Shown: positions 1 to 64,000 of the stretch, one piece after another | Position numbering within the stretch: position 1 is the first letter of the stretch | Layout of the letters: each line of letters begins with the position of its first letter | Position numbers and translations under genes: made by a program | The notes under the pieces: model-generated | Told to the model about the DNA's origin: nothing | What the model saw: the letters and a program-made list of their open reading frames with translations, nothing else | Databases searched by the model: none | From: Lepisosteus oculatus | Lineage: Eukaryota > Chordata > Actinopteri > Semionotiformes > Lepisosteidae | NCBI RefSeq assembly: GCF_040954835.1 | Contig: NC_090709.1 | Location: 39,734,975 to 39,798,974, forward strand | Direction of reading: 5' to 3' | Length of the DNA: 64,000 nt

Positions 1-1530
1 GAGAGCTGTCCACCTGTGCCTCAGCTACAGTAGGAGGAGGATGGGGGGGCTGTCAACTGCACACTGGGTCAGGACAGATCTCTCGTCCCCCTCTGAGCTG
101 AAAAAGATGAAAAACTAATGGGCTTAGCTTCTGTGTGTGAGACTCCACTGGCCAGGAGGTGAGAACAGTCATGAGGATCAGCTGTTACTTGTTCCCTTAT
201 TCTCCCAGAGTGAATCCTAGCAGAGGGGCACCAGCCCCCCTCCCCTGCAGAGACCTGAACAACAGGACCACTGAGGAGTAGGCCTGCAAACTCTCCCAGA
301 TCTGTTTCCATGTTGGAGGCAAGAGCTCTTCTCTCTCTCTGCTCCTCTAACAGCACTAACACCATCTGTCACTGCCTGCTTTTTAAGGGTCTTCTGACCA
401 ATCATCTTTGGGCAAGGGGTCAGGTGACCGAATGGAGCAGGTCCTTCTGGGTGATGCACCACAGCTTCAAGAAGCAGGAGTTTTAAAAGGAAGCAAAATT
501 ACTGTTGCGAGCAGTTTAAAAGGAGCAGATTATGGAACAGCAGTACCGCTCCTTTTCTACAAAATATACTGGTTTCTTAACGTGTGTATGTGTAGATATG
601 GCTCCATCACAACCTCTGCCAGTTTCCCACTAGGAAAGGTATTTCCTTTGTAGAACAAACCCCCACAGCACAAATGAAATAGCACCTCCACCTCCCACCC
701 CTCTCCCCGAGCTCAGGCACCCCCCAGAGTCCCACTCCCCCCTCCTCATTCGACCCACCGGCTAAAGGCGAGAATTAACACCCGCACCTCATTAACCCAG
801 GGGAGGCAGCTTATTGGCCACCACTCCTCCCCCAGGGCCTGCTGGGAAACGTAGTTCAGGCTGGAGCGGACCACGGATCACAGTGTTGTCAGGTTGTCCA
901 TTTGTCTTGGCTCCCTCCGTCACTCAGCAAAACGCTTCATAGGAATTTCAAACCGCTCCTGCAATTGTGGCAAGGGAGAGAAGGGAAGAACCCAGCCATT
1001 TACCTGACCCTGCAGGGGGGCAGGTGACACCCACACGAGAAGAGCACAACCCCCAGACTTTGAGAACCAGCAGAGGGGTGTGGGGAGGTAGGCCCACAAG
1101 TGGATATTCACTCTCCCTGTACTGACTTTATTCCCAGCTCTGCTTCACTCCTCACCCCCACCCTGTACCCCACAGGCTGGTTTTCCATGAGAGACGGGGG
1201 TCTATGGGCTAGTGGGGTACCCCCAGACTTCTGCCAACAGACAGCTCCCGCTGCGAGCACAGAGGGGACACCGTGTACACCCCCACCCCCACTCAATTCA
1301 GAGTCCTCACACCACAACTGATCAGACAACAGTAAGTCAGGGCGCAGTAGAACAGGGGTATCAGCTCACTGTGTAAAGATAAAAGCAGAGGACAGGGGGG
1401 CAGTCTAGAGCCAGATCCCACTCCTACAACTGAAGCTTTGAGCACACAGGAGCAGGGTGGAGTTTTCCCCACCTGTAGGAGTCAGAGCTCACTCCAGAGA
1501 TGAGGATTAAGGAGTATAGGTGAGCTGAGG
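1..1530. other. Stretch without a recognisable gene
   Basis: I see no exon with convincing splice sites or a known domain on either strand. Short open frames here are unrelated to one another and look random. The text is moderately GC-rich and mostly non-repetitive. Confidence 0.5.
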
Positions 1531-1539
1531 TTGGAGGAT

Positions 1540-4500
1540 GAAGTATTACACTAGTACACAGGAGAGGGCAGGCCATCGTTCACACTATCACAACTGTACC
1601 GGTGTAAAAAAAAAGCTCATTTTCACAGCAGTACAGGTGAGAAATCATTATACAGCTTCCCAAACCACAATCATAGTGGTGAGAAATTATACAAGGCCAC
1701 TGTGGAGAATCTGCAATCAGTTCTGGAGTAGAAGTATTACAACACTACACACACAGTGAGGGTAGAGGGGTGAGTACTCCACTACTGTGAAGAATTGAGC
1801 ACATATCTGAGTACTACAGTCCCATACTGTAGAGCTCACTAGAACAGTAGATGGAGAAGTACAACAATACAGGAAAAAAGTTCCAGCCAGGTATGCAGTA
1901 GACAGTTAAGCACGTAAGGTAAAGTTACAGCAGTACAAGTAACAAACCTGACTTTTCAACTGTGCAAGTTCAGAATACAGAGCTCATGACTACATTACAA
2001 TGTACAGCTTAGGACATAGGACACAGTTCAGATCGTACATGAAATGTCAGAGGTCAGGACACAGGCTAGAACTAGGCTAGGAGACACAGGAATATTACAA
2101 TAATGCAGTGTTCAGGACTACAGCAATACATGTTAAGTCATGTGTAGACAGGAAGAGATTACCAAACATGTCTGTGTATTACAACAGTACAAGAGTTCAA
2201 CAAGGGTCAGAGGTACACTAGTACAAGTGAGGTCAGTACACAAACTTGAGTAATTACAGCAGTATATGCACGTTCAGAAAACAGATCGCAATACAACTTT
2301 GCAATGTACAGCTTAGTACATAACACGCAGTGTTGAGTATTACAATACATGTAAGAGCTTAGTACACAGGCTGGAACATTACAACTATACAGTGGAAGTC
2401 TTGGTACACAGGCATGTATATTACAGTAGTGTGGTGTTCAGTACTACAATACATGTTAATGTCATGATACAGAACACAGAACAGAATTCAAACAGAATAA
2501 CAAATGTCTGAGTATTACAACAGTTCAGAAGCAGAGTTCACAAAATGGGTAGATTCAGAATACAGATCTCACTACAACATTACACTGTACAGCTTAGAAC
2601 ATAGGACACAGCGCTGAGTATTAATACACGCAATAGCTCAGTACACATGCTGAAACATTTCAACACCATACAGTGGAAGTCTTTGCACACAGGGGTATAT
2701 ATTACAATAGCACAGTGTTCAGTATTCAGTAGTACAGCAATACATGTTAATGTCAGGTTACAGAACAGAATTCAGGGAGAGACTAACAAGGATTGTTAAG
2801 TGTTACAACAGTACAGGAGCAGCATTCAGTACAAGTGAGTTCAACACCTAGGTCAGAATTACAACAGTACAAGTAGGAGTTCAGTACACACACTTGAGTA
2901 TTACAACAGAGTGTGCAGGTTCAGAATACAGATCTCAATACAACAGTACAGTGTACAGCTTAGAAGATAGGATACAGTTCAGAGCATTACAATATACACA
3001 AGAGCTCAGTACACAGGGTTGAACATCATACAGGGGAAAGTGTAGCACACAGGTGTGAATATTACAATAGTGCAGTGTTCAGTAGTACAGCAATACATGT
3101 TAACGTCATGATACAGAACCCAGGGGGAGATTAACAAACATGTCTCAATAGAACAATTTAACAATTTCAAGTCAGTACATGGCTCTGAGCATTACAACAG
3201 GACAGGTGGTGAAGATTCAACACAAACCTTTGAGAATTTAAGTTCAGCAGCAGAGTCCACACTTAAGAACTTAACCTCAGTCTGGCGGAGGTGAGTTAAT
3301 CCATTTGACAATTTAAACTCCGTCTTACAGTTAAGCACACAGCTCTGGCTACAAAAGCAGTATATACACACATAAATCAGAACACAGATCTCAGTTCCAC
3401 ATGACAATGTACAGCAAACAACTTAACAGACACTTCTGCGCATCACGATACATGTCAGCTCTCCGTACACAGGCTTGAATATTACAACAGCATACAGTGG
3501 AGAGTTTAGCAGACAGGTCTGAATCTTAAAAGAGTCCAGTGGTCAGTATACAGGTCTGAGTAGTACAGCAATACATGTTCAGGGCATGATACAGGTCTGA
3601 ATATTAAAACAGTTCAGGGAGAAATTGACAAACATGCATTACAACAGTACAAACATTTGAGAAAAGTTCAGTAGCGTACTACACACAGATGAAAACTTAA
3701 CCTCATGCCCGTTGAGTTTAGTACCTCTGTTTGAAAAGTTAAGCTCAGTACACAGGTCAAAGTGTTACAACAGTACAAGTGTGAAACTGAGTATCAGAAC
3801 AGTAATGTGAATATCACAACAACACAGGGGAGACTGAAGGCCGCTCTGAGTGTTATAAGACTACAGGGGAAGAGTTCAGCACACAGGTGTAACTGCAATT
3901 CAAAAGGGCCAAAAACAGCCCTCTTACCTTGTAAGTGTACCTTAGACAGAATATTACTAGTACAGTCACGTGAAATAGATTCAAGAAACGTTTTTAGATA
4001 CTTTTAAGTACTGGGGAAAAAAAGAGGATCCGGCCCACAGACTGAAATACACTCCTTCACTTTCAAGTCTTTGAAATGTGCTCCATCGTACCCCCTGGTG
4101 GTTATTTTAAGGGAAATCACACATCAGAGACACTTGCAGGGCTTATATTTCTGGAGGACATGCTGTGTCACAGGCTGTTTGTGATCTGAATGAGTGCAGG
4201 TGAACAGAATTCAACAGCTCGATTTCAAGACTGTTCTACCCACAAACACTACTTACTTGTCAGCTCAGCACACAGATGTTGAACAGTTCTGGGTGAAATG
4301 TGCTGCACAACCTGTGCTTGCTGGATGGGACTTGTGGAGGAGACCCACATCAGTGCCCGTGTTTATGACCCGTCTCCTTCCTGGCTGATCCCTTGGAGAA
4401 GGAGACAGGGCTCTCTCACAACAGAGGAGCGGACCAGCAGAAAGTCAAACTGTTCTGAACAGTCAAACACGTGCCGGTGAGGCTTCGATTGAAATACAGA

Positions 4501-5900
4501 CGCCACTTCAAAAAGACCAGAAAGGATTAAGGGTGGTAGGAGAGCCCATTTCATGTGTGTGTACAGCAGCTAGGGAGCAGGAAGGATGTGGCCAACATAC
4601 AGGACGTTCACAAAGCTGCACTTAAAATTTGTACGATTTTCTGATAATATCAGTTTATTTTGTTAGCGAGATTTAATAACCGGTCTAAGCAAGTTGAGAG
4701 AGTTCAGCACACAGGTATATCACAGGATTTAGAATCAGGCTGGATTACAGGCGAGGGATCAGCACACAGGTGGGAGCAGTACAGTACAATCAAGAGCTCA
4801 GCACGCTGGTCTGCCAGTGAGTCACATTCAGCACAGGCGAGTTCAGCACACAGATTTGTGAATAAAAATACAGTACAGACGAGACTTCAGAACACTGGTT
4901 TATGATTGAGGATAAAAGCGCAGCAAAATAATTCAGTGCACAGGCTTGAGTATTCAAGTACAGTCCAGGTGCATTATACTGGATTGTCATTGAGTATGAA
5001 CGCTCAGTACAGGAGAGTTCAGCACACGTATTCAAGTACAGTACAGGCAAGAGTTCAGGACACTGCTGGGTTATGAAGAACATACAGGCTTGAGTTTTAA
5101 GAATACTACAGGTGAGGTTTGTATTAAAGCACAGTAAAGCACACTGACTTGTTTATCCACTGATCTGTTCATTATTCAAGCGCAGTACAGTCGAGAACGC
5201 AGTGCACAGATGTGTCACCGAGTATTACAGTACAGTGTACAGAGTTCAGTAGGCAGGCCTGACTATCACAATTGAAAGTTTTGAGCTCTTCACAGGTGTG
5301 TCAGAGTATTAAAGCTCAGTACAGCCGAGAGTACAGTACACACATTTGAGTACTACAACACTACAGGCAGCAGTACAGCGCAGGCAAGGGCTCAAACTAC
5401 TGTTTTTTCCATCGACAAGTGCAGTACAAGTGAGTTCAGTACAAAGATTTGGGTATTCAAGTCAAGTACAGGTGAGAGTTCAGCACACAAAACCCAGTAC
5501 AGGCAAGTTCAATACACAGGTTTGAGTATTATGGTCCACTACAGGTGAGGGATCAAAATACTGTTTTTTTTCCCCACTGAGTATTAAATCTCAGTACAGC
5601 ACACTGATCTGTCGTTAATTATTCAAGCGCAGTACAGTGGAGAAATCAGAACACAGATGTGTCATTGACAATTATAGTACAGTGTACAGAGCTTAGTACA
5701 CAGGTATGTTTCAGTTCAAAGCATTAAAAGCTCAGTACAGCTGTGAGTTCAGTATACAGGTTTGAGTACAACACTACAGCACCCAGGTTCAAATACTAAA
5801 TAGCAATACAGTTCTGTATGTCAGTGCGAGTTTTAAGGAACAATATTCGTTAGAATTCAGAACACTACAACACAGCCACTATAATAAAACACTATCAGAA
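1540..5900. repeat. Degenerate satellite built on CAGTACAGG / TTCAGTACACAGG words
   Basis: For more than 4 kb the text repeats variants of words such as TATTACAACAGTACAGG and GAGTTCAGTACACAGG, spaced roughly every 25-60 bases, with many point changes and small indels. Monomers are too diverged to give one exact period by eye. No open frame of note persists. This looks like an old, decaying tandem array. Confidence 0.75.
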
Positions 5901-6119
5901 CAGTCTGAGCAAAGTACCTTGTTCTGGGATACAAGAGCTGTGTCCCCCTCTGGAATCAAACCCTGAACTCTGCAACCCACCGGTCCTAATCCCAGCTCAG
6001 CACTGCGAAGCTGCTGTTTCACAGACCACATGCAGCTGGACTGAGAGAAAGAGCCGAGCAGAAAGACGCCACAGAGGAAGAAATACAGACAGCAGAGAGC
6101 TCCTCACCTCCCTCCCAAC

Positions 6120-6420
6120 TCCCCGTCCACACCTGTCTTCCCACTGTCAGCCTCTGGACATCCTGGGAAAATGAGGTTAAGGAATGGAGGATAGACCAGC
6201 CAACCAGCATCCATACCAGTCTTCCCACTGTCAGCCTCTGGACATCCTGGAAAATTAGGGAAACGAGAGACTGGAGTGAGCATCAACCCCCCCTACCCCC
6301 CCCAATCACAATTCCACATCCATACCTTCCCACTTTCTTCCTTGAAAATTGGATAAGAATAGAGGAGATACCATCCATACCCACCTTCCCACTGTCAGCC
6401 TCGGATCATCCTGGGAAACC
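6120..6420. repeat. Outlying copies of the TCAGCCTCTGGACATCCTGG minisatellite family
   Basis: Three or so diverged copies of the core CTTCCCACTGTCAGCCTC followed by GGACATCCTGG occur here (near 6138, 6224 and 6386). They belong to the same family as the large array at 8.86-12.3 kb. Confidence 0.7.
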
Positions 6421-6493
6421 TAGGGACAAAATACATCAGAGTTTCTAACCTCCATCTGAACTCATCCAGAGACCAGTGAGATGTTGTTCGCGT

Positions 6494-6605
6494 TTTGAGA
6501 GAGAAACCACAAGTACTCAAACTGTGCAACAACCATTACAACCGAGAGTAACTCCCAACATCACTCGACACAGAGGAGCAGTGGGGGTCCCTTCACAGCT
6601 AAAAA
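6494..6605. repeat. Dispersed ~105-bp repeat, copy 1 of 3
   Basis: A segment beginning GAGAGAAACCACAAGTACTC and ending GGGGGTCCCTTCAC is found again at about 10828-10935 and 12381-12480. All three copies sit beside the 95-bp minisatellite family, so they appear to be co-duplicated flanks. Confidence 0.75.
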
Positions 6606-6869
6606 CAGCGGAGACACGTCTGAACTCTCTTCCTCTCCCGTTTAGTGTTCCTGCTGAAAAAACAGAAGAACTGCTTTTATTCCTAGTGCTTCTGCTGAAA
6701 TGACCAATACCGCCTCTATTTCTGATGCTACGTCTTCCAATACAAGTGATTCTAATGAAAGAAACCCACTAGTATTAGTAAGTGATAACACAAAAGCAAA
6801 ACTTCATTGAGCATTACATCAATAATGATACTAACTAATGATACTGAATATTAACAGTTCTCCTCTCTC

Positions 6870-7185
6870 ACTAGTAGGGCTGTGGGTTCCAGCCCTGGGT
6901 GTGACACAGGAGTGACAGGACTAACCTGACCTTGTGCTCGAGCTGGACTCGGGTTCGAGAGTGTAGTGTCAACAGCACACTGACCAGGTCCTTGTGGGCA
7001 AGAGACAGCAGGAGGTCAGGACACAGCCCTGAGGGTCACCCCCTGGCACCCCGACAGGAGGAGGAGTCCTCTTGGGGCTCCAGCTCTCCACCTGGACCAG
7101 GGGCATCGGCAGCTCTTCATCATCATCGTCACCCTCACAGGCTCCAGCAGGCAGGCGATGGGAACATCTTGGCCACACATAACTG
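6870..7185. repeat. Dispersed ~300-bp repeat, copy 1 of 3
   Basis: The unit includes TGACCAGGTCCTTGTGGGC, CAGGAGGTCAGGACACAG and GGGTCACCCCCTGGCACC. It recurs at about 11250-11510 and, shortened, at 14690-14895. A run of GAT/CAT triplets near the end varies in length between copies. It has no clear coding capacity shared by all copies. Confidence 0.75.
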
Positions 7186-7265
7186 TCCGGTTTGAAGACT
7201 AGATGCTTAGATTAAGAATCAGTACGATGAATAGGCAACCCTGATAAAAAGATGATCTGACTTAT

Positions 7266-7983
7266 ACAGATGCAGCCATTCAAAATGCACGAAGCTTGGA
7301 CAAGCTGTAAACTCAAAGTATTGCCCTGGTCCACCTTATTTTTTTCATTGGCCGTCTTTGTAAAAGTAACACCACAGCATTTCGCAATCACGCATTTGTT
7401 TCCAATCAAGCAAAGTCCAGTAATTTTTGAGAATCGATTCACCATGCCTTTCACATGCTCATAAAAGAGATTGATTTAGGAACATAAACATTACCGTATG
7501 AAAACTGTACTGTATACAGTATGTATATTTAATGTCTTTACTGTGGCCGTTGTAGTATTGAATATTTATATGGAATTTTACCACTGAAGGGGAATTCATA
7601 TCTCGTTAGTTAAAGACTTTGATGCTTAAAATGTTTAGGGAGAAATGGAATACTGGTGTGTATGCTTTCTTTAAAGTACCGAGACCAGCCATATACTGTA
7701 CGTTTAAGTTCCAAAATTAATATCGTTCACACGCGTTACAGTATGCTCCTATTCTTTTTATGCTCAGCTACTAAGATTTCCCTTCAGTGGTAAAATTCCA
7801 TATAAATATTCAATACTACAACGGGCACAGTAAAGACGTTTACTGTAAATCTTTCTACGACAGGCCAACGGACCACGAGTGCCCCTGTTGGTCAACCAGT
7901 CATCGTGCGTCGCAATGCGCGACGCCGTAGCCAATTACCTCCGGTACGCGTCTGTACCGCGCACTTTGAATGGCTGCATCTGT
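7266..7983. mobile_element. Nested inverted-repeat element (MITE-like)
   Basis: Two sets of inverted repeats share one centre. The outer arms are 7266-7288 and 7961-7983 (22 of 23 bases match). The inner arms are 7534-7591 and 7780-7837 (58 bases with a single mismatch). The loop is AT-rich and has no open frame of note. This architecture resembles a non-autonomous DNA transposon with subterminal inverted repeats. I could not define a target-site duplication or a family. Confidence 0.6.
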
Positions 7984-8595
7984 AGGTCATACTGGAGAAA
8001 GGGCTTTGCTCGGTTTGGTCAAGAGGGACAGGAACTTCCCCGTCAGACCCCCCAAACTCCTGAAGAACCCAACTGGTCAAACTCTCGTTTCTTCCACGCT
8101 GGAAAGAGAAGAGAAACTGTGTGTGTCAAAGGCTCCACAGCCGAAACGTTGCGTTTCCGGTCTTCTCCTTCCAGCCTGGAATAAACCCTTTAACCTGTTC
8201 CTCTGCAGCCTGATGTCTGCGTGAGCTGCATTCGCTCCCCGAGCTCATTCCTTAAGGGAAAGGCACATTGGGATACAGAGGGAAACAAGAACTACGACAA
8301 ACTTCCGAGTGTGGTTGAAATGTGACCCTCCCCCACCCTTGACATACATCTACGGTATGGTCTAATAAATCACTTTCTGAACTTTCCACAGGGACTGTAA
8401 CTCAAAGGGGGGGGGGGGGGTCGAGATGTCAAGTACAGACCCCCCTCTCCACCAGAACAGAATCAGGCCTCATCAGGAGAGCCAGATTTACATCGCTGCT
8501 GGGGTCCGGACACGCCCAGTCCCCCTTATTCCGTCGTCTCGAGGAGCCGTGCACAGGGGATAGACACAGAACCGCGGGATCACATCGGATTCAAG

Positions 8596-8937
8596 ATGAC
8601 CGAGGGTAACGGGGTGATGGGGGGAGATTCCTGCCACAGACAACCGGGGAAAACAGTGGTTCCAGAAGCCCGGCCGGTAATATTAATAAGGAAAACACAA
8701 GGATTATTCAAGCCCCTGTCCCAGGCGGTCAACAGATGCAGCTGGAAGGACTGCTACACGAAAATGTATAAAGAATTCTCCGAGCCCCTGTACCAGAAAA
8801 CCCTAGGAAACCTCAGCAGCTGGTTGAAGTCTCCCATGCTGTGTTTTCCCCAAGCCCGGAGATCAACCTGCATCCCTACCCGTCTTCCCACTGCCAGCCT
8901 CTGGACATCCCGGAAAATAATATAGGAGAGACCATCT
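8596..8937 (+). other. Unknown open segment, first copy of a 535-bp duplication
   Basis: A plus-strand frame of 109 codons runs from an ATG at 8596 to a stop at 8923-8925. Its middle part reads like protein (for example KPLSQAVNRCSWKDCY and YKEFSEPLYQKTL), but I do not recognise it. From about 8691 on, the sequence recurs at about 9228-9470, 535 bases downstream, where it lacks the upstream part with the start codon. The end of the frame runs into the TCAGCCTCTGG minisatellite. It could be a captured exon, a decayed transposon fragment or chance. Confidence 0.3.
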
Positions 8938-11900
8938 AACCTGCATCCACACCCATCAACCCACTGTCACCCTCTGGACATCCCGGAAAATAAGGAAAAG
9001 GAGACGGGAGAGAGTCCAACCTGCCTTCCCCACCGTCGGCCTCTGGGCATTACGGAAAACGACACAGGAGAGACCATCTTACTGTCAGCTTCTGGATATC
9101 CTGGAAAACTGGAGGGAACATCCAAAAGGCATCCATACTTGTCTCCTCACTGTTTCTTTCCCTAGTGTACCAGGATGTCCAGAAGCTGACAGAGGAGAGA
9201 GTCCAACCTCATCCCCAACACCTCTTCCAACACAAGGAGTATTCAAGCCCCTGTCCCAGGTGGTCAACAGATGCAGCTGGAAGGACTGCTACACGAAAAT
9301 GTATAAAGAATTCTCCGAGCCCCTGTACCAGAAAACCCTAGGAAACCTCAGCAGCTGGTTGAAGTCTCCCATGCTGTGTTTTCCCCAAGCCCGGAGATCA
9401 ACCTGCATCCCTACCCGTCTTCCCACTGCCAGCCTCTAGACATCCGGGAAAATAATACAGGAGACCATCTTACGGTCAGCTTCTGGACATCCTGGAAAAT
9501 GAGAGACTGGAGAGGGCATCAAACCTACATCACAACTCCCCATCCACACCCGTCTTCCCACTGTCAGCCTCTGGATATCCTGGAAAATACAGGAGAGACC
9601 ATCTAACCTGCATTCATACCCATCTTCCCACTGTCAGCCTCTGGACATCCCGGAAAATAAGGAAAAAGATGGGAGAAAGTCCAACCTGCCTTCCCCACCA
9701 TCGGCCTCTGGGCATTACGGAAAACGACACAGGAAAGACCATCTTACTGTCAGCTTCTGGACATCCTGGAAAACGAGAGACTGGAGAGGGGATCCAAAAG
9801 GCATCATGGCAAAACGAGAGACTGGAGAGAGCATCTAACCTCCATCACAACTCACTGTCCATACCCGTCTTCCCACTGTCAGCCTCTGGCCATCCTGGAA
9901 AAGGAAGGAAAGATTACAGGAAAGGCGTCCAACCTGCATCCCTACTAAAGAGGAAAATTACAAACTCAAGGAGACCGTTTCCCCACCACCACCTACTCCT
10001 GAACCGTACCAGTCTTCCCACTGACTTCCTTGAGAATTAGGGAAAAGAAAACAGGAGACACCATCCAACCTGCATTCATACCCACCTTCCCACTGTCAGC
10101 CTCTGGACATCCTGGTACACTAGGGAAAGGAACACAGGAGAGAGTCCAACCTCATCCCCAACACCTCTTCCATACCCGTCTTCCCACTGTCAGCCTCTGG
10201 ACATCCTGGTACACTAGGGAAAGGAACACGGGAGAGAGTCCAACCTCATCCCCAACAACTCATCCATACCCACCTTCCCACTGTCAGCCTCTGGACATCC
10301 TGGTACACCAGGGAAAGGAACAGAGGAGAGAGTCCAACCTCATCCCCAACACCTCTTCCATACCCGTCTTCCCACTGTCAGCCTCTGGACATCCTGGTAC
10401 ACTAGGGAAAGGAACACGGGAGAGAGTCCAACCTCATCCCCAACACCTCTTCCATACCCACCTTCCCACTGTCAGCCTCTGGACATCCTGGTACACTAGG
10501 GAAAGGAACACAGGAGAGAGTCCAACCTCATCCCCAACACCTCTTCCATACCCACCTTCCCACTGTCAGCCTCTGGACATCCTGGTACACTAGGGAAAGG
10601 AACACAGGAGAGAGTCCAACCCCATCCCCAACACCTCTTCCATACCCATCTCCCCACTGTCAGCCTCTGGACATCCTGGTACACTAGGGAAAGGAACAGA
10701 GGAGAGAGTCCAACCCCTCTTCCCACTTCAGCCTCTGGACATCCTGGAAAATCTGGGGAAAAAAATAGATTTACAGCTTACTGTAAAGAAATACAGTTTC
10801 TAACCTCCATCTGAACTCCTCATCCATAAAGAGAAACCATAAACTCTACTCAAACTGTGCAACAACTATTACAACCGAGGGTAACTCCCAACATCACTCG
10901 ACAGAGGAGCAGTGGGGGTCCCTTCACGGCTAAAAACAGCAGAGACATGTGTGAACTCTTCAAATCCTAATTGTGGGTTCATCAATATTTCGTTTAAATA
11001 AAATGCTACGTCTACTACTGGTCCTACTCAAATTACTCAAATACTGCTTTTTTTATTTGTGTTCCTCCTGAAAATACAAAAACACTGCATCTATTCCTAG
11101 AGCTCCTGCTGAAATTAACAATACTGCCCCTACTACTGATGCTACAACCAAAACAATAAAATAACCCTACTAGTATTAACTTAAAAACAATACTTCATTA
11201 AGCATTACATCAATAATGATACAATATTAACAGTTCTCCTCTCTCACTAGTAGGGTTGCGGGTTCCAGCCCTGGCTGTGACACAGGAGTGACCAGACTAA
11301 CCTGACCTTGTGCTCGAGCTGGACTCGGGTTCGAGAGTGTAGTGTCAAGAGCACACTGACCAGGTCCTTGTGGGCGAGAGACAGCAGGAGGTCAGGACAC
11401 AGGCCTGAGGGTCACCCCCTGGCACCCCGCCAGGAGGAGTCCTCTTGGGGCTCCGGCAGCTCTTCATCATCCTCGTCATCCTCACAGGCCCCAGCAGGCA
11501 GGGAGGAGGAGGGGGTGGCATGTGTCTATTTTAGGGTCTTCCTGTATCCCTAGGGAAAACGCGCACAGGAAAACCTTGTGTCCCCCATCAGCACGAGGAA
11601 GGTCAATGAACCAACCACAGAGACGAGGCTCACCACCTCCACCCTTCACACAGCAAACCCCTCCACCCACCACTGTGAGGGGGCGTGCCCCCCCATGAAC
11701 ACGCCCGCAGCGCCATTCACGTCCCGACCCGTGATGGGGGTCTTCTTCAGCCTACGTGCCAAGCGATTGAGGAGACCCTGGAAAAATGAGAAAAGAAAAC
11801 AGGAGAGATTCCAACCTCATCCCCAACACCTCTTCCATACCCATCTTCCCACTGCCAGCCTCTGGACATCCTGGTACACTGGGGAAAGGAACAGAGGAGA

Positions 11901-12340
11901 GAGTCCAACCTCATCCCCAACACCTCATCCATACCCGTCTTCCCACTGTCAGCCTCTGGACATCCTGGTACACTAGGGAAAGGAACACAGGAGAGAGTCC
12001 AACCTCATCGCAAACACCTCATCCATACCTGTCTTCCCACTGGCAACCTCTGGACTTCCTGGAAAATAATACAGGAGTGACCATCTAATCTGCATCCATA
12101 CCTGTCTTCCCACTGGCAACCTGGGGAATCAGGGAAAGGAGAGACTGGGAGGACCATCCAAATGCCATCCATACCCGTCTTCCCACTGTCAGCCTCTGGA
12201 CCTCCCGGAAAATCAATGAAAAATAGGAGACCCCATCCCACCCACATCCCAATTAATCCACACCCGTCTTCCCACTGTCAGCTTCCGGGTATCCTGGAAA
12301 GTTCGGAAAGAACACAGGAGAGAGTCCAAGCTGCAGCAGG
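8860..12340. repeat. 94-95-bp minisatellite family, core TCAGCCTCTGGACATCCTGG
   Basis: The core CTTCCCACTGTCAGCC followed by TCTGGACATCC recurs throughout. Between about 10084 and 10740 it forms a regular head-to-tail array of seven units of 94-95 bp, each also containing GGAGAGAGTCCAACC. Outside that stretch the copies are more diverged and interrupted (8.9-10.0 kb and 11.8-12.3 kb). Long frames across it arise from repetition and are not treated as genes. Confidence 0.85.
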
Positions 12341-12499
12341 ACTCCTCGACCAGACCGCTGGGATGTTCTTCATGCCTTCGAGAGAGAAACCACAAGTACG
12401 CAAACTGTGCAGCAACTATCACAACCGAGAGTGACTCCCAGCATCACTCGACACAGAGGAGCCGTGGGGGTCCCTTCACGTCCGAACTCTCTTCCACTC

Positions 12500-13700
12500 C
12501 TGACGGGGGGTTCGTCCAGATCATCTCCCGTCAGGAAGGCGAGGGGGACAGAGGAAGGTCCAGAGGCTTCAGCTCCGTGCCAACAAGCCCTTTGGAAGGG
12601 TGGCCAGGGGGAGGCCCTGCTGTCAGAGGAGGAGCAGACCGAGGCACCTGGAGCTTGTCCACCGCTGGTCAGAGGAGTCCAAAACTGGACTTTCCGGCCC
12701 CGGTCATCGTGGGTACCTGTGGCACAAGACCTCCTGTACCAGATGGGGGGGGTCCGCGATGCTCTGGGGCTGCTCTCCCGCCGGTGGTCCGATGGCAGCA
12801 GGAGCTCTCAGCGGTACCAGACCCGGTCCCCTCGGGCCTCAGGAGGCTGCGTCGGCGGCCGGAGACGGATCTCCCGACGGGACGAGGATCCAGACCGCAC
12901 CGCGGCGTGGACAGAGACAGGGCTGACACCGGACAAGGAAAGGACACAGCAGGGCTTCGCTACGGCCCTCTCGGCCCCCCGACGCGAGCCCTGCTGAAGA
13001 CCACAGGTCCGAGCTGGAGAGGGCTGCCCACCAGCGCCGGGGAAGAGGCTTAGCTTGGACCCCTCAAGTGTACAAGACGGTAACCCCTTGTTCTGGTTAA
13101 TGTGCCTCTTCTGCCCCGTAAGAAGAAAGAACCAACTGCAGGCTCGTCATCTGATCCTTTTGACGCCGATGCTACAACCCCAGAACGTTCAGCTGAGCTC
13201 CAAACATCCTCCTCCAAATACAAGTCCCCTTCTCCTCTCTCGAGAGCACGGGGGTCCGGAATGAGGACGTGTCTGCGGGGAGAAGAGGGCTCCCCATACG
13301 GACACTCAGAACGAGCACTGCTGGCGCCGCCGCCGGCCTGCTGTGCAAAACCCGTGACCTTTGACCCGACCAGAGGCTGCTCTCGCGCCGTTATGAGCGC
13401 GTCCTCTCCACGCACGTGAAGCCGGAACCCTGCTGGACCCACACCGAACCGGAGCGAGGAGTCATCGTCTGCCTCAACAGCGCACACCTGCGCCCCTCGG
13501 GGACCGGGAAGGGCTCTGCATGGAGGAACGGCCCGGGACGATCCCTCCCAGAGTGCTCACCCACCTGATCCAGAGCTGCAGGAACAGACGTCCGGCCATC
13601 ATCCTCCCCAGGGGAAGATCCACCAAGAGCTCAGTACAGTGGGGCAAGAACTGTGTCTCCTTTGTTTCGGGGAAGGTTCTATCTAATGTTTTGTCTTCTT
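12500..13700. other. GC-rich stretch with overlapping open frames, nature unclear
   Basis: This stretch is much richer in G and C than its surroundings and is not tandemly repeated. Both strands carry overlapping open frames of 100-196 codons, as expected by chance in GC-rich DNA. None shows a domain I recognise or a clear start. It might be a decayed retroelement, a CpG-rich regulatory segment or a remnant gene. Confidence 0.3.
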
Positions 13701-13779
13701 GACGCCGGGATGTTTCATCATTAATTCAGGATAATTGATTCCTTGTGCTGGAAATATATTTCTTCCTATTTACCAAGGG

Positions 13780-16700
13780 GTGCCAACGCTTCCGAAATCC
13801 GCTGTATACAATAAAGATACAGGAAAAACATCGTCTGGTTTCGTGACTAGGAATTTAAATTAACAACCAGTTCAGGTAATATACTGTATAACATAAGTAC
13901 ACAGGAAACACACCGCCTGTTTTCGTGATTGGGCAGCACAATTAAGAGCCAGTATGGTGAGTACATAAGGATCAAAAAGGAAAAGCTAGTCCAGTTTAGT
14001 GACTGGGCAGCACAATTAAGAACCAGTTCGGTGAAGACTGTACATCACAGTTCTTGAGAAAAGAACACCATTTGGTTTAGTGACTAGAAATTAAAATGAA
14101 CAACTAGTACAGTCAATATACAAGATAACTAATAAGTAAAAACAGTCTAATGGAGTGTCTACAACAGTACAATTGACAACCAGTACAGTGAATATATTAC
14201 AAATATTTAGGGAAAACGCTGTGTGGTTTAGTGGCTGGACAGCACTTGCACGGTGAAGATGTGGAAGGATCCAGGAAGACCATCGTCTGGTTCAGAGACT
14301 AGACGCTACAATTTAAAAACAGTTCGGTGAACGCATAACAACCGTTTAGCAAAACACCATCTGGTTTAGTGACTGGTAATTAAAATTAACCAGTCCAGGG
14401 AACAGATAAGACAACTTCAAAGGAAGACCCGTCTAGTTTAGCGGTTAGGAAATTAACAACCATTTTGGCCAATACAGAACTATCCAGAAAAGACTCCTTC
14501 AAGTTTAACAACCAGTACGGGGAATACTAAAAATAATTATCCTGGAAGAACACCATCTGCTTTAGTGACGAGACGGTACAATTAACAAGCAGAACAGTGA
14601 AGATCTCTCATACCTGTATAGGAAAAGGCATAACTGGTTGAGTGACCAGAAACTCAAACTCACAACCAGTACAGCAAGTATATGTAACAGTGTGTAGGGT
14701 CAACAGACCACTGACCAGGTCCTTCTGAGGGAGAGACAGCAGGAGGTCAGGACACAGCCCTGAGGGTCACCCCCTGGCACCCCGACAGGAGGAGTCCTCT
14801 TGGGGCTCCAGCTCTCCACCTGGACCAGGGGCATCAGCAGCTCTTCATCATCATCATCATCGTCACCCTCACAGGCTCCAGCAGGCAGGCGAAGTAACTA
14901 GAACTAGTTACTAGAAATTCAAGTTAACAACCAGTACAGTGAAGATATAAAAATGTATTCATGAAAAACCCCATCTGGTTTAGTGACGAGACAGTACAAT
15001 TAACAACCAGTACGGTGAAAAACTCAGGAATAAGACCATCTGGTTTCACTGACTAAAAACCACAATTACCCACCAGTATGGGATATAAACAATTATTCAG
15101 GAAAAGCACTGATGGTTTGTCCGGTTTAGTGACCCTAGTTGGACAACTAGCAACCAGTGTGGCAGTTATATCACAATTATTCTGGAAAACCTGTGTCTGG
15201 GTGAGTGACTATACCAGTAAATCAGGAACCAGCACAGTGAATATATACAGTCATCACTGTGGACAGGAACTGTCTGGTTCAGGGACGAGACCACAGCTGA
15301 CAACCAGAAAGGGTGAACTGATTCAGGAAAGACGTCATCTGGTTTAGGGACAAGGCAGTACAGTTAAGAGAGTATGGTGTTTGTGTAATTATTCAGGAAA
15401 AACACTGTCTGCTTCACTGGAAAGTAAAATGAATAACCAGTCCAGTGCATCTATAACACAAATCTATCATTACACCATCTGGTTTAGTGATGAGACTGTA
15501 CAATTAACAACCACTGTGGTGAATACAAACTGTAGGATAATTAATGAGGAAAAGCTTCATGATTTAGTGACTCCACAGTAAAATTAACAACCAGTAGAGT
15601 GAATATAAGATCATTAATAAGGAAAAAGACGGTCTGGTATAATGACTAGAAAGTACAATTATCAACCAGTACAGAGAATATAGAAGATAAGGAGAAACTG
15701 TCCAGTTTAGTGACTAAAAATTAAAAGTTAACAACCTAAAAAGCAGTAAAGTGAATATACAACATAAGTCATCATGAAAAACACCGTCTGGTTTAGTGAC
15801 TAGACAGAAAATTTAACAGCCAACACTGTGAATATAGAGCATAATAATGGAAAACTGTCTGGATTGCGACTAGAAATTAACATAAAAGGGAAGAATAATT
15901 AATACATAATTATTCAGGAAAACTTTAGCGACTAGAAACTACAATTAACAACGACGACGGTAAATATACAAGATAACCAATAAGGAAAAACTCCGTCTGA
16001 TTTAGTGACAAAGCGGTAAAATTAAAAACCAGTACATAACAGAAAATTACTCAGGAAAAACACCGTCTCTTTTAGCAACTAGAAATTAAAATTAGCAACC
16101 ACCGAGTACGGCGAATATATAACAATTATTGAAAAAAACACCCCTTCTGGTTTAACAACCAGCACGGGAAATATACAAAATAATTATCCCGGAGGAACAC
16201 CGGCTGGTTTAGTGACTAAACAATAAAATTAACAACCAGCACGGCGATTACATAGAATAAATATTCAGGAGTAACTCCGTCTGGATTAGTGACTAATCAG
16301 TAAAATGACCAACCAGTACAAGGTTATTATTCAGGAAAAACACCTTCTGGTTTAGTAACTACACAGCACAAAATACAAACGGTACTGCGAACATTTGTTC
16401 AATTGCAAAAAACACCGTCTCTTTTAGCGACTAGAAATTAAAATTAGCATCCACCCAGTACGGCGAATAGATAATTATTGAAAAAAAACACCCCTTCTGG
16501 TTTAACAACCAGTACGGGAAATATACAAAATATTATCCCGGAGAAACACCATCTGGTTGAGTGATGAGACAATTAACCACTGTGGTGAATACATACTGTA
16601 GGATAATTAATCAAGAAAAACTCCGTGATTTAGTGACTCCAAAGTAAAATTAACAACCAGTAGAGTGAATATAAGATCATTAATAAGGAAAAAGACTGTC

Positions 16701-18360
16701 TGGTATAATGACTAGGAAGAACAATTTTTAACCAGCACAGTACAGAGAATATAGAAGATAATTAATAAGGAGAAACTGTCTAGTTTAGTGACTAGAAATT
16801 AAAAGTTAACAACCTAATAACCAGTAAAGTGAATATACAACGTAAGTCATCATGAAAAACACCGCCTGGTTTAGTGTTTAGTAAATTTAACAGCCGGTAC
16901 GGTGAATATAGAGCATAATAATGGAAAACTGTCTGGATTGCGACTAGAAATTAATATAAAAATGGAGAATATTTAATATATAACAATTATTCAGGGAAAA
17001 TCTGTCCGATTTAGTGACTAGAAACTACAATTAACAACGACGACGGTGAAAATATAAGATACTTATAAGGAAAAACTCCGTCTGGTTTAGTGACAAAGCG
17101 GTAAAATTAAAAACCAGAACAGAGTACAGATAAAATTATTCGGGAAAAACAGGCTATTTTAGCGAGTAGAAATTAAAATTAACAATCACCCAGTGCGGCA
17201 AATATATAACAATTATTCAAAAAAAAAAAAACACCCCTTTTGGTTTAACAACCAGCACGGGAAATATACAAAATAATTATCCCGGAGGAAAACCGGCTGG
17301 TTTAGTGACTAGACAGTAAAATTAACAACCACTATGGTGAATACATAGGATAATTAATAAAAAAAACTAGTGATTTAGTGACTCCACAGTAAAATTAACA
17401 ACCAGTAGAGTGAATATAAGATCATTAATAAGGAAAAAGACTGTCTGGTATAATGACTAGGAAGTACAATTATTAACCAGCACAGTACAGAGAATATAGA
17501 AGATAATTAAGGAGAAACTATCCAGTTTAGTTACTAGAAATGTAAAAATTAACAACCTAATAACCAGTGAAGTGAATATACGACATACTCTACAGTAAGT
17601 CGTCATGAAAAACACCGCCTGGGTTAGCGACTAGAGATTAAATTGAACAAGCAGCGCAGTGAATTCATAATATAATCGATTAGGACAATCACCGTCCAGT
17701 TTAACGCACAGCGCAATTAACAACCAGGACGCCGAATATATAAGATAAGACAAAATTCCGTCTGGTTTAGCGACTAGACAGTACCCTGAATATATAAGAT
17801 AACCAATAAGAAAACTCCGTCTGGTTTAGTGAATTAGCAGTCAAATTAAAAACCGGTACAGGGAATTGCAGGAAAAACACCGTCTATGTTGGCGTCTAGC
17901 AATTAAAATAAACAACCTGTACGGCGAATATATTACTATTATTTTTTAAAAAGCACCTCTTCTGGTTTAACAACCAGTACGGGAAATATACAAAATAATT
18001 ACCCCGGAGGAACGCCGGCTGGTTTGTCTACTGGACAGCACAATTAACGAGCAGGGCGGCGGAGATACAACTTCATTATTCAGACAAAACACTGGCTGGT
18101 TCAGTCAACGTAACAACCAGTCCAGTGGAGAGACAAGACAATGAATACGGAAAAACTCTGTCTGGTTTAGTGACTAGAAATGACAATTAACAACCAATAT
18201 GGTGAAGATATAAAATAAGTACCCATGAAAAACTCCGTGTGGTTTAATGACTCGACAGTACAATTAACAACAGTGCGGTGGATATATTAGATACAAAATA
18301 AAAGAACAACACCGCGTGGTTTAGTGACTATTTCACTGAATAAACAGTCAGGGAAAACAC
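13780..18360. repeat. Degenerate ~60-bp satellite (CTGGTTTAGTGACTAG / AACAACCAGTACAG)
   Basis: About 4.5 kb consists of diverged monomers with the order AAAAACACCGTCTGGTTTAG, TGACTAGAAATTAAAATTAA, CAACCAGTACAGTGAATATA. The monomer is roughly 60-65 bp. A copy of the 300-bp dispersed repeat is inserted at 14690-14895. Longer internal repeats are visible, since the text around 15.4-15.9 kb resembles 16.5-17.0 kb and 17.3-17.6 kb. I see no gene. Confidence 0.8.
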
Positions 18361-18474
18361 TTAATAAATGACAAAAAAGACAGTTCTTACTAACGGGGAC
18401 AGTTAACATCCGAGGAGAGCAGGACGCCGTTACTCGATTGTTCAGTTTGCAGACGAAGTGGCGTCGAGCGCCCT

Positions 18475-18665
18475 TCCGCCGGTCAATTAAGCAGAAGAGT
18501 CCACTTCCACAGCTCAATTTAAAAGCAGAGTCCACTTCCGCCGCGTAATTAAACAGCAGTCCACTTCCGCCCCTCAATTTAACAGCCGAGCTCACTTCCG
18601 CCCTTCAATTAAACAGCAGAGTCCACTTCCGCCGCGTAAATAAACAGCCGAGTCCACATTCCCTG
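18475..18665. repeat. Short tandem repeat with GAGTCCACTTCCGCC core
   Basis: About six imperfect units of roughly 30 bases contain AATTAAACAGCAGAGTCCAC. The array ends before the unique text at 18.67 kb. Confidence 0.7.
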
Positions 18666-18849
18666 ACAGCCTTCACACAGGAGACTGAAAGAGCCGCCAG
18701 CCCCGTGTCCCTCCTCTCCGATGACACTCCTCCTCCAGGGAAATGATCCTCAAGTTATATAGAAACGCCACGTATTCGCGGGTCATTTCAGGACTCACCT
18801 ACAGTAGGTCTAAAATACAGGATTCATCTGGACCCTGAATAACAGACAG

Positions 18850-19350
18850 CACTCTGAGCACACAGTGCAGTGATCATTACAGTGAACACACAGTGCAGCG
18901 ATTATTACAGTGAACACAGTGCAGTGATTCTTACAGTAACTATACAGTGCAACAATTATTACAGTGAACACACAGTACAGCAATAATACTGAATGTCCAG
19001 TACAGCGATTATTACAGTGAGTTCACAGTGTGGCCATTATTACAGTGAATTCACAGTGCAGTGATAATTATACAGACTAACCAGTGCAGTGATTATTACA
19101 GCGAATATCAAGCACAGTGATTGTCCACCTCAGTGAATACCCAGGACAGTGATTGTCCGCCTCAGTGAATACCCAGGACAGTGACTGTCCACCTCAGTGA
19201 ATACCCAGGACAGTGATTGTCCGCCTCAGTGAATACCCAGGACAGTGACTGTCCGCCTCAGTGAATACCCAGGACAGTGACTGTCCGCCTCAGTGAATAC
19301 CCAGGACAGTGATTGTCCGCCTCAGTGAATACCCAGGACAGTGATTGTCC
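18850..19350. repeat. Two adjoining CAGTG-type tandem repeats
   Basis: From about 18.85 to 19.12 kb, imperfect units of GTGATTATTACAGTGAACAC repeat. From about 19.12 to 19.35 kb a cleaner 32-bp unit containing CAGTGAATACCCAGGACAGT repeats about seven times. Both lie just downstream (3') of receptor gene D. Confidence 0.8.
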
Positions 19351-19369
19351 ATCTCAGTATGGTGAATAT

Positions 19370-19600
19370 GTCCAGTGCCATTTGGTGATCTCAGCTCTGA
19401 GTGCTGTGTTGCACAATGCAGTAGATGACACAATGTCTCTATTACTCCATCTCTGTGTGTAAAGGGAGCAACCACAGACACACACTGTTGCACAACAGAG
19501 AAGACAACACAGTGCCCCCATGACTGAGCGCTGCTGTGCTGTAACAGCTGAGACACACACACACCTGGTCCACGACAGACGCGCGCGTGGACACAGGTGA
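19370..19600. repeat. Dispersed repeat shared with 38.69-38.86 kb
   Basis: The text around TTGCACAATGCAG, TTGCACAACAGAGAAGACA and GCTGTAACAG recurs at about 38690-38860 and, more weakly, at 22130-22190. It is non-coding as far as I can tell and lies in the flanks of the duplicated receptor genes. Confidence 0.6.
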
Positions 19601-19806
19601 ACGTGTTTCTGGCTGAAAGCTGACTGCTGGAGGGGAACACCAGGATTGTGCAATTGTGTGTGGGGGGGTGGATCAGGGTGGAGGTAGAGTCTGTCTGTGT
19701 GTCTCAGTGTGTGGGCATACAGTACACCTCTCGCCATCTCTGTGTGGGACTCGGGTAAATCACACAGCGCCCCCCGGTGGAGACTTGATGTAACCTCCAC
19801 CTCCTC

Positions 19807-21596
19807 CTATTTCCCTGTCCTGAGGTCCGAGTAAACGGTGGTCTCGCCCTCCCTGGGGACGCCCTGTCCTCTCTGGGGTCCTGCTGCCGCCTCTGCGAAG
19901 TTCACAGTGGAGTAGCTGACCTCATCGCCGCCCGGAGCGCTGGGGGAGCCCTGGACCGCCTGGGAGAGGGAGAGAGAGAGACCCCCGGACAGGTCACACT
20001 CGGACACAGGGAGGAGGCTGAGCACAGCCCCGCTGGGGGGGTCTGCTCGAACCCGGGGCCGTGTTACCGTGGGCTCTGCGGGGCGGGCGCAGACAGGGAG
20101 GTCTCCGGCGACGTCCTCTCTCTCCTCACGAGCCGCCCGGCCTGCGAATAACGAGCAGAACCAGGACTGAGGCCCAGAGCCGTGCTTCTGTACACAGAGG
20201 GGGGTGGGGGTGGGGAAGAAGCTGCCCAGCCCTGTGGTTGAAGCCGATACCCTGGCTTCTCTCCAGACAGAGCTGGGTGAGCTCCTCCATTCAGGACAGG
20301 AGGCTCTTCTGTACACAGAGAGTGGTGGGGGTGTGGAACAAGTTTAAAATCAAAGGTGACTGAGATACTCAGACTTAATAAGCAGCCACCAATCCATTGT
20401 GCTTAAATAAAAAAGGTCAAAGGTGAACTCTGGTTTTTAAGGCTGCTGTAGGGGAACAGACCTGTCACCTTCCTCCTCCTCCTCCTCCTCTTCATCGTGA
20501 CGACAGCGACAAGCACCAGCAGGACACAGAGGACAGCGGCTACTGGCACAAGAACTTTCACCAGGAAATCGTCCTCTGTGAGAAACAATGAATCAGGATT
20601 AAACGGGAATCAAACACCGAATTAACACCCTAAGAATTAATACCCTACCTGTGAGGAGACTGGTGTAGGTATCAGGTCTGTCTCACTCTCACAATAATAC
20701 CCTACCTGTGAGGAGACTGGTGTAGGTATCAGGTCTGTCTCACTCTCACAATAATACCCTACCTGTGAGGTGAATGGTGTAGGTATCAGAGGTCTTCATC
20801 ACTCCTCTCTCTCTCAGTACACATGTCCTGGTCCTCATGTGGTCTGAACTCTGCAGCTTCATTGACAAGCTGCTGAAATATCTGTCCTGGCTGATGTCCA
20901 CTGTGTCCATGTGGTCACTCTCCCAGGTCACTTGGACATCAGCAGGTACCCCAGCACAGCTTTGAAATCCTCTCCCACAGTCCAGACCACACTGGAGAGT
21001 GAGGACTGTGTCTGTCTTCAATCCTCCAGAGGGACTGGCAGAGACTGCAGAATGACATCACATGTGTCTTCAGCACAGGGACAGACACTGTTTCACACAC
21101 TGACATGATCAATGAGTCCAGACAGCAGATCAGAGCACAGGAAGGACAGACAGAGAGACAGAAGACCTGCAGATTCCTGACTGGACTCATCATGACCAGC
21201 ACTGGGCTGGAGAGACAGAGGGGACAGTTAATGGAGACTGACGGACTGAAACACAGAGACACGTCCTCAGGTCCTCAGACTTACTGGACAGCAGGTAGAG
21301 ATCAACAGTGGTGCGTCCAGGTCTATAATACTTTCCATTGACATACTGCTCACAGATGTACTGTCCAGTGTCCTGAGTGTTGAGATTGTGGATGTGCAGA
21401 GACCAGTCAGACCCCACACTCATTCTCTGGGCTCTTTCTGGGTCTCTGACTGTGATCTTCTGTTCTCTGTTTACTATCCTCACTGGCGCCTCAGTTTTGT
21501 GATGAAAGAGCCACTCAAAATAATACTCCTGATAGTCTCTGGACCCCAGACAGGACATGTTGACTGACCCCCCCACAGTGGAGTACAGAGTCACAC
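19807..21596 (-). CDS. Receptor D: two-Ig, ITIM/ITSM-tailed (inhibitory-type) receptor, leader exon not found
   Basis: Five exons are read on the minus strand: V-set Ig 21285-21596, C-like Ig 20763-21044, transmembrane 20462-20575, short cytoplasmic exon 20068-20141 (74 nt) and tail 19807-19959. The phases agree at every join. The V exon has the B-strand Cys, FEW Trp and DTGQYIC motif. The TM helix is flanked by EDDF and a run of six Arg. The tail carries VSYSTV (ITIM) and TVYSDL (ITSM-like), motifs that in known receptors recruit SH2 phosphatases. An upstream acceptor and a second one 9 nt further in are both in frame for the last exon; I chose the one with the longer pyrimidine tract. Oddities: the short exon has VCARP where paralogues A and E have VYASP, so its Tyr is lost. 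The second Ig has RTRTC where C and E have RNWTC, losing a sequon. No leader exon is visible upstream. It may be a pseudogene or borrow a leader. Confidence 0.75.
20185..20345. repeat. Copy of the 121-bp LINE-tail-like repeat in an intron of gene D
   Basis: About one and a third units with TTGAAGCCGATACCCTGGCT and CTTCTGTACACAGAG lie in the intron between the TM exon and the 74-nt exon. The same unit forms an eight-copy array in gene E at 56.26-57.18 kb. Confidence 0.75.
20643..20762. repeat. 57-bp tandem repeat carrying extra splice-donor copies (gene D)
   Basis: Immediately 3' of the C-like exon of gene D, two additional 57-bp units repeat the last ~26 bases of the exon, its donor (CACAG|gtaggg on the minus strand) and the start of the intron. 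The repeated starts at 20643 and 20700 keep exact 57-bp spacing with the real boundary. Confidence 0.85.
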
Positions 21597-21639
21597 CTGA
21601 GGAGAGAAAATAACACAACAGTAACACCTGATACCACCA

Positions 21640-21970
21640 CACCTCCCACTGTGTCTCCTTTCACTGCTGACACAACACCTCCCACTGTGTCTCCTTTCAC
21701 TCCTGACACAACACACCTCCCACTGTGTCTCCTTTCACATCTGACAACACACCTCCCACTGTGTCTCCTTTCGCACCTGATACCACCAGCCCTCCCACTG
21801 TCTCCTTTCACTGCTGACACCACACCTCCCACTGTGTCTCCTTTCAGTCCTGACACCACACCTCCCACTGTGTCTCCTTTCACTCCTGACACCACACCTC
21901 CCACTGTGTCTCCTTTCACTCCTGACACCACAACACCTCCCACTGCGTCTCCTTTCACTCCTGACCCCTC
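21640..21970. repeat. 39-bp minisatellite in front of the V exon of gene D
   Basis: Units of CCCACTGTGTCTCCTTTCAC plus TCCTGACACCA repeat about nine times with some 3- to 9-bp deletions. On the minus strand the unit reads through as a 13-residue repeat of the type [13 protein letters not shown]. The same array lies in intron 1 of genes B, C and E. Confidence 0.85.
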
Positions 21971-22058
21971 ACAAGACATGACTGACCCCCCCACAGCGGA
22001 GTACAGAGTCACACCCGAGGAGAGAGAAACAACACAACAGTAACACACACGCAAACTG
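21968..22058 (-). pseudogene. Truncated V-exon 5' fragment upstream of gene D
   Basis: The minus strand repeats the end of intron 1 and the first ~60 bases of the V exon (GVTLYSAVGGSV, then MSCEGS), and then runs straight into the 39-bp minisatellite. The acceptor is destroyed (TCGG instead of TCAGG) and the rest of the domain is missing. The gene D array is therefore bracketed by two V-exon starts. Confidence 0.75.
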
Positions 22059-22059
22059 C

Positions 22060-23870
22060 TGCACAATTAGGACGCAGTCTCTGGACAAGCTGTGCTGTCA
22101 TTAGCTGGTACACACACACTCACACAGTGTTGCACAATGGAGGAGACGACACAGCCGGTCCCCGTCTCTGTAACAGATCAGACACACACAAACGCACCAT
22201 TGAAAACACTTCTATACAAGACAGAGCAGTTACCAACACAGAAACACACTTTCTTCAGTCTGTACGCCTACACAACCCACTCAGACTGAGACACTGGCTC
22301 CACACACACACTCACACACAGTCACACACAGTCACACCTGTGTGACTTACCCACACCCTCCTGTCCCACTGTGTGACCCCAGAAAGAGAGAGAGACCAGC
22401 AGACAGAAGACGGGGAGCCCCATTTCCTCACTGACACGTCTCCTCCGAGCGCCGGAGCAGAAGACAGGAGGAGGAGACGGACGCCGAGATTGACCAACTC
22501 AGGGGCAGGAAGTGGAGAGCAGCACTTCCTGTGTTGCTCCAGGAGCAGCCCCAGCCCCTGACTCTCACTGACAGGCAGGCCGGCGGGAGACCGGCCAAGA
22601 CACTGGCCACATCTGGGGTCTGTCCTGCCCCCCGAGGAGCAGCCCAGTCCACTGGCCCCCCAGACTCAGTCTCTGGGCCCCCCCCACAGCCGCCGCTCGT
22701 GTGAGAGCGACTTCCTGCAGCGAGAGGGGGGCCCCCCGGGGGGCCGACCACATCGCTCACGAGTCTCGCTGGGCCGGAGGAACACAGCTGTGGGAGAGTC
22801 TGTCTCTCCGAGCCTCAGGGCCAGAACTGCTCTTGGGGTTCAGGCAGGGCTAGGAGGTTTACTGCTGAGGGTGGGATCAGGCCTAGAGTTGCAGTTGGTG
22901 TTGGGGTTTGTGATAGATTTGGGGAAATGATTGGGGTTTCAGGTAAAATCCTACCCCCAGATCAAGCAAGGGCTGAGGTTAGAGTTTAGGTTAGGATAAT
23001 GTCTCGACTCGGGGTTTAATTCAGTTGTTGAGGGCCGAGGTGGGGTTTGTGTTCTTGTGAAATTCAACCTTAAAGAAGAAATCTTAGATTCACAGAGAGC
23101 AGCGACTCCTCACGACCTGGACAAGACGAGCGTTTATTAAAGACTCAAAGGTGTCCTGTTTCCAGCCATCATTTTTTCTTAAAGAAGGACGAATCCAAGC
23201 CGTGCAGAAAAACCGCCCCAAAAAAAAGCAAAAAATTAAAAACGAGCCCTGGTATATCTGGGAAAGAGAAAGGAAAAGCCGTCCAGACCTGCCTGTGGAC
23301 ACCCACCCCGGGCTGGAGAGAGGACAAGGGGCGACCGCTGCGCCCCGAAAAACGAAGCGCGTTGGGGATCCCCCTCCCCGAGACACGAGCTTAAGCTGGG
23401 GGGCCGCCGGCTCTCGGGAGGGCGGACTTCGGGGTCCTGCTCTGCAGCAGGGGCGAGGGGAAACGCAGCATCACCCCGTGCTCAGCGGGAAGCCACCCCA
23501 CTGGCTTCAGCGCCCTGTCACAGCCGGTCCTGGGGGACCCCCGCGGACCCCCGCGGCTCGAGCGCGAGGGGGGGGGTGGTATTCACAAGGACAGTTCGGA
23601 GATGAAGGCTTCTGTCGAGCGCGACGGGTCAGAGAGGAGGGCGGTGAGGAGGAAGAGGGTGAACGAGCGCACCCCAGCCCGGCCCGCCGGGACCCACCGG
23701 GGGAGAGGTTAGCGCCGTCAAGGGGAGACCCCCCATCACGACACGGACCCGGGCCCGGACCCCCGCGACAGACGGAGCACAACAGCAACAGGGGGCTCTC
23801 GCGGGGAGAGCAGACCACGCAGCGGACACGGGGGGGGGTGGGTGTCCCGCACCCCAGACGGTCTGTCCGG
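22060..23870. other. 5' flank of gene D; no gene recognised
   Basis: Positions 22440-22860 are closely related to 30240-30650, the 5' flank of gene C, including nearly identical text after CAGGAAGTGG. The stretch 23.1-23.9 kb is GC-rich with long but unconvincing frames on both strands. No leader exon with an ATG, hydrophobic core and phase-1 donor was found, although paralogues C, B, A and E all have one. Confidence 0.55.
22506..22532. promoter_or_regulatory. Inverted pair of ETS-type motifs (gene D flank)
   Basis: CAGGAAGTGG (22506-22515) faces CACTTCCTGT (22523-22532). Both fit the core bound by ETS-family factors such as PU.1. The arrangement is conserved at 30300-30326, about 0.8 kb upstream of the gene C start codon. 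A regulatory role is inferred only from the motif and its conservation in a duplicated block. Confidence 0.3.
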
Positions 23871-24065
23871 AGCCGGGACAGTCAAGAGCCTGTTGACTGA
23901 GCGACCAGGACAGTCAAGAGCCTGTTGACTGAGGGACCAGGACAGTCAAGAGCCGGTTGACTGAGCGACCAGGACAGTCAAGAGCCTGTTGACTGAGGGA
24001 CCAGGACAGTCAAGAGCCGGTTGACTGAGGGACCAGGACAGTCAAGAGCCGGTTGACTGAGGGAC
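23870..24065. repeat. 32-bp tandem repeat
   Basis: Six units of GACCAGGACAGTCAAGAGCC followed by TGTTGACTGAGG repeat at 32-bp spacing. The unit contains CAGTCAA and TTGACTG in inverted orientation. Confidence 0.9.
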
Positions 24066-24069
24066 CAGG

Positions 24070-25190
24070 ACAGTCATTTATCCAGTCCAGTGGATGGTCA
24101 GTTTGGAGAATATCCAGTCCAGTATTTATCCAGTCCAGTGGATGGTCAGTTTGGAGAATATCCAGTCCAGTATTTATCCAGTCCAGTGGACAGTCAGCTT
24201 GGAGAATATCCAGTCCAGTATTTATCCAGTCCAGTGGATGGTCAGTTTGGAGAATATCCAGTCCAGTATTTATCCAGTCCAGTGGATGGTCAGTTTGGAG
24301 AATATCCAGTCCAGTATTTATCCAGTCCAGTGGACAGTCAGCTTGGAGAATATCCAGTCCAGTATTTATCCAGTCCAGTGGATAGTCAGCTTGGAGACTA
24401 TCAAGTCCAGTATTTATCCAGTCCAGTGGATAGTCAGCTTGAAGACTATCCAGTATTTATCCAGTCCAGTGGATAGTCAGCTTGGAGAATATCCAGTCCA
24501 GTATTTATCCAGTCCAGTGGATAGTCAGCTTGGAGACTATCAAGTCCAGTATTTATCCAGTCCAGTGGATAGTCAGCTTGGAGACTATCAAGTCCAGTAT
24601 TTATCCAGTCCAGTGGATAGTCAGCTTGGAGACTATCAAGTCCAGTATTTATCCAGTCCAGTGGATAGTCAGCTTGGAGACTATCAAGTCCAGTATTTAT
24701 CCAGTCCAGTGGATAGTCAGCTTGGAGACTATCCAGTATTTATCCAGTCCAGTGGATAGTCAGCTTGGAGAATATCCAGTCCAGTATTTATCCAGTCCAG
24801 TGGATGGTCAGCTTGGTGACTATCCAGTATTTATCCAGTCCAGTGGACAGTCAGCTTGGAGACTATCCAGTGCAGTATTTATCCAGTCCAGTGGACAGTC
24901 AGCTTGGAGACTATCCAGTCCAGTATTTATCCAGTCTAGTGGATAGTCAGTTTGGTGACTATCCAGTATTAATCCAGTCCAGTGGATGGTCAGCTTGGTG
25001 ACTATCCAGTATTCATCCAGTCCAGTGGATAGTCACTTGGAGAATATCCAATCCAGTATTTATCCAGTCCAGCGGATGGTCACTTGGTGACTATCCAGTA
25101 TATATCCAGTCCAGGGGATGGTCACTTGGTGACTATCCAATCCAGTATTTATCCAGTCCAGTGGATAGTCATTTTGTTGCGTAACCAGTA
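24070..25190. repeat. 48-bp minisatellite (TTTATCCAGTCCAGTGGATAG)
   Basis: More than twenty units repeat ATCCAGTCCAGTGGATAGTC and a GCTTGGAGACTATCC segment at 48-bp spacing, with some shortened units. Because 48 is a multiple of three, long open frames occur in all forward frames; these are artefacts. A related array lies at 31.57-33.19 kb, in the equivalent position 3' of gene B. Confidence 0.9.
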
Positions 25191-25194
25191 CAGC

Positions 25195-26075
25195 CAAGCA
25201 AGCAATTCAATTGATTACCATATAGTGATCTGACTGAATTATTTGACAGCGATTTGGTAAATATGACTGAATGCGTTACTCCCAGAACCAACACAGTCAA
25301 AAAAAACAGGTACTTGATGAGCACGAGGATGAGGATGAGTCTTAAGTGGGATAATCCTCTCCTTTTTCAACATCTCTCATTCAGGTTCGAGTGTTTTCAG
25401 AGAGCCGTTTCCCCCCGGGCTGCCTGTCCCCTTCAATATTTACGCTGCGGCTCAAAACAAGATGAAGCAGGGCGTTTTTTTAAAAAAAAGGAAGCAGGAA
25501 GTCAGAAGTCAGGAAGTGTTAGAGGGACGGACAGGAAGTCAGCTCAGCGGCTGGAGCTCCATCCCCGGTGGCACTTCCTCTGCAGGGAGAATAAGAGGAG
25601 TCTGAGCTCAGAGGAGGGGCTGTGGACTCGGCAAAATGCAATTAAACCTTTTTAAAAAAAATAAATAAAACAGTACTAAACAGAGGCAAGTTCAAACAAT
25701 CATGAACAAGCTGAACTAGTCATGCGTTCTCGGAGATTAGTGAGTACTGTTCATTCATTGTAATGCATTAGGGCTCAAAGCAACTACTTTGCTGATTTTG
25801 TCGACAGATTATGTGGCAATAAGACCCTAACAGTTGAATGAGTAATGGGGGTATCCGTCAATTGAACCCAAAGAACCATTTTCTTTAACTAGATCTTCAT
25901 GTCGTAGTCACGAGTTGTAGCAATAAGGGAAGGGAAACGTTTCCTTTTGCCTGAAATTAATCGTACCTTGTTGTATTGATATACTCTTTTTACTGCAAAG
26001 GTTCTCAAAGTGGTTGGCTAACAGGAGTCACACTTTAACGGGAGACCCACGGCAGCCATTTTGTATGGTCTTAAG
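25195..26075. other. Non-repetitive gap 3' of gene C
   Basis: I see no gene. About 100 bases around 25.52-25.61 kb, including CACTTCCTCTGCAGGGAGAA, are closely similar to 33.52-33.60 kb, so this flank belongs to the duplicated gene C/gene B block. Confidence 0.6.
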
Positions 26076-26079
26076 TGAC

Positions 26080-26862
26080 TCCACTGCTAGTAATGTGAAC
26101 AGACCTGCTCTAGACTGACTCCACTGCTCTGTTACTGGAGTTTACAGCCTGTGGACAGACCTGCTCTAGACTGACTCCACTGCTCTGTTACTGGAGTTTA
26201 CAGCCTGTGGACAGACCTGCTCTAGACTGACTCCACTGCTCTGTTACTGGAGTTTACAGCCTGTGGACAGACCTGCTCTAGACTGACTCCACTGCTCCGT
26301 TACTGGAGTTTACAGCCTGTGGACAGACCTGCTCTAGACTGACTCCACTGCTCTGTTACTGGAGTTTACAGCCTGTGGACAGACCTGCTCTAGACTGACT
26401 CCACTGCTCCGTTACTGGAGTTTACAGCCTGTGGACAGACCTGCTCTAGACTGACTCCACTGCTCTGTTACTGGAGTTTACAGCCTGTGGACAGACCTGC
26501 TCTAGACTGACTCCACTGCTCCGTTACTGGAGTTTACAGCCTGTGGACAGACCTGCTCTAGACTGACTCCACTGCTCTGTTACTGGAGTTTACAGCCTGT
26601 GGACAGACCTGCTCTAGACTGACTCCACTGCTCTGTTACTGGAGTTTACAGCCTGTGGACAGACCTGCTCTAGACTGACTCCACTGCTCTGTTACTGGAG
26701 TTTACAGCCTGTGGACAGACCTGCTCTAGACTGACTCCACTGCTCTGTTACTGGAGTTTACAGCCTGTGGACAGACCTGCTCTAGACTGACTCCACTGCT
26801 CTGTTACTGGAGTTTACAGCCTGTGGACAGACCTGCTCTAGACTGACTCCACTGCTCTGTTA
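26080..26862. repeat. 56-bp minisatellite that begins at the stop codon of gene C
   Basis: About fourteen near-identical 56-bp units contain TTTACAGCCTGTGGACAGAC and TCTAGACTGACTCCACTGCT. On the minus strand each unit contains TAACAGAGCAG, and the first of these is the stop codon of gene C. The array therefore forms the start of its 3' untranslated region. Confidence 0.9.
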
Positions 26863-29521
26863 CTTGCCTGTGAGTTTGCTGTTCCTCCTCTTGTTGAAGA
26901 TGATGAGTCCAATGACCAGAGGGATGATCAAAACGATGATGAAAACAGTCAGTCTGAGTGACGTCTCCGCTAATGACAATTGAACTGAGAGAGATAGTAA
27001 TTATTTTAAATTATCTGTTATTCAAAACGAAACGTCAGGGATCAAAGCACTTTTCTACTGAGCTGAACTTGGATTTCACTGTACAAAGCTCATAAAATAA
27101 ATGTATTTTAAAAATATTTAGTTACAGAGAGAGTCACAGTAATACTCTTTAAAATATACCTATACTCTATACCTGTGAGGTGAATGGTGTAGGTATCAGA
27201 GGTCTTCATCACTCCTCTCTCTCTCAGTACACATGTCCAGTTCCTCATGTGGTCTGAACTCTGCAGCTTCATTGACAAGCTGCTGAAATGTCTGTCCTCT
27301 CTGATGTCCACTGTGTCCATGTGGTCACTCTCCCAGGTCACTGTGACTCCAGCGGGTACCCCAGGACAGCTCTGAAATCCGTCCCCACAGTCCAGACCAC
27401 ACTGGAGAGTGAGGACTGTGTCTGTCTTCAATTCTCCAGAGGGACTGGCAGAGACTGCAGAATGACATCACATGTGTCTTCAGAACAGGGACAGACACTG
27501 TTTCACACACTGACCTGATCAATGAGTCCAGACAGCAGATCAGAGCACAGGAAGGACAGACAGAGAGACAGAGGACCTGCAGATTCCTGACTGGACTCAT
27601 CAGGACCAGCACTGGGCTGGAGAGACAGAGGGGACAGTTAATGGAGACTGACTGACTGTGAAACACAGGGACATCAGACTCAGACTTACTGGACAGCAGG
27701 TAGAGATAAACAAGTGTTCGTCCAGGGAGATAAAAACTTCCATTGACGTTCTGCTCACAGATGTAGACTCCAGTGTCCTGAGTGTTGAGTGAGTGGATGT
27801 GTAGAGACCAGTCAGACCCCAGACTCAATCTCTCAGGCCTTCCTGCTTCACTGACTGTGATCATCTCCTTACTGTTCAGAATTCTGATTGGCTCAGATTT
27901 GTGATAAAAGCTCCACTCAAAGTAATACTTCTGATGGCATCTCGAACCCTCACAGGACATGTTGACTGACCCCCCCACAGTGGAGTACAGAGTCACACCT
28001 GAGGAGAGAAAATAACACACAGTAACACCTGACACCACCACACCTCCCACTGTGTCTCCTCTCACTCCTGATACCACCACAACTCCCTCTGTGTCTCTTT
28101 TCACTGCTGACACTACAACACCTTCCTCTGTGTCTCCTTTCACTCCTGATACCACAACACCTCCCACTGTGTCTCCTCTCACTCCTGACACCACCACAAC
28201 TCCCTCTGTGTCTCCTTTCACTGCTGACACTACAACACCTCCCTCTGTGTCTCCTTTCACTCCTGACACCACACACCTCCCACTGTCTCCTTTCACTCCT
28301 GACACCACCACACCTCCCACTGTGTCTCCTTTCAGTCCTGACACCACCACACCTCCCACTGTGTCTCCTTTCACTCCTGATACCACCACACCTCCCACTG
28401 CGTCTCCTTTCACTCCTGATACCACAACACCTCCCACTGCGTCTCCTTTCACTCCTGATACCACAACACCTCCCACTGTGTCTCCTTTCACTCCTGACAC
28501 CACCACACCTCCCACTGTGTCTCCTTTCACTCCTGACACCACCACACCTCCCACTGTGTCTCCTTTCACTCCTGACACCACAACACCTCCCACTGTGTCT
28601 CCTCTCACTCCTGACACCACCACACCTCCCACTGTGTCTCCTTTCACATCTGACACAACACACCTCCCACTGTGTCTCCTTTCACTCCTGATACCACAAC
28701 ACCTCCCACTGTGTCTCCTTTCACTCGTGACACCACCACACCTCCCACTGTGTCTCCTTTCACTCCTGACACCACCACACCTCCCACTGCGTCTCCTTTC
28801 ACTCCTGATACCACAACACCTCCCGCTGCGTCTCCTTTCACTCCTGACACCACAACACCTCCCACTGTGTCTCCTCTCACTCCTGACACCACCACACCTC
28901 CCACTGTGTCTCCTTTCACATCTGACAACACACCTCCCACTGTGTCTCCTTTCACTCCTGATACCACAACACCTCCCACTGTGTCTCCTTTCACTCCTGA
29001 CACCACCACACCTCCCACTGTGTCTCCTTTCACTCCTGACACCACACATCTCCCACTGTGTCTCCTCTCACTCCTGACACCACCACACCTCCCACTGTGT
29101 CTCCTTTCACTCCTGACACCACAGCACTGCCACACATTGTCACACACACGCACGCGCACGCGGCCACGCCCCTGGTGCGTACGCAGTGACGGGGGCCTGG
29201 AAGACGGGCGAGGTGAAAGAGCGACACGCGACCTTTCGAAGCCAGCAGCACACCCTCTCACGCACCCTGACTCCCAGTACCGAGGCCCGGGTGCGGGCCT
29301 CTGGACTCGGGGGGAAAATGCCGACGCCCAGACGAGGAGTGAAGCCCACTGTCGCTGGCTCACTAGTACAAGAGCTGAGGAACTCTCCCCCCCAGCCCCC
29401 CAACCCCACCCGCCGGCAAAGACCTGATCCGAGACTCACCTTCCACCCCCAGTCCCGGAGCCCAGGCCAGGAGGGAGAGCAGGGGGACGAGGGACGAAGC
29501 AGCCCGGAGCAGGAGATCCAT
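26860..29521 (-). CDS. Receptor C: two-Ig activating-type receptor with TM arginine and tiny tail
   Basis: Four exons: leader 29440-29521, V-set Ig 27690-27998, C-like Ig 27173-27454, and transmembrane/tail 26860-26984. Together they give 798 nt, or 265 residues, with every phase matching. The leader starts [15 protein letters not shown] and ends in GLGVEG. The V domain has the canonical Cys pair, FEW and DTGVYIC. The second Ig has a CGLDCG cluster and NWTC. The last exon encodes a helix entered by TSLRLTVF, with Arg at residue 235, and then only about ten cytoplasmic residues ([11 protein letters not shown]). In known receptors such as NKp46, GPVI and Fc-alpha-RI, an Arg near the outer end of the helix pairs with ITAM adaptors like FcR-gamma. 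That role is inferred here. The ectodomain is closest to D and E. The start ATG is the only one in the leader exon. Confidence 0.85.
28030..29130. repeat. 39-bp minisatellite in intron 1 of gene C
   Basis: About 28 units contain CCCACTGTGTCTCCTTTCAC and TCCTGACACCACCA. The array starts about 30 bases from the V-exon acceptor. Its 13-codon period keeps frames open on both strands for over a kilobase, in one case running on into the V exon. It lies between leader and V exons and is treated as intronic. Confidence 0.9.
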
Positions 29522-29574
29522 CCTCGTCTGGCTACTGCTCTTCCTTCACGGAGGAGGGCTAGAAATAGCTGCAG

Positions 29575-30000
29575 CTCAGCACCGATCAGCAGATATGGCC
29601 GACCGCGCGCTTCCTGCGCCTCCCCGGACCCACGTGCGCAGCAGAGCCACAGCCGAGACGCGCTCCAGCTGGGGGGGGCCGGGGGCTCCTCTCTCCACAG
29701 TTTCTCCCACCCGGGAGCCCCACAGAGCACACGGCCCCCGTCGGCGCCCGCTGGAGTTCAGGAGCAGCCCCCCTCGAGCGCGCTGCAGGGTCCGCAGGGG
29801 AACAGCCAGCCCCAGGGGGCGCCGGTGAGCCCCCCCCTGAGGTCACCTTGCCTGGCTGAACCCCCCAGCGAACCTACAGGGAGTCCCAGGGACAGCTGGG
29901 TGGGCACAGAGCCAGACGCCTCTCCTGCCTGAGCCTCAGAGGTGCCTGTTCCTACTGCTCTTCTGTCAACAGTGCAATTAATCACATGCTGGTAGACTGA
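29575..30000. repeat. Duplicated 5' flank of gene C (matches 37965-38375)
   Basis: Almost the same sequence, including CGCGCTTCCTGCGCCTCCCC and CTGGGGGGGGCCGGGGGCTC, lies upstream of the leader exons of C and B. It is GC-rich and shows no obvious TATA box. It probably includes the promoter of each gene. Confidence 0.75.
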
Positions 30001-30239
30001 TAATGATCACACACACAGTGTCTCAGGCATCCTGCGGGGTGTGTGTGTGTGTGTGCGTAGTGTGTTTCCGTGCTGATGCACCTTGAGTGAAATCTGAGCA
30101 CAGTGTCTCACAATGGCAGGACGGCGACACGATTTCTGTTCATTCCGAGACGTCCGCATCGGAGCCACTGCCCATCACTGACAGATCCACAAACACTGAC
30201 ACGACCGTGACGGGCGACCAGGACGGCCATCGCTTCCTC

Positions 30240-30650
30240 TCCCATCGGAGGGAGAGAGGAGGTGCTGGAGATGGACGACAAGATAGGCCGATTCCGGGGC
30301 AGGAAGTGGAAACCAGCACTTCCTGTGTTGCTCCAGGAGCAGCCCCAGCCCCTGACTCTCACTGACAGGCAGGCCGGCAGGAGACCGGCCAAGACACTGG
30401 CCACATCTGGGGTCTGTCCTGCCCCCCGAGGAGCAGCCCAGTCCACTGGCCCCCCCAGACTCAGACTCTGGGCCCCCCCCACAGCCGCCGCTCGTGTGAG
30501 AGCGACTTCCTGCAGCGAGAGGGGGGCCCCCCGGGGAGCCGACCACATCGCTCACGAGTCTCGCTGGGCCGGAGGAACACAGCTGTGGGAGAGTCTGTCT
30601 CTCCGAGCCTCAGGGCCAGAACTGCTCTTGGGGTTCAGGCAGAACTAGGA
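30240..30650. repeat. Segment duplicated at 22440-22860
   Basis: The two copies are nearly identical from CAGGAAGTGG onward (about 350 bases). Plus-strand frames differ between the copies by frameshift, so I do not call a gene. It holds the conserved inverted ETS-type pair at 30300-30326. Confidence 0.75.
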
Positions 30651-30842
30651 GTCAGGATTAGGTTTAGGAACTGGGGTTCCAGGCAGAACTTGGACTAGGA
30701 TTGGAGAAAGATTTAGGGACAGCATGATCTATTAAAACAGAATTGGGTTTAGGGTTTTTATTCTTATGAAACCCTATTATTGCAGCTGTACGTATACAGG
30801 TCATTGAATAGAATAATTCATTTCTTAATAATAACATAACAT

Positions 30843-31108
30843 CCCTTTAGTCGCCCTTTACAATGTCTTGCATGAGGAACATGTCCTCTCCCAGACCCCA
30901 GCCTGCTCTCCATGAGACACACAGACAGAGAGAGAGAAGCTGGGGGTCAGAGCGCAGGGTCGGCCATTTATACAGCACCCCTGGAGCAGTGGGGGTCTTG
31001 CTCAGGGGGCCCAACGGAGTAGGATTCCTCTGCCGGCCGCGGGATTCGAACCGGCAACCTCCCAGCCCCAGGCGCAGATCCTGAGCCGCAGAGCCACCAC
31101 TCTGTCCA
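30843..31108 (-). mobile_element. tRNA-derived SINE
   Basis: On the minus strand the element begins with a tRNA-like head that has a perfect B box (GGTTCGAATCC at 31042-31052) and an A-box-like TGGCTCTGCGGC. A body follows with TGCTGTATAAATGGCC, GACCCTGCGCTCTGACCCCC and CATGGAGAGCAGGCTGGGGT, text I recognise from SINEs common in fish genomes. It is not a functional tRNA gene. Confidence 0.8.
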
Positions 31109-31569
31109 GTTATCAATAACTACGTTAACGATTGAGTAATTTTTACTTTTCTTTCTGCTTTTACCTCCACACATCTGATTTATTTTCCAGTCAGTACTGA
31201 AAGATGAGATACCTGTATACAGTAAGTGTTGCTGTGTTCGATTCAGACAGGTGACGATGTGCAGCGCAGACCCTCAGGTCAAACAGCTGCTGACAAGTTT
31301 GTTAAAGAGAATCAGACGAGCTTTTACTGATCAGCCACTGCAGAGGTAACCAGTTCACACAGTGATATTCCCCTCGAATAAAAAGTTCTGCCAGAAACCA
31401 GATTCATCCAATAAGAAGTCCAGTGAACATCCAGTCCAGTGATCATTCAGCAACATTAATATCCAGTTCGACTGTCAGCAGAGTGAACAGTCAGCCAAGT
31501 GAATATCCAACCGGGTGGATAGTTATTTCAGGGAATAGAGAGCAGTTCAACCTGTTCACGTTGGGTGAC

Positions 31570-33190
31570 CTGCGTCAGTCCAGTGGATATCCAGTCCAGC
31601 GCTAATCCAGTGCAGTGGGATCCCAGTCTGTGGGACAGTCAGTCCAGTGATTATCCAGTCCAGTCCAGTGGGATCCCAGTCTGTGGGATAGTCAGTCCAG
31701 TGGATATCCAGTCCAGTCCAGTGGGATCCCAGTCTGTGGGATAGTCAGTCCAGTGGATATCCAGTCCAGTCCAGTGGGATCCCAGTCTGTTGGATAGTCA
31801 GTCCAGTGATTATCCAGTCCAGTGGGATCCCAGTCTTTGGGATAGTCAGTCCAGTGGATATCCAGTCCAGTCCAGTGGGATCCCAGTCTGTTGGATAGTC
31901 AGTACAGTGATTATCCAGTCCAGTGGGATTGAAGTCTGAGGGATAGTCAGTGCAGTGGATATCCAGTCCAGTGCAGTGGGATTCCAGTCTGTTGGATAGC
32001 CAGTCCAGTGATTATCCAGTCCAGTGGGATCGCAGTCTGTGGGATAGTCAGTCCAGTGGATATCCAGTCCAGTCCAGTGGGATCCCAGTCTGTTGGATAG
32101 TCAGTCCAGTGATTATCCAGTCCAGTGGGATCACAGTCTTTGGGATAGTCAGTCCAGTGGATATCCTGTCCAGTCCAGTGGAATCCCAGTCTGTGGGATA
32201 GTCAGTCCAGTGGATATCCAGTCCAGTCCAGTGGGATCCCAGTCTGTGGGATAGTCAGTCCAGTGGATATCCAGTCCAGTCCAGTGGGATCCCAGTCTGT
32301 GGGATAGTCAGTCCAGTGGATATCCAGTCCAGTGCAGTGGGATCCCAGTCTGTTGGATAGTCAGTCCAGTGATTATCCAGTCCAGTGGGATTGAAGTCTG
32401 AGGGATAGTCAGTGCAGTGGATATCCAGTCCAGTGCAGTGGGATTCCAGTCTGTTGGATAGCCAGTCCAGTGATTATCCAGTCCAGTGGGATCGCAGTCT
32501 GTGGGATAGTCAGTCCAGTGGATATCCAGTCCAGTCCAGTGGGATCCCAGTCTGTTGGATAGTCAGTCCAGTGATTATCCAGTCCAGTGGGATCACAGTC
32601 TTTGGGATAGTCAGTCCAGTTTATATCCTGTCCAGTCCAGTGGAATCCCAGTCTGTGGGATAGTCAGTCCAGTGGATATCCAGTCCAGTCCAGTGGGATC
32701 CCAGTCTGTTGGATAGTCAGTCCAGTGATTATCCAGTCCAGTGGGATCCCAGTCTTTGGGATAGTCAGTCCAGTGGATATCCAGTCCAGTCCAGTGGGAT
32801 CCCAGTCTGTTGGATAGTCAGTCCAGTGATTATCCAGTCCAGTGGAATCCCAGTCTGAGGGATAGTCAGTCCAGTGGATATCCAGTCCAGTCCAGTGGGA
32901 TCCCAGTCTGTGGGACAGTCAGTCCAGTGGATATCCAGTCCAGTCCAGTGGGATCCCAGTCTGTGGGATAGTCAGTCCAGTAATTATCCAGTCCAGTGGA
33001 ATCCTAGTCTGTGGAATAGTCAGTCCAGTGGATATCCAGTCCAGTCCAGTGGGATCTCAGTCTGTGGGATAGTCAGTCCAGTGATTATCCAGTCCAGTGG
33101 AATCCTAGTCTGTGGAATAGTCAGTCCAGTGGATATCCAGTCCAGTCCAGTGGGATCCCAGACTGTGGGATAGTCAGTCCAGTGGATAAT
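31570..33190. repeat. CCAGTCCAGTG minisatellite with higher-order structure
   Basis: Two alternating monomers occur: about 53 bp with GGATATCCAGTCCAGTCCAG, and about 48 bp with GATTATCCAGTCCAGTGGGA. They combine into a higher-order unit: the stretch starting at 31950 recurs at 32412, exactly 462 bp later, with very few changes. The array lies 3' of gene B. Confidence 0.9.
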
Positions 33191-33194
33191 CAGT

Positions 33195-33660
33195 TTGGTG
33201 AATACCCAATTCAGAGTTGAACACACCTGTAAGCAGCACAGTCGATAAACAAGTTCGTTGATGATCACGATGAGTCGGAGGGATGGAATATGGGAATCGG
33301 GAGTCTGGGCAGCTGGACAGATGATGGTGGACATCGCTGGACCAGAACGACAGCACTGAAGCTCACAGCAGCATCTTGTGCTGCATCGCAGGAATTAACA
33401 AAACTGATGATTACGCACAAGCAGGGAAGTTTATGAAGAGCTCTCAACTTCCGTTTCTTCAGGCAGACACACAGGAACTATTCTCTCTCGGCACTAGGGG
33501 GAGGAGGGAACGGTTAGGAGGACGGACAAGAAGTCAGCGCTGCGGCTGGAGCTCAATCCCCGGTGACACTTCCTCTGCAGGGAGAATAAGATAAAAAAGG
33601 TAAGGTATGTTGAGCAACCATTTCTATTCAAACAGAAACAGAGCGGCCATTCTGCACCAA
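33195..33660. other. Non-repetitive gap 3' of gene B
   Basis: I see no gene. Part of it (33.52-33.60 kb) matches the gene C flank at 25.52-25.61 kb. Confidence 0.6.
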
Positions 33661-33664
33661 CAGA

Positions 33665-34350
33665 CCACTACTCTGTTACTGGAGTTTACAGCCTGTGGAC
33701 AGACCTGCTCTAGACTGACTCCACTGCTCTGTTATTGGAGTTTACAGCCTCTGGACACACCTGCTCTAGACTGACTCCACTGCTCTGTTACTGGAGTTTA
33801 CAGCCTGTGGACAGACCTGCTCTAGACTGACTCCACTGCTCCGTTACTGGAGTTTACAGTCTGTGGACAGACCTGCTCTAGACTGACTCCACTGCTCTGT
33901 TACTGGAGTTTACAGCCTGTGGACAGACCTGCTCTAGACTGACTCCACTGCTCTGTTACTGGAGTTTACAGCCTGTGGACGGACCTGCTCTAGACTGACT
34001 CCACTGCTCTGTTACTGGAGTTTATAGCCTGTGGACAGACCTGATCTAGACTGACTCCACTGCTCTGTTACTGGAGTTTACAGCCTGTGGACAGACCTGC
34101 TCTAGACTGACTCCGCTGATCAGTTACTGGAGTTTACAGTCTGTGAACAGACCTGCTCTAGACTGACTCCACTGCTCTGTTACTGGAGTTTATAGCCTGT
34201 GGACAGACCTGCTCTAGACTGACTCCACTGCTCTGTTACTGGAGTTTACAGCCTGTGGACAGACCTGCTCTAGACTGACTCCGCTGATCCATTACTGGAG
34301 TTTACAGCCTGTGGACAGACCTGCTCTAGACTGACTCCGCTGCTCTGTTA
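33665..34350. repeat. 56-bp minisatellite that begins at the stop codon of gene B
   Basis: About twelve units of the family seen at 26.08-26.86 kb are present, somewhat more diverged (for example GCTGATCAGTTACTGG variants). As in gene C, the unit closest to the gene supplies the TAA stop. Confidence 0.9.
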
Positions 34351-37300
34351 CTTGCCTGTGAGTCTGCTGTTCCTTTTGGTGTAAATGACAATCCCAACGA
34401 GCAGAGGCACCAACAGAAGGATGGTGAAAATGCTCAGTCTGACTGCAAGAGACAGTACCGACGCTGGACCTGATGGATGGATGGATTTAAGAAACGTGAG
34501 AGACGGTCAAGGTGCAGTTTGGCGATTCACACAGAAAAAGGTCGGCCGTTACATTAGACTCTGAAAACAAGAGGAAAAATCTTGCCGATAGCAACAATTC
34601 ACTTTCCCTACGTATTCACCAGAAAGATTTCTTTTCTTCTAATATTCAACCTATAAACATTAAAGTATATACAGTACTCTCTATTGCAACCACAATGCAC
34701 ATGTGGGTGTTAACTGACGATGTGTTTTAAATTAGGTTTGCTGGAGAAATAAATCTCAGCCCTTCATAAATATTGTAAATGGGGAAACCTTTTCTGGTCT
34801 TTCAGTGACCACTTACATATAATGATCTTCTTGTATCTACGCTGCTGACAGTGAAAGAAAGAGACTGTTGTTACAACCAGTGTCATTCTCTAGGTCTAGA
34901 GCTTCATCAGTTATTGTTCTACTGTAATGGTACAAATCACCTGGTTCCAGCGAGACTCCGATGGTCCATTCCTGGGAGACCCCGTGTGCTCTGTCTCCCA
35001 TCACGCTGCACTGCATCCTCTCAGAGCTCTGCGGCTCAAGAACAACGGTGGAGCTGACAGTATTCCCAGTGCGCTCACTGGCGCCGCCCTGCAGGCTGTC
35101 CCCGGTACTGTTCCTCCAGAGCAGCTGGGTGGTTTTATCACAGGCAGAGGAACAGGTGAGGAGGCAGGTCAGGGTGACGTTGGAGCCCCTCTGCATCACT
35201 CCAGGCAGGTCTGAACTCACTAGATCAACCAGAAAAGCCAATTATTTAAGGGAAAAGTTAAGACTTTAAGGTCTATCCTTAGTGTCACTGAGAGATACTC
35301 TCACTGTCTTGCTGTGTTGATCACTGAGGGACTCTCTGTGATCTCCTCTTTCTCTGTGTCTCCTGTCCTGTTGTGTGTGTTTATTACTGAAAGACTCCTG
35401 TTCTCTCCCCCTCTTCCTTGTGGTGTCTCCTGTCACTACTCAAGAGATTATCTTTTATTCAGTGTTTAAAATCTGAAATCCTGAATCTGCAGTCTCCTGA
35501 CCTGACAAGGTGTTCAGCTGGATCTTCTGAAGGCTGTCCTTGTTCTGGAGACACAGGTAGACTCCGCTGTCCCCCATCTGGACGCTGCGTATCAGCAGGG
35601 AGGAGTTGACCGCCATGTCCACTCTGTCCCTGTCCACCTCCATCCCCGTGATCCGACTTCCGTTCCCCAGTAACGTGAACAGGGTCCGGTAGCCGAAGGT
35701 GCCAGATCTTCTGAAGCCCCACTGCAGTCTGTCCCCTCGTCCCAGACGGACAGTGTCCACACAGGGCAGCTGCAGGAATCCTCCCACACTGCTGTACAGG
35801 TCCTGGGTGAAATCTGTGGAGGAAGAGCAAGGGACACACTGAGACACTCCCACACTTTCAAGACCAACCCACTCCGTTCTCTCCCCTCGCCCCAGAGGGA
35901 CAGTGTCCACACAGGACTGCTGAAGAAATCATTTCACAGGACCGTTCAGACTCCTCCCTGCTATCTGTGGAAGGACAGCAGGGACACACACCTTTGAACA
36001 TCAACCCACTCCAGGTTGTGGAGAGGAGTGTGGGTAGCTCAGGTAGCAGAGAACGAGGTTAGAGGTCAGTGGAACGACCTCTCACAGGAACATGATCTGC
36101 AGGAGGAAGAGGAGTCATGGACAGCACCCTGCCCACCTGTGAGTACAGCGGTGAAGGTATCGTAGGTCTTGAGCTCGGTTCCTTTCAGCAGCGCACAGAC
36201 CCAGTTCTTGTTGTGATCTGATCTCTGCAGAGTCACTGAGAGCTGACTGTATGTCCTGAAATCTCTGATCTGGGATCTGCCCATCTCCACCTTCCGCACG
36301 AGATCCGGATCTCTCCACCAGGACATAGTCAGTCCCTCGGGAGTCTCCAAGCAGCTTCCCAGTCCAGCTCCACAGTCCAGCCCACACCTGAGGGTCAGCA
36401 TACTACCGGTCCGCAGGTTCCCAGAGGGAGAGGCTGTCACTGAGGAAAGAGCACATGGAGCTTCTCATCAATACCCTTCCGATCATCATCAATACCCTTC
36501 AATCAACACCCAGACCTTCCAATCATCATCAATACATTTCAATCGTTAATCATCATCAAGACCCCTGCATCATCAATAATCATCCCTACCTTCCAATCAT
36601 CATCAATACCCTTCAGTCAACATCCAGACTTTCAATCATCATCAATATCTTTCAATCATCATCTATACCCTTCCGATCGTCATCAATCCCATTCAATCAA
36701 CACCCAGACCTTCCAATCATCATCAATACCTTTCAATCGTTAATGATCAAGAACTTTCAATCATCATCAATATCTTTCAATCATCATCTATACCCTTCAA
36801 GGCGTTGTCAACTGTCAACAAGAGGCTTTGATTATCAGAAGGGAAAGAGAGACACAGATGAGTGAAGGAGAGGCAGGGAGAGAGAGAGAGAGAGAGAGAT
36901 GTAAACTGATCTCCACATGGACACAGACACCGAGAACGACGTTCTTACAGGAGAGCAGGTAGAGAGTGGCCGTTGTCCCAGTTCGATGATACTCTCCACT
37001 GACGTACTGCACACAGGTGTACAGTCCAGAGTCCTGAGGCCAGAGAGATCGGATGTGTAGAGACCAGTCTGGCCCCACACGCAGCCTCCCTGCTCTCTCT
37101 GGGTCTCTGACTGTGATCGTCTTATCTTTGCTCAGGAAGATGGGTGCCCCTGGATTTTGACTGAAGACCCACACAATAGACGATCTGTTCATCTCTTTCA
37201 GATTCTCACAGGGCAGACCCACTGACCCCCCCACAGTGGAGTACACAGTCACTCCTGGGGAGGGAAAAGAACACAACAGTTAAACCTGATATCACCACAC

Positions 37301-37907
37301 CTCCCACTGTGTCTCCTTTCGCTGCTGACACCACAACACCTCCCACTGTGTCTCCTTTCACACCTGATACCACCACACCTCCCACTGCGTCTCCTTTCAC
37401 TCCTGACACCACAACACCTCCCACTGTCTCCATTCACTGCTGACACCACAACACCTCCCACTGTGTCTCCTTTCACTCCTGACACCACACACCTCCCACT
37501 GTGTCTCCTTTCACTCCTGATACCACAACACCTCCAACTGTCTCCTTTCACTCCTGATACCACAACACCTCCAACTGTGTCTTCTATCACACTTGATACT
37601 ACAACACCTCCCACTGTGTCTCCATTCACTGCTGACACCACCACACCTCCAACTGTCTCCTTTCACTCCTCATACCACAACACCTCCCACTGTGTCTCCT
37701 ATCACACCTGATACCACAACACCCCCCACTGTGTCTCCTTTCACATCTGATACCACCACACCTCCCAGAACACCCTTCATCTGAGGGCTGAGACACGGAC
37801 CCCCCCCCGCCTCGAACCCGAGACTCACCTTCCACCCCCAGTCCCGCAGCCCAGGCCAGGAGGGAGAGCAGGGGGACGAGGGACGAAGCCCGGAGCAGGA
37901 GATCCAT
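34348..37907 (-). CDS. Receptor B: four-Ig activating-type receptor with TM arginine
   Basis: Six exons: leader 37829-37907, V-set 36949-37254, C-like 36137-36439, second V-like 35502-35813, second C-like 34941-35219, transmembrane/tail 34348-34469. Total 1401 nt, 466 residues, all phases matching. Approximate domains: leader 1-26, Ig1 27-128, Ig2 129-229, Ig3 230-333, Ig4 334-426. Ig1 has IVWVF and DSGLYTC; Ig3 has DSGVYLC and sequons NGS and NSS. The helix is entered by SLAVRLSIF, with Arg 437, and ends in a nine-residue tail (KRNSRLTGK) without an ITIM. This is the layout of receptors that signal through ITAM adaptors, so activation is inferred. The ectodomain is nearly that of gene A, while leader, intron-1 minisatellite, TM/tail exon and 3' array match gene C. 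The gene therefore looks like a mosaic. Confidence 0.85.
35825..35935 (-). pseudogene. Remnant of a duplicated V-like exon in gene B
   Basis: Just upstream of the Ig3 exon, the minus strand reads DTVPLGRGERTEW, clearly related to DTVRLGRGDRLQW in Ig3. The beginning with the domain's first Cys and everything after the Trp are missing. No donor is present. A fuller version lies in gene A at 45660-45800. Confidence 0.7.
36455..36835. repeat. Low-complexity CAATCATCATCAATACC repeat in a gene B intron
   Basis: Irregular repeats of AATCATCATCAATACCTTTC fill the intron between the V and C-like exons. Gene A has the same repeat, longer, at 46.37-46.93 kb. Confidence 0.85.
37285..37775. repeat. 39-bp minisatellite in intron 1 of gene B
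   Basis: About twelve units of the same CCCACTGTGTCTCCTTTCAC family as in genes C, D and E are present, with several shortened units. It lies between the leader and V exons. Confidence 0.85.
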
Positions 37908-37964
37908 CCTCGTCTCTCCACAGCGCGGCCGTCCAAGAGGAAGGATGTCAACGACTGCAGCTCA

Positions 37965-38480
37965 GCACAGAGAACGCAGATGTGGACACTGCCGACCGCG
38001 CGCTTCCTGCGCCTCCCCGGACCCACGTGCGCAGCAGAGCCACAGCCGAGACGCGCTCCAGCTGGGGGGGGCCGGGGGCTCCTCTCTCCACAGTTTCTCC
38101 CACCCGGGAGCCCCACAGAGCACACGGCCCCCCGTCGGCGCCCGCTGGAGTTCAGGAGCAGCCCCCATCGAGCGCGCTGCAGGGTCCGCAGGGGAACAGC
38201 CAGCCCCAGGGGGCGCCGGTGAGCCCCCCCCTGAGGTCACCTTGCCTGGCTGAACCCCCCAGCGAACCTACAGGGAGTCCCAGGGACAGCTGGGTGGGCA
38301 CAGAGCCAGACGCCTCTCCTGCCTGAGCCTCAGAGGTGCCTGTTCCTACTGCTCTTCTGTCAACAGTGCCATTAATCACATAATGATCACACACACACAC
38401 ACAGTCTCAGTTCTCCTGGGGGGTGTGTGTGTGTGTGGTGTGTTTCCGCGCTGCTGCATCTTGAGTGAAATCTGAGCACA
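37965..38480. repeat. Duplicated 5' flank of gene B (matches 29590-30115)
   Basis: The match to the gene C flank includes the GC-rich block and the text up to GAGTGAAATCTGAGCACAGT. To the right of about 38.5 kb the two flanks diverge. Confidence 0.75.
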
Positions 38481-38489
38481 GTGTTTCAC

Positions 38490-39250
38490 AATGGCAGGAA
38501 GGACAGAATGCAAGACTCAGAACCACACACAATCACTGACAATGTCTCTCACACACACACACACACAAAATCACCGACAGTGCCTCTCTCTCACACACAC
38601 AGCTACTCACACACAACCCCTGACACAGGCTCTCACACACACAATAAGTGAGAGACTCTCAAGCACAACTCAGTGCGTTAGTTAGTTCTCTGTTTCTTCT
38701 TCTGAGTGCCCTGTTGCACAATGCAGATGACAAAGTGTCTCCACTTCTCCATCTCTGTGTTGTGTGTCATAAAAACACAGTGTTGCACAACAGAGAAGAC
38801 AGCACAGTGTCTCAAGTACTGAACACCTCTGCGCTGTAACAGGTGAGACACACACTGTTGCACAACAAAGACAACAGTGTGGGGCTCGTTTATGTGACAA
38901 CGTCAGGAGGAGATTGGTTACCACGACAACGCCTGGATGACATTAGTTACCGTGATGATGTCGGGGTGAGACAGACCAGGATTAGTTACCGTGACAATGC
39001 TGGGATGAGACAGGAAAAGATCAGTTACCATGACAATGGTGGGATGAGACAGGAAAAGATCAGTTACCATGACAATGAGGGATGAAACAGGATGAGATCA
39101 GTTACCATGACAATGGTGGGATGTGACAGGAAGCTATTAGTTACCGTGACAGTGCCAGGATTAGTTGCCATGCCAATGAGGGGCACCTGAGTGACCGAGA
39201 TCCATTCCAGGTGCCCTGGAGTCCCAGAAGACGCACGGAGAGGAGGAGGC
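38490..39250. repeat. CA-rich tracts and a 39-bp GTTACCATGACAATG repeat
   Basis: CACACA tracts occupy about 38.54-38.65 kb. The dispersed repeat shared with 19.4 kb follows. From about 38.93 to 39.18 kb there are roughly six units of GATCAGTTACCATGACAATG plus GTGGGATGAGACAGG. I see no gene. Confidence 0.75.
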
Positions 39251-39449
39251 ACGGGTTCGAACACCGTCAATTTTAATGGGAAGTAGGAAAAAGCAGGTAC
39301 AGTCAAAGCCTGAACAGTTCGAAAATACAAGCGTCCAGCACAAACACTTCTCTTTCTGGCGGGCTTCGACATACAGGCAGCCCGTTCACGGAACTTACAG
39401 GTCATTTCCACAATTCACAGCTCTTACAAATCGCTCCACAAACCGGCAA

Positions 39450-40610
39450 TACATCTCCTATAGGTACTACTCCTATAGAGATACTGTCATACTGTACCTC
39501 TATATCTTCGACAGCTCTACATCTCCTATAGGTACTTACATACTGTCATACTGTACCTCTATATCTTCTACAGCTCTACATCTCCTATAGGTCCTTATAT
39601 ACTGTCATACTGTACCTCTATATCTACTTACATACTGTAATACTGTACCTCTATATCTTCTACAGCTCTACATCTCTTATATACAGCACATCTCCTATAG
39701 GTACTTATATACTGTCATACTGTACCACTATATCTTCTACAGCTCTACATCTCTTATATACAGCTCATCTCCTATAGGTACTTATATACTGTCATACTGT
39801 ACCACTATATCTTCTACAGCTCTACATCTTCTATATACAACACATCTCCTATAGGTACAGTACTTATATACTGTCACACTGTACCACTATATCTTCTACA
39901 GCTCTACATCTTCTATATACAGCTCATCTCCTATAGGTACTTATATACTGTCACACTGTACCACTATATCTTCTACAGCTCTACATCTTCTATATACAGC
40001 TCATCTCCTATAGGTACTTATATACTGTCATACTGTACCTCTATATCTTCTACAGCTCTACATCTCTTATATACAGCTCATCTCCTATAGGTCCTTATAT
40101 ACTGTCATACTGTACCACTATATCTTCTACAGCTCTACATCTCCTATATACAGCACATCTCCTGTAGGTACTTATATACTGTAATACTGTACCTCTATAT
40201 CTTCTACAGCTCTACATCTCCTATAGGTACTTATATACTGTCATACTGTACCACTATATCTTCTACAGCTCTACATCTCTTATATACAGCTCATCTCCTA
40301 TAGGTCCTTATATACTGTCATACTGTACCTCTATATCTTCTACAGCTCTACATCTCCTATAGGTACTTATATACTGTCATACTGTACCTCTATATCTTCT
40401 ACAGCTCTACATCTCCTATATACAGCACATCTCCTATAGGTCCTTATATACTGTCATACTGTACCTCTATATCTTCTACAGCTCTACATCTCTTATAGGT
40501 ACTTATATACTGTCATACTGTACCACTATATCTTCTACAGCTCTACATCTCCTACATCTCAGGTACTTACATACTGTAATACTGTACCTCTTTATCGTCT
40601 ATATGAATCT
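39450..40610. repeat. AT-rich tandem repeat (CTATATCTTCTACAGCTC)
   Basis: About eighteen imperfect units combine ACTTATATACTGTCATACTG, TACCTCTATATCTTCTACAG and CTCTACATCTCCTATAGG, some with an extra TATACAGCACATCTCC. It separates genes B and A. Confidence 0.9.
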
Positions 40611-40908
40611 CCAACAGATATATACACACACCTCTGTATATTCTATAGCCACATACAAGGATTCTCAAAGCACAATATCGTACACGTCAGTATGCATTTT
40701 GGGTTTTTGTGTGTATGTGTGCGTGTCTTTGTGTGGTTCTTGCGTGTGTGTGTGTGTGTAGGGGCCTGGTATTGCAACAGCACGTGTTTGCGTTCCTACA
40801 TCTCTGCTTGTGTCCACATCTCTCTCTCTCGTCAGTGGGAGCCAGTCGGGGGGTGGGTGGGGGTCCACAGCGCCCCCTGGTGGTGTCTCGAGCAAGACGC
40901 CGCGCTGT

Positions 40909-41345
40909 CTACCTCCCCTCTCTGATGTCAGAGTAAATAACGGCGTCGCTGTCCTCTGGCAGGACGCGTCCTGTCCCGGGTCCTCCTCTCTTGGCCTGGA
41001 AGGCCACGCTGGCGTAGTGGACGTCCTCGCCGCCCCGGACGGGAGAGCTCTGGACGAGCGCGGGGGGAGGGAGAGGGAGAGAGGGGCTCAGCAGGAGCTC
41101 AGCCCCGTCCGCTTCGGGGAGCCGGGGCGAGGGATCAGCGCCGCCGCGGCGGGAACGATCCCGGACCGTGACCGGGGGGCTCTCCTGGCCAGACTCCCCG
41201 CGGGGTGAGGTCAGCGGGGAGGGGTGGGGAAGAGAGGGTGAAGACAGGCGGGCAGGTAGACAGACAGGCAGGCAGGCAGGTAGACAGGTAGACAGGCAGG
41301 CAGGCAGACAGGTAGGCAGGTAGGCAGGCAGGCAGGCAGACAGGT

Positions 41346-41376
<31 letters not shown>

Positions 41377-43313
41377 CGGGCAGAAGGGCAGAAAGGCAGG
41401 CAGGCAGAAGGGCAGGCAGGCAGGTAGACAGGTAGACAGGCAGGCGGGCAGGCAGACAGGTAGATGGGCAGGCAGGCAGGCAGGTAGACAGGCAGGCAGG
41501 CAGACAGGCAGGCAGGCAGGCAGACAGGCAGGCAGGTAGACGGGCAGGTAGACGGGCAGGTAGACAGGCAGGTAGACAGGCAGGTAGACAGGCAGGTAGG
41601 TAGACAGGCAGACAGGCAGGCAGACAGGCAGGCAGGTAGACAGGTAGACAGGCAGGCAGGTAGACAGGCAGGCAGGCAGGCAGGTAGACAGGTAGACAGG
41701 CAGGCAGGCAGACAGGCAGGCAGGCAGGCAGACAGGCAGGCAGACAGGCAGGCAGACAGGCAGGCAGGAGGGGGGTGCGGACGGTTACCGTGGGCTCGGT
41801 GGGGCTGGCGTAGACGATGAGGTCTTCTTCCGTCGTCACGCAGACTCCCGGACCTGCTGGGCGGAGAGCGAGGGGCATGAGAGCACAGCCCAGCCCACAG
41901 TCAGTCGGGACACCAGGACCACCGGTCACGGAGCTGGCGGGATCCCGCGTCGTTCCCGGAGGTCAGTCCTGTCCTCCGCGGCCCACGCCGTGACCTCCAT
42001 CACTCCCCGGGAGCCTGCCCGCCCCACCCGGGACGACCCGGGTCCGGTTCTCCTCGGCTCTCAGGGCGACCCGACTGCAGGCACCTCAGAACTCTGGGTT
42101 CTGCCGTACCCCGATACTCTGTAGACGCGGTGGCGCCTAGCTGTGCATCTCAGTGCACCTGCCCTGACCTCTGACCTTTGACCTGGAAGGCCACGCCCCA
42201 GAGGGGCACGGAGCTGCCCTGCTCTTCCTCAGGACCCGACTCCCTCTGCACGCACGCCGAACCCCGGCCTGACCTCTGACCTTCGACCTGGAAGGCCACG
42301 CCCCAGAGGGGCACGGAGCTGCCCTGCTCTTCCTCAGGACCCGACTCCCTCTGCACGCACGCCGAACCCCGGCCTGACCTCTGACCTTCGACCTGGAAGG
42401 CCACGCCCCAGAGGGGCACGGAGCTGCCCTGCTCTTCCTCAGGACCCCACTCCCTGCACGCACGCCGAACCCGGGCCCGACCTCTGACCTTTGACCTTGG
42501 AAGGCCGCGCCAGGGAGGCGCTCACCTGCCCTGCTGTGCCTCCTCTTGATCAGGAGGAAGGCGACGGTGGCGAGGACCAGCAGCGCACAGAAGACTCCAG
42601 CCACGGACACCGCGGTCGTCACGGGGAACTCGTCCGGGACCTCTGTCACAGTGAAAGTGTGGAAATACCTCAGGCACTGACCCAGCAGCTCGTAGGGTGG
42701 GCAGTATGAAGACCCTTGCGGCTTCACAGTGCCGAGGCTCGGGGTTCAGTTCTGGACCAGCGGCACTGTCTGTGGGGAGTTTGCATGTCCACACATGGGT
42801 TCACTCTGGGGACTCCCATAGTCCGAAGACCTGCGGGCGGGTTCGTGGGCTTCTGGGAAAACTGGCCCTGGTGCGAGTGTGTCCTGTGATGGACTGGCGT
42901 CCTGTCCAGGGTGTGTGAGTGTGTGTGTGTGTGTCCTGTGATGGACTGGTGTCCTGTCCAGGGTGTGTGTGAGTGTGTGTGTGTCCTGTGATGGACTGGT
43001 GTCCTGTCCAGGGTGTGTGTGAGTGTGTGTGTGTCCTGTGATGGACTGGTGTCCTGTCCAGGGTGTGTGAGTGTGTGTGTGTGTCCTGTGATGGACTGGC
43101 GTCCTGTCCAGGGTGTGTGAGTGTGTGTGTGTGTGTGTGTGTCCTGTGATGGACTGGCGTCCTGTCCAGGGTGTGTGAGTGTGTGTGTGTGTGTCCTGTG
43201 ATGGACTGGTGTCCTGTCCAGGGTGTGTGTGTGTGTGTCCTGTGATGGACTGGTGTCCTGTCCAGGGTGTGTGTGTGTGTGTGTGTGTCCTGTGATGGAC
43301 TGGTGTCCTGTCC

Positions 43314-43354
<41 letters not shown>

Positions 43355-46300
43355 TGTGATGGACTGTTGTCCTGTCCAGGGTGTGTGTGTGTCCTGTGAT
43401 GGACTGTTGTCCTGTCCAGGGTGTGTGTGTGTCCTGTGATGGACTGGTGTCCTGTCCAGGGTGTGTGTGAGTGTGTGTGTCCTGTGATGGACTGCTGTCC
43501 TGTCCAGGGTGTGTGAGTGTGTGTGTGTGTCCTGTGATGGACTGGTGTCCTGTCCAGGGTATGTGTGAGTGTGTGTGTGTGTCCTGTGATGGACTGGTGT
43601 CCTGTCCAGGGTATGTGTGAGTGTGTATGTGTGTCCTGTCCAGGGTGTGTGAGTGTGTGTATTGTGCCTGTTGCTTGCTGGAAAACACACAAAACAAAGA
43701 GAGTTTTTTATACTCTCAGTGCGGACAGAGTCTGCAGCCACCTGACAGAAGAGCAGCAGCAGCAGCACAAGTAACTGCTGGAGACCGACGCAGGGTCACC
43801 TGGTTCCAGCGAGACTCCGATGGTCCATTCCTGGGAGACCCTGTGTCCTCTGTCTCCCATCACGCTGCACTGCATCCTCTCAGAGCTCTGCGGCTCAAGA
43901 ACAACGGTGGAGCTGACAGTATTCCCAGTGCGCTCACTGGCGCCGCCCTGCAGGCTGTCCCCGGTACTGTTCCTCCAGAGCAGCCGGGTGGTTTCATCAC
44001 AGGAAGAGGAACAGGTGAGGAGGCAGGTCAGGGTGACGTTGGAGCCCCTCTGCACCACTCCAGAGGGGTCTGAGCTCACTGGAATGAACAGCACGGCACT
44101 AAACACACACTGCACTCTGACCCCAGGCCCTCTCCCTAACTGTGTGTCTGTGTGTCTCATGGAGAGACAGCTGTCTGTGATCTCCTCTCTCTCACTGTGT
44201 CTCCTGTCCTGCTGTGTGTGTTTATGACTGAGGGGCTCCCTGTGATCTCCTCTCTCTCACTGTGTCTCCTGTCCTGCTGTGTGTGTTTATGACTGAGGGG
44301 CTCCCTGTGATCTCCTCTCTCTCACTGTGTCTCCTGTCCTGCTGTGTGTGTTTATGACTGAGGGGCTCCCTGTGCTCTCCTCTCTCTCACTGTGTCTCCT
44401 GTCCTGCTGTGTGTGTTTTTGACTGAGGGACTCCCTGTGATCTCCTCTCTCTCACTGTGTCTCCTGTCCTGCCTTGTGATAGTGGAGACTCCGATAACTG
44501 GGGGGTGGACCAGGTGTCCACGTCTGTAAGGAAAACGGGCCAGCTCCTGTTTGGAAGAACACTTGGGATTTATTCAGACACTGCACTTTGGTCATTGAAG
44601 AGCCCTGTGATGACTAAGGGACACACTTCACTCTCAGAGCCGTGTCCTCAGGTACCGTCCTAAAACAGTTGCTAAAACAACAGGACAGCCCAGAAGCCGC
44701 CCAGACATCACGAGGGAGTCAGGATTCCAAGCTGCAGTGTGTCACTGAGCTTGATCTGTTAGTTCCATTTCTGGAGGAAAATGGCGTGTCCTACAGTTCA
44801 CTCACAGGCGCAGTAAAACAAAAGATATGCGCCCCCCCCCCTATACTGTACTATACCTGTCAGACCAGGCTGGTAACTCCTCAGCGTACAACAGAAATAG
44901 GACGTTGTATACATTGCTCGCAAATACAACGATATAACACTACAAGACGAAATAATATTTGCAGGAAAGGCCTTCACAGTTGTAAGAGGACCAGGGTCAT
45001 TTAGAACCTGTATTTCCGGAACGAAACGCTTAATAGACTCGATATAGACCTGAGCAAGATGGCCGCCATCTATAGCTCAGGAGTACCAGCTGACCCGCTG
45101 CTGGAAAAGGCCTATGCAAGGAGACACGGGCGAGCTACATCAGGACACAGGATATAAATGACCCTTCCCCTGGTCCTCCCACAACAGACATAAACAAAGA
45201 GGACGATATGACTGCAGCCGGTAGCTCATGTCTGTCAGGACACAATCCGCACTCGGATGAACACAGATGACCAGCAGCAGGATCCAAAGGACAAATTACA
45301 GTGAGGGCAGAGGCTCCTGACCTGACAAGGTGTTGAGCTGGATCTCCTGAAGGTTGTCCTTGTTCTGGAGACACAGGTAGACTCCGCTGTCCCCCGTCTG
45401 GACGCTGCGTATCAGCAGGGAGGAGTTGACCGTCATGTCCACTCTGTCCCCGTCCACCTCCATCCCCGTGATCCGACTTCCGTTCCCCAGTAATGTGAAC
45501 AGGGCATGGTAGGTGATGGTGCCAGATCTTCTGAAGCTCCACTGCAGTCTGTCCCCTCGTCCCAGACGGACAGTGTCCACACAGGGCAGCTGCAGGAATC
45601 CTCCCACACTGCTGTACAGGTCCTGGGTGTAATCTGTGGAGGAAGAGCAAGGGACACACTGAGACACTCCCACACTTTCAAGACCAACCCACTCCGTTCT
45701 CTCCCCTCGCCCCAGAGGGACAGTGTCCACTCCTGCTGTCCTAGTGTCCAGCAGTACTCTCCCACTGCTGTACAGGTCCTGGAAGGGATCTGCGGCCTGG
45801 AGCTTGGGTAGGTGACCGAATGGACCCCAGGCAGCAGAGAAACAGAGGAAACCACGATGTCTTAAAGAAGAAAAGGACATAAACGTGAAAAAAGGAGGAC
45901 AGGGGTCATGTGAGAACGCGGTATCGGAGAACAAGGTCGCAACAGGTCAGGGAAATTAAAGAGGCAGAACTGGGACATGACCTGCAAGATGAAGAAGATG
46001 AGGAGGAGGAGGAGGAGAATTTGACAGCTCAGCGCCCACCTGTGAGTACAGAGGTGAAGGTATCATAGGTCTTGAGCTCGGTTCCTTTCGCCAGCACACA
46101 GACCCAGTTCTTGTTGTGATCTGATCTCTGCAGAGTCACTGAGAGCTGACTGTATGTCCTGAAATCTCTGATCTGGGATCTGCCCGTGTCCACCTTCCCC
46201 ACGAGATCCTGATCTCTCCGCCAGGACACAGTCAGTCCCTCGGGAACCCTGGAGCAGCTTCCCAGTCCAGCTCCACAGTCCAGCCCACACCTGAGGGTCA

Positions 46301-49115
46301 GCACACTACCGGTCCGCAGGTTCCCAGAGGGAGAGGCTGTCACTGAGGAAAGAGCACATGGAGCTTCTCATCAATACCCTTCCGATCATCATCAATACCC
46401 TTCAATCAACACCCAGACCTTCCAATGATCCTCAATACCCTTCTGATCATCATCATCATCAATACCTTCCAATCGTTAATCACCATCAAGAACTTTCAAT
46501 CATCATCACACCTTCCGATCATCATCAATACCCTTAGAATAACACCTAGACCTTCCAATCATCATCAATATCTTTCCATCGTTAATGATCAAGAACTTTC
46601 AATCATCAATACCTTCCAATCATCATCAATACCGTTCAACCATTAATCATCATCAAGACCCTTGACTCATCAATAATCATCACTGCCTTCCAGTCATCAA
46701 TACCCTTCAATCAACATCCAGACTTCCGAATCATCATCAATACCCTTCAATCATCATAAATACCTTTCAATCGTTAATCATCATCAAGAAATTTCCATCA
46801 TCATCAATACCGTCCAATCATCTATACCCTCCCGATCATCATCAGTACCTTCCAATATTCATCAATACCCTTCAATCAACATCCAGTTTCCAATCATCAT
46901 CAATATATTTCAATCATCATCTATGCCCTTCAACTGTCAACAAGAGGTTTTGATTATCAGAAGGGAAAAAGAGAGACAGAGATGAGTGAAGGAGAGGCAG
47001 GGAGAGAGAGAGAGAGAGAGATGTAAACTGATCTCCACATGGACACAGACACCGAGAACGGCGTTCTTACAGGAGAGCAGGTAGAGAGTGGCCGTTGTCC
47101 CAGATCGATAATACTCTCTACCAGCATACTGCACACAGGTGTACAGTCCAGAGTCCTGAGGCCTGAGAGATCGGATGTGTAGAGACCAGTCTGGCCCCAC
47201 ACGCAGCCTCCCTGCTCTCTCTGGGTCTCTGACTGTGATCGTCTTATCTTTGCTCAGGAAGATGGGTTCCCCTGGATTTTGACTGAAGACCCACACAATA
47301 GACAATCTGTTCATCTCTTTCAGATTCTCACAGGGCAGACCCACTGACCCCCCCACAGTGGAGTACACAGTCACTCCTGGGGAGACAAAAAAACAGAAAG
47401 AATATTTCACACTGTACACTCTGCACATCTGTCACTGTGAACAGGGGAGTATGAAGGAGGTGATCAGTAGACTGTAGATCTCCAGGTGTCAGTGTGAGCA
47501 GGAGTGTGGAGGAGGTGATCAGTAGACTGTAGATCTCAAGGTGTCAGTGTGAACAGGAGTGTGGAGGAGGTGATCAGTAGACTGTAGATCTCCAGGTGTC
47601 AGTGAGAACAGGAGTGTGGAGGAGGTGATTAGTACTGTAGATCTCCAGGTGTCAGTGTGAGCAGGAGTGTGGAGGAGGTGATCAGTACTGTAGATCTCCA
47701 GGTGTCAGTGTGAGCAGGAGTGTGGAGGAGGTGATCAGTACTGTAGATCTCCAGGTGTCAGTGTGAACAGGAGTGTGGAGGAGGTGATCAGTAGACTGTA
47801 GATCTCCAGGTGTCAGTGTGAGCAGGAGTGTGGAGGAGGTGATCAGTACTGTAGATCTCCAGGTGTCAGTGTGAGCAGGAGTGTGGAGGAGGTGATCAGT
47901 ACTGCAGATCTCCAGGTGTCAGTGTGAACAGGAGTGTGGAGGAGGTGATCAGTACTGTAGATCTCCAGGTGTCAGTGTGAACAGGAGTGTGGAGGAGGTG
48001 ATCAGTAGACTGTAGATCTCCAGGTGTCAGTGTGAACAGGAGTGTGGAGGAGGTGATCAGTAGACTGTAGATCTCCAGGTGTCAGTGTGAACAGGAGTGT
48101 GGAGGAGGTGATCAGTACTGTAGATCTCCAGGTGTCAGTGTGAGCAGGAGTGTGGAGGAGGTGATCAGTACTGTAGATCTCCAGGTGTCAGTGTGAGCAG
48201 GAGTGTGGAGGAGGTGATCAGTAGACTGTAGATCCCCAGGTGTTAGTGTGAGCAGGAGTGTGGAGGAGGTGATCAGTACTGTAGATCTCCAGGTGTCAGT
48301 GTGAGCAGGAGTGTGGAGGAGGTGATCAGTAGACTGTAGATCTCCAGGTGTCAGTGTGAACAGGAGTGTGGAGGAGGTGATCAGTACTGTAGATCTCCAG
48401 GTGTCAGTGTGAGCAGGAGTGTGGAGGAGGTGATCAGTAGACTGTAGATCCCCAGGTGTCAGTGTGAGCAGGAGTGTGGAGGAGGTGATCAGTAGACTGT
48501 AGATCTCCAGGTGTCAGTGTGAGCAGGAGTGTGGAGGAGGTGATCAGTAGACTGTAGATCTCCAGGTGTCAGTGTGAGCAGGAGTGTGGAGGAGGTGATC
48601 AGTAGACTGTAGATCTGTCCCCCCGCGGTGAGTCAGCGAGCCCAGCCCGCCCTGCTCGGCAGAAGAGGAAGTGATGAAACCGGCAGAGCGCAGGGGCGGG
48701 AGCCGACCTCTCGTCACGCGGATGTCGGGCAACATCCTAACCGTCGCCAGCTGCCCTCGCGGTCCCGGCCAGCGCGCACTACCCTCGGGGCGACGGGACG
48801 AAACGACCCGCTGCCGAGACGTCGGCCAGGGCCCAGAGCTGACCCTCCTGTCCCACCCTCTTGTTCCGAACTGCTGCCTCTTGCTCAGACAGGGACCAGG
48901 TGTCCCAGATATTAGAGACAGCGGCACCTGCGCCTGTATCTGTGCCCGTCCGTCCGCTGAACATGGTTTCCAACAGGCACAAGGCAGGTTCACCTTGGAC
49001 AGGACACCAGTCCATCACAGGACACACACACACTCACACACCCCGGACAGGACACCAGTCCATCACAGGACACACACACACTCACACACCCTGGACAGGA
49101 CACCAGTCCATCACA

Positions 49116-49165
<50 letters not shown>

Positions 49166-49678
49166 GACAGGACACCAGTCCATCACAGGACACACACACA
49201 CACACACACACACACCCTGGACAGGACACCAGTCCATCACAGGACGCACACACTCACTCACACACCCTGGACAGGACACCAGTCCATCACAGGACACACA
49301 CACACTCACACACCCTGGACAGGACACCAGTCCATCACAGGACACACACACACTCACACACCCTGGACAGGACACCAGTCCATCACAGGACACACACACA
49401 CTCACACACCCTGGACAGGACACCAGTCCATCACAGGACACACACACACTCACACACCCTGGACAGGACACCAGTCCGTCACAGGATACACTCACACACA
49501 CCCTGGACAGGACACCAGTCCGTCACAGGATACACTCACACACACCCTGGACAGGACACCAGTCCGTCACAGGACACACACACACTCACACAACCGGACT
49601 CCTCCCCGACTCACCTCCCACGCGGAGCCCCGGCGCGCCGGCCAGGAGCAGGCAGAGCAGAGGGGCCAGGGGGCCCAT
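40909..49678 (-). CDS. Receptor A: four-Ig inhibitory-type receptor with two ITIMs
   Basis: Eight exons: leader 49615-49678, V-set 47071-47376, C-like 46040-46342, V-like 45322-45633, second C-like 43800-44078, transmembrane 42526-42642, short cytoplasmic exon 41789-41853 (65 nt), tail 40909-41049. Total 1587 nt, 528 residues, every phase matching. The leader reads MGPLAPLLCLLLAGAPGLRV. Ig1 spans about 22-123, Ig2 124-224, Ig3 225-328 and Ig4 329-421, with an uncharged helix at about 430-453 followed by KRRHSR. The short exon contains EEDLIVYASP. The tail has VHYASV (Tyr 494) and VIYSDI (Tyr 521), both fitting the ITIM pattern that recruits SHP phosphatases in known receptors. Inhibition is inferred from these motifs. 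The ectodomain pairs closely with gene B. Introns are filled by different minisatellites. Confidence 0.87.
41225..41770. repeat. CAGG/TAGA tetranucleotide repeat in the last intron of gene A
   Basis: The block is about 540 bases of CAGG with interspersed TAGACAGG and CAGACAGG. The equivalent intron of gene E carries a shorter version at 54.85-54.97 kb. The long Leu/Pro/Ala/Cys frame on the minus strand is a repeat artefact. Confidence 0.95.
42140..42515. repeat. 105-bp tandem repeat in the intron after the gene A transmembrane exon
   Basis: Three to four units with GACCTGGAAGGCCACGCCCC and GAGCTGCCCTGCTCTTCCTC repeat at exactly 105 bp (starts at 42181, 42286 and 42391). As 105 is a multiple of three, the minus-strand frame of the TM exon stays open through the whole array. 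Confidence 0.9.
42700..42920 (+). mobile_element. Truncated fish SINE
   Basis: Text such as TGGGGAGTTTGCATG, GACTCCCATAGTCCGAAGAC and CCTGTGATGGACTGGCGTCC matches conserved parts of the widespread tRNA-derived SINEs of fish. Its 3' part passes directly into the minisatellite at 42.89-43.66 kb. Confidence 0.7.
42890..43660. repeat. SINE-tail minisatellite (TGATGGACTGGTGTCCTGTCCAGG)n plus GT tracts
   Basis: About seventeen copies of CTGTGATGGACTGGTGTCCT followed by GTCCAGGGTGTGTG are separated by GT tracts of variable length. The unit is the 3' segment of the adjoining SINE. It lies in the intron between Ig4 and TM of gene A. The His/Thr-rich frames on the minus strand are artefacts. Confidence 0.9.
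44165..44475. repeat. 65-bp tandem repeat in a gene A intron
   Basis: Four to five units contain GATCTCCTCTCTCTCACTGT and TGCTGTGTGTGTTTATGACT at 65-bp spacing. A single diverged copy lies at the same place in gene B (35.33-35.40 kb), so expansion happened in A. Confidence 0.85.
44476..45315. other. Intron text between Ig4 and Ig3 of gene A
   Basis: No exon or repeat is recognised. A YY1-like word (AGATGGCGGC on the minus strand, near 45070) is present; its relevance is unknown. Confidence 0.5.
45660..45800 (-). pseudogene. Remnant of a duplicated V-like exon in gene A
   Basis: The minus strand has an acceptor, then DPFQDLYSSG and DTVPLGRGERTEW, matching the first half of the neighbouring Ig3 exon (DYTQDLYSSVGG, DTVRLGRGDRLQW). 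The segment with the conserved Cys is altered, the second half is missing and no donor follows. The remnant predates the split of genes A and B, because B keeps part of it. Confidence 0.75.
46370..46935. repeat. Low-complexity AATCATCATCAATACC repeat in a gene A intron
   Basis: Irregular repeats of CCTTCAATCATCATCAATAC fill the intron between the V and C-like exons. It corresponds to 36.46-36.83 kb in gene B. Confidence 0.85.
47430..48620. repeat. 52/55-bp minisatellite in intron 1 of gene A
   Basis: About 22 units contain GGAGTGTGGAGGAGGTGATC, then AGTAGACTGTAGATCTCC or AGTACTGTAGATCTCC, then AGGTGTCAGTGTGA. Units of 55 and 52 bp are intermixed. Gene A has this array where the other paralogues have the 39-bp family. 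Confidence 0.95.
48990..49590. repeat. SINE-tail minisatellite, inverted relative to 43 kb
   Basis: About twelve copies of CCTGGACAGGACACCAGTCC followed by ATCACAGGACACACACAC are the reverse complement of the array at 42.89-43.66 kb. It ends about 25 bases before the leader-exon donor of gene A. A single copy also lies at 55.25 kb. Confidence 0.9.
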
Positions 49679-50069
49679 CGCCAGCGGGCGGGAGCCTCGG
49701 GGACCCAGCGACCGGACGAGCACAGAAGGAAGAGAGAAGTGACCCCATCCCTCCCCCCGCGCGGGGATGGAAGACGGGACCTCCTCTTCCTGCGTTGCGC
49801 AAGGCCGGGTCTGCTCTCGTGCGCCGGTCACACGCCCCGCCGTCCCTGACCACCCCCTCCGCGGGGGAGTGGGTCCGAATCGCCCAGCCCCTGGGAGAGG
49901 GGGCACGCCCCCCCCCCCGGCCCGCCGACACGCGTGTCTGCCGCAGTGCACGATGGGCGACGCCCCAGTTCCTCTGTCCCCCCCACACCCCAGCCCCGGC
50001 ACCAGAACGCGACGCCAAACCGGGCCGGTCCTCAAGGTCAGAATCACGGGATCACAGGATCGAAGAGCA

Positions 50070-50475
50070 AGACGGACCGGTCCCCGGAACCAGAATCTAG
50101 TGCGAACGGACCGGTCCCTGGAACCAGAATCAATGTGCAAAACGGTACCGGTCCCCGGAACCAGAATAAATTGTAAAACGGACCGGCCCCCAGAACCAGA
50201 ATCAAAGTGCAAAACGGACCGGTACCCGGAACCAGAATCAAAGTGCAAAACGGTACCGGTCCCCGGAACCAGAATAAAGTGTTAAACGGACCAGTCCCCA
50301 GAGCCAGAATCAAAGTGCAAAACGGACCGGTCCCCGGAACCAGAATAAAGTGTTAAACGGACCGGTCCCCAGAGCCAGAATCAAAGTGCAAAACGGACCG
50401 CTCCCCGGAACCAGAATCAAAGAGCAAAACGGACCGGTCCCCGGAACCAGCATCAAAGTGCAAAACGGCCCGGCC
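50070..50475. repeat. 36-bp tandem repeat with ACCGGT, 5' of gene A
   Basis: About eleven units contain GGAACCAGAATCAAAGTGCA and AAACGGACCGGTCCCC. The ACCGGT core is palindromic, so the unit is partly self-complementary. The array lies 0.4-0.8 kb upstream of the gene A start codon. Confidence 0.9.
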
Positions 50476-50479
50476 TTCT

Positions 50480-51280
50480 TCGGGTGTGAAGGAAACACAA
50501 CGTTTTCTTTTTTCCTTCACACCCGAAGGAGAGAGAAGAGGTGAAGACAACACACCGTTCCGGCCGCGGAGCGTCCTTCTTCACGCCTGAACACGTTGTG
50601 TTTTACCGCTGGCTGGCTTGGTCCGTCCTCCGTCCTGTTGAACCACCACGAGAAAATCTCCAGTTCGATTTTACCAGCGCCGGCCGTCGACCGGCGAAGA
50701 GCTCGTCGCCCCGCTGTCAGAACAGTAAAAAAATAAAAAAAAAACACGACGTGCTCTTTTTAAAATGAGGAACACGGACCGGCTCTGACCTGCGCGCACA
50801 AGGGCCGATTTGAGTAACTGGGGAGAGACGACGCGTCGTTTCCCGTCGTTTCCCGTCCCTGGCTGAGCAGACGCGTCGGACAAACCAGCACCCCGTTTTG
50901 ACCACCCTCACCCCTCAGGGGGTCAAGATCCCCCCCCAAACCGGCTAAGACTGACCCTGGCGAACACCGGCCGGCTGCGCCCGTTCGAGTCGGTGGGGAC
51001 GGAATCGATCTCCCACCCTCTTCCCCGGTCCGGGCCGTGGAGTGTGCGGAATGACCACGGTCATTTGCACCGGAATGAGACGCCCACGCCACGTGGGCTG
51101 AACCCCCCTCCTCCCCACGGAGCCCGTGTCGGTTCCACACGTGTTGATGTCCGGGGTGGCGGAGCGATAGATGACAGGCGTCGTTTTGCACCTCCGTCGC
51201 CGTCGCCAGAGGAGGGGGTCAGATCGGAGGTCTTCATCACTTCCTCCTGTCCCGGTACAGCTCCAGGGTCCGGAGTGGGT
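50480..51280. other. Non-repetitive gap upstream of gene A
   Basis: No gene is recognised. An imperfect inverted repeat (CTTCGGGTGTGAAGGA near 50478 and TCCTTCACACCCGAAG near 50512) could fold into a hairpin of about 50 bases. Confidence 0.5.
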
Positions 51281-51512
51281 GAATTCTGGAGCTGGACTGA
51301 CGGTGCTACTTATTGACTTACTGTTCAGGATCTCGCTACGTCACCTCCCGCGCCCCGAAAACAAACAAACAAACAAACAAACAAACAACTTTCTTCTCCC
51401 GGTCGAGAGTCTGATGCAAAACAAATTTCGTTTTTGCTGAAAAAAAAAAAACGTCGACTGACGAGTTCATGGCAAAGACCTGCCCCCACCCACACACACC
51501 CCAAAAAAAGAC

Positions 51513-51561
<49 letters not shown>
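51513..51561. repeat. GT dinucleotide tract
   Basis: About 24 GT repeats are present here and absent from the second copy of the segmental duplication, where the flanking text meets near 60510-60522. Confidence 0.95.
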
Positions 51562-51563
<2 letters not shown>

Positions 51564-51849
51564 TGTGAAGGTTAAATGTTGTTAACCTTTCGAGAACGCC
51601 CTGGTCTTTCAAGTCCTAAATCGGCTGCTCTTCAAGGGGACAGACGACTTCCTGTTTATTTACAGCTTCGGGGGGCTGGGGGCTGGGGGGGTGATTGTAT
51701 CTGCTGCCCGAAGAGCAGGGCGTGGAGGAGGAGGAGGAGGAAGATACAGGTCCCGGAAGAGACCGGAACAATTCTAGACGAGCCTATGTTGCCGTACTGC
51801 AGAGATGACGCAGTACTGGATATGTCAATAGTGTAGATATAGATATATA

Positions 51850-52201
51850 CAGTGCCTTGCGAAAGTATTCGGCCCCCTTGAACTTTTCAACCTTTTGCCA
51901 CATTTCAGGCTTCAAACATAAAGATATTGCAGCTGTACTTGCAGCTGTAATCGCAGCAAAAGGTGGCTCTACAAAGTATTAACGCAAGGGGGCCGAATAA
52001 TTTTGCACGCCCCACTTTTCATTTTTTTATTAGTTAAAAAAGTTTCAAAAATCCAATAGATTTCGTTCCACTTCACAATTGTGTCCCACTTGTTGGTGAT
52101 TCTTCACATAAAATAAAAAATTTATATCTTTATGTTTGAAGCCTGAAATGTGGCAAAAGGTTGAAAAGTTCAAGGGGGCCGAATACTTTCGCAAGGCACT
52201 G
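51850..52201. mobile_element. Tc1/mariner-type non-autonomous element with TA target duplication
   Basis: A 352-bp element is bounded by inverted repeats of about 75 bases starting CAGTGCCTTGCGAAAGTATT and is flanked by TA on both sides (51848-51849 and 52202-52203). The terminal sequence is one I recognise from interspersed elements in many fish genomes. There is no transposase frame. The equivalent site in the second duplicate (around 60788) is empty with a single TA. Confidence 0.88.
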
Positions 52202-52404
52202 TATAGAGAGAGAGAGAGATTAGTAGATTAAGGGGTGAACGGCCAGGCCTGCTCTGTCTGTCCCCCATCCACCCACCCACGCTCTGCCCCTCTGTTCCTC
52301 CAAGATCACAGGGGCCTCAAAGAGACGCCTCTCTTCTGAAGCCTGCGAGGCCGACCCCTGACCCCTGACCCCCCGACCCCCCGACCCCAGGGACCAGGAC
52401 TCAC

Positions 52405-52495
52405 CTTCTTCTTCTCCGCCGCCTCCCGGGAGCCGGGCCAGGAGAGGGACCAGGAGGGAGACCAGGAGGGCCGGAGAGGAGAGGAGAGACGCCAT
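52405..52495 (-). CDS. Orphan leader exon (copy of the gene E leader)
   Basis: ATG at 52495 opens MASLLSSPALLVSLLVPLL, a good signal peptide, and ends GEEEG with a phase-1 GTGAG donor at 52404. It is nearly identical to the gene E leader at 60989-61079. No V exon of the same class follows it; the next acceptor to the left that fits is the V exon of gene A at 47376, beyond gene A's own leader. It may be a dead relic or an alternative first exon for gene A. Confidence 0.6.
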
Positions 52496-52824
52496 CGCCG
52501 GGTGTCTTCCGAGCAGGACAGGAAGATCTGAGCCGCTGAGCCGCGGGGCAGGCGGTCTCTGACGCGTTTCCCGTCGCGCCCCCATTCGCCGAGCCGAGAG
52601 GCGGGGGGGGCAGACCCCGGCTCGGTCCTCGTCCTCCCCGTCCTGCAGCGCGATTCGGGGCGGCTCCCTGCTGCAGCACGACCTGGCCGACACATCTCCA
52701 CCAGCTCAGATGTGTGACAAACAGGAAATGGTCTGAACGCACAGCTGAAAGGGTGATCCTTCTGAACACCAGGGGGTTTGTTTCAACTCAAAACCAGAGG
52801 GCACAGGCAGAAGCACATTGATAA

Positions 52825-53065
52825 CTCGAGAGCTGGCTTCTCTCACACAGACCCAGCTGGGTGAGCTCCTCCAGTCAGGACAGGAGGCTCTTCTGTACAC
52901 AGAGGGGGGTGGGGGTGGGGAACAAGCTGCCCAGCCCTGTGGTTGAAGCCAATACCCTGGCTTCTCTCCAGACACAGCTGGGTGAGCTCCTCCAGTCAGG
53001 ACAGGAGGCTCTTCTGTACACAGAGGGGGGTGGGGGTGGGGAACAAGCTGCCCAGCCATCTTCTC
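52825..53065. repeat. Two copies of the 121-bp LINE-tail-like repeat
   Basis: Two head-to-tail units with GTGAGCTCCTCCAGTCAGGA and GGGGAACAAGCTGCCCAGCC are present. The paralogous position 61.41-61.65 kb also has two units. Confidence 0.85.
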
Positions 53066-53344
53066 CAAGTTGAGACTCCTCACAGTGCAGTTTAATGAGC
53101 AGAGGTGCAAAAAGTGAAACAGAAACCTTTCCATTCTGCTTTATCTTAAGCTTTTTTTATTTATTTTCTTACATTTACAGTTTCCAAGGTATTCACAGTG
53201 CAGACAGACAGGATAGCCCAGGGTGCGAATCCCCTCTCTGACCGGCGAAGGGGAACAGACCCAGGAGACAGGCATCACCACAGGCTGAGACTTAGTTCTG
53301 CAGGTTCTGCCACAATCATGAGCCATCACTGGAACTCACTGCAG

Positions 53345-53645
53345 CTGGGATTTCTGCCATGTGAACTGGACCACTGAACCAGTGGATCACTGAACCACTG
53401 AGTCAGAGAATCACTGGACCACTGAACCACTGAGTCAGAGAATCACTGGACCACTGAACTACTGGACCACTGAACCACTGAGTCAGAGAATCACTGGACC
53501 ACTGAACCATTGAGTCAAAGAATCACTGAACCATTGAACCACTGGATCACTGGACCACTGGACCACTGGACCACTGAGTCAAAGAGTCACTGGACCACAG
53601 AGTCAAAGAGTCACTGAACAGCCAAACCTCAGAGCTACTGAAGCC
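53345..53645. repeat. ACCACTGAACCACTGAGTCA repeat, short version
   Basis: Repeats of GGACCACTGAACCACTGAG and TCAGAGAATCACT cover about 300 bases. The paralogous array at 61.94-62.76 kb is almost three times longer. Confidence 0.9.
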
Positions 53646-54340
53646 ACTTTCTCGCGACTACTGAACCTCTGAGCCGCTAAATCACTTCGCTGAAGAGACA
53701 CTGGAACTTGTTGGCACGATTGGAAAAGGGTGTTTTTTTTATTCTCGGATCACTCCTACAGAGCTGCCTTCCCTGGCATTGACAGGAAAACGGGCGCAGA
53801 GCTGTGAATTTCTCAGCGGCACGTGTGTCGTAGCATATGTTGTAGCGGCGCTAGGCCAAGCCCTCCACTTATTCGGCATGAATTCATCATTTATTTGGGG
53901 ACGCAAGTCTGAGTCTGTCAGATTCCTGTCCGGGCGAGTGCGTGACTTACACACCTGTGAAACGAGGTGGGGCCAGGCCCTCTGTGGGGTCTTCAAGTTC
54001 TCCCTGGAGCCCCGGCAGAGGTACCTGCACAGCTCTGCGTTCTTCGTGCGACGCGACTCTGCGATCATCTGTGGGCGGCTGGTTTGGTCTGGGTGTGGGC
54101 GGAGCCCGTGTCGCCGCTCGCCGTAGGACTCTCTCTCTCTCTCTCTCTGCATGGACGTTCACCCCTCCTTCCAGTTTCTGTCCCTCTCTGTCCCCGGGCA
54201 GCTCTGTGTCCATCGCTGTTTGTTTCTGTGTGCAGATATATGTGCGTCGCCGGAGGTGTGTATAGACGTCAGCAGCAGCAAAGCAGAGCGCCCTCTTGTG
54301 GCAGGTCCTTGTAAATACACCCCCCCCGCCCCCTCCTCCC

Positions 54341-55157
54341 CTATCGCCTGAGGTTGGAGTAAATGACAGCGGTGCTGTCCTCGGGCCCAGCCTGGCCACT
54401 TCTGCCCCTTTCCTTGTCCTTGAAGGTCACGCTGGCGTAGTTGACCTCATCGCCACCGGGGGCGGGAGAGGTCTGCTCCTGCAGAGAGAGACGGACAGAG
54501 AGGGAAGTCAGGGAAGACGCCGTTCTGTTGCGCCATCTTCTGGACCCTCCGCTCAGAGCCCTTTGCAGGTGAGGGGGAATCCCACTACCGCCACCAGTGG
54601 GCGGCCCCACCTGGATGATGAGAGCAGAGGGGTGGAGCCAGTTCAGAGAGGGGGGGGTGATTAGGAGGCCATGAGGGGTAAAGACCAGGGGGGGGGGTAT
54701 TTGACCAGGACACTGGGGTAACACCCCTACTCTTCTGGAGAAACACCCCGGGATTGTTAATGAGGACGGAGAGTCAGGACCTCGGTTTCGTCACCACACT
54801 GCTCGGACCCAGGGCTGGGAGATGAGAAGCAGGGGGAGGGTTCAGATGGAGGCAGACAGACAGGCAGGCAGGCAGGCAGGCAGGCAGACAGACAGACAGA
54901 CAGGTAGACAGGTAGACAGACAGGCAGGCAGACAGGCAGACAGGCAGGCAGGCAGGTAGACAGGCAGGCAGACAGGAGGGGGGTGCGGACGGTTACCGTG
55001 GGCTCGGTGGGGCTGGCGTAGACGATGAGGTCTTCTTCCGTCGTGACGCAGACTCCCGGACCTGCCAGGCAGAGAGCGAGGGGCATGAGAGCACAGCTCC
55101 TCCACACCTCCGGCCAGGCCCAGGGCCCAGAGGGGCCCGATCGCAGCAGCCGGAGGG

Positions 55158-55206
<49 letters not shown>

Positions 55207-58200
55207 ACACAAACACACACCACACACACACACACCACACACAAACACCCTGGACAGGACACCAGTCCATCACAGGACACTCACACTCACTCTGCACTCT
55301 GCACTCTGCACTCTGCACTCTGCACTCTGCACTCTGCACTCTGAACTCTGCACTCTGAACTCTGCACTCTGAACTCTGAACTCTGAACTCTGAACTCTGA
55401 ACTCTGAACTCTGAACATACTCAGCGATGAGAGATTGAACTCTGAACTCTGAACTCTGAATATATACTCAGCGATGAGAGATTGAACTCTGAACTCTTAA
55501 CTCTTAACTCTTAACTCTTAACTCTTAACTCTTAACTCTTAACTCTTAACTCTTAACTCTTAACTCTTAACTCTTAACTCTTAACTCTTCCCCCAGGGCT
55601 GCAGGAAAGGCCGAGACGCCGGTCCGATCGCACGTTAAAGCCAGGGACGTCCACTGTTCGGAATGAATTAAGGGTTAAGGGCTTCTCTCCGCGCGCAGTA
55701 AGAAGAGAGGGACCGACCTGCACTCGCCATCCTCCTCCCCCCCCTCCTCCTCCTCTTCATCAGGAGGAAGACCACCACAAGGACCACCAGCAGAGCGCAG
55801 AAGGTGCCGGCGCCGGCCGCCGAGGTCTTCTCTAGGAAGTGGTCGTCAGACGCTGAAAAAAACGGGATCGAAGTTGGGGGGAGACCGTGACGTTTTCAGG
55901 ACCTGCCGGTGACATTTCTGCGTCCCGAGGGAAAACCGCGCGGAGACGGCGTCCGGGCTGCAGCCTGGGAGACCGGGGAGTTTGGCCTGTCGCATCGGGG
56001 GGTGGGGAGAGAGACGCCCCCAGCAGATCGCAGAGGGAAGGACCAACATGAGGGGCATTTCCTTACTACTGTGCTTCGGAATGAGGGGCAGCAAGGAAGC
56101 TTCCTGGGATTCCCGCAGGAGCATCCTGGAGCTGAAGGGATTGACGTGCACTGACAGGCTGGAGGAACTGAGTCTCTTTAGTCTGAAGGGAGTGAACTAC
56201 ACTGATTCAAACACTGAAAGTGCGGAAAAACTTCACTATTTCACCAAGCTCTCCTTTACACAGAGGGGAGTGGAGATGGGGAAGAAGCTGCCCAGCCCTG
56301 TTGTTGAAGCCGATACCCTGGCTTCTCTCCAGACACAGCTGGGTGAGCTCCTCCAGTCAGGACAGGAGGCTCTTCTGTACACAGAGGGGGGTGGGGGTGT
56401 GGAACAAGCTGCCCAGCCCTGTGGTTGAAGCCGATACCCTGGCTTCTCTCCAGACACAGCTGGGTGAGCTCCTCCAGTCAGGACAGGAGGCTCTTCTGTA
56501 CACAGAGGGGGGTGGGGGTGGGGAACAGGCTGCCCAGCCCTGTGGTTGAAGCCGATACCCTGGCTTCTCTCCAGACACAGCTGGGTGAGCTCCTCCAGTC
56601 AGGACAGGGGGCTCTACTGTACACAGAGGGGGGCGGGGGTGGGGAACAGGCTGCCCAGCCCTGTGGTTGAAGCCGATACCCTGGCTTCTCTCCAGACACA
56701 GCTGGGTGAGCTCCTCCAGTCAGGACAGGGGGCTCTACTGTACACAGAGGGGGGTGGGGGTGGGGAACAAGCTGCCCAGCCCTGTGGTTGAAGCCGATAC
56801 CCTGGCTTCTCTCCAGACACAGCTGGGTGAGCTCCTCCAGTCAGGACAGGAGGCTCTTCTGTACACAGAGGGGGGCGGGGGTGGGGAACAGGCTGCCCAG
56901 CCCTGTGGTTGAAGCTGATACCCTGGCTTCTCTCCAGACACAGCTGGGTGAGCTCCTCCAGTCAGGACAGGAGGCTCTTCTGTACACAGAGGGGGGCGGG
57001 GGTGGGGAACAGGCTGCCCAGCCCTGTGGTTGAAGCCGATACCCTGGCTTCTCTCCAGACACAGCTGGGTGAGCTCCTCCAGTCAGGACAGGAGGCTCTT
57101 CTGCACACAGAGGGGGGTGGGGGTGGGGAACAAGCTGCCCAGCCCTGTGGTTGAAGCCGATACCCTGGCTGCTCTCCAGACACAGCTGGATGGGATTGTC
57201 TACTAATTGCCAATTGGACTAGTGGTGCCTCCCTCTTCCTCTCTAAGTGCTCATTTATTCAGTCATTTCTTGGTCAAAACCGAGTCATATGAAAGGAAAC
57301 TGAGTTTCTCTAACCTTCTCTAGGTGGGGCTGTTGTATATGCTTTAGGTCCGACATCGCCTGAAAAAGAAGGAGATAAGAGATTTGCCCATCTCTGTGAG
57401 ATTCCTCTCGGCATCAAGAGATGCTCAAAAAAGACAATCTGAGACAGAGGACTGTGTGCTAATGAGCAGAACCTGCTCACCTGAATCCGGGCTCAGTTCT
57501 ATGTCTCCAGTACGAACATCTGGAACAAAGATAGAGAGATGTCTCACTCTCACAATAATACCCTACCTGTGAGGTGAATGGTGTAGGTATCAGGTCTGTC
57601 TCACTCTCACAATAATACCCTACCTGTGAGGTGAATGGTGTAGGTATCAGGTCTGTCTCACTCTCACAATAATACCCTACCTGTGAGGAGACTGGTGTAG
57701 GTATCAGGTCTGTCTCACTCTCACAATAATACCCTACCTGTGAGGAGACTGGTGTAGGTATCAGGTCTGTCTCACTCTCACAATAATACCCTACCTGTGA
57801 GGAGACTGGTGTAGGTATCAGGCCTGTCTCACTCTCACAATAATACCCTACCTGTGAGGTGAATGGTGTAGGTATCAGGTCTGTCTCACTCTCACAATAA
57901 TACCCTACCTGTGAGGTGAATGGTGTAGGTATCAGAGGTCTTCATCACTCCTCTCTCTGTCAGTACACATGTCCAGTTCCTCATGTGGTCTGAACTCTGC
58001 AGCTTCATTGACAAGCTGCTGAAATATCTGTCCTGGCTGATGTCCACTGTGTCCAAATGGTCACTCTCCCAGGTCACTTGGACATCAGCAGGTACCCCAG
58101 CACAGCTTTGAAATCCTCCCCCACAGTCCAGACCACACTGGAGAGTGAGGATCGTGTCTGTCTTCAATCCTCCAGAGGGACTGGCAGAGACTGCAGAATG

Positions 58201-61079
58201 ACATCACATGTGTCTTCAGCACAGGGACAGACACTGTTCACACACTGACATGATCACACACTGACATGAGTCCAGACAGCAGATCAGAGCACAGGAAGGA
58301 CAGACAGAGAGACAGAAGACCTGCAGATTCCTGACTGGACTCATCAGGACCAGCACTGAGCTGGAGAGACAGAGCGGACAGTTAATGGAGACTGACTGAA
58401 ACAGAAAGACACGTCCTCAGGTCCTCAGACTTACTGGACAGCAGGTAGAGATCAACAGTGGTTCGTCCAGGGAAAAAATACTGTCCATTGATATGCTGAC
58501 AGAGGTACTGTCCAGTATCCTGGGTGTGGAGATTGTGGATGTGTAGAGACCAGTCAGACCCCACACTCATTCTCTGGGCTCTTTCTGGGTCTCTGACTGT
58601 GATCTGCTGTTCACTGTTTACTATTAGCACTGGCACCTCAGATTTGTGATGAAAGAGCCACTCAAAGTAATACTCCTGATGGCCTCTGGACCACTCACAG
58701 GACATGTTGACTGACCCCCCCACAGTGGAGTACAGAGTCACACCTGAGGAGAGAAAATAACACAACAGTAACACCTGACACCACCACACCTCCCACTGTG
58801 TCTCCTTTCACTGCTGACACAACACCTCCCACTGTGTCTCCTTTCACTGGTGACACTACAACACCTCCCACTGTGTCTCCTTTCACTGCTGACACCACCA
58901 CACCTCCCACTGTGTCTCCTTTCACTGCTGACACAACACCTCCCACTGTGTCTCCTTTCACTGCTGACACCATACACTTCCCACTGTGTCTCCTTTCACC
59001 ATCTGACACCACAACACCTCCCACTGCATCTCCTTTCACAGCTGACACCACACACCTCCTGCTGTGTCTCCTTTCACAGCTGATACAACACCCCCCACCT
59101 CCTCTCTCTGATACAACACCTCACACTTTTCTCCTATCTTCAATATTGATAATAACTCCTTTTATTAATCATTTTCATTCCAAATGATCTCAAAGGTCTT
59201 TACACACTTTGTGTGGGAACCCACTTTATCTCTCACTGAAGAATATCCCCACCTGAGAGACACACAGCGATCATTCTGCACCAGTGACCCCACCTGAGAG
59301 ACACACAGCGATCATTCTGCACCAGTGACCCCACCTGGGAGACACACAGCGATCGCTCCGCAACAGTGACCCCACCTGGGAGACGCACAGCGATCAGTCT
59401 GCACCAGTAACCCCACCTGGGAGACACACAGCGATCAGTCTGCACCAGTAACCCCACCTGAGAGACACACAGCGATCATTCTGCACCAGTAACCCCACCT
59501 GGGAGACGCACAGCGATCGTTCTGCACCACTAACCCCACCTGGGAGACGCACAGCGATCGTTCTGCACCAGTAACCCCACCTGGGAGACGCACAGCGATC
59601 GTTCTGCACCACTAACCCCACCTGGGAGACGCACAGCGATCGTTCTGCACCAGTGACCCCACCTGGGAGACGCACAGCGATCAGTCTGCACCAGTAACCC
59701 CACCTGGGAGACGCAGATCAATCGTTCTGCACCAGTAACCCCACCTGGGAGACGCACAGCGATCAGTCTGCACGTAACCCCACCTGGGAGACGCACAGCG
59801 ATCAGTCTGCACCAGTGACCCCACCTGGGAGACATACAGTGATCAGTCTGCACCAGTAACCCCACCTGGGAGATGCCACCTGAGTGATCGTTCTGCACCA
59901 GCGGCCCCACTGCACACAGATCAGGTTTATCCTTTAAGTCCCCGCCTTGCTGAGCTGCTGAAATGTAAGCTTCTTTCCTGGTAACACACTCTGTTCCTCA
60001 TCATTAACGTCAGGAAAACTTTCCTGGGGGGCCTGAGCTGTGCTTCCGTGATGATCTCCTCGCCTAACATTGATTGCATCGATTGTAACTGCATTGACCT
60101 GAGCAGATACCCTCTAAGTCTTCAATAACAGAGAGCAGGTCTGAGACGAAGCCCAGTATCAGGGTGTACAGCACCTAGAAGGTAGGATCATGCCTTCCAG
60201 CTCAGTTTCCTACTTTGTTGTGCTCACAGCAGATCTGCTGTTACTGACAGGGCTGCAGACTCTCCGCCTCAATTCTGGAGCTGGACTGACGATGCTGCTA
60301 TTGACTTACTGTTCAGGATCTCGCTACGTCACCTCCTGCGCCCCGAAAACAAACAAACAAACAAACAAACAAACAAACAAACAAACAAACAAACAAACAA
60401 ACAACTTTCTTCTCCCGGTCGAGAGTCTGATGCAAAACAAATTCGTTTTTGCTGAAAAAAAAAACGTCGACTAACGAGTTCAAGGCAAAGACCTGCCCCC
60501 ACCCACACCCAAAAAACAAATGTTGTTAACCTTTCGAGAACGCCCTGGTCTTTCAAGTCCTAAATCGGCTGCTCTTCAAGGGGACAGACGACTTCCTGTT
60601 TATTTACAGCTTCGGGGGGCTGGGGGGGGGGGGGTGATTGTATCTGCTGCCCGAAGAGCAGGGCGTGGAGGAGGAGGAGGAAGATACAGGTCCCGGAAGA
60701 GACCGGAACAATTCTAGACGAGCCTATGTTGCCGTACTGCAGAGATGACGCAGTACTGGATATGTCAATAGTGTAGATATAGATATATAGAGAGAGAGAG
60801 TAGTAGATTAAGGGGTGAACGGCCAGGCCTGCTCTGTCTGTCCCCCACCCTCCCACCCACCCACGCTCTGCCCCTCTGTTCCTCCAAGATCACAGGGGCC
60901 TCAAAGAGACGCCTCTCTTCTGAAGCCTGCGAGGCCGACCCCTGACCCCTGACCCCCCGACCCCCCGACCCCAGGGACCAGAACTCACCTTCTTCTTCTC
61001 CGCCGCCTCCCGGGAGCCGGGCCAGGAGAGGGACCAGGAGGGAGACCAGGAGGGCCGGAGAGGAGAGGAGAGACGCCAT
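54341..61079 (-). CDS. Receptor E: two-Ig inhibitory-type receptor with stalk and two ITIMs
   Basis: Eight exons: leader 60989-61079, V-set 58435-58743, C-like 57909-58190, stalk 57481-57519 (39 nt), stalk 57315-57359 (45 nt), transmembrane 55718-55852, short cytoplasmic 54997-55061 (65 nt), tail 54341-54478. Total 1104 nt, 367 residues, all phases agreeing. The leader reads MASLLSSPALLVSLLVPLL. Ig1 is about residues 31-133 (FEW, DTGQYLC) and Ig2 134-227 (CGLDCG, NWTC). The stalk includes YTTAPPRE. The helix is uncharged (TFCALLVVLVVVFLLM) and is followed by KRRRR. The short exon has EEDLIVYASP. The tail has VNYASV (Tyr 336) and VIYSNL (Tyr 362), both ITIM-like. Inhibitory function is inferred. 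A candidate polyadenylation signal (AATAAA) is at 53890-53895, about 450 nt after the stop. The short stalk exons rest on splice sites and phase alone and are less certain. Confidence 0.83.
54850..54977. repeat. CAGG/CAGA tetranucleotide repeat in the last intron of gene E
   Basis: This is a shorter equivalent of the 540-bp tract in the same intron of gene A, so the seed was already there in their common ancestor. Confidence 0.9.
55155..55590. repeat. CA tract, one SINE-tail unit and 7-bp repeats (ACTCTGC / ACTCTTA)
   Basis: A CA tract at 55158-55205 is followed by one SINE-tail unit (CCTGGACAGGACACCAGTCC at 55249-55268). Next come about nine ACTCTGC units, further ACTCTGA units, and fifteen or so ACTCTTA units up to about 55588. 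The sequence drifts stepwise from GC to GA to TA endings along the array. Confidence 0.9.
56255..57185. repeat. 121-bp tandem array, LINE-tail-like
   Basis: About eight units repeat at exactly 121 bp with TTGAAGCCGATACCCTGGCT, CAGGACAGGAGGCTCTTCTG and GGGGAACAAGCTGCCCAGCC. One forward frame reads NKLPSPVVEADTLASL, resembling the WN-LP-VV-A-S-F-LD signature at the C-terminus of non-LTR retrotransposon reverse-transcriptase proteins. It lies between the stalk and TM exons of gene E. Confidence 0.9.
57549..57908. repeat. 57-bp tandem repeat carrying extra splice-donor copies (gene E)
   Basis: Six units abut the 3' end of the C-like exon. Each repeats the exon's last codons (TYTIHLTG or a close variant), the donor CACAG|gtaggg and about 30 intron bases. 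Starts lie at 57561, 57618 and so on to the real boundary at 57903. Confidence 0.9.
58780..59095. repeat. 39-bp minisatellite in intron 1 of gene E
   Basis: About eight units of the CCCACTGTGTCTCCTTTCAC family are present, here mostly with CTGCTGACACC. They begin about 40 bases from the V-exon acceptor. Confidence 0.85.
59235..59915. repeat. 41-bp tandem repeat in intron 1 of gene E
   Basis: About sixteen units contain CACCAGTAACCCCACCTGGG and AGACGCACAGCGATC at about 41-bp spacing. Confidence 0.92.
59920..60270. other. Intron text of gene E left of the duplication breakpoint
   Basis: No gene or repeat is recognised. The similarity to the 51-kb block starts abruptly at about 60271. Confidence 0.5.
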
Positions 61080-61939
61080 CGCCGGGTGTCTTCCGAGCAG
61101 GACAGGAAGATCTGAGCCGCTGAGCCGCGGGGCAGGCGGTCTCTGACGCGTTTCCTGTCGCGCCCCCATTCGCCGAGCCGAGAGGCGGGGGGGGCAGACC
61201 CCGGCTCGGTCCTCGTCCTCCCCGTCCTGCAGCGCGATTCAGGGTGGCTCCCTGCTGCAGCACAACCTGGCCGACACATCTCCACCAGCTCAGATGTGTG
61301 ACAAACAGGAAATGGTCTGAACGCACAGCTGAAAGGGTGATCCTTCTGAACACCAGGGGGTTTGTTTCAACTCAAAACCAGAGGGCACAGGCAGAAGCAC
61401 ATTGATAACTCGAGAGCTGGCTTGTCTCACACAGACACAGCTGGGTGAGCCCCTCCAGTCAGGACAGGAGGCTCTACTGTACGCGGAGGGGGATGGGGGT
61501 GGGGAACAAGCTGCCCAGCCCTGTGGTTGAAGCCGATACCCTGGCTTCTCTCCAGACACAGCTGGGTGAGCCCCTCCAGTCAGGACAGGAGGCTCTTCTG
61601 TACGCAGAGGGGGGTGGGGGTGGGGAACAAGCTGCCCAGCCATCTTCTCCAAGTTGAGACTCCTCACAGTGCAGTTTAATGAGCGGAGGTGCAAAAAGTG
61701 AAACAGAAACCTTTCCATTCTGCTTTATCTTAAGCCTTTTTTATTTATTTTCTTACATTTACAGTTTCCAAGGTATTCACAGTGCAGACAGACAGGATAG
61801 CCCAGGGTGCGAATCCCCTCTCTGACCGGCGAAGGGGAACAGACCCAGGAGACAGGCATCACCACGGGCTGAGACTTAGTTCTGCAGGTTCTGCCACAAT
61901 CATGAGCCATCACTGGAACTCACTGCAGCTGGGATTTCT

Positions 61940-62760
61940 GCCATGTGAACTGGACCACTGAACCAGTGGATCACTGAACCACTGAGTCAGAGAATCACTG
62001 GACCACTGAACCACTGAGTCAGAGAATCACTGGACCACTGAACTACTGGACCAGTGAACCACTGAGTCAGAAAATCACTGGACCACTGAACCATTGAGTC
62101 AAAGAATCACTGAACCATTGGACCACTGAACCACTGGACCACTGAACCATTGAGTCAAAGAATCACTGAACCACTGGACCACTGAACCACTGGACCACTG
62201 AGTCAAAGAGTCACTGAACCACTGGACCACTGAGTCAAAGAGTCACTGGACCACTGAGTCAAAAAATCACTGAACCACTGGACCACTGAACCACTGAGTC
62301 AGAGAATCACTGGACCACTGAACTACTGGACCACTGAACCACTGCGTCAGAGAATCACTGGACCACTGAACCACTGAGTCAAAGAATCACTGAACCATTG
62401 GACCACTGAACCACTGGACCACTGAACCATTGAGTCAAAGAATCACTGAACCACTGGACCACTGAACCACTGGACCACTGAGTCAAAGAGTCACTGAACC
62501 ACTGGACCACTGGACCACTGAGTCAAAGAGTCACTGGACCACTGAGTCAAAGAATCACTGAACCACTGGACCACTGGACCACTGAGTCAAAGAGTCACTG
62601 AACCACTGAGTCAAAGAGTCACTGGACCACTGAGTCAAAGAATCACTGAACCACTGGACCACTGGACCACTGAGTCAAAGAGTCACTGGACCACTGAGTC
62701 AAAGAATCACTGGACCACTGGACCACTGGACCACTGAGTCAAAGAGTCACTGGACAGCCA
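61940..62760. repeat. ACCACTGAACCACTGAGTCA repeat, expanded version
   Basis: About 820 bases of GGACCACTGA, ACCACTGAGTCAAAGA and GTCACT words are in mixed order. The paralogous site at 53.35 kb has about 300 bases. Confidence 0.9.
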
Positions 62761-63261
62761 AACCTCAGGGCTACTGAAACCACTTTCTCGCGACTACTGA
62801 ACCTCTGAGCCGCTAAATCACTTCGCTGAAGAGACACTGGAACTTGTTGGCACGATTGGAAAAGGGTGTTTTTTTATTCTCGGATCACTCCTACAGAGCT
62901 GCCTTCCCTGGCATTGACAGGAAAACGGGCGCAGAGCTGTGAATTTCTCAGCGGCACGTGTGTCGTAGCATATGTTGTAGCGGCGCTAGGCCAAGCCCTC
63001 CACTTATTCGGCATGAATTCATCATTTATTTGAGGACGCAAGTCTGAGTCTGTCAGATTCCTGTCCGGGCGAGTGCGTGACTTACACACCTGTGAAACGA
63101 GGTGGGGCCAGGCCCTCTGTGGGGTCTTCAAGTTCTCCCTGGAGCCCCGGCAGAGGTACCTGTGCAGCTGTGCGTTCCCCGTGCGACGCGACTCTGCGAT
63201 CATCTGTGGGCGGCTGGTTTGGTCTGGGTGTGGGCGGAGCCCGCGTCGCCGCTCGCCGTAG

Positions 63262-63264
<3 letters not shown>

Positions 63265-63326
<62 letters not shown>
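63265..63326. repeat. CT dinucleotide tract
   Basis: About 30 CT repeats are present here, against about 11 at the paralogous site near 54128-54149. Confidence 0.95.
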
Positions 63327-63329
<3 letters not shown>

Positions 63330-63520
63330 GGACGTTCACCCCTCCTTTCCAGTTTCTGTCCCTCTCTGTCCCCGGGCGGCTCTGTGTCCATCGCTGTTTG
63401 TTTCTGTGTGTAGATATATGTGCGTCGCCGGAGGTGGGTGTATAGACGTCAGCAGCAGCAAAGCAGAGCGCCCTCTTGTGGCAGGTCCTTGTAAATACAC
63501 CCCACCCCACCCCCCCTCCC

Positions 63521-63658
63521 CTATCGCCTGAGGTTGGAGTAAATGACAGCGGTGCTGTCCTCAGGCACAGCCTGGCCACTTCTGCCCCTTTCCTTGTCCT
63601 TCAAGGTCACGCTGGCGTAGTTGACCTCATTGCCACCAGGGGCGGGAGAGCTCTGCTC
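63521..63658 (-). CDS. Receptor F: last exon (ITIM tail), gene continues beyond the window
   Basis: The 138-nt exon has an acceptor at 63660-63659 after a CT-rich tract and a TAG stop at 63521-63523. It contains VNYASV and VIYSNL, both ITIM-like, and differs from the gene E tail at only a few residues. The preceding 65-nt and TM exons should lie just right of the window. A candidate AATAAA is at 63025-63030. It is the end of a further inhibitory-type receptor. Confidence 0.8.
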   Translation of the reverse strand, partial: EQSSPAPGGNEVNYASVTLKDKERGRSGQAVPEDSTAVIYSNLRR

Positions 63659-64000
63659 CTGCAGAGAGAGACGGACAGAGAGGGAAGTCAGGGAAGACGC
63701 GGTTCTGTTGCGCCATCTTCTGGACCCTCCGCTCAGAGCCCTTTGCAGGTGAGGGGGAATCCCACTACCGCCACCAGTGGGCGGCCCCACCTGGATGATG
63801 AGAGCAGAGGGGTGGAGCCAGTTCAGAGAGGGGGGGGGTGATTAGGAGGCCATGAGGGGTAAAGACCGGGGGGGGGGGGGGGTATTTGACCAGGACACTG
63901 GGGTAACACCCCTACTCTTCTGGAGAAACACCCCGGGATTGTTAATGAGCGCAGAGAGTCAGGACCTCGGTTTCGTCACCACACTGCTCGGACCCAGGGC

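Follow-up and report, generated by a model that had tools for sequence, protein, structure and literature searches.

The gene cluster

One assembly (GCF_040954835.1) and the five genes, A to E, of one window are the basis of all that follows, the window being the whole 64,000-nucleotide stretch of Lepisosteus oculatus DNA that was analysed. The tail of gene A carries two ITIMs on motif reading. The tails of B and C contain no ITIM, and both genes have an arginine in the TM exon, which in B sits close to the beginning of its membrane segment as judged by hydropathy. Minisatellites crowd the introns of the cluster (TRF). The Ig exons of A and B are phase 1 with open frames, and among the five genes D3 and D4 were found solely in these two. 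A sequence-only reading had described B as a mosaic, the ectodomain of A in a shell of C, with Ig exons of the same lengths in A and B. The lengths agree (306, 303, 312 and 279 bp in both), and B is indeed a mosaic, with A-like Ig exons and a C-like 5' block and leader.

Table 1. Positions in the window of genes A, B and C and of the parts discussed in the text.
Feature	Position	Strand	Remarks
Gene A	40909..49678	-	inhibitory partner; exons L V D2 D3 D4 TM C1 C2
Gene B	37907-33534	-	four Ig exons, Arg-bearing TM exon, tail exon
B 5' block	37991..38379	-	near-identical to C 29985-29598
B leader exon	37829..37907	-	27-residue peptide; donor gtgagtct
39-bp array, B intron 1	37285..37767		TRF, blastn; common to C, D and E
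B V exon, 306 bp	36949..37254	-	A-like; Pfam V-set
B D2 exon, 303 bp	36137..36439	-	A-like
B D2–D3 intron interior	35900..36126		diverged homologue of that of A; 135/227, 83 gap columns
B D3 exon, 312 bp	35502..35813	-	A-like
B D4 exon, 279 bp	34941..35219	-	A-like
B D4–TM intron	34470..34936		akin to neither A nor C
B TM exon	34356..34469	-	ends ACAG/GCAAGT, phase 1
56-bp array of B	33665..34352		TRF; between TM and tail exons
B tail exon	33534..33574	-	EEVSPGIELQPQR and stop, tyrosine-free; phase-1 acceptor tgcag
Gene C	25539..29521	-	activating-type two-Ig receptor; leader, TM and tail of B type
Distal 5' block of C	30313..30645	-	near-identical to D ~22850-22520 (alignment, uncounted)

Islands of similarity between A and B

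How far does the likeness of A and B extend? Across the ectodomain 359 of 399 residues are identical, as close as had been claimed, as are 1135 of 1188 codon-aligned bases. This likeness takes the form of islands centred on the exons. The V exon of B matches that of A at 296/306 positions, and its island reaches 137 bp into the following intron (flank 132/135). The D2 exon (285/303) is preceded by 62 bp of intron identical at 62/62, and the D3 exon (297/312) by 86 bp identical at 86/86. The island of the D4 exon (269/279) ends 4–6 bp beyond the exon; outside it the match to A is 34/73 before and 17/42 after. On the 5' side, likeness to A sets in no more than about 10 bp from the V acceptor at 37254 (9/11 immediately ahead of the acceptor, 14/33 further out), and the end of B intron 1 resembles C, D and E. 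The 5' switch is thus where it had been placed, at 37.25–37.29 kb. A second sharp switch had been expected at 34.47–34.94 kb. None is seen, because the D4–TM intron matches neither A nor C; besides itself, 34936–34470 gave a single 22-bp match within the window (E = 0.30). Instead of lying between two sharp switches, the similarity of A and B forms four exon islands.

The interiors of the introns are another matter. Identity there is 243/310 with 219 gap columns in one, 135/227 with 83 gap columns in the D2–D3 intron and about 40–47% elsewhere. Within the D2–D3 interior, B 36126–35990 is homologous to A (score 52, against a maximum of 38 in 400 shuffles); part of this interior being homologous yet diverged, two ages coexist within one intron, 92 of 227 interior positions differing as against 0 of 86 in the flank (p = 3e-16). 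The 5' halves of D3-like pseudo-exons in A and B score 26 against each other, a value matched by 6 of 400 shuffles, so that for this piece homology rests on the match of each half to its own D3. A tandem duplication elsewhere in the window (61948–60270 and 53364–51280), our control, is continuous, with 93–100% of aligned bases identical per block, and is broken by indels only, the largest of about 360 bp.

The two ends of B and the make-up of C

Upstream, the resemblance of B to C had been correctly recognized. The 5' flanks are 90% identical over 704 columns and contain a block with 386 of 388 aligned bases identical and one gap column. The longest exact run of this block is 202 bp, beyond the maximum of 169 in 10000 column shuffles, and its right edge is sharp, the adjoining stretch being identical at 42/69. 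The leaders agree at 77 of 78 bases, and the leader exon lies in a C-like island of B, 37914–37818 (96/97 and a 3-bp indel). The 39-bp array of intron 1, cited as a further link to C, is present in C but is not specific to it, since it recurs in D and E; in A its place is taken by a 55-bp array (TRF).

Downstream the likeness is less uniform. The TM exon of B, said to match that of C, does so weakly (75/111 identical; 74% over 96 columns), and it matches that of A at 37/102. The stretch with the 56-bp array, on the other hand, is 93.9% identical to C over 784 columns, including the end of the TM exon (blastn). What role might this array play? It had been taken to supply the stop codon. The TM exon, however, ends ACAG/GCAAGT in phase 1, and past the array B and C each have another phase-1 exon, which contains a stop at the same position in the two genes. 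The array is therefore probably intronic, in an intron that has a GC donor and precedes a short tail exon, and if so gene B ends at 33534 and not at 34348.

By its make-up C is a mosaic as well. Its stretch 30651–30253 is 94.7% identical to D over 399 columns, its V–D2 block is D-like and ends at the D2 donor, and B-like pieces lie between and after these D-like blocks.

Conflicting trees and unequal ages

If B is a mosaic, do its exons conflict in their trees? They do, significantly, in AU tests. For V and D2 the three topologies joining B and C are rejected (p ≤ 6e-52); for leader and TM the three joining A and B are rejected (p ≤ 2.2e-5), as are the A+B topologies for TM alone (p ≤ 1.4e-5). 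The leader exon alone lacks power and leaves its tree undecided, and D3 and D4, found in A and B alone, have no tree. Informative sites uniting A with B and B with C number 0 and 15 in the leader, 90 and 5 in V, 91 and 2 in D2, and 9 and 39 in TM. The likenesses also differ in age: synonymous differences amount to about 9/30 in the B–C TM exons and 8/294 in the A–B ectodomain (p = 2e-6). By this synonymous measure B and C parted in the TM exon long before the ectodomain likeness of A and B arose.

Origin of the mosaic

How did B acquire its present form? We consider it quite likely that B has long been a receptor of activating type, and that gene conversion on the scale of exons has recently homogenized its Ig exons with the ones in inhibitory A. 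Interlocus conversion in exon-sized tracts, between tandem genes of the same orientation, would have evened out the four Ig exons, and separate recent conversions would have evened out the 5' block and leader of B with those of activating-type C. Part of the sequence-only reading survives here, namely conversion and a receptor of activating type whose ectodomain is like that of A; its one-step transplant into a C shell does not. Such a single shuffle, moving the V–D4 block of A once into a C-type activating gene, would account for the exon pattern (leader as in C, V–D4 as in A, TM as in C) and for the counts of informative sites. But the interiors of the introns shared by A and B are old or unalignable where exons and flanks are recent, the divergence of B and C in the TM exon long predates the A–B similarity, and the D4–TM intron is akin to neither donor. 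The ages of introns and TM exon contradict a transplant of one block, which we reject in that form and regard in general as improbable.

Could A and B instead be ordinary duplicates, their exons held alike by purifying selection while the introns turned over rapidly? Introns filled with minisatellites (TRF) would suit such turnover. Yet amino-acid sites have changed more (45/894) than either synonymous sites (8/294) or flanking intron (3/283, a count lowered by the placing of island edges where identity is high), a genuine duplicate in the window keeps continuous introns, and sharp edges lie inside a homologous, array-free intron. Purifying selection alone is rejected on the neutral sites and the control, and we give this account almost no credence. 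A misjoining of pieces of A and C during assembly, conceivable in a tandem cluster rich in repeats, is very unlikely: the D4–TM intron of B is unmatched elsewhere in the window, and its Ig exons have private differences, an intact frame and intact splice sites.

A further alternative is compatible with the conversion reading and concerns direction alone. C rather than B may be derived at the 5' end, as a D/E-type gene given the promoter block and leader of B. The distal D-like block that C retains (~30645–30313), its D-like V–D2 block up to the D2 donor and the B-like pieces between and after favour this. Against it, two sequences give no direction for the 5' copy, and B and C differ so widely in the TM exon that neither gene recently took this exon from the other. 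We rate a derived C as a serious possibility, though short of probable. Between A and B either gene may have been the donor, for C is itself a mosaic and the differences polarized against the outgroups C, D and E run both ways: in V one is derived in B, four in A and five are undecided, and in D2 eight are derived in B, two in A and eight are undecided.

What became of the exons once homogenized? Their amino-acid changes since then seem more numerous than expected from neutral sites. Nonsynonymous differences (45/894) exceed those of the intron flanks (p = 0.0017) and of pooled neutral sites (11/577, p = 0.0019); against synonymous sites alone the excess is not significant (p = 0.10). Five of the eight V changes fall in the FG region. 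Other pairs have no replacement excess (pooled V+D2 dN/dS 0.83 for D–E, 0.77 for C–D, 0.80 for C–E). Perhaps, then, the A–B exons underwent excess amino-acid change after homogenization.

On the conversion reading B would be expected to bind a ligand near that of A, with which it may share specificity, and to signal via an ITAM adaptor recruited by its membrane arginine, while A would signal through two ITIMs. More tentatively, and with the odds as a whole somewhat against it, a wider scheme might hold. Copying between signalling classes would involve the ligand-binding exons (A with B; D/E with C), and copying within a class the promoter blocks, leaders and signalling exons (5' block and leader between B and C; C1 tail exon between A and E). 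Such two-axis exchange would re-assort expression and signalling against specificity, C bearing both D-type and B-type 5' blocks, and the array-filled intron with its GC donor before the tail exon could allow regulated splicing of both activating receptors.

Family membership and comparison with known paired receptors

To which family does the cluster belong? The SLAM/CD2 family includes Ly9-like receptors of V-C2-V-C2 arrangement, with four cysteines in C2, an ITSM (TxYxx[VI]) in the tail and a V domain devoid of the canonical cysteine pair. In A, V scores 79 against D3 (shuffle maximum 60), and D2 and D4, with four cysteines each, score 55 against one another (maximum 61 of 1000 shuffles, z = 4.3). 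The A tail, the one tail scanned, contains no ITSM, and the A V domain, unlike that of SLAM/CD2, retains Cys16 and Cys81; on these two features membership is rejected. Fold searches pointed to Ig domains in general: among the best 50 matches with the V model, NTB-A came first, followed by CD166, TCR, TIGIT and CAR, at 14–26% identity; the D2 model had none at E ≤ 0.001. The best 60 of 3577 matches in a PDB sequence search were antibody and other generic Ig chains, a further search gave five weak matches (best E = 0.059), and what passed the Pfam cut-off was of generic Ig kind. The titles listed from the literature, fish receptor families included, do not name the cluster, which as a judgement by titles implies no absence from print. 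Passages of the bowfin genome paper that mention receptor names gave nothing on the cluster (PMC8423624). The NITRs of bony fish, V-domain receptors that occur in clusters, mostly have ITIMs; a few are activating, and the charged residue in their membrane segment reportedly interacts with Dap12 (PMC2442602). The present cluster likewise combines V-domain receptors that carry ITIMs with activating-type ones that have a charged TM residue. However, the strict FGxGT of the NITR J-type motif FGXGTXLXV is missing from all four Ig domains of A (strict pattern only), and D2 and D4 of A, with four cysteines each, do not match the six-cysteine NITR I domain; NITR membership is rejected on both counts.

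Gene conversion is a known means by which activating and inhibitory partners stay matched. As in such paired receptors, A and B combine near-identical ectodomain exons with opposite predicted signalling parts, and their exon similarity is younger than the flanking intron. They would be an independent case of an activating-type receptor with sensing exons that stay similar to the ones in its inhibitory neighbour. Since the window contains two adjacent activating/inhibitory sets and a true duplication that serves as internal control, a comparison of species could test whether activating receptors counter-evolve against ligands that exploit inhibitory ones.

In CD300A/CD300C (PMC12447643) and mammalian CEACAM1-like pairs (PMC2832619) the ectodomain is homogenized and the signalling parts have diverged; in canine CEACAM1/CEACAM28 the region of high similarity spans intron 1, the leader and about 1 kb upstream (PMC2832619). 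These are other families, and in the excerpts of these accounts a promoter block common to two activating genes does not appear. Siglec-11 and Siglec-16, an inhibitory/activating pair, have ectodomains kept alike by repeated conversion, with relaxed constraint reported and glycan binding measured as similar (PMC5701461). A and B resemble them as a probable conversion-matched pair, with introns and synonymous sites as the neutral yardstick, and differ in the suggested excess of replacements. In the Xenopus CEACAM pairs conversion between inhibitory and activating genes is confined to the ligand-binding N exon, the flanking introns are poorly conserved, later nonsynonymous change falls on the CC'C''FG face, and the genes are oppositely oriented, an orientation that the paper calls required (PMC5112662). 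Set side by side by description, the two families agree in diverged introns and, if the likely reading of A and B holds, in converted ligand-binding exons and replacement change thereafter; A and B differ in having four Ig exons, the same orientation and a TM arginine. This suggests that tandem genes of the same orientation can undergo such matching, and over four exons. What appears to be new here is the involvement of four Ig exons, the shared orientation and a second exchange, of promoter and leader, inside the activating class.

Gene models in the window

Open frames, splice sites and peptide searches with the exons together gave five putative Ig-type receptor genes, all on the minus strand. 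A, with its ITIMs, is the inhibitory partner; B and C, with an Arg in the transmembrane (TM) exon, are of the activating type. V and D2–D4 are Ig exons, and C1 is a tail exon. For A, B and C the assembled coding sequence stays in frame through to a stop codon; the models of D and E were assembled short of their ends. ITIMs were counted by regular expression, disregarding one extra match each in the A ectodomain (D3) and the C V exon. For A, B and C, the Pfam matches that passed the cut-off were to generic Ig models, with V-set scoring best. On several of the features tested, the genes did not qualify as NITR or SLAM members. Minisatellite arrays abound: TRF gave 120 rows for the window, in part overlapping. 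Gene A may have two alternative first exons, since an E-like leader copy precedes its own leader and the stretch between the two yielded no V exon.

Receptor genes and associated features (window positions)
Feature	Position	Strand	Description
Gene A	leader 49678 to stop 40909	-	leader, V, D2, D3, D4, TM, two tail exons with two ITIMs
Gene B	37907-33534	-	leader, V, D2, D3, D4, TM with Arg, tail exon
Gene C	29521-25539	-	leader, V, D2, TM with Arg, tail exon
Gene D	leader 22423	-	V, D2, TM, last exon with one ITIM
Gene E	leader 61079	-	V, D2, TM, C1, last exon with two ITIMs
D3-like pseudo-exon	35868-35989 (B); 45688-45795 (A)		in D2–D3 intron
C V exon	27690-27998		
C distal 5' block	about 30645-30313		near-identical to block before D leader
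C second 5' block	29598-29985		near-identical to that of B
C1 island	41769-41889 (A); 54977-55097 (E)		96.7% over 121 bp
E leader copy	52495-52405		second copy, donor intact, upstream of A's own leader
V fragment	21962-22015		truncated, upstream of D intron-1 array
Minisatellite	31606-33188		long, 53/48-bp, downstream of B tail exon
Control duplication	60270-64000; 51280-54815		tandem

Gene B as a mosaic

How are the parts of B related to A and to C? The sequence-only reading had described an A ectodomain in a C shell, produced by exon shuffling or gene conversion. The Ig exons of B do equal those of A in length, at 306, 303, 312 and 279 bp, and their codon-aligned identity to A is 293/303 (V), 282/300 (D2), 294/309 (D3) and 266/276 (D4). 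Against C, B matches at 77/78 bases in the leader and 32/36 in the tail; the TM match, at 75/111, is weak, and here the proposed shell falls short. Informative sites among the three genes (A=B : B=C) are 0:15 in the leader, 90:5 in V, 91:2 in D2 and 9:39 in TM. AU tests of six topologies rejected B-with-C for V+D2 and A-with-B for leader+TM and for TM alone; the leader exon alone favoured none. The exon phylogenies disagree, the outcome that the reading itself had proposed as its test. Since identities, informative sites and AU tests conflict among exons, the mosaic of B far exceeds chance. The 39-bp intron-1 array, assigned to the shell, is indeed shared with C, but it also occurs in D and E and so is not C-specific.

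Synonymous differences number about 9/30 between the B and C TM exons, against 8/294 between the A and B ectodomains (p=2e-6), while the B–C 5' block differs at 2/388. Because these parts differ in divergence, we conclude that the activating end of B is, by this measure, old, and that its A-like ectodomain and C-like 5' end are recent and stem from separate events.

Was the ectodomain transplanted as a single A block? Instead we find four separate islands of high A–B similarity, each an exon with a short flank. The V island runs into the following intron (132/135 identical), those of D2 and D3 include preceding flanks identical at 62/62 and 86/86, and that of D4 has almost no intron flank. Between islands, identity in the intron interiors is 243/310 (219 gap columns), 135/227 (83 gap columns) and elsewhere about 40–47%. 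Part of the D2–D3 interior retains A–B homology (score 52, against 38 for the best of 400 shuffles) yet differs at 92/227, against 0/86 in the flank; this intron therefore holds both old and very recent parts. The island edge falls within the D3-like pseudo-exon, whose copies match their own gene's D3 with scores of 84 and 62 (0/400 shuffles reach either); its 5' halves barely match between A and B (score 26, equalled by 6/400 shuffles). The control duplication, at about 96–98% identity (best stretch 97.8%), is continuous through exon and intron, except for indels and an array. Because the islands enclose old intron interiors while a true duplication is continuous, we take them as the signature of conversion, not of a block move.

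A and B differ at 40/399 residues. Nonsynonymous differences (45/894) against synonymous ones (8/294) give dN/dS 1.88 (Fisher p=0.10). Inside the islands, the intron flanks differ at 3/283 (p=0.0017 against nonsynonymous), a count biased downward because islands were delimited by identity; pooled neutral sites differ at 11/577 (p=0.0019). Other gene pairs showed no replacement excess (pooled V+D2 dN/dS 0.77–0.83). Given that bias and these other pairs, the A–B excess is only suggestive. Of the eight V changes, five lie in residues 82–94, which the V model places in the FG region (p=0.0007, for a region chosen post hoc).

The signalling end and gene C

Do B and C end in the 56-bp array, as its stop codon had suggested? 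Their TM exons end at ACAG/GCAAGT, in phase 1 like other exons; the string CAGGCAAGT has just three occurrences in the window, these two ends on the gene strand and a single one on the opposite strand. Past the array, each gene has a 41-base exon (EEVSPGIELQPQR in B, EEVPPGMELQPLS in C) that follows an acceptor in phase 1 and has its stop in the same place in both. Given this GC donor, the acceptor and the stop-bearing exon beyond, the array is probably intronic in both. Were it retained, the frame would stop two residues on; spliced or retained, the tail lacks an ITIM. The tail exons show four nonsynonymous and no synonymous differences, too short a comparison for a selection test.

Nor is C an intact shell: it is itself composite, with D-like and B-like pieces, and has two 5' blocks. 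Its V–D2 block is D-like as far as the D2 donor, matching D at 255/309 in V, 220/235 in the next intron and 266/282 in D2 (V against intron, p=9e-5). The excess divergence of V holds at synonymous sites also, and this exon was perhaps copied from an unseen paralogue. A and E share an island around C1 (exon 62/63 identical) but are unlike each other in leader and TM exon.

Proposed mechanism and known systems

The likeliest mechanism is recurrent conversion, in exon-sized tracts, between tandem genes. It would hold the sensing part of B near that of inhibitory A, while B has kept its old membrane segment, whose Arg is expected to recruit an ITAM adaptor. In fish NITRs a charged membrane residue has been reported together with Dap12 pairing (PMC2442602), and by analogy B or C may pair likewise. 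A ligand common to A and B is plausible, and B would then be an activating counterpart or a decoy for it.

The principle of such homogenization is already known from comparable systems. In Xenopus CEACAM pairs, conversion is reported to affect exactly the binding exon and nothing beyond it; the introns there are poorly conserved, and nonsynonymous changes later arose on the face that binds (PMC5112662); Siglec-11/16 (PMC5701461) and CD300A/C (PMC12447643) are described as following the same principle. The CEACAM account holds opposite orientation to be necessary (PMC5112662), whereas A and B lie in the same orientation and their proposed conversion spans four exons. These two features are new here, as is a second axis of exchange inside the signalling classes, seen in the 5' block and leader of B and C and in the C1 exon of A and E.
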